From assembly GCF_963675165.1 (NCBI RefSeq), contig NC_087377.1, positions 11,022,632 to 11,086,631 of the forward strand: 64,000 nucleotides of DNA, given 5' to 3'. The notes under the pieces are model-generated. The model had not been told where the DNA came from, did no database searches, and saw only the letters and a list, made by a program, of their open reading frames with translations. Position 1 is the first letter of the stretch; the number at the start of each line of letters is the position of its first letter. Origin of the DNA: Halichondria panicea. Taxonomy: Eukaryota > Porifera > Demospongiae > Suberitida > Halichondriidae. Below are positions 1 to 64,000 of the stretch, piece after piece. A program made the position numbers and the translations under genes.

Positions 1-427
1 TGCTATTTTAGGAGACATTCGAACGACACGCTACCACGGGTTAAAATAACACGTTTGTTTTTACAGTGCAGTGACATATATAGCCCAGCAGGAACATGGA
101 GAGAAACCATAATGATACAGTCTACTGGTGCAAACACTGAAAATTCATTGTCGTATAGGTATGAGAAGGGTAGGTAACTAAATGGGTGACTCTAGACTGC
201 ATAGGAAGATGACAACTCTGAGCCTGTGTTAGTGTACAGTGTGTTGTACACTAACAGTACATTATAGCATGAGATGAGTAGTGCCTACTGCAATGGAGTC
301 TTGTATTAAAGCAATGGTGACAATTCCGAGCTGCTTCTGTTATTCTGATAGAGTGTGTCTGTTTGGTTTGTGCTTTACACTGTGTTGGTGTGAGTGGTTG
401 TTTTCAATGGCTTCCTCTCTCCTACAG

Positions 428-1567
428 TTGAGGAGACAAGAAGAGGCACTGAGAATGGAGGTACAGGTACAGAGCACATTAGCTGGAAAATGCATTTGTG
501 TCGTACTTTGTAGAGTCCCTTAAAGTCATTCAAGGTCAGCTATAGTGTGTCCTATTTGAAGGTGCATGCATGTGCAATGTACAATCATGTACGACCCCCC
601 CCCGCCCCTATACACACACACCTTTAGGCCTACTGTGCTGCTAAGAAAGGGGCCTCACGTAAACTGGCCACTCAGACGCTAACATACCTCAGCAGTATGG
701 AAAAGGGTCTGTCATCAGAGACTAAAAACTCCCCTGACACCCAGCCCTTGCATGCAGCCCACCTCCAGCCTGGTGAGCAGCCTATAATCAGTGAGGACAG
801 TCTGAAGACATGGGTCCATGGACAGGAGCTCCTCAGGAACCTTCATCAAGAACAAGGTACGTGTGTTTATATAATGCATGTGTAGTTATGCAGCGCAATG
901 AGTCGACTGTGTACTATTGAATGTACAGTACAAAGAATGGGAACCTAGCATGCTGTATGTACATGCAATTGTATACAAGGTATGCTTCAATGTATGAAGT
1001 TTAGGTGTGTACAGGGAAACGTGTGTCAATTGAGAATATACTAGCTCACAATATTTGTACAGGACATTGTACAGTACATGTACCAGACCCTTTATCACAC
1101 TACCAGTTTGAATGTGTCCATGTGTTGTTTATCCTGGCTACAGAACACTGACTCAGGACGATGGGGACTTTGACAAGTTCCGGATAGTGTCAAAGCTCAG
1201 CAGCTCTCGCTCTCCACAAAAAGTATCACTTTAACTGACTCTTACGATTATTCTAGTATTCATAATGTAAGTACGTACATATTGTATATACCCGTACATG
1301 TGTTGTGTGTAGTGTCCCTTTTATCATAGCTGAGCCATTTTGCAGTATAAATTATAGCTACTGTTATTATGTGATTTTCTCACCCCTTACTTCCTAAGCT
1401 CTCAAATTTCCACTCAGTATGATATGATCATGTGACTCTTTAACCCCTCAGTTTCCGAGCCCCACCCCTCACTGTCTGACTCGGAAGAGGAGATAGACTT
1501 TGGATTCTGGGAGAAGGCGTCCACCCTACCCTCGGACAAGACCCCAACCAAGGACCTAAACTTATGA
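428..1567 (+). CDS. 3' exons of an unrecognised gene (5' end not identified)
   Basis: Probable exons are 428-460 (after a CTACAG acceptor, short charged helical segment LRRQEEALRME), 628-856 (begins AYCAAKKGASRKL, ends LLRNLHQEQ before a GTACGT donor), about 1142-1221 (contains the acidic stretch DDGDFDKF) and about 1452-1567 (SEPHPSLSDSEEEIDFGFW, stop TGA at 1565-1567). The first two exons join in phase 0. The joins to the third and fourth do not close cleanly with the obvious splice sites, so a small exon may be missing or the gene may be damaged. The last exon is acidic and serine-rich. I do not recognise a family. The end of exon 628-856 recurs in three other places (4.9, 5.2 and 7.9 kb), so this exon was a donor for local duplication. 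The 5' part presumably lies before the window. Confidence 0.45.
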
Positions 1568-1740
1568 AGTGGTAGTTATATACATATTTACATCGACTAC
1601 AAAACAGTCAAAATAATATTTATTATGTATATAACAGTCTCTTAGAAGTGTACTTAATAAGTTCATAATAACCATAAAATGTTGATAATAATTATTTCTC
1701 AACATGATAAAAAGACAGTTAATGTCAATGCACAACATTA

Positions 1741-4565
1741 TTAAAAGAAACAACTATAATCACTTATAGAGAAGAAATCAACAGTTTGAATATTAGTATA
1801 TACATTTGTTTGTCCTCCGGCTACAATGACCTCTCCACTTGGAAGCACTGAGCATGTGCAGCGGTATCGTGCAGTAGGCAGGTCTCCCACTTTCCCCCAC
1901 CTACTGGTGCCAGGCTGGTAGAGGTGGATTGATGAACTTGTGATGAGTTTGTCGTCCCGTCCACCAACGGCTAATAGTGACCTCCCAATACTGAGAAGAG
2001 CTGAATGCTCGAGTGGTACTTCTTGTAAAGTCTGCCAGAGAGTTGGTGTGTCCAGGTGGGAAAGGGCCTTTGCAATGAGTTCATTGAGGTCGACGTGGTA
2101 CACTGTCCTGGTTGCCTTCCCAGTGTGATCAAACCCTCCCATTAGGTAGAGGGTGTTTCCTATGAGAGCCGATTTTAGTTCTGATCGTGGGTTAGGTAGT
2201 GACTGAGCAATGTACCATCTTCTTGATGCCACGTCCAACACCTCCACAGAGGAGGTACATCCTTTATCATCACACCCACCAGCTACAATGATGTAGTTCT
2301 TGAAGGAGACAGCTGTTGAGGAATGACGAGCAATGTTCATTGGTGGGTACGGGTGAGTCCATTCTCCTGACTCAAACACTGCAAGTTGATTCGTTCGTTC
2401 GTTGTTAATTGAATCAGTTCCTCCTACCAGCACTAGTCGATTAGCGAGTGATGTCATAGCAAACCACATGGCAGTGTACTCTGGTAGTTTGGTCCATTGA
2501 TCTTGCTTAAGCTTCATCACTGTATAGCTATCACGATCATCGACTGCACCACCTCCACGAACATACATCGTGTCACCGATAACAACACTCTGTACCGAGG
2601 TGCACATCTTGATTGGCATGTCTTTTCCTCTTCTCCATTTCAGAGTGAGTGGAGGTATCAACTCTCTGGGAGGGGGACCCTGAATAATGAATGAGTGTAA
2701 TTAGGATAGTGTCTACTAACAAGCGAGTGTTACTTGTAGCAATAATTGCATGCACACTAATCTCTAATTAGTTTAAGAGGCCACGCACATGCACCAGTCT
2801 AATAGTACCATCATAAGATCAAAGCTTCTACTATAGCTCTGCAATAATGGTGCATTTGTCTCACCTGTCTCTGCTGTTGAATGATGGCGTTTCTCCTGAC
2901 CAGCTCAGCATCTTTGTGCTCACTCTGTTCCCAGCTGTGTGCCTGTACAGGGGAACGTTGGTAAAAAATTTTTAGAACACAGACGTGAATATCATTAGTG
3001 GAAATTTTACAACAGAACGAGAACAAGGAACAATTTTCGCTAAAGGAGGCACACTCAAACGGATGTGTAGTTACGGCTTAACACATGAGACAGCATCCAT
3101 GCATGTTAAGGTACAATACTTACTATTGTTGCTGTGGGAATCTCATTCACACACTTACGCACCTTCTTGACTGGTTGAGGGTCCTTTGACTCCCTCTTTG
3201 TTCCCTCCATTGTATCCAAGCTTCTTGTCAGGTAAGCATCTAGAAAATCGATAACAAGACAAATACAATTTTTTTGTTAGAGTTACAGTTAGTGTCAGCT
3301 GAAACGTAAAACACATATTTATATTTTACTTACAGATAACCTTGGCAGATGGTCTCTTCCTCATGTCTTCTTGCAAGCAACTATCGATAAGCTTCCTCCA
3401 CCTGTGTGTGCGAGGGATCTGGGCAACATGAAATGATCGATCCTTGGCTGATTTGATCGTCTCCAGCTTGCAAACAATCTGCACCATAATTGCCCCAAGG
3501 GAAAACACATCCAGGCTACTATCGTATTTCTCCTCTTCCAATCGAATAGCCTCAAGAGGTAGATACCCCATACGGTGACCAATGGCTGTGAGGGTGTGGC
3601 TAAGCATGGAGGAATCATATAGTCGTGACATGCCAAAGTCGGAAATCTTTGCAACAGGCACTGGTCGTGTTAGCTTCAGCAAGACGTTATCGCCACAGAG
3701 GTCACGGTGGATAATCTGCTTGCTGTGAATGTAGGCCAGACCACAAGCCATGTCTTTGGAGAGGCTAATTTCACATTTACTAGTAAGGGAATCTTCATGA
3801 AGGCCGGAGAAATAGGATCTCAGATTGCAATCCATCAGCTCAACAATGAGGATTGTACTCCCTGATTTGGGGTGCTTGGCAGTCGACAAAAACTGAACAA
3901 CGTTTGGGTGCTGGAACGACTTGAGAAAATCACTTTCACGATCAATTGCATCGCTAGCTTTTTCGTCTTTGCCGACTGGAATACTTACCTGCATCTCCAT
4001 AGCATCATGAAGTAGCACTTTGACTGCACATATCTCACCCTTGTAGCTGCCTTTGAAGACTGCTCCAAATGCACCTTTACCGAGACGCTCGTCTAGGAAA
4101 ATAGTCAAATTGTCGTTGATCTTCTGGTGATTTTGATCAACTGTAGAACATTGTTTGTGTGTGTGTGTGGGGGGGGTGAATATTATAGCAGGTAGTAACA
4201 AATTAAACTAATATCATGTATGAGATATCGATATGCATTCCTGTGCTGAACTAGTGCTTACCCTCTGACTTACCAGTAGACTGTAGATGATATTTCTCGA
4301 TGGTATTGGCTATGTGAACATGGCCCACAATAGGACTAGACAAAGCTTTGACAACATCTTCCCAGCTTCTCTCACCACCTTTCAGCCATTCTTTCAGACC
4401 CTCACGATAGCACTCATCAGGATCATCTCGCCATTTCGTACCAATGCTGTCGATAGTATCAGAGGATATCTCAAGAACCAGCAAGAAGTTTCGCCACTTG
4501 ATTCGAGCATCAAACGTAGCTACGTATAGTTTTCCTAGATCTGCTATTGTGAGATAGTCTGACAT
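1741..4565 (-). CDS. Death domain - protein kinase - kelch propeller fusion protein
   Basis: Five exons: 4565-4274, 4140-3334, 3239-3163, 2942-2865 and 2679-1741. Every join has GT-AG sites and matching phase (1, 1, 0, 0). The sum is 2,193 nt, or 730 residues plus stop. Residues about 1-95 form a death-like domain (the WLKGGERSWEDVVKAL helix is diagnostic). Residues about 115-366 are a kinase: GKGAFG loop at 118, AVK lysine 138, HRDLCGDN with catalytic Asp 244, DFG at 265. All key residues are present, so it is probably active, in the tyrosine-kinase-like group. Exons 3-4 encode a charged, helix-prone linker. Residues about 419-730 hold about six kelch repeats with GG doublets (VLVGG, IIVAGG, LYLMGG, LLAVGG, VIVAGG). 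Death plus kinase recalls IRAK/Pelle or RIP kinases, but kelch is not part of those. No signal peptide or membrane helix, so a cytoplasmic signalling role is inferred. The ATG at 4565 follows an acceptor-like CTACAG, so a 5' UTR intron is possible. Confidence 0.85.
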
Positions 4566-4596
4566 CTTCTCTGTAGAGTGTGGAGTAAGATAAGCA

Positions 4597-5230
4597 ATGA
4601 AGGTACAAGTAATTATGTATAAATATTTGGAGATCTATATGCAGAAAATAAAACAGTGCTGTCTGCACTTACTGATAATAATCCAGAGCTACAGTATCTT
4701 CACAGCTTGATACCAGGCACGATACAGAAGTACAGGACAACAGCTAGATCAGCTTGCGCTTGTAATGCGAGACACTCTTTCTCTGCAGAAAAACAATAGC
4801 TGTCACGTGCAATAACAAATAACATTGCTAAACCACGTGGCTGGTCTTCCAGAGCTAGAGAAACATTGTGCAGTCAGTTTTGAAGCTCCGAACGCTCGAG
4901 CCAAGTGGCAAACTATTGTCTGTATTGGTGGAGGCTAAAGACATGTGTCCATGGACAGGGACTACTAAGAAACCTTCACCAAGAACAAGGTACCGTACTT
5001 ATTCGACAATTTTACATTCAGAAAACAGCTAACAAGACACGCCCTCTTTCCTCTGCAGAATAAACAATAATTATCATCTCTCACGTGAAACAGAAAAGAA
5101 AAAATTGTGCAGTTAGTTTTGAAGCTCTGAGCATGCAAGTGGTCAAACTATTTGTCTGTATTGGTGGAGGCTGAAGACATGGGTCCATGGACAGGGACTA
5201 CTGAGGAACCTTCATCTCCCCCCCCCCCCG
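4597..5230 (+). pseudogene. Duplicated exon fragments (first and partial second copy)
   Basis: 4597-4990 matches 7590-7985 closely, including a piece that in the later copy reads ALTDNNPELQYLHSLI and a terminal piece containing GGGTCCATGGACAGG. 5040-5219 repeats the second half again. The last about 55 bases equal the 3' end of the exon at 628-856. Here the reading frames are broken by stops and indels, and 5220-5230 is a C-run. These are decayed exon copies rather than a gene. Strand is assigned from similarity to the 628-856 exon. Confidence 0.5.
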
Positions 5231-5552
5231 TTACCCTGACTGCACTGTTGCCTGGAAACACATCAGGAGTGACAGTATCCTCGACTCCCTTCACACTTTT
5301 ACTAGGGCTCGGACTCAGACCCATGGCAATCGGAGCTTGTACAAGTAACCATTGTTCTCCTTGACTTTGTTTCACAATTTTAGCTAAACTTGAATCTGTA
5401 CTGGTAGTGGTCATTTCAAATGGTGCGGGGAAGCTATGACTAGTGTCCAATTCAGTTTCTATTTTTACCAGAGTGGCAGAAAGGTCTTGCACAACCTCTT
5501 CTTCCTCTTCCTCAGGCACAGTTGGTACTTTTCTAGTTGGCTTTATGACCAC
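5225..5552 (-). pseudogene. Possible truncated exon, acidic/serine-rich
   Basis: An open minus-strand stretch reads with an acidic run (PEEEEEEVVQDLSATLVKIE) and then a Ser/Thr/Pro-rich stretch (MGLSPSPSKS). This composition resembles a regulatory region of a transcription factor. It stops abruptly at the G-run that abuts the duplicated exon fragment at 5160-5219, which suggests truncation by rearrangement. There is no clear acceptor or stop. It may belong to the bHLH-zipper gene pieces nearby, but that is not shown. Confidence 0.3.
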
Positions 5553-5574
5553 TTGTACATGTACAGTACGTGTT

Positions 5575-5790
5575 AATTATGACTTGGGCCCTATTAAACT
5601 TGGCCTTGTGTATGATATACAAGTAACATAAGTTTTTTATATGTTTCGTTTTGTAGTACATTGTGTATACCGCAGTTGATGTAATCACAGCGCCACTCTA
5701 ATTATACGAAATTCGAAATTGTTGACCATAATTATTATACCATCATATAAATTCATTTGTGTTATGTACATAGTCTCGCAAAAATAATTT
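5575..5790 (+). repeat. Inverted duplicate of 8860-9035
   Basis: This stretch, from GACTTGGGCCC through TACATTGTGTATACCGCAG to TACATAGTCTCG, occurs in reverse complement at about 9035-8860 with small indels. The two arms are about 3.1 kb apart and flank the RAG1-like gene and the bHLH-zipper exon. The arm at 8860 ends exactly where a candidate coding exon of the bHLH-zipper gene begins. Confidence 0.7.
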
Positions 5791-6398
5791 TTCCCTGGCG
5801 TTGTATTTACACCAATTACGGTAACACACACACACGCTTGTCGTGTCCACCCACTCACATAGGATCTCCACACGCTAACGGGCGATGGCTGTTTCACAAC
5901 AATGAAATTTCACCACTTAGTTTATCAGGATGTACTACATGATTATGACAAGATAAACATTCCTTCAAAACCACAAGCCAGTAGAAATGGGTCCGGTCTT
6001 AGGAGTATCCCCATGGGAAGGGGAGTTCCCAAGTATGTGTAAAATGTGACTATGCAGGAAGTACAGACTCTGTACTTTCCATTGATGGTAGTTTCATAAA
6101 AATCAGGCTATCTTAGCACGTGTTGTAGTTGCTTGTTCAGTACATGGTTTTGGGCAAGGTTGTATGGCGTCTCCAGTAGAGAAGCACTTCTGTCAACAAA
6201 AGCGTTTCTAAAGACAAGTAACAACCAGTACATTATAAAGGAAGCTCTCAGGTATGTATTGATAGCTGCATCGTACTGTACTTTTTTCTTTTCAGCGAGT
6301 TAAAACCATTTTAAAATGACACTTTTTATTGTGTACTATCAAGTAAACAATAGATATTATCATACAGTACAGTTAACATTAACAAATAAAAAAATAAA

Positions 6399-7059
6399 TC
6401 ATAAGCTCTTCTTTTGTCTCTTCTTAGGTGGAGGTCTGAGATCGCTGAGGTGGTCTGTTTTGAGGTGACAGAAAGGACACGATGGGGATTGAGACACTTG
6501 TAACCACCTGCACAAGCAACCAGCACAGGCAAGCCTACCACACAGCTGTAACTCAATCGGTCTGTCTAGTATGTACAAGCATACAGGACAATCGAAAAAA
6601 CTTTGTGAGGCAACAACCGATTCTTGCTGACAGATGGTGGGAGGAGCTATCGATTTAATGTGCTTGATCGCTGACTGGAATGAGCCTTTTGCTGGTCTGC
6701 CAGGTGTGTAGGATTGTTTTTTTTGGCCTCCCACCAACACTGTGAGTGCTAACGCTTAAACAAACTGAGCAATTAACACTGTGTGCAGACCAGGTCGCAA
6801 TCGTTTTTTGTGGATTATAATCTTTTTCGTCTCTAGTGTGCTTAATAGTATGATAAATAATGTTATTGCATGGGTGACAATATGATTGGGGATGAATTGC
6901 GTCCACATCTTCGTTCACTTCTATCCCAAAAACCTCCAGAAGATCAACCTTTCTGTCTGAACAGGAATACTTATGGCCTTGAGGACCTTTCTTGTTCCTG
7001 AAATAAGACCCACACACCCGACAGTGCTTGGAGAGTGCTACAAGGTGCTCATCATCCAT
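6399..7059 (-). CDS. RAG1 N-terminal-like / RING zinc-finger protein, frameshifted
   Basis: The N-terminal frame (7059 to about 6715) starts MDDEHLVALSKHCRVCGSYF. It carries cysteine/histidine pairs spaced as in the N-terminal zinc-binding region of RAG1-like proteins (CRVCG, CSDRKVDLLEVFGI, IHPQSYCHPC, NCSVC). The frame then changes within an A8 run at about 6717-6724. The second frame (to the stop at 6399) contains a basic GRPAKG stretch and a RING-like motif, CPVC ... CGRLACAGC ... CPFC, and ends in a basic tail. RAG1 also has its RING after the N-terminal zinc region, and no catalytic core is present here. Similar core-less RAG1-N-like genes are known in invertebrates and related transposons. 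The single-base offset in a homopolymer could be a sequencing error, a pseudogene lesion or slippage. An acceptor-like CAG lies 2 bases before the ATG. Confidence 0.6.
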
Positions 7060-7589
7060 TCCTGAATGTATTATTTGTTGTTAGTCTTTAACCATACTAT
7101 GTGAGTATATATAAATCATTATTGTATTGAAGTCGTAATTATTTTTTGTCAATTTTTGGTCAATTTTCAATCCTAATTAATATTTGTTGCAAAAAAAAGT
7201 GAAGTTACCTGTTGCTGTCAAATAGTAGTATGAGACTTCCTCTTGGGATTGCTGCAGAGATCACTTGAAGAAAAACTCTTTTGTTGTCAGGAATTAGTGG
7301 TCAAAACATCTACTTAGCACCTTGTAGTTGACCATTAATTAAGTGCAGTGTAGTTTGCAGGTGCGCATGGGCAGCCTAATGACTTGCTATGCGCATTTGG
7401 TGTCATTCAGTAGAGGACAAGGTGCACATGACTGTCACTCTGCTTTCATGTGATTTAGATGAATAACTAAGCAGTTGCCATGGGTATAAATATTTCATAA
7501 TACAAGAAATTTACAGATGTAAAACCACTCCCACTTTTCAATATTTCATTGAGTTGCATTCTGTTCTAATTACCAACTAAGTAGCAGTC

Positions 7590-7985
7590 TTGAAACAGCG
7601 GTACAAGTACTTATGTATAAATATAAATATTTGGTGTGTGCAAATTATATCATCAAAACCATATGCAGAAAAGAAAACAGTGCTGTCTGCACTTACTGAT
7701 AATAATCCAGAGCTACAATATCTTCACAGCTTGATACTAGGCCGGCACGATACAGGACAACAGCTCGCTCAGCTTGTTATGCAACGAGACACGCCCTCTT
7801 TCTCTGCAGAAACAATAATTATAGTCATGTGCAATAACAACTTCCAGAGCGAGAGAAGAAGAAATTGTGCAATCAGTTTTGAAGCTCCGAGGAAGTGGCC
7901 AAACTATTTGTCTGTATTGGTGGAGGCTGAAGATATGGGTCCATGGACAGGGACTACTGAGGAACCTTCATCAAGAACAAGGTAG
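7590..7985 (+). pseudogene. Duplicated exon fragments (most intact copy)
   Basis: This is an open frame of 131 codons with a stretch beginning ALTDNNPELQYLHSLI, Gln/Leu-rich and protein-like, between a CAG-like acceptor and a GCAGAA junction. The 3' end repeats the exon end at 800-856. In that shared piece the frame equivalent to the 628 exon (WVHGQ.LLRNLHQEQ) is different from the long open frame, so the pieces cannot all be read together. It is best described as a chimeric duplicate of exons from neighbouring genes. Function unknown. Confidence 0.4.
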
Positions 7986-8029
7986 ACTCTATGTGTTATT
8001 TATATATAGTGCATGTGTAGTTAGGCCAT

Positions 8030-8861
8030 GCAAGCTGACAAGTGCATAGGTTGTGCTTGCGAAGGTGCCAGGCTGGAGACAATGCCACCAAGTTGTTGTA
8101 GGGATGAGATATATAGAACTTGGTGTTTGGTTCTCTGCCAGTGAGGTCAACAGAGGGCTGTTGGCGAGGTTCTGTGCCAGGGATAGTAGTATAGTTGCTT
8201 TGCTGCTGCATTGTTAGTTTGTTGTGTGGACTGTTGTGGAGGGGAGACAGAAGTGGTCGTGGTGAGTGGGTCACTACTGTGTTGAGGAGACTCTGGGCCA
8301 GAGGAGAGTTTAGAAGTTGCTGGTTAGGTTGTTTTTGACCAGAGGAGGCAGCAGCATCGATTCCAAACTGGATAATCTGTGCTCGAAGAAATGTGCTCTC
8401 TTTATCCAGGACTTGGATTTGGTTTTGAAGCATTGCTAAAGCATTGATTGATTTCTCGGCGATTTTGGCACTGGCTGTGAGTTGTTCGTTTTGAAACACG
8501 AGGTCTTTCAAGTAGTTCACTGTCTTGTCCAGTACCGTTCCCATGCTGTACACATACTGCAGTCAGGAAACATGACGTGAGGGTGAAATATGTACGTGGA
8601 GATAACAAAAAACATGCTTAGTTGCTATAGCATAAATTTTCTGTTCAATATACTACATGTGTTATATACGATGAACTCTGCTGAATTCTATGCTACTGGT
8701 AACTAGCATATATAACACTGTGTTCTACACTAATGCATGCTTAGCAATAATTATAACTTAAGCTTAAAACTCGAGATTTTTCCAATAGTACTTTAGTACA
8801 CACATGAACAGACACACACTCACCCTGACAATGGAACCAGTAGTTGCGTCTTTCTTCGAGA
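8030..8861 (-). CDS. bHLH-leucine zipper transcription factor, 3' exons (USF/MITF-like)
   Basis: The exon starting at 8556 follows a TGCAG acceptor and reads MGTVLDKTVNYLKDLVFQNE. This fits helix 2 of a bHLH domain, and the heptad-spaced leucine zipper that follows ends FLRAQIIQFGID. That ending parallels the zipper end of USF (LLRAQL..HG). A short upstream exon (about 8861-8821, SKKDATTGSIVR) joins in phase 0 and could supply the loop. After the zipper the sequence is Gln/Ser/Pro-rich, typical of an activation region. Around 8130-8030 it matches the fragments at 11.67 and 20.53 kb but carries four extra bases, which changes the frame. The basic region and helix 1 were not found, so the gene is truncated or its 5' exons are displaced. 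DNA binding by this copy alone is doubtful. Confidence 0.5.
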
Positions 8862-9035
8862 CTATGTACATGAATTTATATATGGACAAAAATTTCGAAT
8901 TTCGTATAATTAGAGTGGCGCTGTAATTACATAAACTGCGGTATACACAATGTACTACGAAAACGAAACATAAAAAAACTGTTACTTGCATGCATGTGTA
9001 TCATACACGAGGCCAAGGGCCCAAGTCATAAGGCC
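8860..9035 (-). repeat. Inverted duplicate of 5575-5790
   Basis: This is the reverse complement of the arm at 5575-5790; see that entry. Between 8562 and 8760 I see only AT-rich sequence. Confidence 0.7.
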
Positions 9036-9043
9036 ATGCAAAG

Positions 9044-9318
9044 TCAATTTGTAGTTTCTCAGGCCCTCGCGCTTGGAAATTGACAGCTTTACAAAAAAGT
9101 TAAATATCATGTGACCTCAAATTAAAGGCACTAAAAGAAAGAAAAAGGATAAATTTGTATGGTTTTTGGTCATGAATATAATTATGACTAGAATTATGCA
9201 CTTCCGCTTATTGAGGAAGTTAGGGGTGTGTTTTTAATTAAAATTCATTGTCATTAACAAATGCCTCAATCCGCTTGCTATTTTAGGAATAATAGCCTGA
9301 GAAACTACAAAGAATTGA
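9044..9318. mobile_element. Foldback (MITE-like) element
   Basis: The ends are inverted repeats: TCAATTTGTAGTTTCTCAGG at the left and its near-complement CCTGAGAAACTACAAAGAATTGA at the right (23 bases, read 9296-9318). The interior is non-coding. No transposase is present, so it is a non-autonomous element. The rest of 9319-9890 is AT-rich with nothing recognisable. Confidence 0.55.
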
Positions 9319-10376
9319 AGCTGTTAGGGTGTGTCAGTACATTGTCGACAGAGTTCCACAATAATTATGGATACTCAACACTTTCCTAGTATATAGCCTC
9401 TGCTGTATGTTTAGTACACACTCACACAATATCCTTTAATCCTGTACATGCACCTTCTAGTTTTTGTACTCAATTAGAACACTTATATTTACAGATTTAT
9501 TACAACGTACACAGTTTTATAGTTAATTAACATCATCATGATTGTAATTTTGAGTAATAAAAAAGTGATTTCTTAGAAAATTAAACAATGAATACAACAA
9601 AAAGCTATAGCTGGAATTGATCTATGATTGTGATTTTTGGGCTTGGCAAATTATGCTTTTTATTTTGCCTATTATTCTTTTTGACTATATTCTCAAAAAG
9701 TCAGCCTATATATTATTCTAGTTTGGTGTACCGATTATCCCAGTTTAAAGACATCAATTAATTAAGACTTTATTTTATTTGTAGTTGTATTAATAGCAAA
9801 ACCTGAGGTTACCGTAGCCTCGTTGTCTCTAGCTATAGTATAAAAAAAATCAGCCCGGGACTGAGGCTATACGGGCATGAGGTAGCATTTATACAGAAAG
9901 TGCATTAACCATGCATGCATGGATTGAGGGAATTATTGAAAGTACATAATTGGTTGATGGGATTATAATTATATATAGCTTGGTATATATGCACAACCTA
10001 AAGTTCATTATTTTGGTGCATGCATATAAGCCCCCTTTTTATAGCCTGCAATGCAAATTAATTAATGCAATTATCAAGATACAGTATATAGTGGGTAATT
10101 TTCGAGGGCTAATATTTTTGCGGATTTCGTGGTTCATGTTAACTCTCAGCTGCTATCTTAGATATTAGCATGCACAATCCACAAAAATTACCAATTCATG
10201 AAAATTTAGATTCTCGAAAACTACAATTGAGGAGCATGCATGCAGTTGTAGTATAATAAGCAATGGCTAATACTGCTGTGCTAAACTGATGGCTATATAT
10301 ATAGTCATGATTTTTGTAACAATTATATTATGTCATGTCAGCAGTTCCATGCATAAGCTAGTGTAGTGGACTGAGT

Positions 10377-10972
10377 CTACAATTCACTGATGTCAACTGT
10401 GACCAGATCGAACTCTAATTCTTGCCTGAGGAAAGGATTGTACTGGGCCTGTATAGAATAGAAATTTAAATGAATCATCGTTATATACTTCATAAATGCT
10501 CATGCAGAGACTATAATAATATAGATGCATGGTTTACATTATCGACATGGCTCTGACAGACGAGCTCAACATTGCTGCTCTGAGCTATGTTGACCCTCAG
10601 GTAGTATCTGTTTCCACTGCCGTCCTCCATAAACAGTTTTACACCCACACTAGAATTAGGGGTTACATGAACCATGGATCCACTGGGGTTTGTAGTCAGG
10701 CCTTGGGAACAGCCTCCAGCTGGAAAGTGAGATATCTTTTTGTTGCTGTCACTGAACACTTGCAGTCTGCGAAGAGGTCCATCGTCAACTCATAGAGATG
10801 GAAGTTGTCTGCAGTAAAATACACAATTAACACAAGATAAACACAAAACTATTTGCAATCAATGTATCTTACTTGGATCCTTCTTCAAACGATGAACTGC
10901 CACAGAGCTTCCGTTATGAGTAAGGTACTGGCTTGTCAGTACATTCCTGATGAGATTTACAGTGGTGGCCAT
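10377..10972 (-). pseudogene. Small three-exon gene, copy 1 (frameshifted)
   Basis: Exons are 10972-10873 (starts MATTVNLIRNVLTSQYLTHN), 10808-10538 and 10448-10377. Splice sites match the two sister copies. Exon 2 is 271 nt here but 266 nt in both others, because five extra bases follow CATCTCTATGA. This breaks the frame between HLY and the remainder. The last exon also differs: it stops at ISEL instead of continuing to STTL. The product is not recognised; no signal peptide or membrane helix is seen. Copies 2 and 3 are the intact references. Confidence 0.65.
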
Positions 10973-11639
10973 TTTAATAAGCTTGGAGTTCTTTTGCTTG
11001 AAGATTTTGAAAAGAGAAGATTTGGTTGATGAACTAAACCCAGACACCTCATTAATTTATAGTCTGCAGTAACTTATAATTATATATTGATGTTTTCAGC
11101 TGAATTATTCGTTACACTTTCTATAAGGGGGGGGGGGTAATTGAAAGGAAATTAAACAATAATATTATTGATGAAAAGGATTCTATAATTATGCATGCAC
11201 CTAACAACATGTCATTGAAGTTCCCGTTTACTTATTCATGTTATTCCTGTTTACCTATTCATAGGAGTTCATAACAAGTCATAACAGGACTTACATAATT
11301 ATATTGATTTGGATAAACAACTGCAAATATTGTATATATCACAATAGGGTGCATTGAAAATCCCACAAGCACCCCGGTGTCACAGAGCCTCCGGGCAATT
11401 ATTATTTCCTCCCCGCAGAGCCTGCGGTCTTAGAACAATTCATGCCTCGATCCCCTTCATTTAATCCTGCCCCGAAGCATGTTTTGCGTCCATAAAATGT
11501 TGAGCTTAAGAAGTCTATAATGGCTAGTTCAAGCTGCATGTTTGTCTCCCATTATTATAAGGGACCAAAGAGTAGAGGGGTATTTGCTGTTTGTTGTTTG
11601 GATCTGCAACGAGGTCTGAGTTTGCAATGCGGGCTGTTT

Positions 11640-12042
11640 ATGCATGCATGGTATATGGTACAGGACCAAACACCAAGTTCTATCTCATCCCTACAACAAC
11701 TTGGTGGCATTTTCTCCAGCCTGGCACCTTCGCAAGCACAACCTATGCATGCACTTGTCAGATTCATCACAATTCTTACAATCATCTCTGCCGACTGGAG
11801 CCTCTAATCCAAACACACCACTCTTAAGCTCACTCGTACAAACTCTATCGTACAAACTCTATCCTCCATCGCTGGTATACGACCACTTCTCCGTCCACTC
11901 CTGTACCGAAATCCTCCATGCTGTCACAAGCCAACAACAATGGCGGTGGTGGTGGTGGTGGTCTCTCTGCCGCGGCTGCTGCTAGTCTGTTCAATACTCT
12001 GATTCTGGCTCAGAATGTGCTCACAAGCAACTATTATGCAAA
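11640..12042 (+). pseudogene. Transcription-factor 3' exon fragment, copy 1
   Basis: Three frames in succession carry protein-like, Gln/Ser/Leu-rich text: SSISSLQQLGGIFSSLAPSQ, then ASNPNTPLLSSLVQTL, then MLSQANNNGGGGGGGLSAAA, ending ILAQNVLTSNYYAN stop. The first part (11672-11762) matches the bHLH-zipper exon at 8130-8030 in reverse complement. The frame changes make it a decayed 3' coding exon carried in the tandem unit. Compared with unit 2 it also has a 14-base duplication (TACAAACTCTATCG) near 11840. Confidence 0.5.
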
Positions 12043-12685
12043 CTGATAGACATGCATGTGTATAGGGTCTAAAAAAACCCCAGTTAACTTTTTTTTGGAA
12101 GTTCTACATGTAGAACTGCCACTATAATTATACTCAGAGTACATGCACTATTAAACTATCATGCACTCTGAGTATAATAAGTCCTCCATTTATATCATGC
12201 GATTTATGATAAATACATGCATGCATATAGATCTCTATTGCTTCAAGATTCTGGTTAGAATGCTTTGCAGTATATTTACTGGGCCTTTTTGTTTGAGGAG
12301 GTCTTCTAAGTTACTATTTCTCTCATTATAAGCCTCGAGACCAGCCGTTCGGTTGGTCTATTCTCTCATCTGCCGATTAGCCTCCTTCACTAGCCTCGAA
12401 GTGCGGCCTGTGATCGAGGCTACTGCCCGACGTGACATCATGTATTTGTTTCGAGGCTAAGGGAGTCTAGGCGGAGGCACGCGCTTCCGCCCAATTAGAT
12501 CAAGCTAGATCTAGCTAGACTAGCTATTCTATATTATTATCACACTAGAAATTCTCCAAGCAGCTAAATGCTTTAAAACTCTCTGTTCATCCGATGGATA
12601 TGGAATACATGTATCAATGGAGCAAGAAATCGCTATATCTTGTCACAACTTGCAACTGTAAAGAGCAACTCTGAGGCTAGAAACC

Positions 12686-12743
12686 TAGCCTCGAATCCAG
12701 GCCGATTAAAATACGTATTTTAATCTGCCTGGTCTCGAGGCTA
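12686..12743. mobile_element. Short foldback of the TAGCCTCGA family
   Basis: The ends TAGCCTCGAATCCAGGCC and GGTCTCGAGGCTA surround an inverted core, ATTAAAATACGTATTTTAAT. The same ends recur at 26990, 29525, 31375 and 40345. This is a family of foldback elements of very different lengths; this copy is minimal. Confidence 0.6.
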
Positions 12744-13899
12744 CTAGAAATCCTACCCACTTAGGACCGATTATTCCAGCAACTGCAACTAGTCTAATGC
12801 AAATGGAATTTATGCTCAGTACATGGCAATTCTATTCTTATCAGCCTGAGCCACTGCATTCGTGGTTAGCAACGAATCCAACGATACTCTGGCTGGACAC
12901 TTCAAAGTATACCAGGTTAGTTAAATCAACACAGATTCATATGCATTGCGTGATGATTAGCTACTTTGATTTTAATGTAGGATGTTAATTGTTGAGCAGG
13001 TTCAGTCCGCGATTAAGTGTCAAGTCTATGAAATCTTTACTCTGGATATCATCAATATTGAACCAGAATTTACATCCTTTGCTGCTCGATTTCAGTGAAA
13101 AATGTGAGAATACTGTTATCACTGAAAATATTCTGTAAGCATTTTTGAATTGATTTGCATGATGTCTGGAAATGTGGGAATCCATCATTTTTTCATGTCG
13201 TTTTTTCTTTCAACTGTCTGAAACAGTGTCTTTGTTTTCTGATAAACTGTTTAATTGAGTTTGAGTTTGAGTTGAGTTCAGATTCTGGATTAGAATTGTT
13301 GTACAAAAATGTCTGAAATGGTGTTATTTTCACTGCTAGGATTCTTGGTGTAGCCGCATATCTTGGGGTGTAAAAAATATGTGCTGGTCAATACTTTACA
13401 GTCTTTCAGACCTCATTAACGCTCACGGCAAACAGAAATAGACAAACAAAAAACTGTACAGTTGCTGCGATTTAATAGGTCACATTTTAGTCACTATTTA
13501 TTTATGAGGTCACCTGTTGTACATAGCAATTGAATTTAGTCACTACTAAATGTGTGATTGGAACTGATACCATTGTGTAGGTTGTGTGTAGGTGAATGAA
13601 TAAGCTGAAACATATCCAAAAATGTTTTCATGACAGCTGGTGGGTTGTATAGTGATTACGAGACTTGCTTTTTGCCTCGGCTGCGCATGCGCAGGGTTTT
13701 AATTTTGTTTTTTCTTGTTCATGGGGCAACTATGTCTGGAAATGGTAGAAAGATACCAGCATGCTCATGCACCTAACTGAACTGAGTTTGCAACTTATTC
13801 CATATACATGGGTGCATGGTCGATATGGCATTAACAAAGTATATAGCAGTATCTAAATGCATGCTTGATTGAAGATTATGTGAGTTTGATCTGAGGTTA

Positions 13900-14123
13900 T
13901 GTAATGTTTTGGACTTATTCCTAACCTGGTATTTACCTTATTGATTTTTGTAGTCATATCCGGTTGGGCATTGCGCTCTGCGCAGCCGGCTGTATTGTTC
14001 AACTTATTAGGCAATGTTTTGTAATCACCTGAGTCTCGATAATATATGATCTTTTAACCAAGATAATAAAGATAGCCGTGTGCACAGCAATAGTGTAGCA
14101 GTAATTCTAGCTACTACATAACA
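13900..14123 (+). repeat. 5' LTR
   Basis: 224 bp, begins TGTAATGTTTTGG and ends CTACATAACA. It contains AATAAAG near 14066, a possible polyadenylation signal. It differs from the 3' LTR at C/G in TATTTAC/GTTATTG and A/T in GGCAA/TTGTTTT. Confidence 0.95.
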
Positions 14124-14125
14124 AG

Positions 14126-14138
14126 TGGCGACGAGGAT
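14126..14138 (+). promoter_or_regulatory. Primer-binding site, tRNA-Ser type
   Basis: TGGCGACGAGGAT lies 2 bases after the 5' LTR. By recall it is complementary to the 3' end of metazoan tRNA-Ser(GCT) including CCA. Minus-strand synthesis would be primed here. Confidence 0.7.
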
Positions 14139-14146
14139 CAACGAGG

Positions 14147-15000
14147 ATGTCTGGCGACGAAGGTCCTCCGGCAGCAACTGCAACAACTGGACTACATGGG
14201 GCCGTAGCACCCTTCGATAGTGCCCAGGAAGAGTGGGTAGAGTATGCAGAAAGACTGGAGAACTATTTCATAGCCAATGACATCACAAACGAAGGCAAGC
14301 AACGAGCTATTCTACTGCACTGTGTAGGACCTGCAACTTATCGGTTGATCAAGACACTAGCCCTCCCTGGGACTCCAAGAGAGCTCACCTTTGCGGAGTT
14401 GGTAGAGACAGTGAAAAACCATTTTCAACCGAAACCATCGCCTATCATCAAACGCTTCGAGTTTAACACAAGGTGTCAAAATGAAGGAAAATCTGTGGTT
14501 AGCTTTGTGACGGCTTTGCGAAAATTTGCCGAGTATTGTGATTATGGTGCCGTATTGAATGATATGCTTCGAGATAGAATTGTGTGTGGCATACGCAGCA
14601 AACGAGTGCAACAAAGGCTACTGCAGGAGGCTGGGTTGACCTTCGAAAGAGCTTTGGAGATTGCCCAAGCTACAGAGACAGCAGAGAATGACTCCAAGCG
14701 GCTACAAGTAAAGGATAAACCTATTTCAGAAGGAGACGAGAAGCCAGTCTACAAGGTACAGCAGCATCCTCGACAAGGCCGGAGACCACAAGAAAGGGGA
14801 AGACAAGTATTCGAGAAGACTTGTTACTGATGTGGAGGCAAGCACTCAGCAGCTCAGTGCAAGTTCAAAGAATATGAGTGCCATTTCTGTCACAAGAAGG
14901 GGCACCTTGCCTCAGTTTGTCGAAAAAGAAAAGACAATGTATCTGAAGAAAGCGCAAAAACAGTTTTAATTGACAGTGAGGACAGTGGTGACAAATATTA
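14147..15000 (+). pseudogene. gag: gag, interrupted by TGA in the zinc knuckle
   Basis: The frame opens MSGDEGPPAATATTG, giving a 227-codon capsid region with the retrotransposon Gag core (WVEYAERLENYF, CGIRSKRVQQRLL). The stop TGA at 14828-14830 falls inside the first of two CCHC zinc knuckles. The same frame continues after it with the rest of that knuckle and a second complete one (CHFCHKKGHLASVC). The frame then runs into protease without a shift, so gag and pol form a single continuous frame in this element. As it stands, translation would end before the nucleic-acid-binding region. Confidence 0.85.
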
Positions 15001-16924
15001 TTTACACAGTGTTGGTGGAGGAAGTACAGACCCAATATTAGTGGAGATTTCATTGAATGGGACTGATGTCCAGAGGGAAGTCGATACAGGAGCATCTGTC
15101 TCGCTCATTAGCGAAGAAACTTTGAGCTTAATAAAGAATGAAAACACGTGTATCACTAAGGTGAAAGACAAACTTCTCACCTATACGGGGGAACGAATTG
15201 CCGTACTGGGTACCGTCAATGTTGAAGTCCAACACAGAGGTGAAACGCACACCCTGCCCCTTTATGTCACAAAGGGAGCGCACCAACCTTTGCTAGGAAG
15301 GAACTGGCTGTCAAAAGTGCAACTTGAGTGGCAACACATTCTAACGATTCGAACTGAACGTAGACTCCAAGACATTCTAGACGAGCATCAAGATGTATTC
15401 AGGCCAGGACTGGGGAAGATGAAGGGTGTCAAAGCCAAGATCCATAATATGGAGGCAGAAGAAACGCCCAAGTTCTTTAAGGCCAGAACTGTGCCGTATT
15501 CAATGCGGGCTAAACTGGAAAAGGAGTTGGACCAGCTACAGTCTCTGGGAGTGATCAAACCAGTCCAATTTTCAGAGTGGGCAACGCCCGTAGTTCCCGT
15601 CAACAAGGACGATGGACGAGTACGACTATGTGGAGACTACAAAGTCACACTAAATCGAAGCTGCAAGGTGGATAAGTATCCCCTACCGAGAATTGAGGAT
15701 CTTTTTGCTTCTCTTTCTGGCAGAAAGAAGTTCACAAAGCTAGACCTGAAACATGCGTACCAGCAGATTGAACTGGACGAGGAGTCGAAACCGTTAACAA
15801 CCATTAACACGCACAAAGGTCTATTTCAGTACGATTGCTTACCTTTTGGAGTTTCGTCCGCACCATCAATTTTTCAACGAGTGATGGAAAACCTATTGCA
15901 AGGGATACCTGGAGTGTGTATCTACATAGACGACATATTGATCACAGGTCACACGGAAGAGGAGCACTTGGAGCACCTGACAGAAGTCCTTACCAGATTG
16001 TCGAAAGCTGGGCTCACCCTCAAGAAGGTAAAATGCTCATTCTTTTTGGATTCGGTGGAGTACCTCTGACACATAATCAGCAAGGATGGACTGCACACAT
16101 CGGAGTCGAAGGTCAAGGCTGTTCTAGAGGCACCCTCTCCGAAGAATGTGCCAGAGCTGAGGTCGTTTTTAGGTCTTATGAACTATTACGGCAAGTTTCT
16201 GCCCGACCTGGCCTCTGTTCTGGCTCCACTGTATACCCTACTCCAGAAGAAGAAGAAGTGGAAATGGGGTTTAAAACAACAACAAGCCTTTGACCATGTG
16301 AAGAACCTCCTGAATTCTTCAAGAGTACGAGTTCATTTCGATGACAAGCTACCGTTGGTTCTGTCGTGCGACGCCTCACCATATGGAGTAGGGGCTGTCT
16401 TGTCACATGTAATGGCCAATGGAGACGAGCGACCAATCTGCTATGCCTCGAGAACACTATCAGAAACTGAAAAGAAATATTCACAGCTTGACAAGGAGGC
16501 TTTGGCCATAGTGTTTGGTGTAAAGAAGTACCATCAGTATCTCTATGGGAGACAGTTTGAACTTAAAACTGACCACAAACCTCTAACTTACATTTTCAGT
16601 GAAACAAAAGCCACCCCAACAATGGCTTCAGGACGGATTCAGAGATGGGCACTTATCCTAGGTGCTTACTCCTATACCATCAGCTACAAGCCTGGGAAGG
16701 AGAACGCAAATGCGAATGCCTTGAGTCGTCTGCCGCTCCCAAACACCAGGAAGGAAATACCCGAAGTTCCAGAAGTGGTCCATCTCATGGAGTTTCTAGA
16801 CTCTACACCAGTGACCAGCACACAAATTGGAGAGTGGACTCGTCGTGATCCGGTGCTGGCTAAAGTGAAAGATTGGATCTTAACGGGTTGGCCAGCTGAA
16901 TGCCCCGAACAGGAAGAGACATGA
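15001..16924 (+). pseudogene. pol: pol: protease, reverse transcriptase, RNase H
   Basis: The aspartic protease active site is VDTGASVSLIS (about 15075). The RT follows, with LCGDYK, FTKLDLKHAYQQI (first catalytic Asp), LPFGVSSAPSIFQ and the YIDD box at about 15923. TGA at 16067-16069 cuts the frame in the RT connection. The same frame resumes with the thumb and RNase H (SCDASPYGVGAVL, then KTDHKPL) and is cut again by TGA at 16922-16924. Motif style is that of metazoan K02A2.6/Mag-like Ty3/gypsy elements, a family assignment by recall. Confidence 0.9.
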
Positions 16925-18131
16925 CCTTATTGGAGAAGAAGGTATGAACTAAGTGTTGGACAAAACTGTGTGTTGTGGGGTAGTCGAGTAGTTGTACCCC
17001 CTAAATGTCGAAGCCGAGTAAAAACGATGTTGCATGAGGCCCACCCAGGCATTGTACGAATGAAATCCTTGGCTAGAGGATATGTGTGGTGGCCGAAAAT
17101 TGATGCAGAATTAGAGGGAGTATGCAAATCTTGTGTGATATGCCAGACTCAACAGAAAACACCCCCTGTTGTACCCTTGCATCCATGGGCATGGCCAAAC
17201 AAACTATGGTCACGAGTCCATGTGGACTATGCCGGTCCTTTTATGGGCAAAATGTTTTTGATTATGTCTGACGCACATTTGAAATGGCTGGAAGTACACA
17301 TGACTACCACTACGACGAGTGCTGTTACGATCGAACTCATGAGGAAGTCATTTGCCTCACTGGGATTACCAGAAGTGATTGTCTCAGACAATGCTACAAC
17401 GTTCACAAGCAGTGAATTTGCCGAGTTTCTCAAGAGCAACGGAGTGAGACACGTTAGGACTCCGCCATACCACCCAGCTTCGAATGGGTTGGCTGAGAGA
17501 TCGGTACAAACGTTTAAGGCTGGAATGAAGAAGTTACAAGAAGGTTCTTTGGAAACAAAAATCTCACGATTCCTATTCCGTTATCGTTTGACTCCACACA
17601 GCAGTACTGGAGTTTCTCCTGCTGAGCTGATGTTTGGGAGGAAGTTACGATCGCTCCTGGACTGCCTTCAACCTCATCTACAGACCAAAGCTGATACATG
17701 CAGAGATAATCAGACGAGAGGACATGACAGTCATGCCAAGCTACGGAATTTCAGTGTTGGTGATTTCATATATGCTAAGAACTATGTGAAGGGCTACCTG
17801 GAACAATCACCGAGCGACTAGGATCGGTAATGTATGGGTTGCTCCTGGAGAGAATGGCCAGAGAGTTAGGAAACATGCTGATCAATTGAAACTACGAATA
17901 GAAACTAACAATGATGCTCATCCAACAGAAGATAGTAATCCGCTCGATTCTGGAATGGAACCAGATGGAAACGAGACAGACTTGCCAACTGAACAACCAG
18001 AACAACCGGAACAACCTGAACAACCGGAACAACCTGACCAACCGGAACCACCTGAACCACCGTTGATTCCTACTCGAACATCATCCCGAATTCGAAAGGA
18101 ACCTGATAGGTACGGATATAGAACTGATTGA
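16925..18131 (+). pseudogene. pol: pol: integrase, with C-terminal frameshifts
   Basis: The zinc-binding HHCC region (HEAHPG ... CKSCVICQ) precedes the catalytic core. D,D35E residues are visible in VDYAGPF, SDNATTF and NGLAERS. The frame ends at TAG 17819-17821. The reading frame appears to shift just before this and again near 17835-17890. A further open frame (17886-18131) carries a Pro-Glu-Gln repeat (EQPEQPEQPEQP) and ends at TGA 18129-18131. The C-terminal chromatin/DNA-binding part is therefore broken. Confidence 0.85.
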
Positions 18132-18166
18132 CGTTTATTTTATGTTCCTCATTAAGGAGGGAGAAT

Positions 18167-18390
18167 TGTAATGTTTTGGACTTATTCCTAACCTGGTATT
18201 TACGTTATTGATTTTTGTAGTCATATCCGGTTGGGCATTGCGCTCTGCGCAGCCGGCTGTATTGTTCAACTTATTAGGCATTGTTTTGTAATCACCTGAG
18301 TCTCGATAATATATGATCTTTTAACCAAGATAATAAAGATAGCCGTGTGCACAGCAATAGTGTAGCAGTAATTCTAGCTACTACATAACA
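18167..18390 (+). repeat. 3' LTR with preceding polypurine tract
   Basis: 224 bp, the same termini as the 5' LTR. AAGGAGGGAGAA at 18154-18165 directly precedes it and fits a polypurine tract priming plus-strand synthesis. Confidence 0.95.
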
Positions 18391-19225
18391 GGTTATAACC
18401 CTTAATTGTTCTGTTTGAAGTAATAGTCTTGAAAATCAATGCAGTCCAAGACTCCAAACCATTGATTTGGACTGAGTATTAAGCTAACACATTCACTTGA
18501 CGAATTTTTATTTTGGCGACCCTCATCTTGATAGCTAAAATTAATCCGTCGCCATGCAAGTTTACCCGCTATAATTATGGTATATATAATTATACCAAGC
18601 CAATAATTATTTATGCCAAGAAGAAATCATCGATGCACCAATCAATAAAAAATTTACCTATATAATTATACTACATGTAGTAACTTATATATACATGTGC
18701 ACTTATATTGTCCGCAGTAAAGTAGTGGGTACATGCATGGCTAGCTCATATGGCATGATAATTACTTGCAATTTAACCATGCGTGCATGGAGGGAATTAT
18801 TTAAAGGGCATAATTGGTTGATGTGATTATTATACATGGTGCATGCATATAATATTATAAATTATATAAGTCCCTATAGCCTGCAATGCAAAATTAATTA
18901 TGTAATGTATTATTATCAAGATACAGTATGGGTAATTTTCGAGGGGGGCGAATATTTTCATGGATTTCGTGCTTCATGTTCAAACATACAACTCAGCTGC
19001 TATCTTAGAAAATAATAATTATTAGCAAGCACAATCCACAAAAATGACCAATTCATAGATTCTCGAAAACTACAATTGAGGAGCATGCATGCAGTTGTAT
19101 AATTTTTATATATGAAATAAAATAAGCAATGGCTGTATAATGCTGTGCTAAACTGATGGCTAATCCTATAATTATAGTCATGATTTTTGTACAATTATAT
19201 TATGTCCTGTCGGCAGTTCCATGAG

Positions 19226-19849
19226 CTATAGTGTAGTGGACTGAGTCAGCAAATCACGGATGTCAACCGTGACCAGATCGAACTCTAATTCTTGCCTGAG
19301 GAAAGGATTGTGCTGGGCCTGTATAAAATAGAAATTAAAACGAATCATCGGTATATAGCTATTCTTCATAAATGCACATGCAGAGACTATAATAATATAT
19401 AATGATATAGATGGTTTACATTATCGACGTAGGTCTGACAGACGAGCTCAACATTGCTGCTCTGAGCTATGTTGACCCTCAGGTAGTATCTGTTTTCACT
19501 GTCGTCCTTCACAAACAGTTTCACACCCACACTAGAATTAGGGGTTACATGAACCATGGATCCACTGGGGTTCGTGGTCAGGCTTTGGGAACAGCCTCCA
19601 GCTGGAACGTGAGATATCTTCTTGTTGCTGTCACTGAACACTTGCAGTCTGCGAAGAGGTCCATCGTCATAGAGATGGAAGTTGTCTGCAGTAAAATACA
19701 CAATTAACACAAGATAAACACAAAACTATTTGCAATCAATGTATCTTACTTGGATGGTTCTTCAAATGATGAACTGCCACAGAGCTTCCGTTATGAGTAA
19801 GGTACTGTCCGGTCAGTACATTTCTGATGAGATTTACAGTGGTGGCCAT
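19226..19849 (-). CDS. Small three-exon gene, copy 2 (intact)
   Basis: Exons are 19849-19750, 19685-19420 and 19318-19226. Lengths 100, 266 and 93 nt join in frame through GT-AG introns (about 64 and 101 bp) to give 152 residues plus stop. The product starts MATTVNLIRNVLTGQYLTHN, continues NFHLYDDGPLRRLQVFSDSN and ends DLLTQSTTL. There is no signal peptide, membrane helix or familiar motif. A mixed strand-like pattern (SMVHVTPNSSVGVKLFV, NRYYLRVNIAQSS) suggests a small globular beta-rich protein. Conservation of frame and splice sites across copies 2 and 3, against the lesion in copy 1, argues it is or recently was a real gene. Confidence 0.6.
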
Positions 19850-20495
19850 TTCAATAAGCTTGGAGTTCTTTTGCTTGAAGATTTGAAAAAGAAGATTTGG
19901 TTGATGAACTAAACCCAGACACCTCATTAATTTATAGTCTGCAGTAACTTATAATTATATATTGATGTTTTCAGCTGAATTATTTGTTACACTTTCTATA
20001 AGGAGGGGGGGGGGGTAATTGAAAGGAAATTAAACAATAATATTATTGATGAAAAGGATTCTATAATTATGCATGCACCTAACAACATGTCATTGAAGTT
20101 CCCGTTTACTTATTCATGTTATTCCTGTTTACCTATTCATAGGAGTTCATAACATGTCATAACAGGATTTATATAATTATATTGATTTGGATAAACAACT
20201 GCAAATATTATATATCACAATAGGGTGCATTGAAAATCCCACAAGCACCCCGGTGTCACAGAGCCTCCGGGCAATTATTATTTCCTCCCCGCAGAGCCTG
20301 CGGTCTTAGAACAACTCATGCCTCGATCCCCGTCATTTAATCCTGCCCCGAAGCATATTTTGCGTCCATAAAATGTTGAGCTTAAGAAGTCTAATGGCTA
20401 GTTCAAGCTGCATGTTTGCCTCCCATTTTTATAAGGGAACAAAGAGTAGAGGGGTATTCGCTGTTTGTTGTTTGGATCTGCAATGAAGTCTGAGT

Positions 20496-20897
20496 TTGCA
20501 ATGCGGGCTGCTTGGTATATGGTACAGGACCAAACACCAAGTTCTATCTCATCCCTACAACAACTTGGTGGCATTTTCTCCAGTCTGGCACCTTCGCAAG
20601 CACAACCTATGCATGCACTTGTCAGCTTCATCACAATTCTTACAATCATCTCTGCCGACTGGAGCCTCTAATCCAAACACACCACTCTTAAGCTCACTCG
20701 TACAAACTCTATCCTCCGTCGCTGGTATACGACCACTTCTCCGTCCACTCCTGTACCGAAATCCTCCATGCTGTCACAAGCCAACAACAATGGCGGCGGT
20801 GGTGGTGGTGGTCTCTCTGCCGCGGCTGCTGCTAGTCTGTTCAATACTCTGATTCTGGCTCAGAATGTGCTCACAAGCAACTATTATGCAAACTGAT
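20496..20897 (+). pseudogene. Transcription-factor 3' exon fragment, copy 2
   Basis: Same content as the fragment at 11640-12042: protein-like text in three successive frames (SSISSLQQLGGIFSSLAPSQ; ASNPNTPLLSSLVQTLSSVA; MLSQANNNGGGGGGLSAAAA) and ending at TGA after NYYAN. It lacks the 14-base duplication seen in unit 1. It is still frame-broken. Confidence 0.5.
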
Positions 20898-22989
20898 AGA
20901 CATGCATGTGTATAGGGTCTAAAAAAACCCCAGTTAACTTTTTTTTGGAAGTTCTACATGTAGAACTGCCACTATAATTATACTCAGAGTACATGCACTA
21001 TTAAACTATCATGCACTCTGAGTATAATAAGTCCTCCATTTATATCATGCGAGTTTATGATAAATACATGCATATAGATCTCTATTGCTTCAAAATTCTG
21101 GTTAGAATGCTTTGCAGTATATTTACTGGGCCTTTTTGTTTGAGGAGGTCTTCTGAGTTACTCATTAGCCTCGAGACCAGCCGTTCGACCTATGACATCA
21201 GGTATTTGTTTTGAGGCTAAGGGAGTCTAGGCGGAGGCCCGCGCTTCCACCCAACTAGCTAGAGATCAAGCTAGACTAGCTATTCTATCATTATCACATT
21301 AGAAATTCTCCAAGCAGCTAAATGCTTTAAAACTCTCTGTTCATCCGATGGATATGGAATACATGTATCAATGGAGCAAGAAATCGCTATATCTTATCAC
21401 AACTTGCAATTGTAAAGAGCAACTCTGAGGCTAGAAACCTAGCCTCGAATCCAGGCCGATTAAAATACGTTTTAATCTGCCTGGTCTTAGGACCGATTAT
21501 TCCAGCAACTGCAACTAGTCTAATGCAAACGGAATTTATGCTCAGTGCATGGCAATTCTATTCCTATCAGCCTGAGCCACTGCATTCGTGGTTAGCAACG
21601 AATCCAAAGATACTCTGGCTGGACACTTTAAAGTATACCAGGTTAGTTAAATCAACACAGATTCATAATTATGCATTGCGTAATGATTAGCTACTTTGAT
21701 TTTAATGTAGGATGTTAATTGTTGAGCAGGTTCAGTCCGCGATGTGTCAAGTCTACAGAATCTTTACTCTGGATATCACCAATATTGAACCGGAATTTAC
21801 ATCCTTCGCTGCTCGATTTCAGTGAAAATGTGAGAATACTGTTATCACTGAAAATATTCTGTAAGCATTTTTGAATTGATTTGCATGATGTCTGGAAATG
21901 TGGGAATCCATTATGTCATTTTTTCTTTGAACTGTCTGAAACAGTGTCTTTATTCTTTGATGAGTTTTCGTTTAAGTTTTCGTTCATTGATTCTGGGTTG
22001 TTCCGCAAAATGTCTGAAAATGTGTCATTTTCATTTCTTTGAACTGTCTGAAACAGTGTCTTTGTTTTCTGATAAACTGTTTGAGTTTGAGTTTGAGTTC
22101 AGTTCAGATACTGGATTAGAATTTTTGTACAAAAATGTCTGAAATGATGTCATTTTCACCGCTAGGATTCTTGGTGTAGCCGCATATCTTGGGGTGTAAA
22201 AAATATGTGCTGGTCAATACTTTACAGTCTTCCAGACCTCATTAACGCTCACGGCAAACAGAAATAGACAAACAAAAAACTGTACAGTTGCTGCGATTTA
22301 ATAGGTCACATTTTAGTCACTATTTATTTATGAGGTCACCTGTTGTACATGCATGGCAATTGAATTTAGTCACTACTAAATGTGTGATTGGAACTGATAC
22401 CATTGTGTAGGTTGTGTGTAGGTGAATGAATAAGCTGAAACATATCCAAAAATGTTTTCATGACAACTGGTGGGTTGTATAGTGATTACGGGACTTGCTT
22501 TTTGCCTCGGCTGCGCATGCGCAGGGTTTTAACTTGTTCATGGGGCAACTATGTCTGGAAATGGTAGAAAGATACCAGCATGCTCATGCACCTAATTGAA
22601 CTGAGTTCGCAACTTATTCTGCATGGTCGATATGGCATTAACAAAGTATATAGGAGTATCTAAATGCATGCTTGATTGAAGATTATGTGAGTTTGATCTG
22701 AGGTTATAACCCTTAATTGTTCTGTTTGAAGTAATAGTCTTGAAAATCAATGCAGTCCAAGACTCCAAACCATTGATTTGGACTGAGTATTAAGCTAACA
22801 CATTCACTTGACGAATTTTTATTTTGGCGACCCTCATCTTGATAGCTAAAATTAATCCGTCGCCATGAAAGTTTACCCGCTTATAATTATGGTATATATA
22901 ATTATACCAAGCCAATAATTATTTTTGCCAAGAAGAAATCATCGATGCACCAATCAATAAAAAATTTACCTATATAATTATACTGCATG

Positions 22990-23263
22990 TACCGTATAGC
23001 GGGTATATTTCGAGGGTATAAATGTTCGCGGTTTTCGCGGATTGAGCCTGTACCGCGAACATTTATACCCACGAAAATTTATAATAGTAGGCGTGTTCAG
23101 TATTATGGATTCGAGGCTAACGGTGTGGAGGTACAGCTGCATGTTGATGTGCGCATGCGCCAAAAGGCTGGAACTCAGACCACGAAAATAAAATCCGCGA
23201 AATCCTTTGCAATGGTCCATCCGCGAAATTTATACCCTTGAAATATACCCGCTATATACGGTA
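22990..23263. mobile_element. Foldback element, TACCGTATA...GCGGGTA family
   Basis: The left end TACCGTATAGCGGGTATATT is mirrored at the right by AATATACCCGCTATATACGGTA (22 bases, 23242-23263). Nested inner inverted repeats (GCGAACATTTATACCC) are present. It is absent from the matching place in unit 1 (about 18665), where the uninterrupted CATGTAGTAAC indicates a TA target. Related copies: 56002-56183, degraded at 10085-10215 and 25125-25190. Confidence 0.75.
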
Positions 23264-23299
23264 GTTATATACATGTGCACTTATATTGTCCGCAGTAAA

Positions 23300-25040
23300 G
23301 TAGTGGGTACATGCATGGCTAGCTCATATGGCATGATATTTGCAATTTAACCATGCGTGCATGGAGGGAATTATTGAAAGGACATAATTGGTTGATGTGA
23401 TTTTTATACATGGTGCATGCATATATATTATAAGTCCCTATAGCCTGCAATGCAAAATTAATTATGTAATGCATTATACAATAATTATATTATATTATTA
23501 TCAAGATACAGTATGGGTAATTTTCGAGGGCTAATATTTTCACGGATTTCGTGGTTCATGTTCAAACATACAACTCAGCTGCTATCTTAGAAAATAATAA
23601 TTAATAGCAAGCACAATCCACAAAAATGACTAATTCATAGATTCTCGAAAACTACAATTGAGGAGCATGCACGCATTGCAGTTGTATAATTTTTATATAT
23701 GAAATAAAATAAGCAATGTGGCTGTATAATGCTGTGCTAAACTGATGGCTAATCATATAATTATAGTCATGATTTTTGTACAATTATATTATGTCCTGTC
23801 GGCAGTTCCATGCATGCGCTATAGTGTAGTGGACTGAGTCTGCAATTCACGGATGTCAACCGTGACCAGATCAAACTCTAATTCTTGCCTGAGGAAAGGA
23901 TTGTGCTGGACCTGTATAAAATAGAAATTAAAATGAATCATCGGTATATAGCTATACTTCATAAATGCACATGCAGAGACTATAATAATATATAATGATA
24001 TAGATGGTTTACATTATCGACGTAGCTCTGACAGACGAGCTCAACATTGCTGCTCTGAGCTATGTTGACCCTCAGGTAGTATCTGTTTTCACTGTCGTCC
24101 ATCACAAACAGTTTCACACCCACACTAGAATTAGGGGTTACATGAACCATGGATCCACTGGGGTTTGTGGTCAGGCTTTGGGAACAGCCTCCAGCTGGAA
24201 CGTGAGATATCTTCTTGTTGCTGTCACTGAACACTTGCAGTCTGCGAAGAGGTCCATCGTCATAGAGATGGAAGTTGTCTGCAGTAAAAACACAAAACTA
24301 TTTGCAATCAATGTATCTTACTTGGATGCTTCTTCAAACGATGAACTGCCACAGAGCTTTCGTTATGAGTAAGGTACTGGCTGGTCAGTACATTCCTGAT
24401 GAGATTTACAGTGGTGACCATTTCAATAAGCTTGGAGTTCTTTTGCTTGAAGATTTGAAAAAGAAGATTTGGTTGATGAACTAAACCCGTGCATGCAGAC
24501 ACCTCATTAATTTATAGTCTGCAGTAACTTATAATTATTTATTGATGTTTTCAGCTGAATTACTTGTTACACTTTCTATAAGGGGGGGGGGGTAATTGAA
24601 AGGAAATTAAACAATAATATTATTGATGAAAAGGATTCTATAATTATACGTGCACCTAACAACATGTCATTGAAGTTCCCGTTTACTTATTCATGTTATA
24701 TTCCTGTTTACTTATTCATAGGAGGTCATAACAGAACTTTATACATTGATTTGGATAAACAACTGCAAATAATTTACAATAGGGGTGCATTAAAAATCCC
24801 GCAAGTACCCCGGTGTCATAGAGCCTCCGGGCAATAATTATAAATAAACAACTGAAAATATTAATATCACAATAAAAATTCCACAAGCACCCCAGTGTCA
24901 CAGAGCCTCCGGGCAATAATTATTTCCTCCCCAGAGCCTGCATAATTATGCGGTCTTAAAGCGGTCTTATACAACAGTGCCTCGATCTCGACCCCTCACT
25001 TAATCCGTAATACCCCGAAGCATGTTTTGCGTCTATGAAA
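23300..25040. repeat. Tandem unit 3 (truncated)
   Basis: This is the third copy, matching units 1 and 2 from TAGTGGGTACATGCATGG to about GCATGTTTTGCGTC near 25030, where similarity ends. It contains the small gene but not the transcription-factor fragment. A local duplication of the GAGCCTCCGGGC stretch is seen at 24822 and 24905. Confidence 0.85.
23819..24421 (-). CDS. Small three-exon gene, copy 3 (intact)
   Basis: Exons are 24421-24322, 24278-24013 and 23911-23819 (100, 266 and 93 nt), joining in frame to 152 residues. It starts MVTTVNLIRNVLTSQYLTHN, so Ala2 of copy 2 is Val here. It ends ELQTQSTTL. The first intron is only 43 bp because about 20 bases present in copies 1-2 are missing; that is short but still has GTAAG and a TGCAG acceptor. 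Confidence 0.6.
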
Positions 25041-25582
25041 CTGACTTGGTTTACTTCCGGTTGAAAGATCTTTCTACTGTAGGGGTGTGTGATTTGAACC
25101 ACTATCCTTAAAAATATAATCCGCAAAATGTTTAGTTAGCAATCTGCGAAAATTTAGCGCTTCGAAAGTAATCCACTATATACGGTATAAGCAGTCTCAT
25201 GAATCAGCCTAGTGATATATATGATTCACTTTATATCTAACGCTTTACTGCATGGCATCCAAAAAACAACCGGAAGACATCTGAACTGCTGTGCAGGTAT
25301 TTGGAGACTACATTCTTGAGCACTCCAGTACATAAATCTGTGGAGAATCCTGTTTGAAGCCAAATTGGAGATCTGATCGGCTAGACCTTGTTGATTTTCT
25401 CAGTTATAATTATATCGAACACATGGCCAACTGACCTTTGCACAAATCAGGCTATTTATATACAGCATACATATAGATACAAAAAAATATATAGTTAGTG
25501 ACATAACATAATAATTATTAGTCTGAATGACAAAACCACAGTCTAATAATAATAATAGTAAGAAATCACAGTCTAATTACTT

Positions 25583-26480
25583 TCAACAGAGTGACCTGCA
25601 TGTATAGTTGATGAAAATGCAACGTTCCACGGCATTACTGAGATTTGTAGCTAGGGCAATGGGCCTACATATGTCCGAGTTCGAGGGGTCTTTAAGAGGC
25701 TTTGGAATCAGTACAAGTACGCAATCTCTCACCGCAGCAGGTATATGCCCATGACGGAGGACAGCAGAAAATAAATCTGCAAGGAATGGCGCAATGACCG
25801 ATGATGCAAGCACAAAATGGTTAGATATTAAATTGGTATCGTCAGACTTATTATGCATGTATGACCCAAGCAGTGTTCCAAACTCCACAGAAATATATAT
25901 CTACATCGTCAATGTCAGCAACTGTGATGAACACATCCAGAAGAACATTTCTAAGAGTAGTATCACTGGAATTCAAGAGGCTAAAGAGCTTCAAACGGAA
26001 ACAGTTGCTGATCTCTTTATCATCACTATATGGGGATCGAGGTACTCTGCTTCACATCAGATTCTTTTGACTTCTTTTCAGAACACAGAGTTGTTTATAG
26101 ACAAAAGTGCCTCACTAAGTTTATCCCTAACAATGTGTTTATGTCTCCTTTTGATGCGCCTGACAGCATACTTGTATGCAGCTTTATAGACTTCTTTCGC
26201 AGGTCAAACAAAACACCCGTCAAAGGACAGTCAGCCTCAACCCAAATCTTAGTATGGCAGAGTCTCTAACAGGACGAACATGGTCCTTCCAGCCAGGCAT
26301 TTCTTTTGGTCTATTGCGTTTAACGAGAAAACAGAGCAGAGCATGCAGCATTTGAAAGACAAGCAAGAAACTGCATGCATGAGTACAGAACATATCGATT
26401 TCCTTGTTGTGCGATACACAACTTGGTGAACGACAATTTACTAAGGAGGTCCTGCGACAAAGAAGGCAGACTGGAAGCAA
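25583..26480 (-). pseudogene. Non-LTR retrotransposon (LINE) reverse transcriptase relic
   Basis: Read from 26480 downward: a segment of the linker before RT (RPKEMPGWKDHVRPVRDSA), then in another frame KVYKAAYKYAVRRIKRRHKH, then the RT start in a third frame (HGHIPAAVRDCVLVLIPKPL followed by DPSNSDICRPIAL). The last is the typical PxPKxxKDxxxxxxxRPI block of CR1/Jockey-like LINEs. Frame changes and stops show it is dead, and it is cut off before the catalytic YxDD. Confidence 0.65.
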
Positions 26481-26989
26481 TTGTTAGCTTGTACTTCTCA
26501 ACATCACTTACAGTAAGTAACGACCAATCAAATGTGTTGATGATGACAATTTTGTGAGGATACTAGCTACTTTGCAAGGTCCAACATCTACAAATGTGCA
26601 TGGTCAGAGTAGTTGCAAGGAGAGTGCAAGCTATGCATATACGTCACAAATAGTATCACAGTGATGCTGTAGCGTGAGGATGTGATCCGGCCACGATCTG
26701 ACTGATCCACCGTCCCTCTCATAGGTGAATTTGACAGTAAATTGAAACTCATCATGCGAATGTCAGTACTCATGAGTTCAAATGAATACTTTGTCAGGAT
26801 ATTTTCGTAAAAAAGAAGACATTTTGCGGGGTAAAAACATCCAATAATTTCGCACATGCGCAAGCAGTCAGAATGTAGCGGCGGTGTTTCACTGTTTAGT
26901 TGGTGGCGGCTATTATGATCTATATGAGCAAAGGAGATCAGAGCACCATTAATCTCTCTAGCCCTTACTGGGCCATTAATACTGGCATA

Positions 26990-27022
26990 GCCTCGATCCC
27001 AGGCCGAGATCGAGGCTAATAC
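26990..27022. mobile_element. Minimal TAGCCTCGA foldback
   Basis: TAGCCTCGATCCCAGGCCGA runs directly into GATCGAGGCTA, a nearly perfect end-to-end palindrome of the family ends. Confidence 0.5.
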
Positions 27023-27299
27023 TGGCACTGATACGCTTTTACATTCTCACCTTTGACCTCAAAAGAATTCTATAAAGGTCTGTAATTATCACATGACTGA
27101 ACGCGTCATGATGATGCATGTCCAACCTCTTCTGCCTCCCCCCCAGAGGAGGTCCGCAGGCGCAGAAATCGGAAAAGGTGGAAGTGAAAGGTAAATGAGT
27201 GGGCGTAGCTTCACTTCCGCTTTTTTCGATTTGTCATTTTTCGGCCTCGGACCATGGGCTATATCCGATTTCTGGCTTTCTGGTCCTACACACGCGTGT

Positions 27300-27570
27300 T
27301 AGGCCACGTGAGGCTAATTGCCTCTGCAATAACCTTGAGCGTGGGCTGCCCAATAGCTGTATATAGAAATTTCAGCACCACTATACGATTATACAGTATA
27401 CTGGTAGTTAGTATACTGGTAGTTAGGCCACGTGGTAGTTAGGCCACGTGAGGCTAATTGCCTCTGCAATAACCTTAAGCGTGGGGCTGCCCATGCTCAA
27501 CGTTATTGCAGAGGCAATTAGCCTAATCGAGGCCTCTGCCCATGCCCATGCAGAGGAGGTTGTATAGCTG
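27300..27570. repeat. Local direct and inverted repeats
   Basis: GGCCACGTGAGGCTAATTGC followed by CTCTGCAATAACCTT occurs twice in direct orientation (27301 and 27435). Part of it occurs inverted (AACGTTATTGCAGAGGCAATTAGCC read 27497-27523). TGTATATAGAAATTTCA also repeats at 27358 and 27570. No coding content. Confidence 0.6.
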
Positions 27571-27600
27571 TATATAGAAATTTCAACACCACTATACAAC

Positions 27601-29515
27601 TAGAGCACTAAAGTGCAAACCCTCGGCTGATGACATGAGTATAAAGAACTAGAATATAAAGAAACCAGAAATATAATGCAGTGCATATAGTGATGTTGTT
27701 ATCACGTATGACTTGCACAGCAACTAAGGAACAATAAAACTAAACCAGACTGGAGGCATGCTGAAACATTTGACAACAGGTAGTGGTACTATATGCACTG
27801 TGGATTAGGATCACAGCAAAGAAGCCTGGAGTCTCAGAGAAGTATGACTCCAGGTCCTTGTAGATATATCCTAGCCTCTAGCCTCTACACAGGCTCTCCT
27901 TTTTCTGTTCTTTATCACAATCGTTCAATAAGATAAAATACTGTATTAATCGTTCAATGAGATAAAATACGGTGTTAATTGGAGGAATAAAGAAAAAAAT
28001 TGATGTAGAGTTAGGAAAAAGGAGAGCCTGTATCGGGAAGTCGTGGTAGAAGGGTGAAAATGAGCGTGGGCATGCTGAGCTAGAGATGTTGGACTGCCCA
28101 CGCAGAAATCTATTACTAATAAAGCAGCAAGCTGGACATGGACTTGGAACTGGAAGTTTGCAAGCACTATAGCTAGCTATACCTTAGGCTTAGCTAGATG
28201 ATCTACTAGTCTAGATTGAATTTGCAATTGTGTGTTCAGATTCTATCAGACTATCACCTTTTCTTGTGTCTTTCTACATGCTATAGTCTATAGTATAGAT
28301 CAAGAATAGCTTAGTCATCATTATCATATAGCAGGTAGCTACTGCCACCAGAGCTGGCCACGCTGGTTCTCTGATCTGACTTGCAGCACAGCTTGGTGGT
28401 TGTCTCAGTACAGTCTTATTAAAACTTTGAATGCGTGGGAGAATACCTTACGTCACGATTGTGGGCTACATATCGCCCACGTTCATAAAAATCATTGTGG
28501 ATCACGCGATTTCCCAAACCAGGCCTTACTTTTTCTTAACTGTACGCCCATTTCTTTCTTTGCTGCCTCACTATGTCTTTCTTATGATTTGTGGATGAAC
28601 AGTGACAACAGCAAGAAAAAGTAAGGCCTGGGAACGAGGCTAGATATATCCCAGTCAGCTCAAAGCAGGAGCTGTAATTCAAGCTTTCTGCTTTAGTGAC
28701 CCTGTTCCATTGTTCCTGGTATATACAGCTTTCTACTTTAGTGACCCTGTTCCATCGTTCTTGGTAAAGGATCACTTCAGTTATAAGTAACGCATGTGCA
28801 AGTTCTGTTCAAGCTACATTTTGCTCGCTTTTATTAGACAAAGAAGCTTTAACACCGAAAGCTGCCACTATCCAAAGTACTAACTTGTTGTGTGAAGGCT
28901 ACTCATGCTGTAAACGCAGTGCTAGAACATCCAGGTAAGCAGACCTAGTCACAAGCTTGTTCAAGCTTCTTAGCTTTTGCTCGACAAAGAAGCTTTAACA
29001 TCAAAATCTGCCACTATTTAAATCAAGTATTGTTGTGTAAAGGCTATCCATGCTGTAAACGCAGTGCTGTGGCATCCAGGTGAGTAGAAAAGCCAATCAC
29101 AAACAAACAAACTAGAGCACTAAAGTGCAAACCCTCGGCTGGTGACGTGATAATAAAGAAACCAGAAGAGTGAAGGGTGATAATGCAGTGCATGTAGCAT
29201 GTATGACTAAGCATGCGCTAGCACAGCAACTCAAGAGCAATAAAACTAAACTAACTAGAGCACTAAAGTGCAAACCCCTCGGCTGGTGACATGATTAAAA
29301 AGAAACCAGAAATATAATGCAGTGCATATAGTGATGTTGTTATCATGTATGACTTACACAGCAACTCAGGAGCAATAAAACTAAACCAGACTGGAGGAAT
29401 GCTGAAACATTTGAGAACAGGTAGTGGTACTATATCTAAGATTGATATATGCACTGTGGATTAGGATCACAGTAAAGAAGCCTGGAGTCTCAGAGAAGTA
29501 TGGCTCCAGGTTCTG
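27601..29515. repeat. Pair of direct repeats about 1.65 kb apart
   Basis: 27600-27857 and 29252-29512 are about 255-260 bp near-copies (CTAGAGCACTAAAGTGCAAA to GGAGTCTCAGAGAAGTATG). A third partial copy is at 29110-29240. The pair could be LTRs of a small non-autonomous element or a local duplication; no TG/CA ends or primer site was found. Inside, 28800-28940 and 28960-29085 are a tandem duplicate, and 28680-28765 is a short one. No gene is recognised in this interval. Confidence 0.55.
27888..28036. mobile_element. Foldback element AGGCTCTCCTTTTT
   Basis: ACAGGCTCTCCTTTTTC at 27891 is mirrored by GGAAAAAGGAGAGCCTGT at 28016. A related copy, with flanking AGCCTGTATCGAGAAG and GAAAATGAGCGTGGGCATG, is found at 54040-54560. 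Confidence 0.5.
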
Positions 29516-29524
29516 CATGTGGAG

Positions 29525-30578
29525 TAGCCTCGATCCCAGGCCGAGTTTTCGCTTTTATAACGGTTAGGCGAAGGTACTAGTTGTCTGCGCATGTGTCAGT
29601 CGTTTGTCAGATTCTGACGAATGGATATTCTCGTTCACTTTCGTGACATTTATATTCGTGTACTATCGTGTACTAGAAGTCAGTTCCCGTTTTATCATTA
29701 TTTCTTAGCTAAAGCTTCTCTCTTCTCTGAAGCTTATTCTGAAGACTGAACAACAAGGGAAGAGGTATAAAGCTTTGTCAAGGTCAGATATTTTTGTGTG
29801 GGCCCTATGGCTATGCTATTCATGTTTGGCAAGATCTACCGGTATGTAGGTAGACTACAGTTTCATCACTAATATGGTGGATCAAGTGAAGAGTGTGAGC
29901 TAGAAAACTTGGTGCTGCCATTATCAGCTCGTCGACAATGACACTAACCTGTTTAATACGAGAAATTTAATATGTATAGATCTACACGTATATAAAATGT
30001 CTACTTCTCTGTACAGGAGCAATGGCTAATATCCAGCTATCCCAACAGTGCTCCTCTTGGCTATACTAACGGACGAGACTGGACAGTTTGAGGTAAGGGT
30101 TTAACCGTCTTTGGTTTCTTTTAATATTGTCCTATACTCACAGGACTGGAGTATGACCTGCTCATTCGAGTGTTGCTGGGTAGCTCAGAGACATCAAGAG
30201 AATCTACGTTTTCTCAAGCAAAATTTAACTGAGTTACGAGTTGGGGCCTAGAATCAGAGAAGTCTAGCAGCCTGCTAAATCTTTTTGAAACGTAATTTGA
30301 AGGCATTCAATCATCCTGAGTTGCCCTGGGTCACTGTAATTGTGCTGCAGCACAACTGGCAACTCCCAAGGCCTTTGTGAAGCAGCTCCCTATGTGCATC
30401 TTTTGTGTACTCACTCTGTGCATTTTCTGTGTACAAATTTCTATTATTGATTTATTAAATATTTTTGCCGACCACAAATATACAATGAAAATTTGACGCA
30501 TGCGCAGACAACTAGTACCAGGCCCAGTTGTTCGCCTAACCGTTATAAAAGCGAAAACTCGGCCTGGGATCGAGGCTA
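29525..30578. mobile_element. 1.05 kb element with long TAGCCTCGA inverted termini
   Basis: The left end TAGCCTCGATCCCAGGCCGA continues through a stretch including GCTTTTATAACGGTTAGGCG and TACTAGTTGTCTGCGCATG. The right end (30497-30578) is its reverse complement for about 75 bases. No open frame of note lies inside. It looks like a non-autonomous DNA transposon, the longest copy of the TAGCCTCGA family here. Confidence 0.7.
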
Positions 30579-31374
30579 ATTGGTCACCTGAGATGTTTCC
30601 AATCCCTTCCCTCTACTATCTATGACCAGCCCATGCTATTGACCTAGCGTTCAAATAGAAAACATCCGGGGCTGGCTGTGCGAGACCAGAGGAGGAATGC
30701 CAGTGTCAAAAGGTCACTAATTAAAACACCACGTGGCCCTATGTTTTACATGTAAAACTGAGTTTACCCTCGCGCCCCTGAGTTTATACACCATCAATAG
30801 ATTGATCCTCTTTATAATCACAACAGAAATCGGTTGAGCTATCGTGCCCCAGAGGAATCAGCTTGAGAGAGGAGATCCTGGATTTAATTGCAACCTTTGA
30901 CCTTTTATTGCATTCTTCAAACCCACAATATATGGAAATTAGCTTTCCGTGGCTAGGGTATAAATTTTGATGTACTGGCTTGCTGCACTGGATAGATCTA
31001 GGTATAGTAAGCTTTCCAAGCAGGCAAATAAAGAACAGAAGCGCTAAGCTGCTATATGCAGCAAAGGTCAAGAACCCAGAACAAGAAGGTTTAATCCTTC
31101 ATTAAACGTGACCCTATTGACCCTGGCGTTCCTCCTCTGGTGCGAGACTAGTTCGATGGTGCATGGGGGTTAAACACCCTGACATCTGTCACATCTATGA
31201 AGGTCTCTCCAGTCTTCCTCCCTAGAAACCATTTGCCTCAATGTCTAGTCTGGTGTTATTTATAGTGGTAATGGCAGTGTGTCTTGACATGGTCTCGGAG
31301 GAGAGTGCTTGAAGATCCGGTTCCAATTGATTCCACACACACATCGTTGCAGACACTGTCGTCAGGGTGGCAGT

Positions 31375-31432
31375 TAGCCTCGAGACTAGGCCGATTAAAA
31401 TACGTATTTTAATCGGCCTGGTCTCGAGGATA
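31375..31432. mobile_element. Short TAGCCTCGA foldback
   Basis: TAGCCTCGAGACTAGGCC, an ATTAAAATACGTATTTTAAT palindromic core, then GGCCTGGTCTCGAGGA. Nearly identical in design to 12686-12743. Confidence 0.6.
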
Positions 31433-31614
31433 GGTGGCAGTTACTAGTCTTGTGAGCAGACTTGTCTCCAGGAGCGCTATAATAGGAAATATATGGAGTG
31501 TTACCGCCCACTAAAGATTGGCACACTTGCCGGCTTGGTTTCGAGGCTAGGGCCAGACTTTAGGACAAGTGAGTGGGTCATGTGACTTTCCTTCAGCGAA
31601 TCAGTCATCAAGCA

Positions 31615-34274
31615 ATGAAGTTCTGTGTGTATCTAGCTGTATTTATTCTAGGCCTTCCTGTGACCTATCACATGCCCATGCTAGCATCGGTTACTGGTAA
31701 GAGATTGTATTGCATACTGCGCTTGTGTAGTCTGGTCATAATTATTTATACTATACTGATACTGATATGTATTAAATCTCTTGCCGCTACAGTTGATGTG
31801 AATGAAAATGAAGTCACTTGCACCTATCTTAACAGAGACGATAATTCTCGATTGAGTTATTTGATAATTAAATTTGACAACATGACTTGTGACGTCCTCA
31901 ACTCAGCCAATGATTGCCTAGAAACACTTAAAGCTAAAGGAGTTATTCAAATCACAGATAGTTATCCCTGTACAAGAGTTTCTGGTAGTGATCAGGTACA
32001 TTGCTTGATTGATCTCGCTCGTGTTAAAAAAGTCTGCTGCCGACTGGATTCTCAAATAATATGCTCCCCTACCCCTAGTGAGTTGACTGAGTCTCTTAAG
32101 CAAGTAAGACTCATTCGAGTTACGGCTAATTTTGCTTACGTGGATGGCGTCTTTAGATTTGTGTGTAGCAACATTTGTTGCTATTCTACAAGTTGTCTCT
32201 GCAGAGAGCGCAGCTATTTTTATTTGCCATGAGTACTGTAAAAAGTTCCATTGTCACCGCAGCATCAATGAGCAGCGATTGTATCAACTAGGTATACGCA
32301 CACGCATGAACAGCCTTCCGCAGAGTTGTATTCAAGTACAATTTTAGGAGAAAGAAGGAGAGTAGACTTGCTAGAGAGTATAGAGAATGAGATTGGCTAA
32401 TAAAGAATGCGTATAAAATAGCAATTACGTTATATGTGTATAGAACTATGTCTAGAACTCTGCTTTTTCTTTCCATGAGTAGTAGTGTCATTGTTGGCTT
32501 CGTTCATGTGAGACTCACTCTTATATAGCTACATCCAAGGGCATATGAGAGAAGAGGGCACGCAACTCACTATTAGTCCAACGTTTAAGCAAAAACTTTA
32601 TTCGATCTATTTATAGCTATTTACTACATGTATTTTACAAAATCAGACAAGCCTACAATCTATTTTTAGATGTTAAACGTAGTTAACGAGAAAGTACCCT
32701 AACCGCGGCGTTACCTCGGGTACACTCTATGATAACTAAGGCTTGGCCCTCTGGCCTTACTGCGCGTGCGCAGTATCTGCCACACACGTGTCAGTAGCCA
32801 GAGTTTTGCAAAAGACTCGTCAAACTCTTTGCCTCCCACCCTCCCATTCAATACTCCATATCGGTTAGAGCCCTAACCACCTTTTCCATCCGACGATGTT
32901 GATTTACCGGTTTGGGGGGCTGAATGAGGACCCCAACACTTACGTGCTTAAGGCTAATCGCGGGGGCCCCTCTCTCAGTACTCCCCCAAAAACCTAACCG
33001 CAGTCACGTGACCTCCAACCTCTAGCGAAACAGAGACATGGGGGCACGTGACATACGCTTAGACCCGGTACTGCCAAAATATGCTCGCGCCGGATATGAC
33101 GCCTTTGCTATATACCACAATCTGTACAACCATAGTTACCTGTCAGTAAATTCCACCGCCCACTTACAGTTTTTTCTCGCAAGCTGTTGCATGCCCTCTT
33201 CTCTCATACGCCCTTGCTACAGCATAGATCAGGAACTATGGCTACAGCCAGCCTATAATAATTATATAGTTAGCTCTTCCAGCTAGTACGTAGCTTTATT
33301 CTTTGCGTATCTAATGCATATTAATTATGCCAATAGTAGATCAGTTTGGAGGTATTAAAAGATTAACGAACGTAGCCACACCCAATTCTAAAGCGTAACA
33401 TACCTGCATACATGCATAGGTTTTCTGAGATATAATGCAGTATTAGTTCCTCGCGCTAAGGCGCTCGGCAATTATTGCACACCCTTCTTTAGTCTACCAC
33501 GTTATTTTGAACTTTTGGCATCCTTTTTAGTAACAATCATGGTCAATATTTCTTACTTTTTGGCATCATTCCTTCTATCAGCACTCGTGGTGCTTTCATT
33601 TTATTTGTTATTCCCCATAACAGTGTTGTCACCAGCAACTACGCTATTACCAGCTGGCTCAACCTCAACAACAGACACAGGCGAAACAATCACTAAATCT
33701 ACTAATGAATGGTCTTCTGGGAAAGGTGTATTAATTGCATTTATTTATGTTCTTGTATCAGCGTGAAATGTCTCTCTCTACCCCATTACTTTGTACAGTA
33801 CACATCATATCCTATGCAATTTTCCTAAATACAGTGGCTGGCGTAGTGATTGCCCTGGTTGTCCCAGGGCTAGTTCTGATCCTGATTACTGTCGTTTGCT
33901 GCTGGCAAAGATTTAGGAACAGTTGTACAGCAGCCTGCCAGACAGTTTGCCGGCGAAGATTTGGAAACAGTCGTACAGCAGCAGTTGTAGTGAACCAAGA
34001 CGGACAAGTACCCACCCCTGTAGCGAACCAAGATGAACAAGTACCCCCCCAACCTAATGATGGCACCATTACTGAGCAAGGCACCGAGGAAACTCCTTCA
34101 CGCATAGGTGAGTTGATTGATTGTGTGTTGTTTGAACATTGCTTTGTTTTGTGTCTGTTTATAGGTCCGCCATCGACAGCAATTTATCGTGAATTAAACG
34201 AAGGCAATAGTGACGAAGGCAATAGTGAAACCATACAACAAACAGTACCCTTTCATGAAAATACGGTATTTTAG
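31615..34274 (+). CDS. Single-pass membrane protein with cysteine-rich ectodomain
   Basis: Exons: 31615-31696, 31793-32077, 33654-33725, 33835-34107 and 34165-34274. All internal joins are GT-AG and phase 1, giving 273 residues. The start is a signal peptide (MKFCVYLAVFILGLP). The second exon encodes a cysteine-rich ectodomain of about 95 residues (VTCTYLNRDD, MTCDVL, CCRLDSQIIC) without a recognised fold. A Ser/Thr linker follows (TGSTSTTDTGETITKS). The membrane helix is GVVIALVVPGLVLILITVVCC. The tail has two internal duplications (RFRNSCTAA/RFGNSRTAA and NQDGQVPTP/NQDEQVPPQ) and a tyrosine motif IYREL. The 1.58 kb intron is non-coding. An alternative is that the last exon splices on into 34398-34596 and 35625-35710 (see next entry). 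Confidence 0.65.
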
Positions 34275-34397
34275 AGCTATTGTAACCAAACAGAGAGATC
34301 ATGATATATGTAATACTCACTCAATTTTAAACAGTAAACTTCCATGTTTTGCAGCCATAATTGATAATTATTACATTCTCTCAGTCTGCAGTCAGTC

Positions 34398-35710
34398 AGT
34401 CAGTCATGTTTGAGCCTGAAGGGAATGACAGTAAGCCCGAAATACGCAAGGAAGAAAACAACGCGTTGACGGAGGTAAATTACTGTCAATGTACATGCAG
34501 CATGCTATTATGCAAGTCTATACCACTAAAGGATATACAAGAAACCAATGCTGCTGCACCCGACCAATTGTTTATTTACAACCAACCACATAAGAAGGTA
34601 CATTGTATGTAATAGTTATACCATAATTATATCAAGGGTGTATTGGATTTGTACTATGAGGGCAGTTCTATGTAGTCCCCAAGAGAGTACATACACAGCA
34701 GACAGATATCCACATACAGGTATCTTGTACTATGAACACATAATTATTGCAATTAGAAGCTGTTATCCAACCCATTTACAACTGAGTATAGTAGTAAACA
34801 CTCTTTGATCTCTGCTGTGCATGCACTGTGCACATTTTGTGTGGTGTGCTTGCACTTGACAAACCACATTTACAACTTCAAATAACCCAGTTCCAATGTG
34901 GTCAGGTAGTTTTGATCTTCACAATGTGGCCAAGTGTGTCACAGTAGTGTTCTATAAAAGAGAGGCTCCTTTGGATGGAGGGTGGGCTTTAGGCTGACCA
35001 CAGCCAACGTACCCTAGGGTATGTGGGATTTGTACCCTAGAGTATCCTGAGAGTTTCAATGGATATTCCTTAGTGTCAGAGCACATCATGGTACAAGTGC
35101 ATTTACATGTTGATACAAATACAGTACTGTCCTTTTGATGCTAATTAAATGGCTTTATAACTAACATACAGTACTTTATAGCCTCCGGGCTACGCCCTCG
35201 GCATTAGTTGGTTATAAGCAGGGTTTCATACAGAGGGGGGGCGCCCTAGGATTTCCCACCCCCAGCCAAAATCCCCCCCCCTAGAAATCTGAACATTAAT
35301 GATGTCATAATAAAATTGTATGACTTTTCTCCTATATAGACTAGTAAAATGTATGGTTTAAAGCACCTCAGATAACCGTTCCTCAAAAAATTTTCCGGGA
35401 GAGGACCCCCAGACCCCCCTCAATTAAACGGATCCCCCTCCCAGCTAAAAATCCTGTATGAAACCCTGATACGCCATAATTACTAGTCAATACAGGTTCT
35501 TTTGTTGATTATTTCATAAGAATGGTACTCATAATTATATACTGGCGGGCCTAATATTTCGTTTAGTGTCTGGTAATTAAACACCCATTTACTTTACCCT
35601 GCACTGGTTGATTTTTATCCACAGGAAGAGGAAGAGAGCATATTAATTAATAGTTCATGCCTGGTACTTTTGAAAGAACCAGAACAATGTGAACAAGAAT
35701 CAGAAGCTTA
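34398..35710 (+). CDS. Possible additional 3' exons of the membrane protein
   Basis: 34398-34596 can be read from a TCAG acceptor as SVMFEPEGNDSKPEIRKEEN to PHKK before a GTACAT donor. 35625-35710 follows a CCACAG acceptor and reads EEEESILINSSCLVLL to a TAA stop. Both are hydrophilic and phase 0. A GTATTT donor just before the stop at 34274 would link them to the gene at 31615, but that donor is weak. They could also be a separate or decayed gene. The interval 34600-35620 otherwise holds AT-rich intron-like sequence and a foldback element. Confidence 0.3.
35219..35468. mobile_element. hAT-like foldback element
   Basis: The ends CAGGGTTTCATACAG and CTGTATGAAACCCTG are perfect 15 bp inverted repeats. 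The interior is C/G-run rich. CAGGG termini are typical of hAT-type non-autonomous elements. I could not see a clear 8 bp target duplication. Confidence 0.6.
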
Positions 35711-35765
35711 AGGATGTGAGTGTACACGTACATGCATGTGCATAATTATTATCTATACATGCATG

Positions 35766-36730
35766 TACCGTATTTACTTGATTAAACGCCCTCCTTGATT
35801 AAACGCCCATCTCGTTTAAACGCTCATGGTAAAAGCACTGTCTTTGTCAATAAACGCCCATCTTAAATGAACACACCGCAGGTGCTGATGACTCGGTGGA
35901 GATGCCAAAGCTACATAACATAAAGCTACTAATAGCTTAATTTTATACACATGATGAACTTTTTTTTTATTTGCATGCTGCATGCAACTCAAATAGTGGG
36001 TAATGATCGACCATGATTGTTGTTAAAAACGATCGATGCCAAAGTTCAAGTCTAAAATTAATGGCTGCCATCAGCAAAGCCTTGCAGCTCTCTTCTCACT
36101 CTTGCAGCTACCAATAGCTAGCGTTCTAGTGCAGAGCTAACTACTAGCAACACTCGGTAAACAAGTTTGGCTACGTGCTCTTCTGAAAAGGCTGCAATGG
36201 CATTCCAAGTAGGCATAACTCGTGAACGAAGCATTATTTTGCAAATCCACAAATTAAAATCGAAACATGACTAGAAGCCTGTAGAAACTCTTACTTGCAT
36301 TTCATTGATCCTTGAGCAGCTGTAGCAGTCTACACACACACATGCACACAAACACACTACCGTATATCTCGCTTGCGCATGCGTACCGAGGCATAATAAT
36401 CGCCCATGTATGGGCGTGGCACTGTGGGTGGAGCTGAATTAGCACGTGTAACCAGTTGCAAGCATGGCAGTATAGAATAATAGACATTTTTATGATGGCA
36501 GAGAGAGAGATACCAACACAGAGGTAGAAACACCACTCCTATGACTTAAGATTTAAGCTGAGAGCTGTGGCAGCAGCCAAAAAGAGCATAATAACTGCTG
36601 CTGTGCAAGAGTTCAGAGTAGACATAACAATAAACGCCTATTTCGAATAAGCGCCCATCTCATTTAACGCCCCCTTTACAGACTTTGATATAAAATAAAC
36701 GCCCAGGCGTTTAGTCAAGTAAATACGGTA
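35766..36730. mobile_element. AAACGCCC foldback element, copy 1
   Basis: The ends TACCGTATTTACTTGATTAA and TAGTCAAGTAAATACGGTA are inverted repeats, extended by arrays of AAACGCCC on the left and right. The interior matches the copy at 49988-50422 in two blocks, separated here by about 530 bp of extra sequence (35875-36395), likely a nested insertion. Confidence 0.65.
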
Positions 36731-37480
36731 CTTGAATTTACCACTAATGTAATTATATAGCTGCTATATAGGTAAACCGGCCATGGCATATACCACAGTG
36801 GTCACAGTAATATTCATGGGGTAGCTATAGAAACAGCGACATTATGCCGCCCACTGCATGTATCCTATATCTATTAGAACTGCATGAGCATACTTTTTTC
36901 GATTACTTTACGTGCAAGTTTTTACGAGATCTAGAGCCCCATCCTCTACAAAAACTAGGAGATTTTTTTGTTACTTTGGGATCGTAGCAGCTAGGCACGT
37001 AGTAATTTAAAAGCAACCTTTCAATAATTGTTACTATTGGCATCCTCATATAGATAACAGGATACAGTGGGCGGTTATGCGTTGCTCAAGATCATTGTAC
37101 AATACTCTCTGGAATGCCAGTTGTGACTATCACAACGACGCGGCTGCATTCCAGCTTCGAACGTTTTGATCCCCGGAAATTATATACAGTATTAGTTGTA
37201 TAGGACTATTATTGTACAATGCATGCATGCCTATACCAGTCATGACTCTGTGATTTCAGATATTGCATTTTCATGTATCCTTACAGGAGACTGCAATTGG
37301 AATGGAATCAATTAATATCTGTCGACTATAGCATCCATTATTTGTATTTAGTTACTAGTAGCCCAGAATCAAGCAATCTGATTGGTCAGTACAGGGTTTA
37401 TATTTCCCATATTAACCTGTAAATTCTCATATAAACCTGTAATTTTCATGTTCACAACAACCATTCATTATTAATTTTTG
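36731..37480. other. No gene recognised
   Basis: AT-rich sequence without open frames longer than background. Only scattered GCATGCATG-type runs are seen. Confidence 0.5.
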
Positions 37481-37486
37481 TGTTTT

Positions 37487-37910
37487 TCAAACATGTTTTT
37501 TGTAGATTGTATTATAAAAAACAATGAGAAGTAACTGTTCTGTTTTTGGTAATGACAAAAAATTATAATGTTCAGTCGCTGTTAATACGTTGGTTGTTGG
37601 ATGTAGGCATAGAGAGATTGATGGTATAACGTTGCAGGCACTAAAGTTAAAGTTTGGAGGCATAAATTGACAGCAGTTGGTTTGTGAGTTCTGTTGCACT
37701 GCCATCTGTGAGTGATCAGTGTGTGCCAGTATGTTAATTGGCTTTACGTTGAGGATGTCTGAAACTGACTTCTTTTGACACTCAGAAGTTCTCTTGTAGC
37801 TGCGAACTCCTTCCAAGCTTCGGTGTCCAGTTGTTTCCATTATCATTTGTTCGTCCACTCCAGCGTTGTAGAGTCTAGTAGCAGCAGTTGCACGGAGTAT
37901 GTATTAGAGG
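37487..37910 (-). pseudogene. Tyrosine recombinase (Crypton/DIRS-like) C-terminal fragment
   Basis: Reading down from about 37910: ATAATRLYNAGVDEQMIMET, then TGHRSLEGVRSYKRTSE. This is the HxxR...Y end of the tyrosine recombinase fold, with the nucleophile Tyr in VRSYKR, in the style of the invertebrate TGHRSLEGVRSYKR family. Upstream the frame is disturbed and the first catalytic Arg region is not seen. After SDILN the sequence becomes low-complexity up to the stop at 37487. It is a relic or the last exon of a domesticated gene. Confidence 0.55.
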
Positions 37911-38112
37911 TTCAGCTTTCTTTTGTGACCCTAGTCCAGCTCTCTGCAAGCGCTTCATTTCGGAGTCTAGGCACACTCGAAAGTCAGCAAAACAAGCATC
38001 CTTGAACAGGTCAATCCCGGGATTTCCATTCTAATTATTCACCTTATGCAGATATCACTATCCAAACTGTACACTGCACCTGCCGTGATAAGAGGCCTGC
38101 AGACACTTTGCT

Positions 38113-38346
38113 TCATTCGCTTTGAGTTAGGTAGAGAAGATTGTGCAGGTTCTGTTGGCTTGTCCAGCTCCTCCTCCTTTCTTTGTTCTGAGTAGCCAGC
38201 TCCGCCTCCACATTTATGTCGTAGAGGGAGGGGTCTATGGGCTTGGTCATTATTATGCCGAGTACTTCTTCAGAAAAGAGCTTGTCTAGGCCTAGGTCTT
38301 TGTCAGCGTCCATTCTTTCGGTTAGTTTTTGAAATGAACCTAGCAA
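38113..38346 (-). CDS. Short open frame upstream of the recombinase fragment
   Basis: This 77-codon minus-strand frame contains FQKLTERMDADKDLGLDKLF and then EVLGIIMTKPIDPSLYD, with coding-like composition. An internal ATG gives MDADKDLGLDK. It lies 5' of the recombinase fragment on the same strand and may be its N-terminal part. I do not recognise it. Confidence 0.3.
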   Translation of the reverse strand: MLGSFQKLTERMDADKDLGLDKLFSEEVLGIIMTKPIDPSLYDINVEAELATQNKERRRSWTSQQNLHNLLYLTQSE

Positions 38347-38355
38347 CTAAACTCG

Positions 38356-38488
38356 TTAGATACTGTTTAGTCGGTATCTATGGGAATTATAAGCCCGCAG
38401 GCACTCGTAGTACCCTCGCTTTGCTCGGGATACTACAGCAGGCCTTTGGGCTTATAATTCCCATAGATACCTCCTAAACAGTATCTAA
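38356..38488. repeat. Large imperfect palindrome
   Basis: TTAGATACTGTTTAGTCGGT through ATGGGAATTATAAGCCC is mirrored by GGGCTTATAATTCCCATAGA and TAAACAGTATCTAA. Arms are about 50 bases around a short loop with its own inverted repeat (GAGTACC/GGTACT-like). It could be an element end or a recombinase target next to the tyrosine recombinase fragment. Confidence 0.6.
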
Positions 38489-38800
38489 CTATTATACATG
38501 ACATTCTAATAAAGAACTCAACTGTAGTTAGCCCAGAGCTTATTATTTATTCAACATTGCCTAGAATTATTTAACTGCACATTTTTTTTATTATTCATTC
38601 CCAACTATACCAGTGCTATAATAATTAGTCCAAAAAGTAGAAGAATGGATTGAAGAATGGATTGAATATGCGTGGGAGTTGGATACTGAATTCCTATAGC
38701 TATAGTATAATGAAAGCACTGCGTGCATGCATGTGCTGATGCCTCGATGCCAGTCGGTGGAGGTGTCAAAGCTACATAACATAAAGCTACTAGTTATTAT

Positions 38801-39251
38801 GGTAACTCCATAAAACGGATACCATTGGGGAACAGCCTTTTGGCCGTTATAGAGAGGTGGTCTTACTTGGGAGGTTCCGATTCCCAGCTATGTATGGTCT
38901 ATGAGGTCATTTCTTGCTGAAAATGAATCTTGGAGCTTTGCTAACTGCTTCTTTAGCTCATACAAGCTTTGAAAAAGCTGTAGAGACAAGCTTACAGCTA
39001 GGTTTTCACGATTGTGCAAAATAATGCTATCTCAGCAATAATTTTCTGCTAATTCTGGGTGTGGCTGTCCGTTCTGGGAGGTTATTTTCCATTGCTAAAG
39101 CTGGTTGGGGACTAGAAAGCTGCTCAGGTGGTCGCTCCTGAGAGGTTGCTTTACATTGAAGTCATTGTAGTTTCAATCCGGACCTGAGCTCTTGGCCGTT
39201 ATATAGCGTGTGGTTGCTCTTCGGAGGTGCTCGTTAATGGAGTTTCCACTG
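38801..39251. mobile_element. pogo/Tigger-like foldback, degraded copy
   Basis: The left end ACTCCATAAAACGGATACC and right end GGAGTTTCCACTG resemble the complete element at 44886-45066 (GGAATCCCTCTATAACGG and GAGGTTCCACTG). Internal phrases GGCCGTTATA and GAGAGGTGGTC recur. The remainder up to 40345 is AT-rich with no gene recognised. Confidence 0.5.
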
Positions 39252-40344
39252 TATATAGCATTATATCATTATTCTCGCGCACCAGCCCTGAATGTTTTCT
39301 ATTTGAACGCTAGGTCGATAGCATGGGTCTGGGGAACTTCCTATCAACGAGTTGTGTTCACACGTGGGGATTTCTTGGCATGTTAACTACTGCGGTCAAT
39401 TGGAGGCAAAAAGAAGGAAACCAAAGCAGCCTCTTGTTGCGCAACTTGCTACAGTTTCCATGCGGCTAGATGCAACCATAATATAAAGTAGAGAGGGATT
39501 GGAAATAGAAGTATACCCTCGATAGGCCTGACAGTGTGCCAATATTTCAAATTTATTTACCTATTATTTATTTATTTATGTATTTATTTCAAATTTTTAT
39601 TCGCACTGGATCCGCCTATTATTAAACTTCATCAGCCTATATATATTATTCAAATTGATGACACCTATTATTCATACACAGCAGCGAAATAAAACACCTA
39701 AAAATTATGTAGCACAAAAAAGGGATTAAGTCATTTCAGCAGCAAAATAACAAACTTTAGCATACAAAATGTGGTTTCAACATTGATTGATGCCACGTAA
39801 ATGTGGGTGTGTTCCGAGCTACTGCGCATGTGCAACTCAATTAAACTATTTTCACACCTATTACTCAAATTGTATATCCAAAAAATTATTCCGGAATATT
39901 TGGCACAGGTCTAACCTTCGAAGTACTATCCGTGTATCTGCATGCACGGTTTTAATCTCACTTTTTAACACAAGGGCTATAAAAACATGATGAATAATTC
40001 ATGAGAATTGTTTTGCTCTCTGCATGTAAGAAGTCCACAAGCAGTTCTGCTGCTAAACATCTCATACTTGAGGCCATTTGGGACACAAAACACTATTTAG
40101 TTACACAGCAGCCTTAGCTATTATCGTATTATATACTATAATAGGAACACAAGCATGAAAAAGCGCTCTGTGGACTGACCTCTATATATAGCTACTTCAT
40201 GACTGTATTTTCTTAGTTTCCAATTGATATCTACCATCAGGGAGCATGTGGTTCAGTAATGGGGGTAGCTTTGAGATGTATGCATTGGACACAATATGTT
40301 TCCTGGCTTTTTGTGGGAGATATACAAGAATGCATGGTCCCAGC

Positions 40345-40784
40345 TAGCCTCGATCCCAGGCCGAGTTTTCTTCATTTTGTAAAACATCACGTGAATCACT
40401 TCCGTTTCCATGCAATCCCTCTCTACTTTATAATTATTATATCTATGATGCAACTGATATAATTTTATTTATGCTGTAAGACTATCACAGAAAGAGAGGC
40501 CATGGGTAGTAGCACAAACGTGTTGTAGATATTTAGCTTCAATGATGTCTCCTGCTTCTCTCTACAGATCTATATAATTATACCTAATTCAAGTGGCAGC
40601 GCAGTATTTATTAAGTCTTTCTGGAAGCTCTTGTTTGAGATCTTCGCTTCTAAACACCTGCATTTATTATTGACGCAGTACTGCTGTGTGCAGTACACTC
40701 TGTATTTTTAGCCAACTGACCAGTTCCGGTCACGCCCAGTACCTAGAGTTCAATTGGAGACGGATCGGCCTGGGATCGAGCCTA
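40345..40784. mobile_element. TAGCCTCGA element, 440 bp
   Basis: The ends TAGCCTCGATCCCAGGCCGA and TCGGCCTGGGATCGAGCCTA are 20 bp near-perfect inverted repeats. The interior is non-coding. It sits just 5' of the receptor gene at 40922. Confidence 0.65.
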
Positions 40785-40921
40785 GTGCGAGACTAACATC
40801 TTGCAGAGCATCCTCAATTGGCATGCGCATGCGCAAACAGGACATAATTATAGCCTTGATTCCCAGACCCCACAAGAAAGACTAAAAGGGGCTGGAGTCG
40901 ACTGCTACAGTATAAACCAAA

Positions 40922-43160
40922 ATGGTTTTCAGACTCTTTTTCATTTTACTGTTCAGTGAAAATTGCAGCAAATTTTCTTCAGCACAACTTCAAGCAAGTG
41001 AGTAGATCTATTGTTGTATCATGTTTATGTATGCAACTATAAATTATTATTATTATATCTGTTGTCTGTACAGCTGTTTTGCCACCCTTGATATATAATG
41101 CATACCAAGATTCTACTGAGTTCGGATCATTTACATGTGTCACCAGAAACAGTGATGACATTCGCTGGATAGTAGACGGCTATGCTCATAACGATCCTTC
41201 TCTTAGAGACAAGATATTCGTGTACACTGAATCCTATGCTAACAGGTCCCAACATTCAGTCATAAGGATACCAGCTATTCCAGCTAACAATCGTATTGCT
41301 GAAATTGAGTGCAGGGCATATAGCGATGAACCATGGGAGGTGGCCTATTCTGCTCATACGGCTCAATTCAACATCCAAGGGTTACTCGATATGCCACCCA
41401 ACGCAACATACAGCAGCTACAATGCAACGCATTACTTAGTAGAATGGATGCAGCCACAAACTTTAGACATTTCTAATGTGGAGCCAGACATAGAAAATTA
41501 CACAGTGTGCACCTACAAAAATAACGTTGACCCCGAGTGTGCTAATGCAACAACAGCTCGACTTTTTCTCCCAAAGTATTTCTTTGACCAGTTTGTATTC
41601 ATAACTGTCTGGAATATTGTTGGAGAGAGCAACAGCTCAGCTCAACTTGTGATTGAAAGGTGTAACATTAACGACGAATTCTCAATGGCAGGCAGTATGT
41701 CCGCTTCAAACTAGTTGAATTTATGATCAGATGCATGGTTACCTTTCTTATTAGGTGAAAGACGACCACTAAGTCTCGAATTTGACAATGACAACACAAC
41801 GGTTATCAAAATCTCCTTCACAGAATATGATAACAAGGTATTATTATAATTATGTAAAACATGCATTTAATCAGAATCATGCTGTTAATTTCTCACATGC
41901 ATTTAAATGCAGTCCAATGTATCAACGATTGACGATTGTCTATACCTATATGAAATGAATGTAACCCAACGACTCTCAATGGAAGTACTCGCAACTGTAA
42001 AGCAATATGGTTACAACCATTCCATTGTATTGAAGCTGCCACTTCCGAAGAATGAAGCTTATACACTCAACATCATTCGCACTACACATTCTAGGCAGTT
42101 ACTACTGAACCCCATCAATTTCAGTAATTTATTTTATATACTGTATATATAATTATTGTCTATAATACATGGCTGCATGCACGCATGCATAATTATAATT
42201 GTTTATTATACTCACATGCAGGTACTTATGATCTTCAGGATGTGAGCGTATCAAAAGTAGGAAACTTGTTAAAGGTGACCTGCCGTTTTGCCAGAGGAGC
42301 AACTGCTCACCGTTGTATGTTGGTTCTGGAATCTGAAAACGGAGTTGTATCACTGGAACAACATTTAAGCCTCTCTAATAACACTGGATGCAGAACTACA
42401 CAATGTTCCGTACACACTACTTTCAACCTGTCGACACTTTTCATCGTTGGAAACGTATCTCTTATCGTTTCTGGTTTTGAAGAAAGTGTTTTGAATAATG
42501 TGCACATCCGAGAGTTTAGGATAGAATTATCTGATCTCAGAACAGAGGTTATGAATAGCACACCATCAAACAACACAACAGAGAATCTGATAACACTGAC
42601 AACACCAGGCAAGTGCATGCATAAAGGATGCTTCTAAGCTCAAAATGTTTTCATCACAGGAAACAGCACAGACACAAGAATAACGCTTGTGATGATGCTG
42701 TCAGGTAATAAGGTGCCATGCACTCAACACAATTAAGAAGTTTGGATAGCAAGCTGAAGTTTACTTGGCACTTGCAATGCTCTATAATAACTTTTAGTCA
42801 CGTATACGTTATGTCTTATACTCTTAATTATGTATTGTACTCTGCTGCACAGCTGGAGTTTTTGGAGGAGCCATAGGTGCTGTTTGCCTTGTCGGCATAT
42901 CCATAGTGACTATCAGGGTTCTTCTAAGAAGATTATCTACCAAAACAAGCGCGGAAGAAGTGTATAATGACAATAAACATTTAAGACTTCATGCCAATGA
43001 AGCCTATTCTTTTGTAATTCAGTTAAGAAGAAATGAAGCATATGAGACGACAGGAAAACCTTCTGTATCTCAAGAGGACACTGGCCCTCATCTGTATGAT
43101 GAGATCCCCCTGCCAGCACAGGCAAAGGAGCCAGTGTATGCTGAAATAGGAGGAAATTGA
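40922..43160 (+). CDS. Ig/FN3 single-pass receptor with ITAM-like tail
   Basis: Seven exons: 40922-40997, 41074-41694, 41755-41837, 41913-42123, 42222-42608, 42660-42704 and 42853-43160. Phases match throughout, giving 576 residues. Order: signal peptide (MVFRLFFILLFS); Ig-like domain (FTCVTRN, IRWIVDG, IECRAYS); FN3-like module A (NVEPDIENYTVCTYKNN to VWNIVGESN); a module split over two exons (B1, B2; CLYLYEMNV); cysteine-containing module C (LLKVTCRFARG); membrane helix GGAIGAVCLVGISIVTI; cytoplasmic tail of about 80 residues. The tail has five tyrosines. YDEI and YAEI are 10 residues apart, an ITAM-like spacing, and EAYSFVIQL lies upstream. Many N-glycosylation sequons are present. Intron 5 starts GCAAGT, a GC-AG intron. 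The exon plan equals one cassette of the gene at 47504. A role in recognition with tyrosine-kinase signalling is inferred. Confidence 0.85.
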
Positions 43161-44040
43161 TCAACAATTATGTGTACAGTAATATATTTAGCTTACATGC
43201 ATGCACTTATTATCTTTTGTGTGAATGGTGTTCACATGCACTGTGTGTACATGCATGTTTAATATTAACACCCCAGGTGGCTGTCCTGTCAGTCGTGTTA
43301 CTGTATCTAATGGAGCACCCCCTGGCCTCCCAGATAATCATGTCGCGCATGCATGCGGCCCCATGAATTTCCAGTATTTGAGTATACCCCCTATAGCTGC
43401 TTCAATTTTTAGAAACACCCTTGACCCATGTTTCCAAAGCCTGCCTATTATTCTCTTAATATAGGTGCCCATTATGCCTGTGATGTCTTAAACGTCTATA
43501 CCTTCAAATTAGCAACAGCACATCTACAAAGACGCGCCCTGCTGTCAATATAATTATTATTACGTTCAAGCCTACCGAATCTCACAGCAATGCAGTTGGA
43601 CTCTCAAGATTTTCACTAGCAGTTCTCGAGTCAGAGGAGAAGCTGTCAGTCTTTCTAATTAATGTGTCTCTGCATGGTGCAGTCTCATCCTGTAACGTTT
43701 GAGATGTGTGAGGGAAGGCTGGCCAATTCCAGATAAGTACAATGCATGAAATCACGATAGACACGGATGCCTATATGCCTGTGGGAGTCAGAGTGACTCT
43801 CCAAGTCTGCGACAGCAACTGCAGGAGCTCTTCTTGAGGGTATTCGTGGGGGTCATTATGCATTGTGTCATGTGGATGAAGGTTGTTGCCATGCAGAAAC
43901 TGTATTATATACTGTATGCATGCATGGTGGTGGAGGATGTTGAAAACCAAGCCTTATAAAAAAAGTCGAATCCTCCACTGGAGTGTGTGAGTGACCTCTT
44001 CAGTGAGTCTTCACATTGCCAACAACTTCATGGAAAATAA
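43161..44040. other. No gene recognised; decayed sequence
   Basis: There are no credible exons. 43275-43450 has short coding-like phrases (GGCPVSRVTVSNGAPPGLP) that may be a decayed copy of something, but with no support. Confidence 0.4.
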
Positions 44041-44420
44041 TCCGTAACCATGGAAATGCCAGTCCCTTAGCTTCCTTGGAACAATGTTGATGCCCATGCA
44101 TGGCCAGAAGTTTAATATCATGATGTCAACTACTGCATACACCTCGACAAAAACCATTGAAGCACTTAAAGCAATAATTATTTGCAAGATATGACCACGG
44201 AACAGTTGGTGTCTGATATAATGGACCGCAATTTTCACATCTCAAGAATTCGAGCAATTTGTACAACAGAGTGGAACCAAGCAATGCACCATGCATATAT
44301 ACCACCCATCAACTAACAGATTGGCGAAACAGTTTCACAAGAAGAGTATCAATGAGAACGATGCACAAAGTTTAAGCTTCCTATATAGTGTCGCACCAAA
44401 ATAATTTTTTCTCCAGAGGA
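44040..44420 (+). pseudogene. Ty3/gypsy integrase relic
   Basis: Interrupted frames carry recognisable integrase phrases in order: TSTKTIEALKAI, then SQEFEQFVQQSG, then YHPSTNRLAKQF. Stops and indels are frequent. It is much older than, and not derived directly from, the element at 13900. Confidence 0.55.
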
Positions 44421-44885
44421 AAGTCCGTACCAAATTCGACATGCTTAAGCCTGACGTTTAGAAGACACATAAATGGATAATATAATTATGTACGCCATAC
44501 TTATACATTAGTAGCCCTATATCAAGGGGGTATATCGACCGCTGAACACATGTATACAACAAATTTGTAATCAATGAAACTTAATGATACTGACACTGTC
44601 TGTCTGAATTATTCGTTACCTTCAGAATGATCTTCACAATGTTTTTGGGTGGATCACATCTTCTTCTATACTCAACCCTAGCAATCGAAACTGTTTTTTC
44701 AACAAAGAGTATAAAGCCTTTTGATTGCACAAGATGAACACCACAATTACCTTCGCTTTACGTGATCGATGATCACACTGAATGCATGAGAGTTTTGTAT
44801 GGTCTCCAAGAGTGAAAATAACTGCACAAGATTTTCTAAGCATGCCCATAAAAATAATCAAGATTATACTTACCATCACCAATTA

Positions 44886-45066
44886 CAGTGGAATCCCTCT
44901 ATAACGGACACCTTTGGGGAACAATGTTTTAATTGGCCTTTATACAGAGGTGGTCTTTGTTGAGAGGTTGTTTTGTACAAAAACTGTTCATTTGGGACCT
45001 GAGTGCCTGGCCGTTATATAGCAACTGGCCTTTATTCGGGGGTGGTTGTTAACAGAGGTTCCACTG
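44886..45066. mobile_element. pogo/Tigger-like foldback, 181 bp
   Basis: Flanked by TA on both sides (target duplication). Starts CAGTGGAATCCCTCTATAAC and ends TAACAGAGGTTCCACTG. CAGT ends with TA duplication fit pogo/Tigger-type non-autonomous elements. Confidence 0.65.
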
Positions 45067-46120
45067 TACCATTTTGAGGCGAGCCTGAGCTGCTTGAGTA
45101 AGACATTCGCAAGGTATTGCGCAGCTTTAGGTTTTATGTCGAGTGGGCACCTTTTCTCAGCTACGAAATTCTGAAGTGGGTGTTAACCAATTTTACCTTT
45201 TTGCTTTGACACTGACCAAGTCAAAAATACTGTGATCTGATTGGGCTGAGCCAGATGTTATCCTTTTGATATAGGGAGTTGTCCAAGCATCTGGGGTTTT
45301 AAATAACTCCTGACTTACCGTACAGAGGATAATTTTTGTTAGTGCAACATTTTCATATGAACTGCCCATTAAATATTTTGTATTTTAAATATTCGTACAG
45401 CTCAGGATAGTTACGGTGAATGTGTTGCGGTAGAAAAATTTCGTCATTAGGTCTACAGGATATCTTAGGAAGCATCCCGGGTGCAAGCGTGCTCCCCTGA
45501 TGCAGCGAATTGATGATCTCAACAAGGAGAAAGTGAGGCGACATCTCAGCCAGGATAATTTTTATGGTTCAATTATATGGATCATTTCTCTTGGAAGCCA
45601 GGAGACAGGCGAGGCGCTTTTAAAAGGTAATTGTCTCAGTTCCGAGTCCATCTGTTGCCGAGAAAACCAGTTAACGAGGCATGCTCTACCTCCCTGACTC
45701 TTTGTTCGTAGGCGTTCTTCTTCAGTCTTTCGTGTTTCCGATAGCAAGAGGTGAGATTAGTGTTTCTGTTTGAGCGAGCATGTGCATGGGTTGAACACTC
45801 TCACGTCACAAAAGGTTCTTTCTGCCTACCTCCCCAGAATCCGCTCATGGCGACGTCTAGTCTTGCCCCATCTTGTGTGATGGCAGAGGCTCCCTGAAAC
45901 GTTTCTCCTGTGACCGGTTGCAAATCTGGCTCGATGCTGACTTCATGGCACACTTCTGTTAGTAAATTTGCCGTAAGGTCCCTGTCTGGTCCCTGTCTGC
46001 ATTATGATTTAGCAAACACCGGAGTGCATGATGCTAGGATTTGTGCAAGATGAATTGTTAGTTTTAGAATAGTGGCATTCCGATTGTTTCATTTCGAAAA
46101 TAAAGATGGTGTTGTCTTTT
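45067..46120. other. No gene recognised
   Basis: Only short frames on both strands, for example 45500-45697 plus (MQRIDDLNKEKVRRHLSQDN), which is hydrophilic but has no homologue I recognise and no clear splice partners. Confidence 0.4.
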
Positions 46121-46123
46121 TCA

Positions 46124-47028
46124 CTAGTCTCATGAATCATAGATAAACGAAAGAAAGGGATAGGCAACGCCCAGCACTTCCGTTGGATGAGGCGAGTTGC
46201 TAAAAAGGGGCGTGTAATGAGCAAAAGGGGTGTGTGCACTCAAAATGTCAGTAAAGATTTTATAGTTTGTAGTATTATAGCAAGCTGTGCTCTTGAGGAG
46301 ACACCAGATACACTTAGACATAAGCTATTAATCTTTTAGAGGTGCTAATGCAAAGTGATGAGGAAGTGAGCTCCAAAGGGGGTGTCAGTACTCTCTACAA
46401 ACCATAACAGGTCTGTTCCCAAGTCCTTCAAATACCATCTCTTCGATCACACAATACAGATAAAGATACTTGTGTTCCACTTTCTAATACCTAAACTGTG
46501 TCTTAGAGCACTTCAAACTAGATTTCCATGTACAGTAAGAGCAGGAGAGGTACGCAAACTTTCTGGACTTTGGACAAACGTTTCATGGTGCTGCCACTAC
46601 TTCACTGCATTGAGAGCTGAAAAATATGCTTTGTTCCATGCAGATAAACACACTTTAATTTAATTTGTGAAACGTACATGTTATAAAATTATTTCATATT
46701 GGAGATAGAGGTACACAAACTGACAATTCGGTGTTTTTTCACACAAATCAAGCTGAATAAAAGAAAGCTCGGCACTAACATAGCAGCTGTAGCTATCAGT
46801 AGTGCTGGGTGTGTGTGTGCATGATGCCTGATTGCTTTGAATTTCTCTTTTAGGCCCCCAACGAGAAAAATAAGCAGATATAGGGATCATCATGTACTCT
46901 CTTGAGCGCAACTCGCCTACAACCAGAGGGTGTGACGTCACACACTGCATTTACCTAGCATCACGTGGGGCGTTGCCTATCCCTTTCTTATGAAAGTGCT
47001 TCCAAGTGCGGCTGATTCATGAGACTAG
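46124..47028. mobile_element. 0.9 kb terminal-inverted-repeat element
   Basis: The left end CTAGTCTCATGAATCA, then AAGAAAGGGATAGGCAACGC, is mirrored at the right by GCGTTGCCTATCCCTTTCTT and TGATTCATGAGACTAG, with different spacers. Flanks GTCTTTTTCA and GTCTTTCACA may be a remnant target duplication. No transposase is inside. A related end is at 25195 (CAGTCTCATGAATCAGCC). Confidence 0.6.
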
Positions 47029-47503
47029 TCTTTCACATGCACACTGAAATTATCGGATGGTAGGGATCGTCGATCGTGAATATTTTTGTTGGAAGTTGGG
47101 CGGAGTCTTGCCCACACAGTTGGTTGGACTCCGCCCAACTAGATTGGAACTAAGCGGATTTTCTTTATAGAATGAATTTCATAACGTTATTTTAGAGACA
47201 AATCGGCCTGGGAACGCCAACTGTTTTCAAACAAAAGACACTGCTGGAAATGTTCAGTTGCTAGGACAGTGGTTGACTGTTGCTAAGTACTGTTAAAGTT
47301 GCTGGGAGCCTGGGGCAAGTGCATTGTAATAGCCAATAAGGTTTTGGGATCTAAAATCAGTGACGGCAAAAAAATTAATAAGCAATTCATCAAGTTCTTT
47401 GTTGGCTTCCTGTAATGCGGTTTAGCACAGCCACATGTAGAGCTGACAGAAAGCGGTGTCTATCGGTGTAGAGAGTCTAGCAACTATCAGGCGTTCAAAC
47501 ACA

Positions 47504-50500
47504 ATGAAGTTAAGACTTCTTCTCCTATGGACTGTGCTTTCCTTCTCTGGAAATAGTGCACTAGCACAGACAGTTCCTACTGCTGTCCTCAGCCCAGAAG
47601 GCTTCAATGCAAGTCTAGGATCCACTGTCACCTTCACTTGCATCATTAATGGCACAGAGGATGTTCTGTGGATAGTAGACGGAATCTCAGATCCCACAGT
47701 GCAACGTCAGAGGGGGATTACTCAAAACAGTACAGTTGGACAACCTGACGGAAGTTTTATCTCTCGCATTCATATTTCATCCACAATGGAGAATAATGGT
47801 ATTGAGATTTTATGCCGTGCAATAGGGATGTTCAATGGACAAAGCGAAACAGTCACTCTATTGATCCAAGGACCGCTGAGCTCACCAACACCTCTCAATA
47901 TTTTGGACTCAGGGGGATCTACGCAGAGATTGAGCTGGACACCACAACCAACAATAGACCTCACCGATATCCATCCAGACGTCAGCTACAATGTTTGCTC
48001 TTCAATCTTGAATGAGGTGTCTTGCAATGATTTCCAAGGAACAGAATTGTTATTTGTAAACGTCAGAATTGGGATTGAGTTTTCTGTTGCCGCAGTTAAT
48101 GTGCTTGGTGAAAGCAATGCTAGCACTATCAATCATGAGCCTTGTGACTCTACAACAGGTGAGTGCGTGTATGTGCAAACAGTTCATCTTCTATAATTAT
48201 ATAATTATGATGAATGTTCGTTGACCTCTCAATGTGTATAGCACCTACTCAAGTTGATGGAGATGTTGTTACAAGTGATACGTCTCTGCAATCTAGTGGG
48301 ACTACTCCTTCTGTTACTTTCTCCTTTGAAAAAGTGAGTCATTACTATTTACTACCGTATATACCCCTTTACTGGTCAAATTGTTACAACAACAAGCTGG
48401 GAGGGAGCGTGCTATCAACTTGTGTCACTGAATGTTGCATGATATTGGATTCTGTGGTAGATTGGATAGTATCATGAATGCGATTATTTTAAAGTTTTGC
48501 TGAGCTGTTCAATTAGGTTTAAAACCAGCTATACAGCATGTATATAGGACTGAGTAGTATCCATTGGTAAGACCCTCGGAATATCTTGGTAGCCATAGAA
48601 TATTTTCAAAGAGGAAGGCACTTCGCAAGTGGACACAAGCACTACAATAGTTTATACATGCTTGCTAAGCAGCTTAGTTGACCAGAGTGCAGCTTTTAAA
48701 GTTAAAGGCCACATATGCTTCCATCGAGGCAGCAGCAAGGCATAAAATCGTTAGTTTGTGCTAAGCCATAGCCACTTCATTGGGGGCGGCGATAAAATCA
48801 AGCTAATTATTTTGGTGGGTTGGGCTCAGATGCAAACTAAAGTGATGGAACTGTTTCATATTGTGCAATTGACCTGGAAAAGGGATACCCTCACGAAAAC
48901 ACACCCACCATTTTCTGCAGGCTTAATAGGGAACTGCATGGGCGTATAATTATGAACGGCAAGTTTCACTCGAATATACGCCCACCCGTGGCCTCAAATC
49001 GAGACTTACACTTTTGGCTATGATAATTGCTTATTGTGTTACATACCATGTGACACTGCACAGAGGAGGTACGACAGGCACGGTGCATGCAGCTCTAGTA
49101 ATTATATATTCTCTGATTGTAGTGGCGGATCCAGTGGGGGCTTGAGCACCCCCTGGCTTTGATGACAAGCCTGGAATCTAGAGCTATATATAGCTATTTA
49201 CTCACTGCAACACGGTTACATTATATCACGACCCATGGAGGAGGTACGATAGGCGCTGTGCAGCTCAAGCAATTAACCTTTGATTGAGCAATAATTGTCC
49301 ACCCACGTCGTATTTTTTTGCTGAGAGTAATCAAAGGCTAATTACTTGAGCTGCACCGCACCTGTCGGACCTCCTCTGATCACGATCCAATTATTGATGA
49401 GTCAACAAAATTAATTACCTTTTTAGCTCCCCCCCTTTCAAGATTCCTGGATCTGCAATAATTATCCGCATTTAAATACTTAGTACATGATTGTAGATCT
49501 GCAGTTGCTTCTATCCTTGAAGATCATTATTCATCAAGCCATCAGATAAGGCGTCTGTTTCTATTAAGCTCCTTTGTAACATTATAATACTAATAGTTTT
49601 GAGCGAAAGCAAAACATGCATGGCGAGAGGCATTAGCACAGCGCAGCTTGCAGCACTCGCTATAGATAATTATAGTGAAATTATGATAATGTGTGTGCAG
49701 GGAAGTGGAGATTCCAACTGTTATAACCTGTATCGGATTGAAGCATCACCGTCCAATCAAGGCACTCCCCTCACCCAGGGACCAATGTTCCCAACAGTGA
49801 GTGGAGGGGGGGACATTTCTGTTAGTGTGACTTCTGGCCTTGTGAGAAACACGGTCTACAGCGTCAACATTGTATCAGTGAACGTCAATGGAGAAAATTC
49901 CTCAATGGGAGACATACAATTCAGTAAGTCAAGTCAGAGTCATCTGCTCACGCTATATAAGTGAATTATTTATTGACACAATTGGTGTACCGTATTTACT
50001 TGATTAAACACCCTCCTTGAATAAACGCCCATCTCGTTTAAACGCCTAGGGTAAAAGCTCTGTCTTTGTCAATAAACGCCCATCTTAAATAATCGCCCAT
50101 ATATGGGGCGTGGCACTGTGGGTGGAGCTGAAATAGCACATGGAACCCAGTTGCAAGCATGGCAGCATAGAATAATAATACTTTTTATGATGCATCGATG
50201 GCAGAGAGGGAGATACCGACACAGAGGGCACTCCTATGACTTAATTTTTAAGCTGAGAAATAGATTTAAGCTGAGACAGCAACCCAAGAAGAGCACAATA
50301 ACTGCTGCTGTGCAAGAGTTTTGGAGTAGACATAACAATAAACGCCCTCCTCGTTTAAACGCCCCCTCTAAAGACTTTGATCTGAAATAAACGCCCGGGC
50401 GTTTAATCAAGTAAATACAGTATATATAGATTACTGCATGCATGTAAATGTACATTTGTCACATGTGCATGTATATAATCAGTACTTGAACAACAGCTAT

Positions 50501-53500
50501 AGGAAGCATGCATGCATGCATGGTTGCACGTGTACCTTTCAAAATCATTGCATGACACTACAGTCTATATTGTCCACTACATCAGAATTTATGGCAGTAA
50601 ATCTCTGAGGACGAGGACGAAGCCCCGAGGCCAAGGATGCATGGTTTTTACGTTTGCCATAAATTCGACGATAAGTGTAATACTATATATATACACTTCA
50701 ATGAAAAGTACTTGCTACCTAAGCTACCTCATGTACCTTGGATACAATTAACTAGCTAACAGTCTCAAAAACTGAACAAAGTTTGTCTGTACAGCTTGTA
50801 GCCAGTGCTAAGTTTCTAGCTCTACAATGTCCAAGCAGTGAGCTCCCTTCCTCCAGCCTTTCTGGTGTTTAGCGAGCCCCACCCATCTGTCCTGCCCTTG
50901 TCAACAAGTGTCTAACTTCTTTTTGGCTGTGTATATCTAGTATATATAAAATCAGCGCGCCCTCAAGGCAAGGGAGTTATGAGGAATGCAGGAGTTTACG
51001 GTAGTTAAACCCCACCCAGTTGCTATGATACAGACCCCATGCAAGTGGGGAATATATATATATATAAAGTATACCGTGTGCATGCGAATGCCATTTCATA
51101 CTAGCCTCAATGATTTTACTACACAGGTGCCTATGATGTCCAGTCTATTCAGGGTTCTACTCGCCCTGGGGCGATAGCCGTCACATGTAGTTTCACAATT
51201 GGCTCAGTAGCAAGTAGTTGTATTGTGAGGATATGTGAGGTTGTCAATGGAAACGTATCACCGATGTGTCAAAATCTCTCTGTTCCGAGAAATCTTTCCG
51301 CTCCTGAAACAACTCAAGAGCTTAATAATATACAGCCAGGTATCTATGCGATTATAGGTGTCACAGTGAATAGTGGTGGAGAAATGATTCCTTTCACTAG
51401 TGGAGATTTGAGGTTCCTTCAGCTTCAGAACATAAACATTACAGTTGGTAAGTTGTACTTGCATGCATGCATGTTCACTTTAATTGTGAGTGTTAGTTGT
51501 GTGCGCTATATACAATACGTGAGGGGGCATCGTGAATAAGATAATTGCTATGTACATGTAAGTGAAATGGTCATTCTATTTATTCAAGGACTGCTGAGTT
51601 CTCCAACACCTCTCAATATTTCCGACTCAGAGGGACCTACTCGGAGATTGAGCTGGACACCACCACCAACACTAGAAGTCATCAGCCACTACAATGTTTG
51701 CTCTTCAATCTTGAATGAGGTGTCTTGCAATGATGTCCAAGGAACAGAATTATCATTTTTAAACATCAGAATGGAGATTGAGTTTTCTGTTGCCGCAGTT
51801 AATGTGGTTGGTGAAGGCAATGCTAGCACTATCAATCATGAGCCTTGTGACTCTACAACAGGTGAGTTCAAGACATGATTATTTCATTCATCTTCTATGG
51901 ACTTTTGATGAATGTTCGTTAACCTCTCAATGTAGCACCTACTCAAGTTGATGGAGATTTTGTTACAAGTGAAATCTCTCTGCAATCTAATGGGACTACT
52001 CCCTCTGTTACTTTCTCCTTTAGAAAAGTAAGTCGTTACTATTTTACTGCACGAAAAAAACGCCCACAGAACTTTAGGCTTAATAGGGGACTGCATGGGT
52101 GCATGTATAATCGTAAATGGCGAGTACACCCATCCGCGGCCTCATATACATTCGAGAGCATTGTGGGCAAACAGATCCACATAGAGAAGCTTACATATCT
52201 GATCTTGGTCCAGCAAAGGGCCGGGTATAATTATACTTTTTTTATGTATAAGTGTGAACGTGCATGTATGTGACATTTAGCTATACTGCGCATAATATGC
52301 AGCAAACTATAATGGTCACTTTGTGGGTGTGGAAAGGTTGTGAGTGTGGACAATTCTGTGGGTGTATTATAGATCTCGTCTGTATATATTAACATAACTA
52401 TATAATTATACATGTATATGCTCCTCACTCCTCAGAGACCAGTTAAATTACAGTATAGACTCTCGTTAATTCCACCCTTGGGACAGAATTAAGCTTAGCC
52501 GGAATAGCCGGAAGAGTGAGTTGGCCGCATTTCAGGAAATAACCGCGGCTATAAAAAGCGGTCCTACCTCGAATCTAATGACTAATTTTGCGGTTCTGTC
52601 TCAAGGATAAATGAATCATTTTGCTTTTGCTTTTTATTTAAGTGGTAATTATTTTATCTGCCAAAACACACCCAAAACGTATATCCGGCCGTACAATCTT
52701 ACAGTTTGAGGGAGCCATACAGTACTAGCCAGTATACGGAATAGCAAGTGGCCGCATTTCAGGGCGAGTTGTGTACAGAAAACATCTATAGCTAGCAATC
52801 CGCTCCAAACCAAATGGCCGATATATTGAGGTGGCTGTATTTTAGAGAACCGGAATAGCGAGAGTCTATACTGTATAGTCTATAATGTTACTATATATAC
52901 TTTACTTGTATATGCAGGGAGATGTAGATTCCAACTGTTTTAACCTGTATCGGATTGAAGCATCACCATCCAATCAAGGCACTCCCCTAACCCAGGGAAC
53001 AATGATCCCAACAGTGAGTGGAGGGGAGGACATTTCTGTTAGTGTGACTTCTGGCCTTGTGAGAAACACGGTCTACAGTGTCAACATTGTATCAGTGAAC
53101 GTCAATGGAGAGAATTCCTCAATGAGAGACATACAATTCAGTAAGTCAAGTCAAAGTCAGTCAGAATAAAGATATTGCCACAGTATAATATTAACGAGCG
53201 ATATGCAAGCTGCGCTGAATGCTAATGCCTCTCGCTATATTTTGCTTTTGCTCAAAAAGTATTGGAGTGTTATATAAAAGAGGTAATGTGTAATTTTATG
53301 TTGTTTGCAATGAACGCACGCAGTGGAAACAGAAGTCTATTGCTATCTGATGGCTTGACGAATGATCGGAGAAGCTTTTCCTCCTTGTACAAGCATCCTC
53401 GTGATATTCTGCAATCAGTTTCCAAACAACTTCAGTCTTGGCCATGGGCATTTTTCTCAGATTCGTGATCGCGAGTACAAACGTAGACATAAACTGAGCT

Positions 53501-56500
53501 TATGCTCAGCTACTCCATCCTCCAAGCTATTGTCTTCCCGATTCTCATTAAGTATGTTGCAATCAGGCCTGTGTTCCAAGTTATTATCGATAATCATGCA
53601 GAAAGACTTTCTGATTCTCATAATTATGTCACACTCTCTGTCCACTTCCAATTGCAAATTATTGTCTTCCAAGATTCTCCTAGCTGATCCTCTAGCTGTT
53701 GCTCTCAGTTCTCAGTTACTCGGTCTTCATCTGTTATTATTATGCAAATTATACTAGTGTTTAAATTCATATAGAAGTATATAGCTAGCTAACACTGCAG
53801 CAATATCTAGTGCTCAACTGGATAATCAGATACATTTCTCTGTACTTGACTCAGACTAGATAGGAGTGCTCGAGCCCCCCCCCCCTCAGTATGCCATACG
53901 CTCCTGCGAAACCACAGTTTACTCAAGAACACTTAACAGTTTACTCAACATGCAGCACTCATTAATCGAATAGTGACGACAGTGATGACACATTACTTTT
54001 AGGCAAATGCAGTTCCACGTTTACCACAGCAGTGTTTTAGCCTCTACACAGGCTCTCCTTTTTCTATTCTTTATCATAATCGTTTAATCATGAAATACGG
54101 TATTAATTGTAGGAATAAAGAAATAAATAGAGGAGTTATACAGTGGTGGATCTAAGATTTTTGAAAGGGGGGTTCCAGTGGCATAGCCAGGATTTTGTTG
54201 AGCGGGACAAGCACTCTGAATTTACGTAAAAAAAGGTCGTCACAAGAAACAGTCAGCATGCGCATCAGGACATTAAAAAGGTCAGTGCTTTTTCAAACGG
54301 TCAGCATGAGAGTTTTTAGCCTTTTAGTTCATAAAACTGCACAAACAAAGCTTCGCAGGACTTACAAGAACTATGATAAGTGAATGTGAAAGCTAGTAAT
54401 AAAGGAAAACCTTGTTGCTTAAGCCTCCCACTCACTTATACTCAGAGGAGGGTTCAATTGAACCCAAAGAACCCGAGCCTGTATCGAGAAGTTGCGTGTG
54501 GATAGAAGGGTGAAAATGAGCGTGGGCATGCAGAGCTAGAGATGTTAGACTGCCCATGTATGGAGATCTGTGATTAATAAAAAAAATTTGCCTGCAGCCT
54601 AGCCTGCATGCATTGCCCATATACAAGCTAGCTATATAGCTATAGCTATATATACCTTAGCTAGTCTATAGATTGTGTCACTGCATGCATGTGTATATAC
54701 CATATAGGATATCTTGTGTCTTTCTAGCTATAGATCTGCTAAACCATAATATTATAGGTAGTAGAGGAAGAGGGATTGCAAACGCCTACGAATACGTCAA
54801 ACAACCGCATTGCGCTTGCTCCGTAAATTATCGTATAATACTACTAAGCAGTTAGAGCAGCCGTATATAGCCAACTATTCTGGAGGACGAGGAATTCCTA
54901 TTGTCTTCCTATTGGACACTTTAACGTTGTGAAAGATCGAAAGAAACTGAGGAGAAGATGAAGAAAACGATATAGATACTATAGTTTACTAATAGCTGTT
55001 TATATTCATACAATGTTTCAATCATCTAGTTCATCATTCAGTTCATATTTCACATGCATGTAAAGGCCAACAGATATATAAACTGAAAATAAAGCTATCT
55101 ATAGTGTCTTGGGTGAGATCAATTAAGAAAGGGTTTTCTGTCTTCGTCTTTCTTACTCTTCCCAGTCGAAACTTTCGCGGTATATACATATGTACAAAGA
55201 GGAGGTTGAGATGAAGGAAAGTAGTTCAAGACACAATATAAACCCTAAGTAATGAGTACCACAAACAATTAAATGCACATATTCATCCAATACCATGAAA
55301 TAATTACACAAAATGTGCGCATCAAACGTAAAAAAAGATAAATGTTCCAGCCATTCAGATGAATGAGTATAGGCCTATAACTTGGTCTGAGGACAAGGAT
55401 TCATGATAGCCTGGAAATTACTCTACAAAGTGATATTTTACCAATAGTTGTACAAAAAACTGTTTATTCCTTACTTTACTGCATCTTCACACCAGTAAGT
55501 ATATATCACCTCTTACATTGTACTTACTATGACTTTGATGTGGCTACTGTGTCGACTAAGCAGAGTTTCACTAAGAAGTGTACTGTTTATTTCCTTTGTT
55601 TATCAACAATTAGCAGTACGCATGCATGGTCAGCAGAAGTGACATTTTCACTAGTAGCAGTCATGTATAAGCGTTTCCAATCCCTCCAGTCCTCCTCTAC
55701 TATCTATGGCTAAACTTATAGTCATCTTTATCCTCTAGCAGGTAGCTATTATATACTGCCACCGGCCATTCCCTGACTTGCAGTAGTTGTATCTTGGCAG
55801 TGTCTTAGTCTGAATGCGTTGGAGAATACCTTATACATCATGGATTGTGGGCTACATATCACCCACGACGTTCATGAAAATCCTAACGCGATTTCCCAAA
55901 CCAGGCCTTCCTTTTCTTAACTATATGCGCCCATTTCTTTCTCTGCTGCCTCATTTGTCTATTCGTTTTTGCTACCTTCTATTTATGTTGAGATTATAGA
56001 CTACCGTATAGCGAGTAATTTCGGGGGGCAAAATATTCACGGTTGAGCAATATATTTAGTCATTTCGTGGTTGCTGCTTGCACTGCAGATAAAGGTAGGC
56101 AAGGTCGCTTCAGTTGTGGGTAAAATATTCGTGGTCAGACCTTCAACCACGAAAACCACGAAAATTACCCGCTATATACGGTAATACAGCTTCTATAATT
56201 ATTAGATGTATATTATTGACAACAGCAAGGAAGGCCTTGGAACGAGGCAGCAGTTCACCACCCTTACTCTTATCTACTCTATTATGGTCTTAAAGCAGCA
56301 GGAGTATATAATTATAGGATGCATGGTTGTATCAATCACAAAGCCATGCATGCACTGACACTATAACGTGTGCATGAATGCCATTTCATACTTAGGGCCG
56401 GTTACTCAGTGATTCTATTATCATGCAGGTACCTATGATATTCAGTCTATTCAGAGTTCTACTCGCCCTGGGACAATAGCCGTCACATGCAGTTTCACAA

Positions 56501-59500
56501 CTGGCTCAGTAGAAAGTAGCTGTATTGTGAGGATATGTGAGGTCATCAATGGAAACATATCGATGATGTGCCAAGATCTCTCTGTTCCAAGAAGCCCTTC
56601 CGTTTCTGAAACAACTCAAGAGCTCAATAATCTACAGCCAGGTGTCTATGCGATTGTAGGTGTCACAGTGAATAGTAGTGGTGGGGAAATGATTCCTTTC
56701 ACTAGTGGAGATTTGAGGTTCCTTCAACTTCAGAACATTGAAATTGCAATTGGTAAGTTATATACATTTTGTGGGAGTGTATTGTAGGTGTGCATGCATG
56801 TGTATGAGGAGAATGAGATAATTATTATGCTAAGTGAAACAGTCCCTCTGTATTTATTTAAGGACTACTGAGCTCTCCAACAACTCTCAATATTTCTAAC
56901 TCTGAGGAATCTACTCAGAGATTGAGCTGGACACCACCGCCAACGCTATACCTCACCGATGTCATCAGCCACTACAATGTTTGCTCCTCAATTTTGAATG
57001 AGGTGTCTTGCAATGATGTCCAAGGAACAGAATTATCATTTTTAAACATCAGAATTAGGATTGAGTTTTCTGTTGCCGCAGTTAATGTGGCTGGTGAAGG
57101 CAATGCTAACACTATCAATCATGAGCCTTGTGACTCTACAACAGGTGAGTTCATGTGTGTGTGCAAACAGTACATGTATATGCATGTATTTTCTGCATCC
57201 TTCTATACATGAACTTTTGATGAATGTTCGTTGACCTCTCAATGTAGCACCTATTCAAGTTGATGGAGATCTTGTTACAAGTGATATCTCTCTGCAATCT
57301 AGTGGGACTACTCCCTCTGTTACTTTCTCCTTTGGCAAAGTGAGTCGCTATTATTAATTTTTACTACCATAATTATACCCTCACAAAAATACGCGAACTT
57401 TTTTGCAAGAACTTTATGCTTAATAGGAGACTCGGCGTATACAATACCCTCGCGAAAATAAGCCCATCTTGAATCAACGCCCATCCCCTCTTTTGCTTTG
57501 AAGTTCTTGCACAAGGGTATTTTAACTCGATCATACGCCCACAAGCATACGCAATAGCTAAATGCCACGTGTTCACAATTAATTTTAGTGAAGAAAGTAC
57601 GTTTAGGTGTATAATTATAGCTAGTTTTAGAATCTACTCCTTGCTGGACCAAGATCAGACATATAAGTTTATCTGCGTGGATCTGTTTTGATGTATAGGC
57701 AGGGCATAATAATTAAGGCATAACAACTATAGTCAAAGGGAACAATTAATACCGGATGTCTCTGTGATGAGAGCTGAGAGCTGAAAGTTTCACTAATATC
57801 CTTCACATAATTGGAAAAACGCTTCAATTCGAGTACAAAAAACCTGCAGTTGAGCATGCGCTTAAAATAAAGATACGCTTATAATTGAGAGCGCTAATAA
57901 TCCAGTTTCTACGGTATAGTAAAATTAATACACACGATCCTTGCCAGTTAGATCGCAAAGGGTCAATTTTTCTGATGATTTGGCTCATTCGCAAAGGTTT
58001 AACGCTATAGTAATACCATAATTACAAAAACAGCACTACTCCTCACTCCTCATGCAGAAACCGGTTATAATTATACATAATTATTACATACATATTACCG
58101 TATTATCTGGTTAGTAAGCGCATGCGCCTATAGGGAAAAGAGCAGACCTCTTATGGGCCTATTATTCGGGTGCGCTTATAGAAATTAACCACGCCCATGA
58201 CATTTCAATGAAGCAAATCTCCATTGGCTAGCTCGATCGTTTGGTCTATATAGTCGTATCTGACAGCAGTAACATGTACAACTACAGGTAGTGAAAGAGA
58301 GACTTAACATCTATAAAGAAGTGTGGAGACCAGTTGTTGAGTGTGCAAAAAACCATGCTCCTTCTATCACGGCTCTTGGTCTGCTAACCAGTATGCGCCT
58401 ACTAGTTGATGTGCGCTTATTAACCAAGTGCGCTTATTTACCAGTATAATTATGTAGATATGATTATAGTCTACTTGTATGCAGGGAGGTGGAGATTCCA
58501 ACTGTTTTAACCTGTATCGGATTGAAGCATCACCCTCCAATCAAGGCACCCCCCTAATCCAGGGACCAATGATCCCAACAGTGAGTGAAGGGGAGAATAT
58601 TTCTGTTAGTGTGACTTCTGGCCTTATGAGAAACACGGTCTACAGCGTCAACATTGTATCATTGAACGTCAATGGAGAGAATTCCTCGATGGGAAACATA
58701 CAATTCAGTAAGTCAATTCAGAGTCAAGTATAAACAGTATAACTCAGTAGACTCTCGCTATTCCAGCTCTCTGAAGTACGGCCACCTCGATAGCTATACC
58801 GGCCATTAATTTTGGTTTGGCACGGATTGCTAGCTAAATATATTTATTACAAAACTCACCCTGAATGCGGCCACTCGCTATTCCGTATATACTGGCCATG
58901 CATGCTTGCTGCCCCAAACTAGGTTTTAAATTTACATTTATATGTCGGTGGATATGACGTTTTAGGTGTGGTTTGGTGGATTACTAGAGAGCAGAATGAT
59001 ACATTATTATTCATTATCCTCGAGACAATTAAGAACCGCAAAATTAGTCATTAGATTTGAGGTAAGGTCGTTTTATGCATGCCGTGGCTATTCTCTGAAA
59101 TACAGCCACATCGCTATTCCGGCCAAGCTGCACTGTCCCAAGGGTGACTGGATTAACGAGAGTCTAGTATATATGTAATTTACATGTAGATCAATAATAA
59201 ATTCTAGACGTGTGGGCAGCCACGGGTTATAATTATATACGCTGTGTCTATATATATAGAGTGGTCAGTTGGTTGGTTTGTTTGTCTGTTTGTGGTTATT
59301 GAGTCTATACTTATACCTACATGTAGATGCAATAGCAGGAGGGGATGAAGCTTTATTAGCGTTGGTCAAGCAAAAATAGGGGGAGGGAAGGCCAGAGGGT
59401 GGATCCAGAAAAATTAACCTTTGAATTTTGCCATTATCATAAGTACAATCACAATACCTCTGTGCACAAAATTTACAAAAGTCTCACAAAAAATAATACT

Positions 59501-62500
59501 GTAACAAAATTAGAAGTTTCAAAAACTGGTTCACTTTCTCTGACAATTTCATTTGCAACAGCAGTAAGATCAAGTCTATATTGATTAGCTCTTTGTCGAT
59601 GTTTGAACCATGAGGTAATTTAATCTCGCCAGGCCCATTGTGCTCCGCAGGTATAAGCTCTTGATCCTCCTCATTGTCGAGGAGGATCAAGTTAGTTGCA
59701 GGCATCACAAGGATCAGCCGAGCAACAAATCATATTATTTTGCTTTAAGAAAGCATGCTCACCCAGTTAATGTCCGAATCACCTCCTGCAGTGTGATTCT
59801 GTTGCTGCATGGGGTCTGTTGTAAAATTGATACCACAGATTTTCAAATGCTTACAGAGTTTATTCATGTAAAAATTAAAAATCGTCTCCATTAACTTCTT
59901 GAAATTCTGCAGCTGCCTTCAGTATAGCTGAGAGACTATGTACAGCAAACCCAGGCTGATCAAAACAGTCTAGGATGCCTTTTGAGGCCCTCATTCTGAA
60001 TCGTATCACTATCATAGAGTTACCCGGCAAAAATGAAGGGCGAAAAGTGCATGGATAGTTTTCCAGGCTAGACATGTACTTTTCAATGTCAGTGCAATCA
60101 ATGCCTTGAAGGTGTAAGATTTGTGTTATTCTGTCATTGTCTCCATCACCACTCCTTAGCGCTCTACCTTTATGAGCCAGAAACCTGATATTCTGGAATG
60201 ATCCTTTAAAGGCCTGTCCACACTAAACACTCAATGGGCATTGAATGCGCATTGAAACTGAGAATTGAGTGTGTCCACGGCGGCCCAATACGTATTGCGC
60301 ATATGCGAATTGCAACTTGTTTGACCCAATCTACCTCTGGAGGCTTAGGAGTTGACTGTTTACCAATGTTATACCTAATTGCTATGAGAGCGAGAGCCTC
60401 ATAGCTTCATAAGCCTCATGATGGTAATTACTACTTTGGTGTTTTGAAAAGGCAGAAGTGGCTTCTTCCAGTAAGTATATCCTCTGCTTCTGAAGGCTGT
60501 ATGGGTCCTGCTTTGTGGGGATTAGCAATTTTTTTCAATGCAGTACATTGTCAATGACGACGTGCAATTACTGGACCAGATACGGGATTATTAGCTGTTA
60601 CGATTATAAGGCAAGCAATAGTCCTCCAAATGATCCTCTAGATACCAGTACAGTTTCACCCTCCAAAATCTTTCCAAGTTTCCAAAGCGGAAATGTGTGA
60701 CAAAAGGAGAGGTTATTATACCATAATTATAAGCTCTATTTAAGGCGCCACATTAAAATATAATTACGCTGGTAAAGGTGGCTGTATTCAGAGGTGGAAA
60801 ATTAGTTTTGAGGCTGGATGGCGTTTCTTTAGAGGGCCGCCTTCTAATTGGAGGTAAAAAAAACAGCTTCTTAATACGGCCATTTTTACCAGCGTAATTA
60901 TTTTAATGTGGCGCCTTAAATAGAGCTTATACAGTAATAATAATTATTAAGTCCTTCTAAATCCCATGGACACCGACAAAACAGTGTCTAACTCATTTAG
61001 ATATATTAGTGCGCATGCGCAAACCTTGCCTAGAAGCTTGACAACGGGATACTAAGTAAGCTGCAGGTATACTAAGTCCCTATCTCCTCTAAGGCACTTT
61101 TCCCATTAATTACAGTGTGTATAGGTATTATTTAGAACACACCTAGCCAGGATTAAGTGTTTTAATCTGCGTGCCGAGCATAGTCTCGAGGTTAACGTGG
61201 TGCTCGAGGCGCAGCCAAGTGCATTACGTAACCGAGAGGCCATCCGAGTGCACCAGCATTAAAACACGTGACTTGGTTAGATGTGTTCTAAGGATTTAGT
61301 GCTGTAACGTGAGCTCTATAGCCTCGTGGCAGCTACATTTTAAATCAGTTGCTGGTGGTTAGCTAGCTGTAGCTGTAGCTAGACGTAATAGCAAGTTTTA
61401 GTAGGTTTGTAGATCCAGTAACTGATGCAAAGGAGAAGGAGATACGATCTAAAGCTATATCTGGACTGACTGGGCATGTTCTCGCCTGATTTCTTCTGCT
61501 GACCAACAGTCCCACTACTGGATATGCCTCCAAGTGATCTGGCTTACTGGATGGGAAACTTTGTGCGCAAACTAAATGGCAATGAGTATCTGGTTTGCTC
61601 TTTTGGAACGCTATGATATTCGAAGCACCTTTGATGAAACGATTACATGGATCTGGCTTAGGTACAGGTACTTCTTCAAAGCAAGCTGCGTCTATTTCTC
61701 CAGACGAAAAAGCGATGCTATGGTCAAGTCAGCATTACACTTACTACACATTACACTTACTACACATGAAACAAGTCGAAACAATAACATTCAACTTTCT
61801 AGCTTTGCTTGTGTACATATTCAATCTGCTTGTATAATTATTATAATTATGATGACATTCAGATTCAATCTGCTTGTATTATGATTGTTTGATAAAAAGT
61901 GTGCATTAGTAAACCAACTTAACGCACACTTAATGTGATCAGCACTAAGTATGTACAGTAGACTCTCGCTATTCCGGCTCCCTGAAGTACGACCACCTCG
62001 ATATACCGGCCATTTGGCTTGGCACGGAATGCTAGCTATATGTTTACTGCACAAAACTCACCCTGAAGTACGGCCACTCGCTATTCCGTTTACCGGCCAG
62101 TGCTGGCTGTCCCAAACAGGGTTTTCAATGTAATTTTATATGTGTATTACGGCCGGATATGACGTTTTGGGTGTGGTTTAGCAAATAAAATTGAATTACA
62201 CTTAAATATATAGAGAACAAAATGATTCATTATCCTACATTATCCTCGAGACAAGAACCGCAAAAGTAGTCATTAGATTCGAGGTAAGGTCGTTTTTAAG
62301 CCGCGGCTATTTCCTGAGCTGCAGCCACCTCGCTATTCCGGCCAAGCTGCATGGTCCCAAGGGTGACCAGATTAACGAGAGTCTACTGTATAGTATGTCA
62401 GCAGCTACAGGATCATCCATGCATGGTTGTGTCATTCAAAGCCACTGACACTATAAATTATACCGTGTGCATGCATGAATGCCATTTCATATGCCATTTC

Positions 62501-63449
62501 ATACTTAAAGCTGGTCATTTCATACTTAAAGCTGGTTATTACTCAGTAATTCTACTATACAGGTGCCTATGATGTTCAGTCTATTCAGAGTTCTATTCGC
62601 TCTGGGACTATAGCCGTCACATGCAGTTTCACAATTGGGTCAGTGGCAAGTAGTTGTATTGTAAGGATATGTGAGGTTATCAATGGAAACGTATCGATGA
62701 TGTGCCAAGATCTCCCTGTTCCGAGAAATCTTTCCGCTTCTGAAACAACTCAAGAGCTCAATGGTGTACAGCCAGGTGTCTATGCGATTGTAGGTGTCAC
62801 AGTGAATAGTGGTGGGGAAATGATTCCTTTCACTAGTGGAGATTTGAGGTTCCTTCAACTTCAGAGCATTGACTTCACAGGTGGTAAGTTAATTATACTT
62901 GCATGCATATTAACTTTGTGGGAATGTATTAGTTGTGCTTGCATGCATGTGACTGTATGAGGGGGGAATTATCGTGAATGATTATGCTAAGTGAACACTC
63001 ATTCTATTTATTTTTTCAAGAACTGCTGAGCTCTCCAACACGTCTCAATATTTCCGACTCCGAGGAATCTATTCGAAGATTGAGCTGGACACCACCACCA
63101 ACACTATACCTGATCGGTATCATCAGCTACAATGTTTGCTCTTCAATCTTGAATGAGGTGTCTTGCAATGATGTCCAAGGAACAGAATTATCATTTTTAA
63201 ACATCAGAATTGGGATTGAGTTTTCTGTTGCCGCAGTTAATGTGGTTGGTGAAGGCAATGCTAGCACTATCAATCATGAGCCTTGTGACTCTACAACAGG
63301 TGAGTTCATTCATTTTCTACAGTCATGTATAGACTTTTGATTGACCTCTCAATGTAGCACCTACTCAAGTTGATGGAGATTTTGTTACAAGTGATATCTC
63401 TCTGCAATCTAGTGGGACTACTCCCTCTGTTACTTTCTCCTTTGGAAAA
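47504..63449 (+). CDS. Giant Ig + repeated FN3-like cassette receptor (3' end beyond window)
   Basis: Fourteen exons: 47504-48158, 48242-48333, 49701-49923, 51127-51447, 51589-51861, 51936-52027, 52918-53140, 56429-56752, 56863-57144, 57248-57339, 58485-58707, 62563-62883, 63021-63299 and 63358-63449. All phases agree, giving 1,164 codons without a stop. Exon 1 holds a signal peptide (MKLRLLLLWTVLSF), an Ig-like domain (VTFTCIING, VLWIVDG, ILCRAIG) and FN3-like module A (RLSWTP to AAVNVLGES). Then B1, B2 (CYNLYRIEASPS, VYSVNIVSVNVNGENSS) and C (IAVTCSF, CIVRICEVVNG) follow, and the A-B1-B2-C set repeats. Four A, four B1, three B2 and three C are visible. The set starts and ends in phase 1, so whole cassettes can be added or lost in frame. 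No membrane helix is reached in the window; one is expected downstream by analogy with 40922-43160. Exact donors were read by eye. Confidence 0.85.
49224..49386. mobile_element. Foldback element in a receptor intron
   Basis: ATCACGACCCATGGAGGAGG through CTCAAGCAATTAACCTTTGA is mirrored by TCAAAGGCTAATTACTTGAG and CCTCCTCTGATCACGAT. A half copy of the left arm lies at 49055-49100. It is non-coding. Confidence 0.6.
49988..50422. mobile_element. AAACGCCC foldback element, copy 2
   Basis: 435 bp. The ends TACCGTATTTACTTGATTAA and TTAATCAAGTAAATACAGTA are inverted repeats. The interior (GGGCGTGGCACTGTGGGTGG, ACTGCTGCTGTGCAAGAGTT) matches 36400-36650. Just downstream, 50585-50672 is another small foldback (GAATTTATGGCA ... 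TGCCATAAATTC). Confidence 0.65.
52451..52873. mobile_element. pogo-like foldback, 423 bp
   Basis: TA on both sides. The ends CAGTATAGACTCTCGTTAAT and AATAGCGAGAGTCTATACTG are inverted repeats. Inverted relative to the copies at 58745 and 61956. It sits in the B1-B2 intron of cassette 2. Confidence 0.7.
53141..56428. other. Long receptor intron filled with repeats
   Basis: No coding exon is seen between B2 and C of cassette 2. Contents: tandem phrases ATTGTCTTCC..GATTCTC at 53528 and 53660; a degraded AGGCTCTCC element (54040-54560); a dispersed repeat at 55770-55960 that also occurs at 28420-28565 (GAGAATACCTTA, ATTTCCCAAACCAGGCCTT); and the TACCGTATA foldback at 56002-56183. Confidence 0.6.
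56002..56183. mobile_element. TACCGTATA...GCGGGTA foldback, second copy
   Basis: The left end TACCGTATAGCGAGTAATTT is mirrored by AAATTACCCGCTATATACGG TA at the right. 182 bp, non-coding, same family as 22990-23263. Confidence 0.7.
58110..58450. mobile_element. Foldback-like repeat in the B1-B2 intron of cassette 3
   Basis: The left part ACCGTATTATCTGGTTAGTAAGCGC and right part GTGCGCTTATTAACCAAGTGCGC share inverted phrases (GGTTA.TAAGCGC) repeated several times. This resembles a third TACCGTAT-type family. The boundaries are approximate. Confidence 0.45.
58745..59169. mobile_element. pogo-like foldback, copy 2
   Basis: Starts CAGTAGACTCTCGCTATTCC and ends ATTAACGAGAGTCTAG. The interior phrases GAAGTACGGCCACCTCGATA and CACTCGCTATTCCG are shared with 61956-62388. 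The 5' TA is not preserved. Confidence 0.6.
59878..60205 (-). pseudogene. Possible hAT/zinc-finger MYM-like (DUF4371-type) fragment
   Basis: An open minus-strand stretch reads GSFQNIRFLAHKGRALRSGD, then ITQILHLQGIDCTDIEKYM, and ends AAAEFQEVNGDDF before TAA. The NIRFLAxxGxALRxxGD...LxLxG pattern resembles hAT-derived, MYM-type zinc-finger proteins of invertebrates. Only this piece was found. It lies in a receptor intron on the opposite strand. Family assignment is tentative. A short perfect hairpin (CTTGATCCTCCTC ... GAGGAGGATCAAG) is at 59659-59691. Confidence 0.35.
60731..60929. mobile_element. Foldback element, 199 bp
   Basis: AAGCTCTATTTAAGGCGCCA and the following CATTAAAATATAATTACGCTGG are mirrored at the right end, ending TGGCGCCTTAAATAGAGCTT. 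Arms are about 45 bases. Non-coding. Confidence 0.7.
61133..61291. mobile_element. Foldback element, about 160 bp
   Basis: TAGAACACACCTAGCCAGG and AGTGTTTTAAT at the left are mirrored by ATTAAAACACGTGACTTGG and TTAGATGTGTTCTA at the right. It is GC-richer inside, with several CG-containing short palindromes. Confidence 0.55.
61956..62388. mobile_element. pogo-like foldback, copy 3 (433 bp)
   Basis: TA on both sides. Starts CAGTAGACTCTCGCTATTCC and ends TTAACGAGAGTCTACTG. Best-preserved member of the family seen at 52451 and 58745. It lies about 175 bp before C of cassette 3. Confidence 0.7.
63021..63449 (+). repeat. Receptor cassette 4 (A, B1; continues past the window)
   Basis: A 63021-63299 and B1 63358-63449. 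The B1 donor GTGAGTC is intact. No B2 appears before the window ends, as expected, since B1-B2 introns in this gene are 0.9-1.4 kb. 63450-64000 is intron sequence with nothing recognised. Confidence 0.85.
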
Positions 63450-64000
63450 GTGAGTCATTATTATTTTACTAAAGATCTTGTCTATAATTATACAAAAACG
63501 TACTATATTTGTTGCCTTTTGACCTCTGAGATCAAAGGAATAGCAGTGCCTGTATATGCCATAAATTATTGCACTGTGGTCAGCCTGTATATGGCATACA
63601 GAAAATTGACCTTTCGGTGAAGTGCCCCACCCAATCATTGCTTTTATAGTGCACACTGAATGAGACACTTGTGGTTCCTGTGGGAAATTTACCAGACAGC
63701 ATATGCATGGTTTCGATCCAGTTACTATTTCAATATTGTGATTCCATGCAGTCACCAAAAACGACCAAATTATCATCCGTATCTACGCATTCTATGCAGG
63801 TTTCTATAAGCAAAAAATGGTTTTCAAATTAGTTATTACATGTATGGCAATTCGTGCCACAACTTGCTGTTTATTTGGCCCGGTAGTAGATTGTGGTCAA
63901 GGGCCTTTACATAGCCATGTAATAACTATTACGTACTCCTCACTCCTCAGAGACCGGTTATAAAAAAATTTGCAATAATTGTGCTAGGATTGGCCAGGGA

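Follow-up and report, generated by a model that had tools for sequence, protein, structure and literature searches.

In the sponge Halichondria panicea, one gene (gene 1) is predicted to be a single spliced gene for a type I membrane protein in which a cassette of four exons, A-B1-B2-C, is repeated in phase. We consider it likely that this cassette array was made by duplication, that the duplication turned coding sequence into a splice acceptor, and that the result is a long membrane protein. The exon model, the copy number, the relatives without a second cassette, the similarities between introns, the absence of a 42-nt segment and the tail are seen in the DNA; splicing, the order of events and function are what we infer from them.

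The gene begins within the window, by which we mean the whole 64,000-nt stretch of DNA that was analysed, and runs on its forward strand. As read from the DNA, the model has 18 exons with GT-AG borders and encodes 1,427 residues, the sole stop being at the end. The first exon, E1 (47504-48158), is an open frame with a GT donor; it encodes the signal peptide, an Ig-like domain and the first FN3 domain, A1, and ends in phase 1. Cassette 1 continues with B1 (48242-48333; phase 1-0, 92 nt), B2 (49701-49923; phase 0-1, 223 nt) and C (51127-51447; phase 1-1, 321 nt), for which an FN3 fold is predicted. Cassette 2 consists of A2 (51589-51861; phase 1-1, 273 nt), B1 (51936-52027; 92 nt), B2 (52918-53140; 223 nt) and C (56429-56752; 324 nt), and cassette 3 of A3 (56863-57144; 282 nt), B1 (57248-57339; 92 nt), B2 (58485-58707; 223 nt) and C (62563-62883; 321 nt). 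Cassette 4 opens with A4 (63021-63299; 279 nt) and B1 (63358-63449; 92 nt). Its B2 (L001:2354-2576) and C (C4, L001:3556-3921), a stalk exon (L001:4026-4064) and the exon for the transmembrane (TM) helix, tail and stop (L001:4131-4294) lie in the DNA downstream of the window (L001, which is C1:11086632-11096631). An earlier sequence-only reading had described one array gene with four A, four B1, three B2 and three C exons, with phases of 1-1 for A and C, 1-0 for B1 and 0-1 for B2, with copies differing in length by multiples of three (A 273/282/279 and C 321/324/321 nt in our calls) and with 1,164 codons free of stops. All of this was reproduced, but the gene is incomplete in the window, and four complete cassettes are reached once the downstream DNA is added. 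The unit is symmetrical (1-1), so cassettes can, as had been proposed, be added or removed with the frame intact.

The repetition itself, and nothing else that we found, might suggest that the array is an assembly artefact or a run of several separate genes, which we regard as highly improbable. The copies are 82-94% identical (aligned copies differ by 6-18%), the long introns do not align, the cassettes are spaced 3.2-6.2 kb apart with different introns, and the 94 kb of DNA contains no N; each of these argues against an artefact of assembly. Separate genes are opposed by the exon content, since by our reading the signal peptide is found in the first exon only and the TM helix and stop in the last exon only, with none of the three in the internal cassettes. 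Divergence, introns and exon content thus led us to reject both assembly duplication, which the earlier reading had itself named as a possible objection, and separate genes, and we take the array to be real.

The protein is predicted to comprise a signal peptide, one Ig-like domain, twelve FN3-type domains (three per cassette: A, B1+B2 and C), a short stalk, one TM helix and a very short tail. The FN3-like character attributed to the cassette finds support from Pfam fn3 for A and B, and from the predicted fold only for C. Against fn3, the first 735 residues of gene 1 scored 48.9 bits (cut-off 25), with the best stretch in A2, and the single-cassette neighbour gene 2 scored 37.2 bits, with the best stretch in B; the B+C piece alone reached 19.2 bits, under the cut-off of 25, and domain C had no fn3 match of its own. 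The AF2 model of domain C has a pLDDT of 81. A Foldseek search with it returned nothing at E<=0.001, the top places being held mostly by antibody V domains, and FN3 chains ranked top when this list was re-ranked with VIA-align. For example, an FNIII domain of sDscam matched the predicted fold with Z 9.4 and rmsd 2.7 over 97 residues, at 11% identity; the resemblance of domain C to FN3 domains of sDscam, LAR, PTPRD, contactin and Tie2 is one of fold only, and no membership is claimed. In a PDB sequence search, the one-cassette ectodomain found fibronectin (E 4e-4). The Ig part has a weak match to Pfam Ig_3 (17.5 bits, cut-off 30), and the structure model of the Ig+A exon was too poor to use (pLDDT 36.7). 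The first 735 residues also scored 27.5 bits against Pfam Fimbrillin_C (cut-off 27), which we take as a chance beta-sandwich match, as no single stretch passes.

No second cassette was found in the eight related loci that were read, and one cassette is therefore probably the ancestral state. When the genome was searched with the first cassette, close copies of E1 appeared in four locations on contig 1, and gene 1 alone had more than one C exon. The family is duplicated, mostly on the same contig as gene 1. In a scan for FN3 candidates, 150 of 808 were scored, and its outcome is a lower bound. One distant relative, gamma (40922-43160, forward strand), has a single cassette, with 7 exons in the same phases, 575 aa and tyrosine motifs in its tail. 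Three others (L006-L008) were read as open frames, and for L009 the later exons only were found. Two neighbours look damaged: in alpha, a 4-nt insertion in C breaks the frame, and in beta neither C nor a TM helix was found. In the codon counts, the C exon of alpha was omitted for its broken frame and beta entered without C.

It was probably the duplication itself that detached the internal A exons from the Ig exon. All three C-A introns (51448-51588, 56753-56862 and 62884-63020) end in ~30 nt resembling Ig coding sequence (the last 29 nt in C1-A2, compared with E1), which suggests that the repeat created a new splice site from what had been protein-coding sequence; the CAAG of this end seems to have become the acceptor. 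When the Ig-coding end of gene 2 was used to scan 37,584 40-nt windows over 94 kb, the two E1 exons came out highest (scores 60 and 45), followed by the ends of all three C-A introns (33, 31 and 26), and the sixth-best place scored 21. The scores exceed the shuffle maximum for C1-A2 (33 vs 24) and C2-A3 (31 vs 23), while that for C3-A4, the weakest of the three, merely ties the maximum of 2,000 shuffles (26). At the other end, the 5' part of the C1-A2 intron resembles the intron between C4 and the stalk beyond all of 1,000 shuffles (52, maximum 29), as does C3-A4 (34, maximum 25); C2-A3 by itself gave no match above the shuffles (26, maximum 29). Compared with the C-stalk intron of alpha, only C3-A4 beat the shuffles (35 vs 26), C1-A2 (25 vs 27) and C2-A3 (22 vs 27) staying below the maximum. 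The three C-A introns align with one another throughout the block. An in-frame TAA lies directly 5' of the A3 acceptor; before A2 and before A4 the frame is open in part, and these two exons could therefore use an acceptor further upstream. Alternatively, an intron between Ig and A could be ancestral: the other E1 exons would have lost it, and its old acceptor would survive at the internal A exons. One relative, L008, reads as having a GT...AG intron at exactly this position, which favours an ancestral intron and counts against one born by duplication. However, in four close members and in three distant ones Ig and A read as a single uninterrupted exon, and an old acceptor is at odds with internal introns that end in Ig-like coding sequence; we disfavour this alternative and consider it quite improbable.

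If the acceptor did arise by duplication, the fused Ig-A exon would have been broken within its coding sequence, ~30 nt ahead of the A domain, and the second breakpoint would have lain in the intron that follows C. At the new junction, the leading part of that intron, donor included, would have come to stand directly before the last stretch of Ig coding sequence, and the CAAG found there would have taken on the role of acceptor. A would thereby have been freed as a 1-1 exon and the Ig domain excluded from the repeat. The repeat unit does lie between phase 1 introns, the first unit having no intron on its Ig side. A 42-nt stretch of stalk coding was probably then deleted from one internal C, with amplification to today's four units following afterwards: C1 has 321 nt compared with 363 nt in gene 2, and the segment is retained in C4, alpha and gene 2 and absent from C1-C3. 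The missing 42 nt are flanked by ACAG repeats, as seen in alpha. We put slightly less than even confidence in the fuller proposal that one tandem duplication made a domain without a border intron into a mobile 1-1 exon, and that its cassette reached four copies and can vary in number in the population.

The earlier reading had also called the copies very similar, flanking introns included, and had seen in this a recent duplication or ongoing gene conversion. The similarity extends to the compact C-A-B1 block (~950 bp, 82-85% identity between copies, with its two short introns) and to B2 with short flanks (blocks of ~250-270 bp, 91-94% identity), but not to the long B1-B2 and B2-C introns (0.9-3.9 kb), where nothing aligned between copies except exon flanks and dispersed repeats. 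Neither cause could be established. Synonymous divergence among the cassettes (dS 0.114-0.168, or 0.11-0.17 when rounded) is about that between them and gene 2 (0.13-0.18), and a very recent origin is therefore unsupported. It is conceivable, though in our judgement unlikely, that the copies are older than their likeness implies and were homogenised by gene conversion. This would fit the exon islands at 91-94% identity within unalignable introns, and a tree of A+B1+B2 in which the gene 1 cassettes join (support 99.8/100) although their dS is like that to gene 2. It would also fit the A-B1 intron of cassette 3, where comparison with gene 2 shows a single difference in 77 aligned sites (30 gap columns). 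Among 21 pairs submitted to a conversion permutation test (6 within the array and 15 between genes), five of the between-gene pairs reached 1-9 per 1000 (alpha-beta 1, gene 2-beta 4, cassette 3-beta 5, cassette 2-beta 7, cassette 4-alpha 9), which hints at some sequence exchange between genes. Within the array, however, the lowest of the six pairs reached 25/1000 in what is a weak test, and the alignable short introns have diverged (p 0.08-0.21) about as much as the synonymous sites, so that homogenisation of exons alone is not needed there. We therefore set aside exon-restricted conversion within the array, with conversion between genes still possible. The A+B1+B2 tree also fits the duplication history that we favour. 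Against that history, neither a tree of C, built on five copies, nor one of the whole cassette separated the gene 1 cassettes from gene 2 (A2 with gene 2, support 70.8/72), and of the six fixed sites in A, four are clustered within 6 nt.

After the TM helix, gene 1 encodes no tyrosine, and hence no YxxI/L/V motif of the ITAM/ITIM type. Of the eight relatives that were read, six have tyrosine motifs in their tails (for example, YDEI or YDVI plus YAEI in gamma, L006, L007 and L008). Given this loss, a signalling receptor is less likely, and the protein is more likely to be a long partner for its relatives in adhesion or binding, or to compete with them; the array would raise the Ig head further off the membrane. 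A recognition receptor, with a cassette number that varies between individuals and repeats that diversify ligand binding, is a minority reading and doubtful. The symmetrical 1-1 unit, the duplicated family mostly on one contig and the dN/dS of the Ig part among four close genes (0.49-1.61 in six pairs, with small counts) are in its favour. Against it stand the tail without tyrosine and a whole-cassette dN/dS of 0.42-0.75 in ten pairs, in which we saw no positive selection on whole cassettes and which, like the rest, comes from a single assembly; the values above 1 for single exons in some pairs (1.28 for the A exon in A1-A2, up to 3.86 for B1) rest on few changes. Gene 1 could also be in decay, as the remnant of a multi-cassette gene that has lost its signalling tail. 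Its tail is shorter than that of alpha, with tail-like DNA 3' of the stop, its neighbours alpha and beta look damaged, and the A1-A2 pair alone showed no significant constraint (p=0.21). Such decay is nonetheless improbable, as the 18 exons are open over 1,427 codons with intact splice borders, and dN is below dS when two independent cassette pairs are pooled (Fisher p=0.0006; in these tests the counts are rounded and the site numbers approximate).

Both intragenic duplication of a cassette and intron gain by tandem duplication are known already, and gene 1 combines the two. In human complement receptor 1 (CR1), as described in PMC5736761, a block gained or lost accounts for the difference between size alleles, and a multi-domain block occurs four times in one receptor gene, as in gene 1. 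The CR1 blocks are made of CCP domains, however, and we claim no shared sequence; the Pfam scan of the first 735 residues of gene 1 gave no sushi family at E<=0.1. In a potato RdRp gene, PMC4974935 describes a duplication junction that made a new intron from former exon sequence, with its donor recruited from the exon. Gene 1 would be the mirror image, with the donor and front taken from an existing intron and the acceptor from coding sequence. Intron sequence from a duplicated exon, the mark of intron gain by tandem duplication, is found at the C-A intron ends; the strict Rogers form, in which both splice sites come from one duplicated AGGT, was not seen, the donor side matching the C4-stalk intron. 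Among the titles and abstract openings listed in literature searches, we recognised none on this gene family or on an FN3 array whose acceptor derives from coding sequence.

How the extracellular domains of animals gained phase 1 flanks and became shufflable is an old question. The modularization hypothesis, as outlined in PMC8001218, has introns inserted at domain borders. The FN3 units of gene 1 resemble its class 1-1 modules in lying between phase 1 introns and multiplying in frame, but here the border intron seems to have arisen along with the duplication. Gene 1 is thus a candidate for this transition in which the source pieces are still visible, as relatives with a fused Ig-A exon and as like coding letters in the intron, and it offers a testable alternative to intron insertion. 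The repeated exon block lengthened the outer part of the protein fourfold, and a four-cassette locus that can be counted with long reads allows repeat-number variation to be asked about in an Ig-FN3 membrane-protein family. If the proposal is true, duplication could account for introns at the domain borders of modular animal genes, with no need for intron insertion.

Exon calling covered the window plus a further 30 kb on its 3' side. The array gene, gene 1, starts with an ATG at 47504 in E1, an exon encoding a signal peptide, an Ig-like domain and the first A; B1, B2 and C follow, and then three further A-B1-B2-C cassettes. These calls bear out the sequence-only reading of four A, four B1, three B2 and three C exons in the window, with the phases and lengths it gave. 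The gene is completed outside the window in L001, the stretch directly downstream (contig 1:11086632-11096631), by the fourth B2 (L001:2354-2576), the fourth C (L001:3556-3921), then a 39-nt stalk exon, and an exon with the TM and stop (L001:4131-4294). Modelled in this way, gene 1 comprises 18 exons that encode 1,427 residues.

The Pfam fn3 profile scored 48.9 bits on the first 735 residues of gene 1, with A2 the best stretch, and 37.2 bits on the neighbouring gene 2, with B the best stretch. Exon C is without a Pfam fn3 match. Its AlphaFold model (pLDDT 81) gave FN3 domains as the best structural alignments (sDscam, Z 9.4; tenascin, 9.2; LAR, 9.2), and Foldseek alone returned zero matches for it at E<=0.001. 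Because A and B match Pfam fn3 and C has an FN3-like predicted fold, three FN3-type domains are assigned to each cassette, which makes an ectodomain of one Ig-like and twelve FN3-type domains. The Ig-like domain is a weak match (17.5 bits against a cut-off of 30), and the Ig+A structure model was unusable.

Model-free repeat finding also recovers the cassette copies. Neither chance nor assembly duplication is accepted as the source of the array, since the copies have diverged (6-18% over aligned blocks), the long B1-B2 and B2-C introns (0.9-3.9 kb) do not align between copies beyond exon flanks and dispersed repeats, and the 94 kb contain zero N.

A genome search with the first cassette gave close matches at four E1 places, all on contig 1: gene 1, gene 2, alpha (L004) and beta (L005). 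Gene 2, the immediate downstream neighbour (L001:6531-9877), has a single cassette and an E1 protein ~80% identical to that of gene 1. Diverged relatives, at ~30% identity, are gamma, L006 (on contig 5), L007, L008 and L009, the last recognised through its later exons. Gamma (window 40922-43160) is a single-cassette gene of 575 residues with the exon phase pattern of gene 1, in a model requiring GC donors at two introns. No second cassette was found in any of the eight related loci, with exon-by-exon models for gene 2 and gamma. The alpha C exon carries a 4-nt insertion, and neither a C exon nor a TM was found in the beta locus. The later exons of L008 and L009 (contig 1, 12.47 and 13.34 Mb), including C, TM and tail, are near-identical; no Ig exon was seen beside those in the L009 stretch.

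Ig and A share one exon in gene 1 E1, the three other close genes, gamma, L006 and L007, while L008 reads with an intron between them; A2-A4 in the array are standalone exons. The ends of the introns upstream of A2-A4 resemble the Ig coding end of E1, and identity to the gene 2 Ig coding end is 24/29 positions for the C1-A2 intron and 17/18 for C2-A3. When 37,584 windows were scanned, the two E1 exons and the three C-A intron ends took the top five places; the intron ends scored 33, 31 and 26 against maxima of 24, 23 and 26 in 2,000 shuffles. At its front, the C1-A2 intron resembles the C4-stalk intron (52; maximum of 1,000 shuffles 29), as does C3-A4 (34; maximum 25); C2-A3 scored 26, below its shuffle maximum of 29. 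Against the alpha C-stalk intron, C3-A4 alone exceeded its shuffles (35; maximum 26). The former frame has a TAA directly before A3 and is open for some codons before A2 and A4. The simplest reading is that the array arose by tandem duplication with one breakpoint in the Ig coding end and the other in the C-stalk intron, by which a coding CAAG would have been turned into a splice acceptor at the junction. In addition, 42 nt of stalk coding, flanked by ACAG repeats in alpha, are kept in C4, alpha and gene 2 and absent from C1-C3, as if an internal unit had dropped them ahead of further copying.

Intron birth by tandem duplication is already known: five cases have been proposed in Drosophila (PMC2891723), and the account of potato RdRp describes an exon-recruited donor with an inherited acceptor (PMC4974935). 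New in the origin proposed for the gene 1 introns are the mirroring of these donor and acceptor roles relative to potato RdRp and the product, a 1-1 FN3 module (compare PMC8001218). Like CR1, described as a receptor gene whose repeated multi-domain blocks differ in number among alleles (PMC5736761), gene 1 carries a multi-domain block in repeated form.

At L018 (contig 4:4379301-4389000) an FN3-exon stretch is repeated with a period of ~3,825 bp, at 95% and 90% identity, and exon-block tandem duplication is therefore recurrent in this genome. Among the matches listed, long same-strand series of FN3 exons at few-kb spacing (contig 8:6574009-6659316 and contig 3:6680398-6718447) may represent either repeated cassettes or genes in tandem. 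Within the window, open frames at 14111-17818 resemble the zinc knuckle, reverse transcriptase and integrase parts of a retrotransposon polyprotein.

Between the cassettes of gene 1, dS over the whole cassette is 0.114-0.168, and against gene 2 it is 0.127-0.182; whole-cassette dN/dS is 0.42-0.75 across all ten pairs, and values above 1 in some single-exon pairs rest on few changes. Constraint gave p=0.0008 for the pair A3-A4, p=0.21 for A1-A2 and p=0.0006 pooled. Divergence of the short introns within the array (p 0.08-0.21) is comparable to dS, which argues against any special exon homogenisation there. In a shared-run permutation test on the A-intron-B1 block, the six within-array pairs reached 25/1000 at best, and five of the 15 other pairs, all between genes, stood at 1-9/1000. 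One exception among the introns points to exchange between genes: the cassette 3 A-B1 intron differs from its gene 2 counterpart at 1/77 aligned sites, with 30 gap columns. A tree of A+B1+B2 grouped the gene-1 cassettes (99.8/100), and six of the seven fixed sites separating them from the others lie within A, four of these inside 6 nt; the C and whole-cassette trees did not separate gene-1 copies from gene 2.

The relatives also differ in their cytoplasmic tails. Longer tails in alpha, gamma, L006, L007, L008 and L009 carry two (N/C)EAY motifs and YEEM, YDEI or YDVI, and all of these except alpha also have YAEI (gamma, YDEI and YAEI); we take these tyrosine motifs to be of the SH2 type. One more exon resembling a tail, with 59% identity to that of gamma, was seen ~96 kb beyond the window (contig 1:11182750-11183025), and frames at window 31573-34271, near this gene family, look like those of a different membrane protein, the last of them containing IYREL. 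Gene 2 has a tail of a different kind. Gene 1 ends in HPNEVHFS; when it is aligned to alpha, a gap of 4 nt changes the frame so that a stop is reached, and DNA resembling a tail lies beyond this stop. A product so long and tailless would suit tethering or competition better than signalling.
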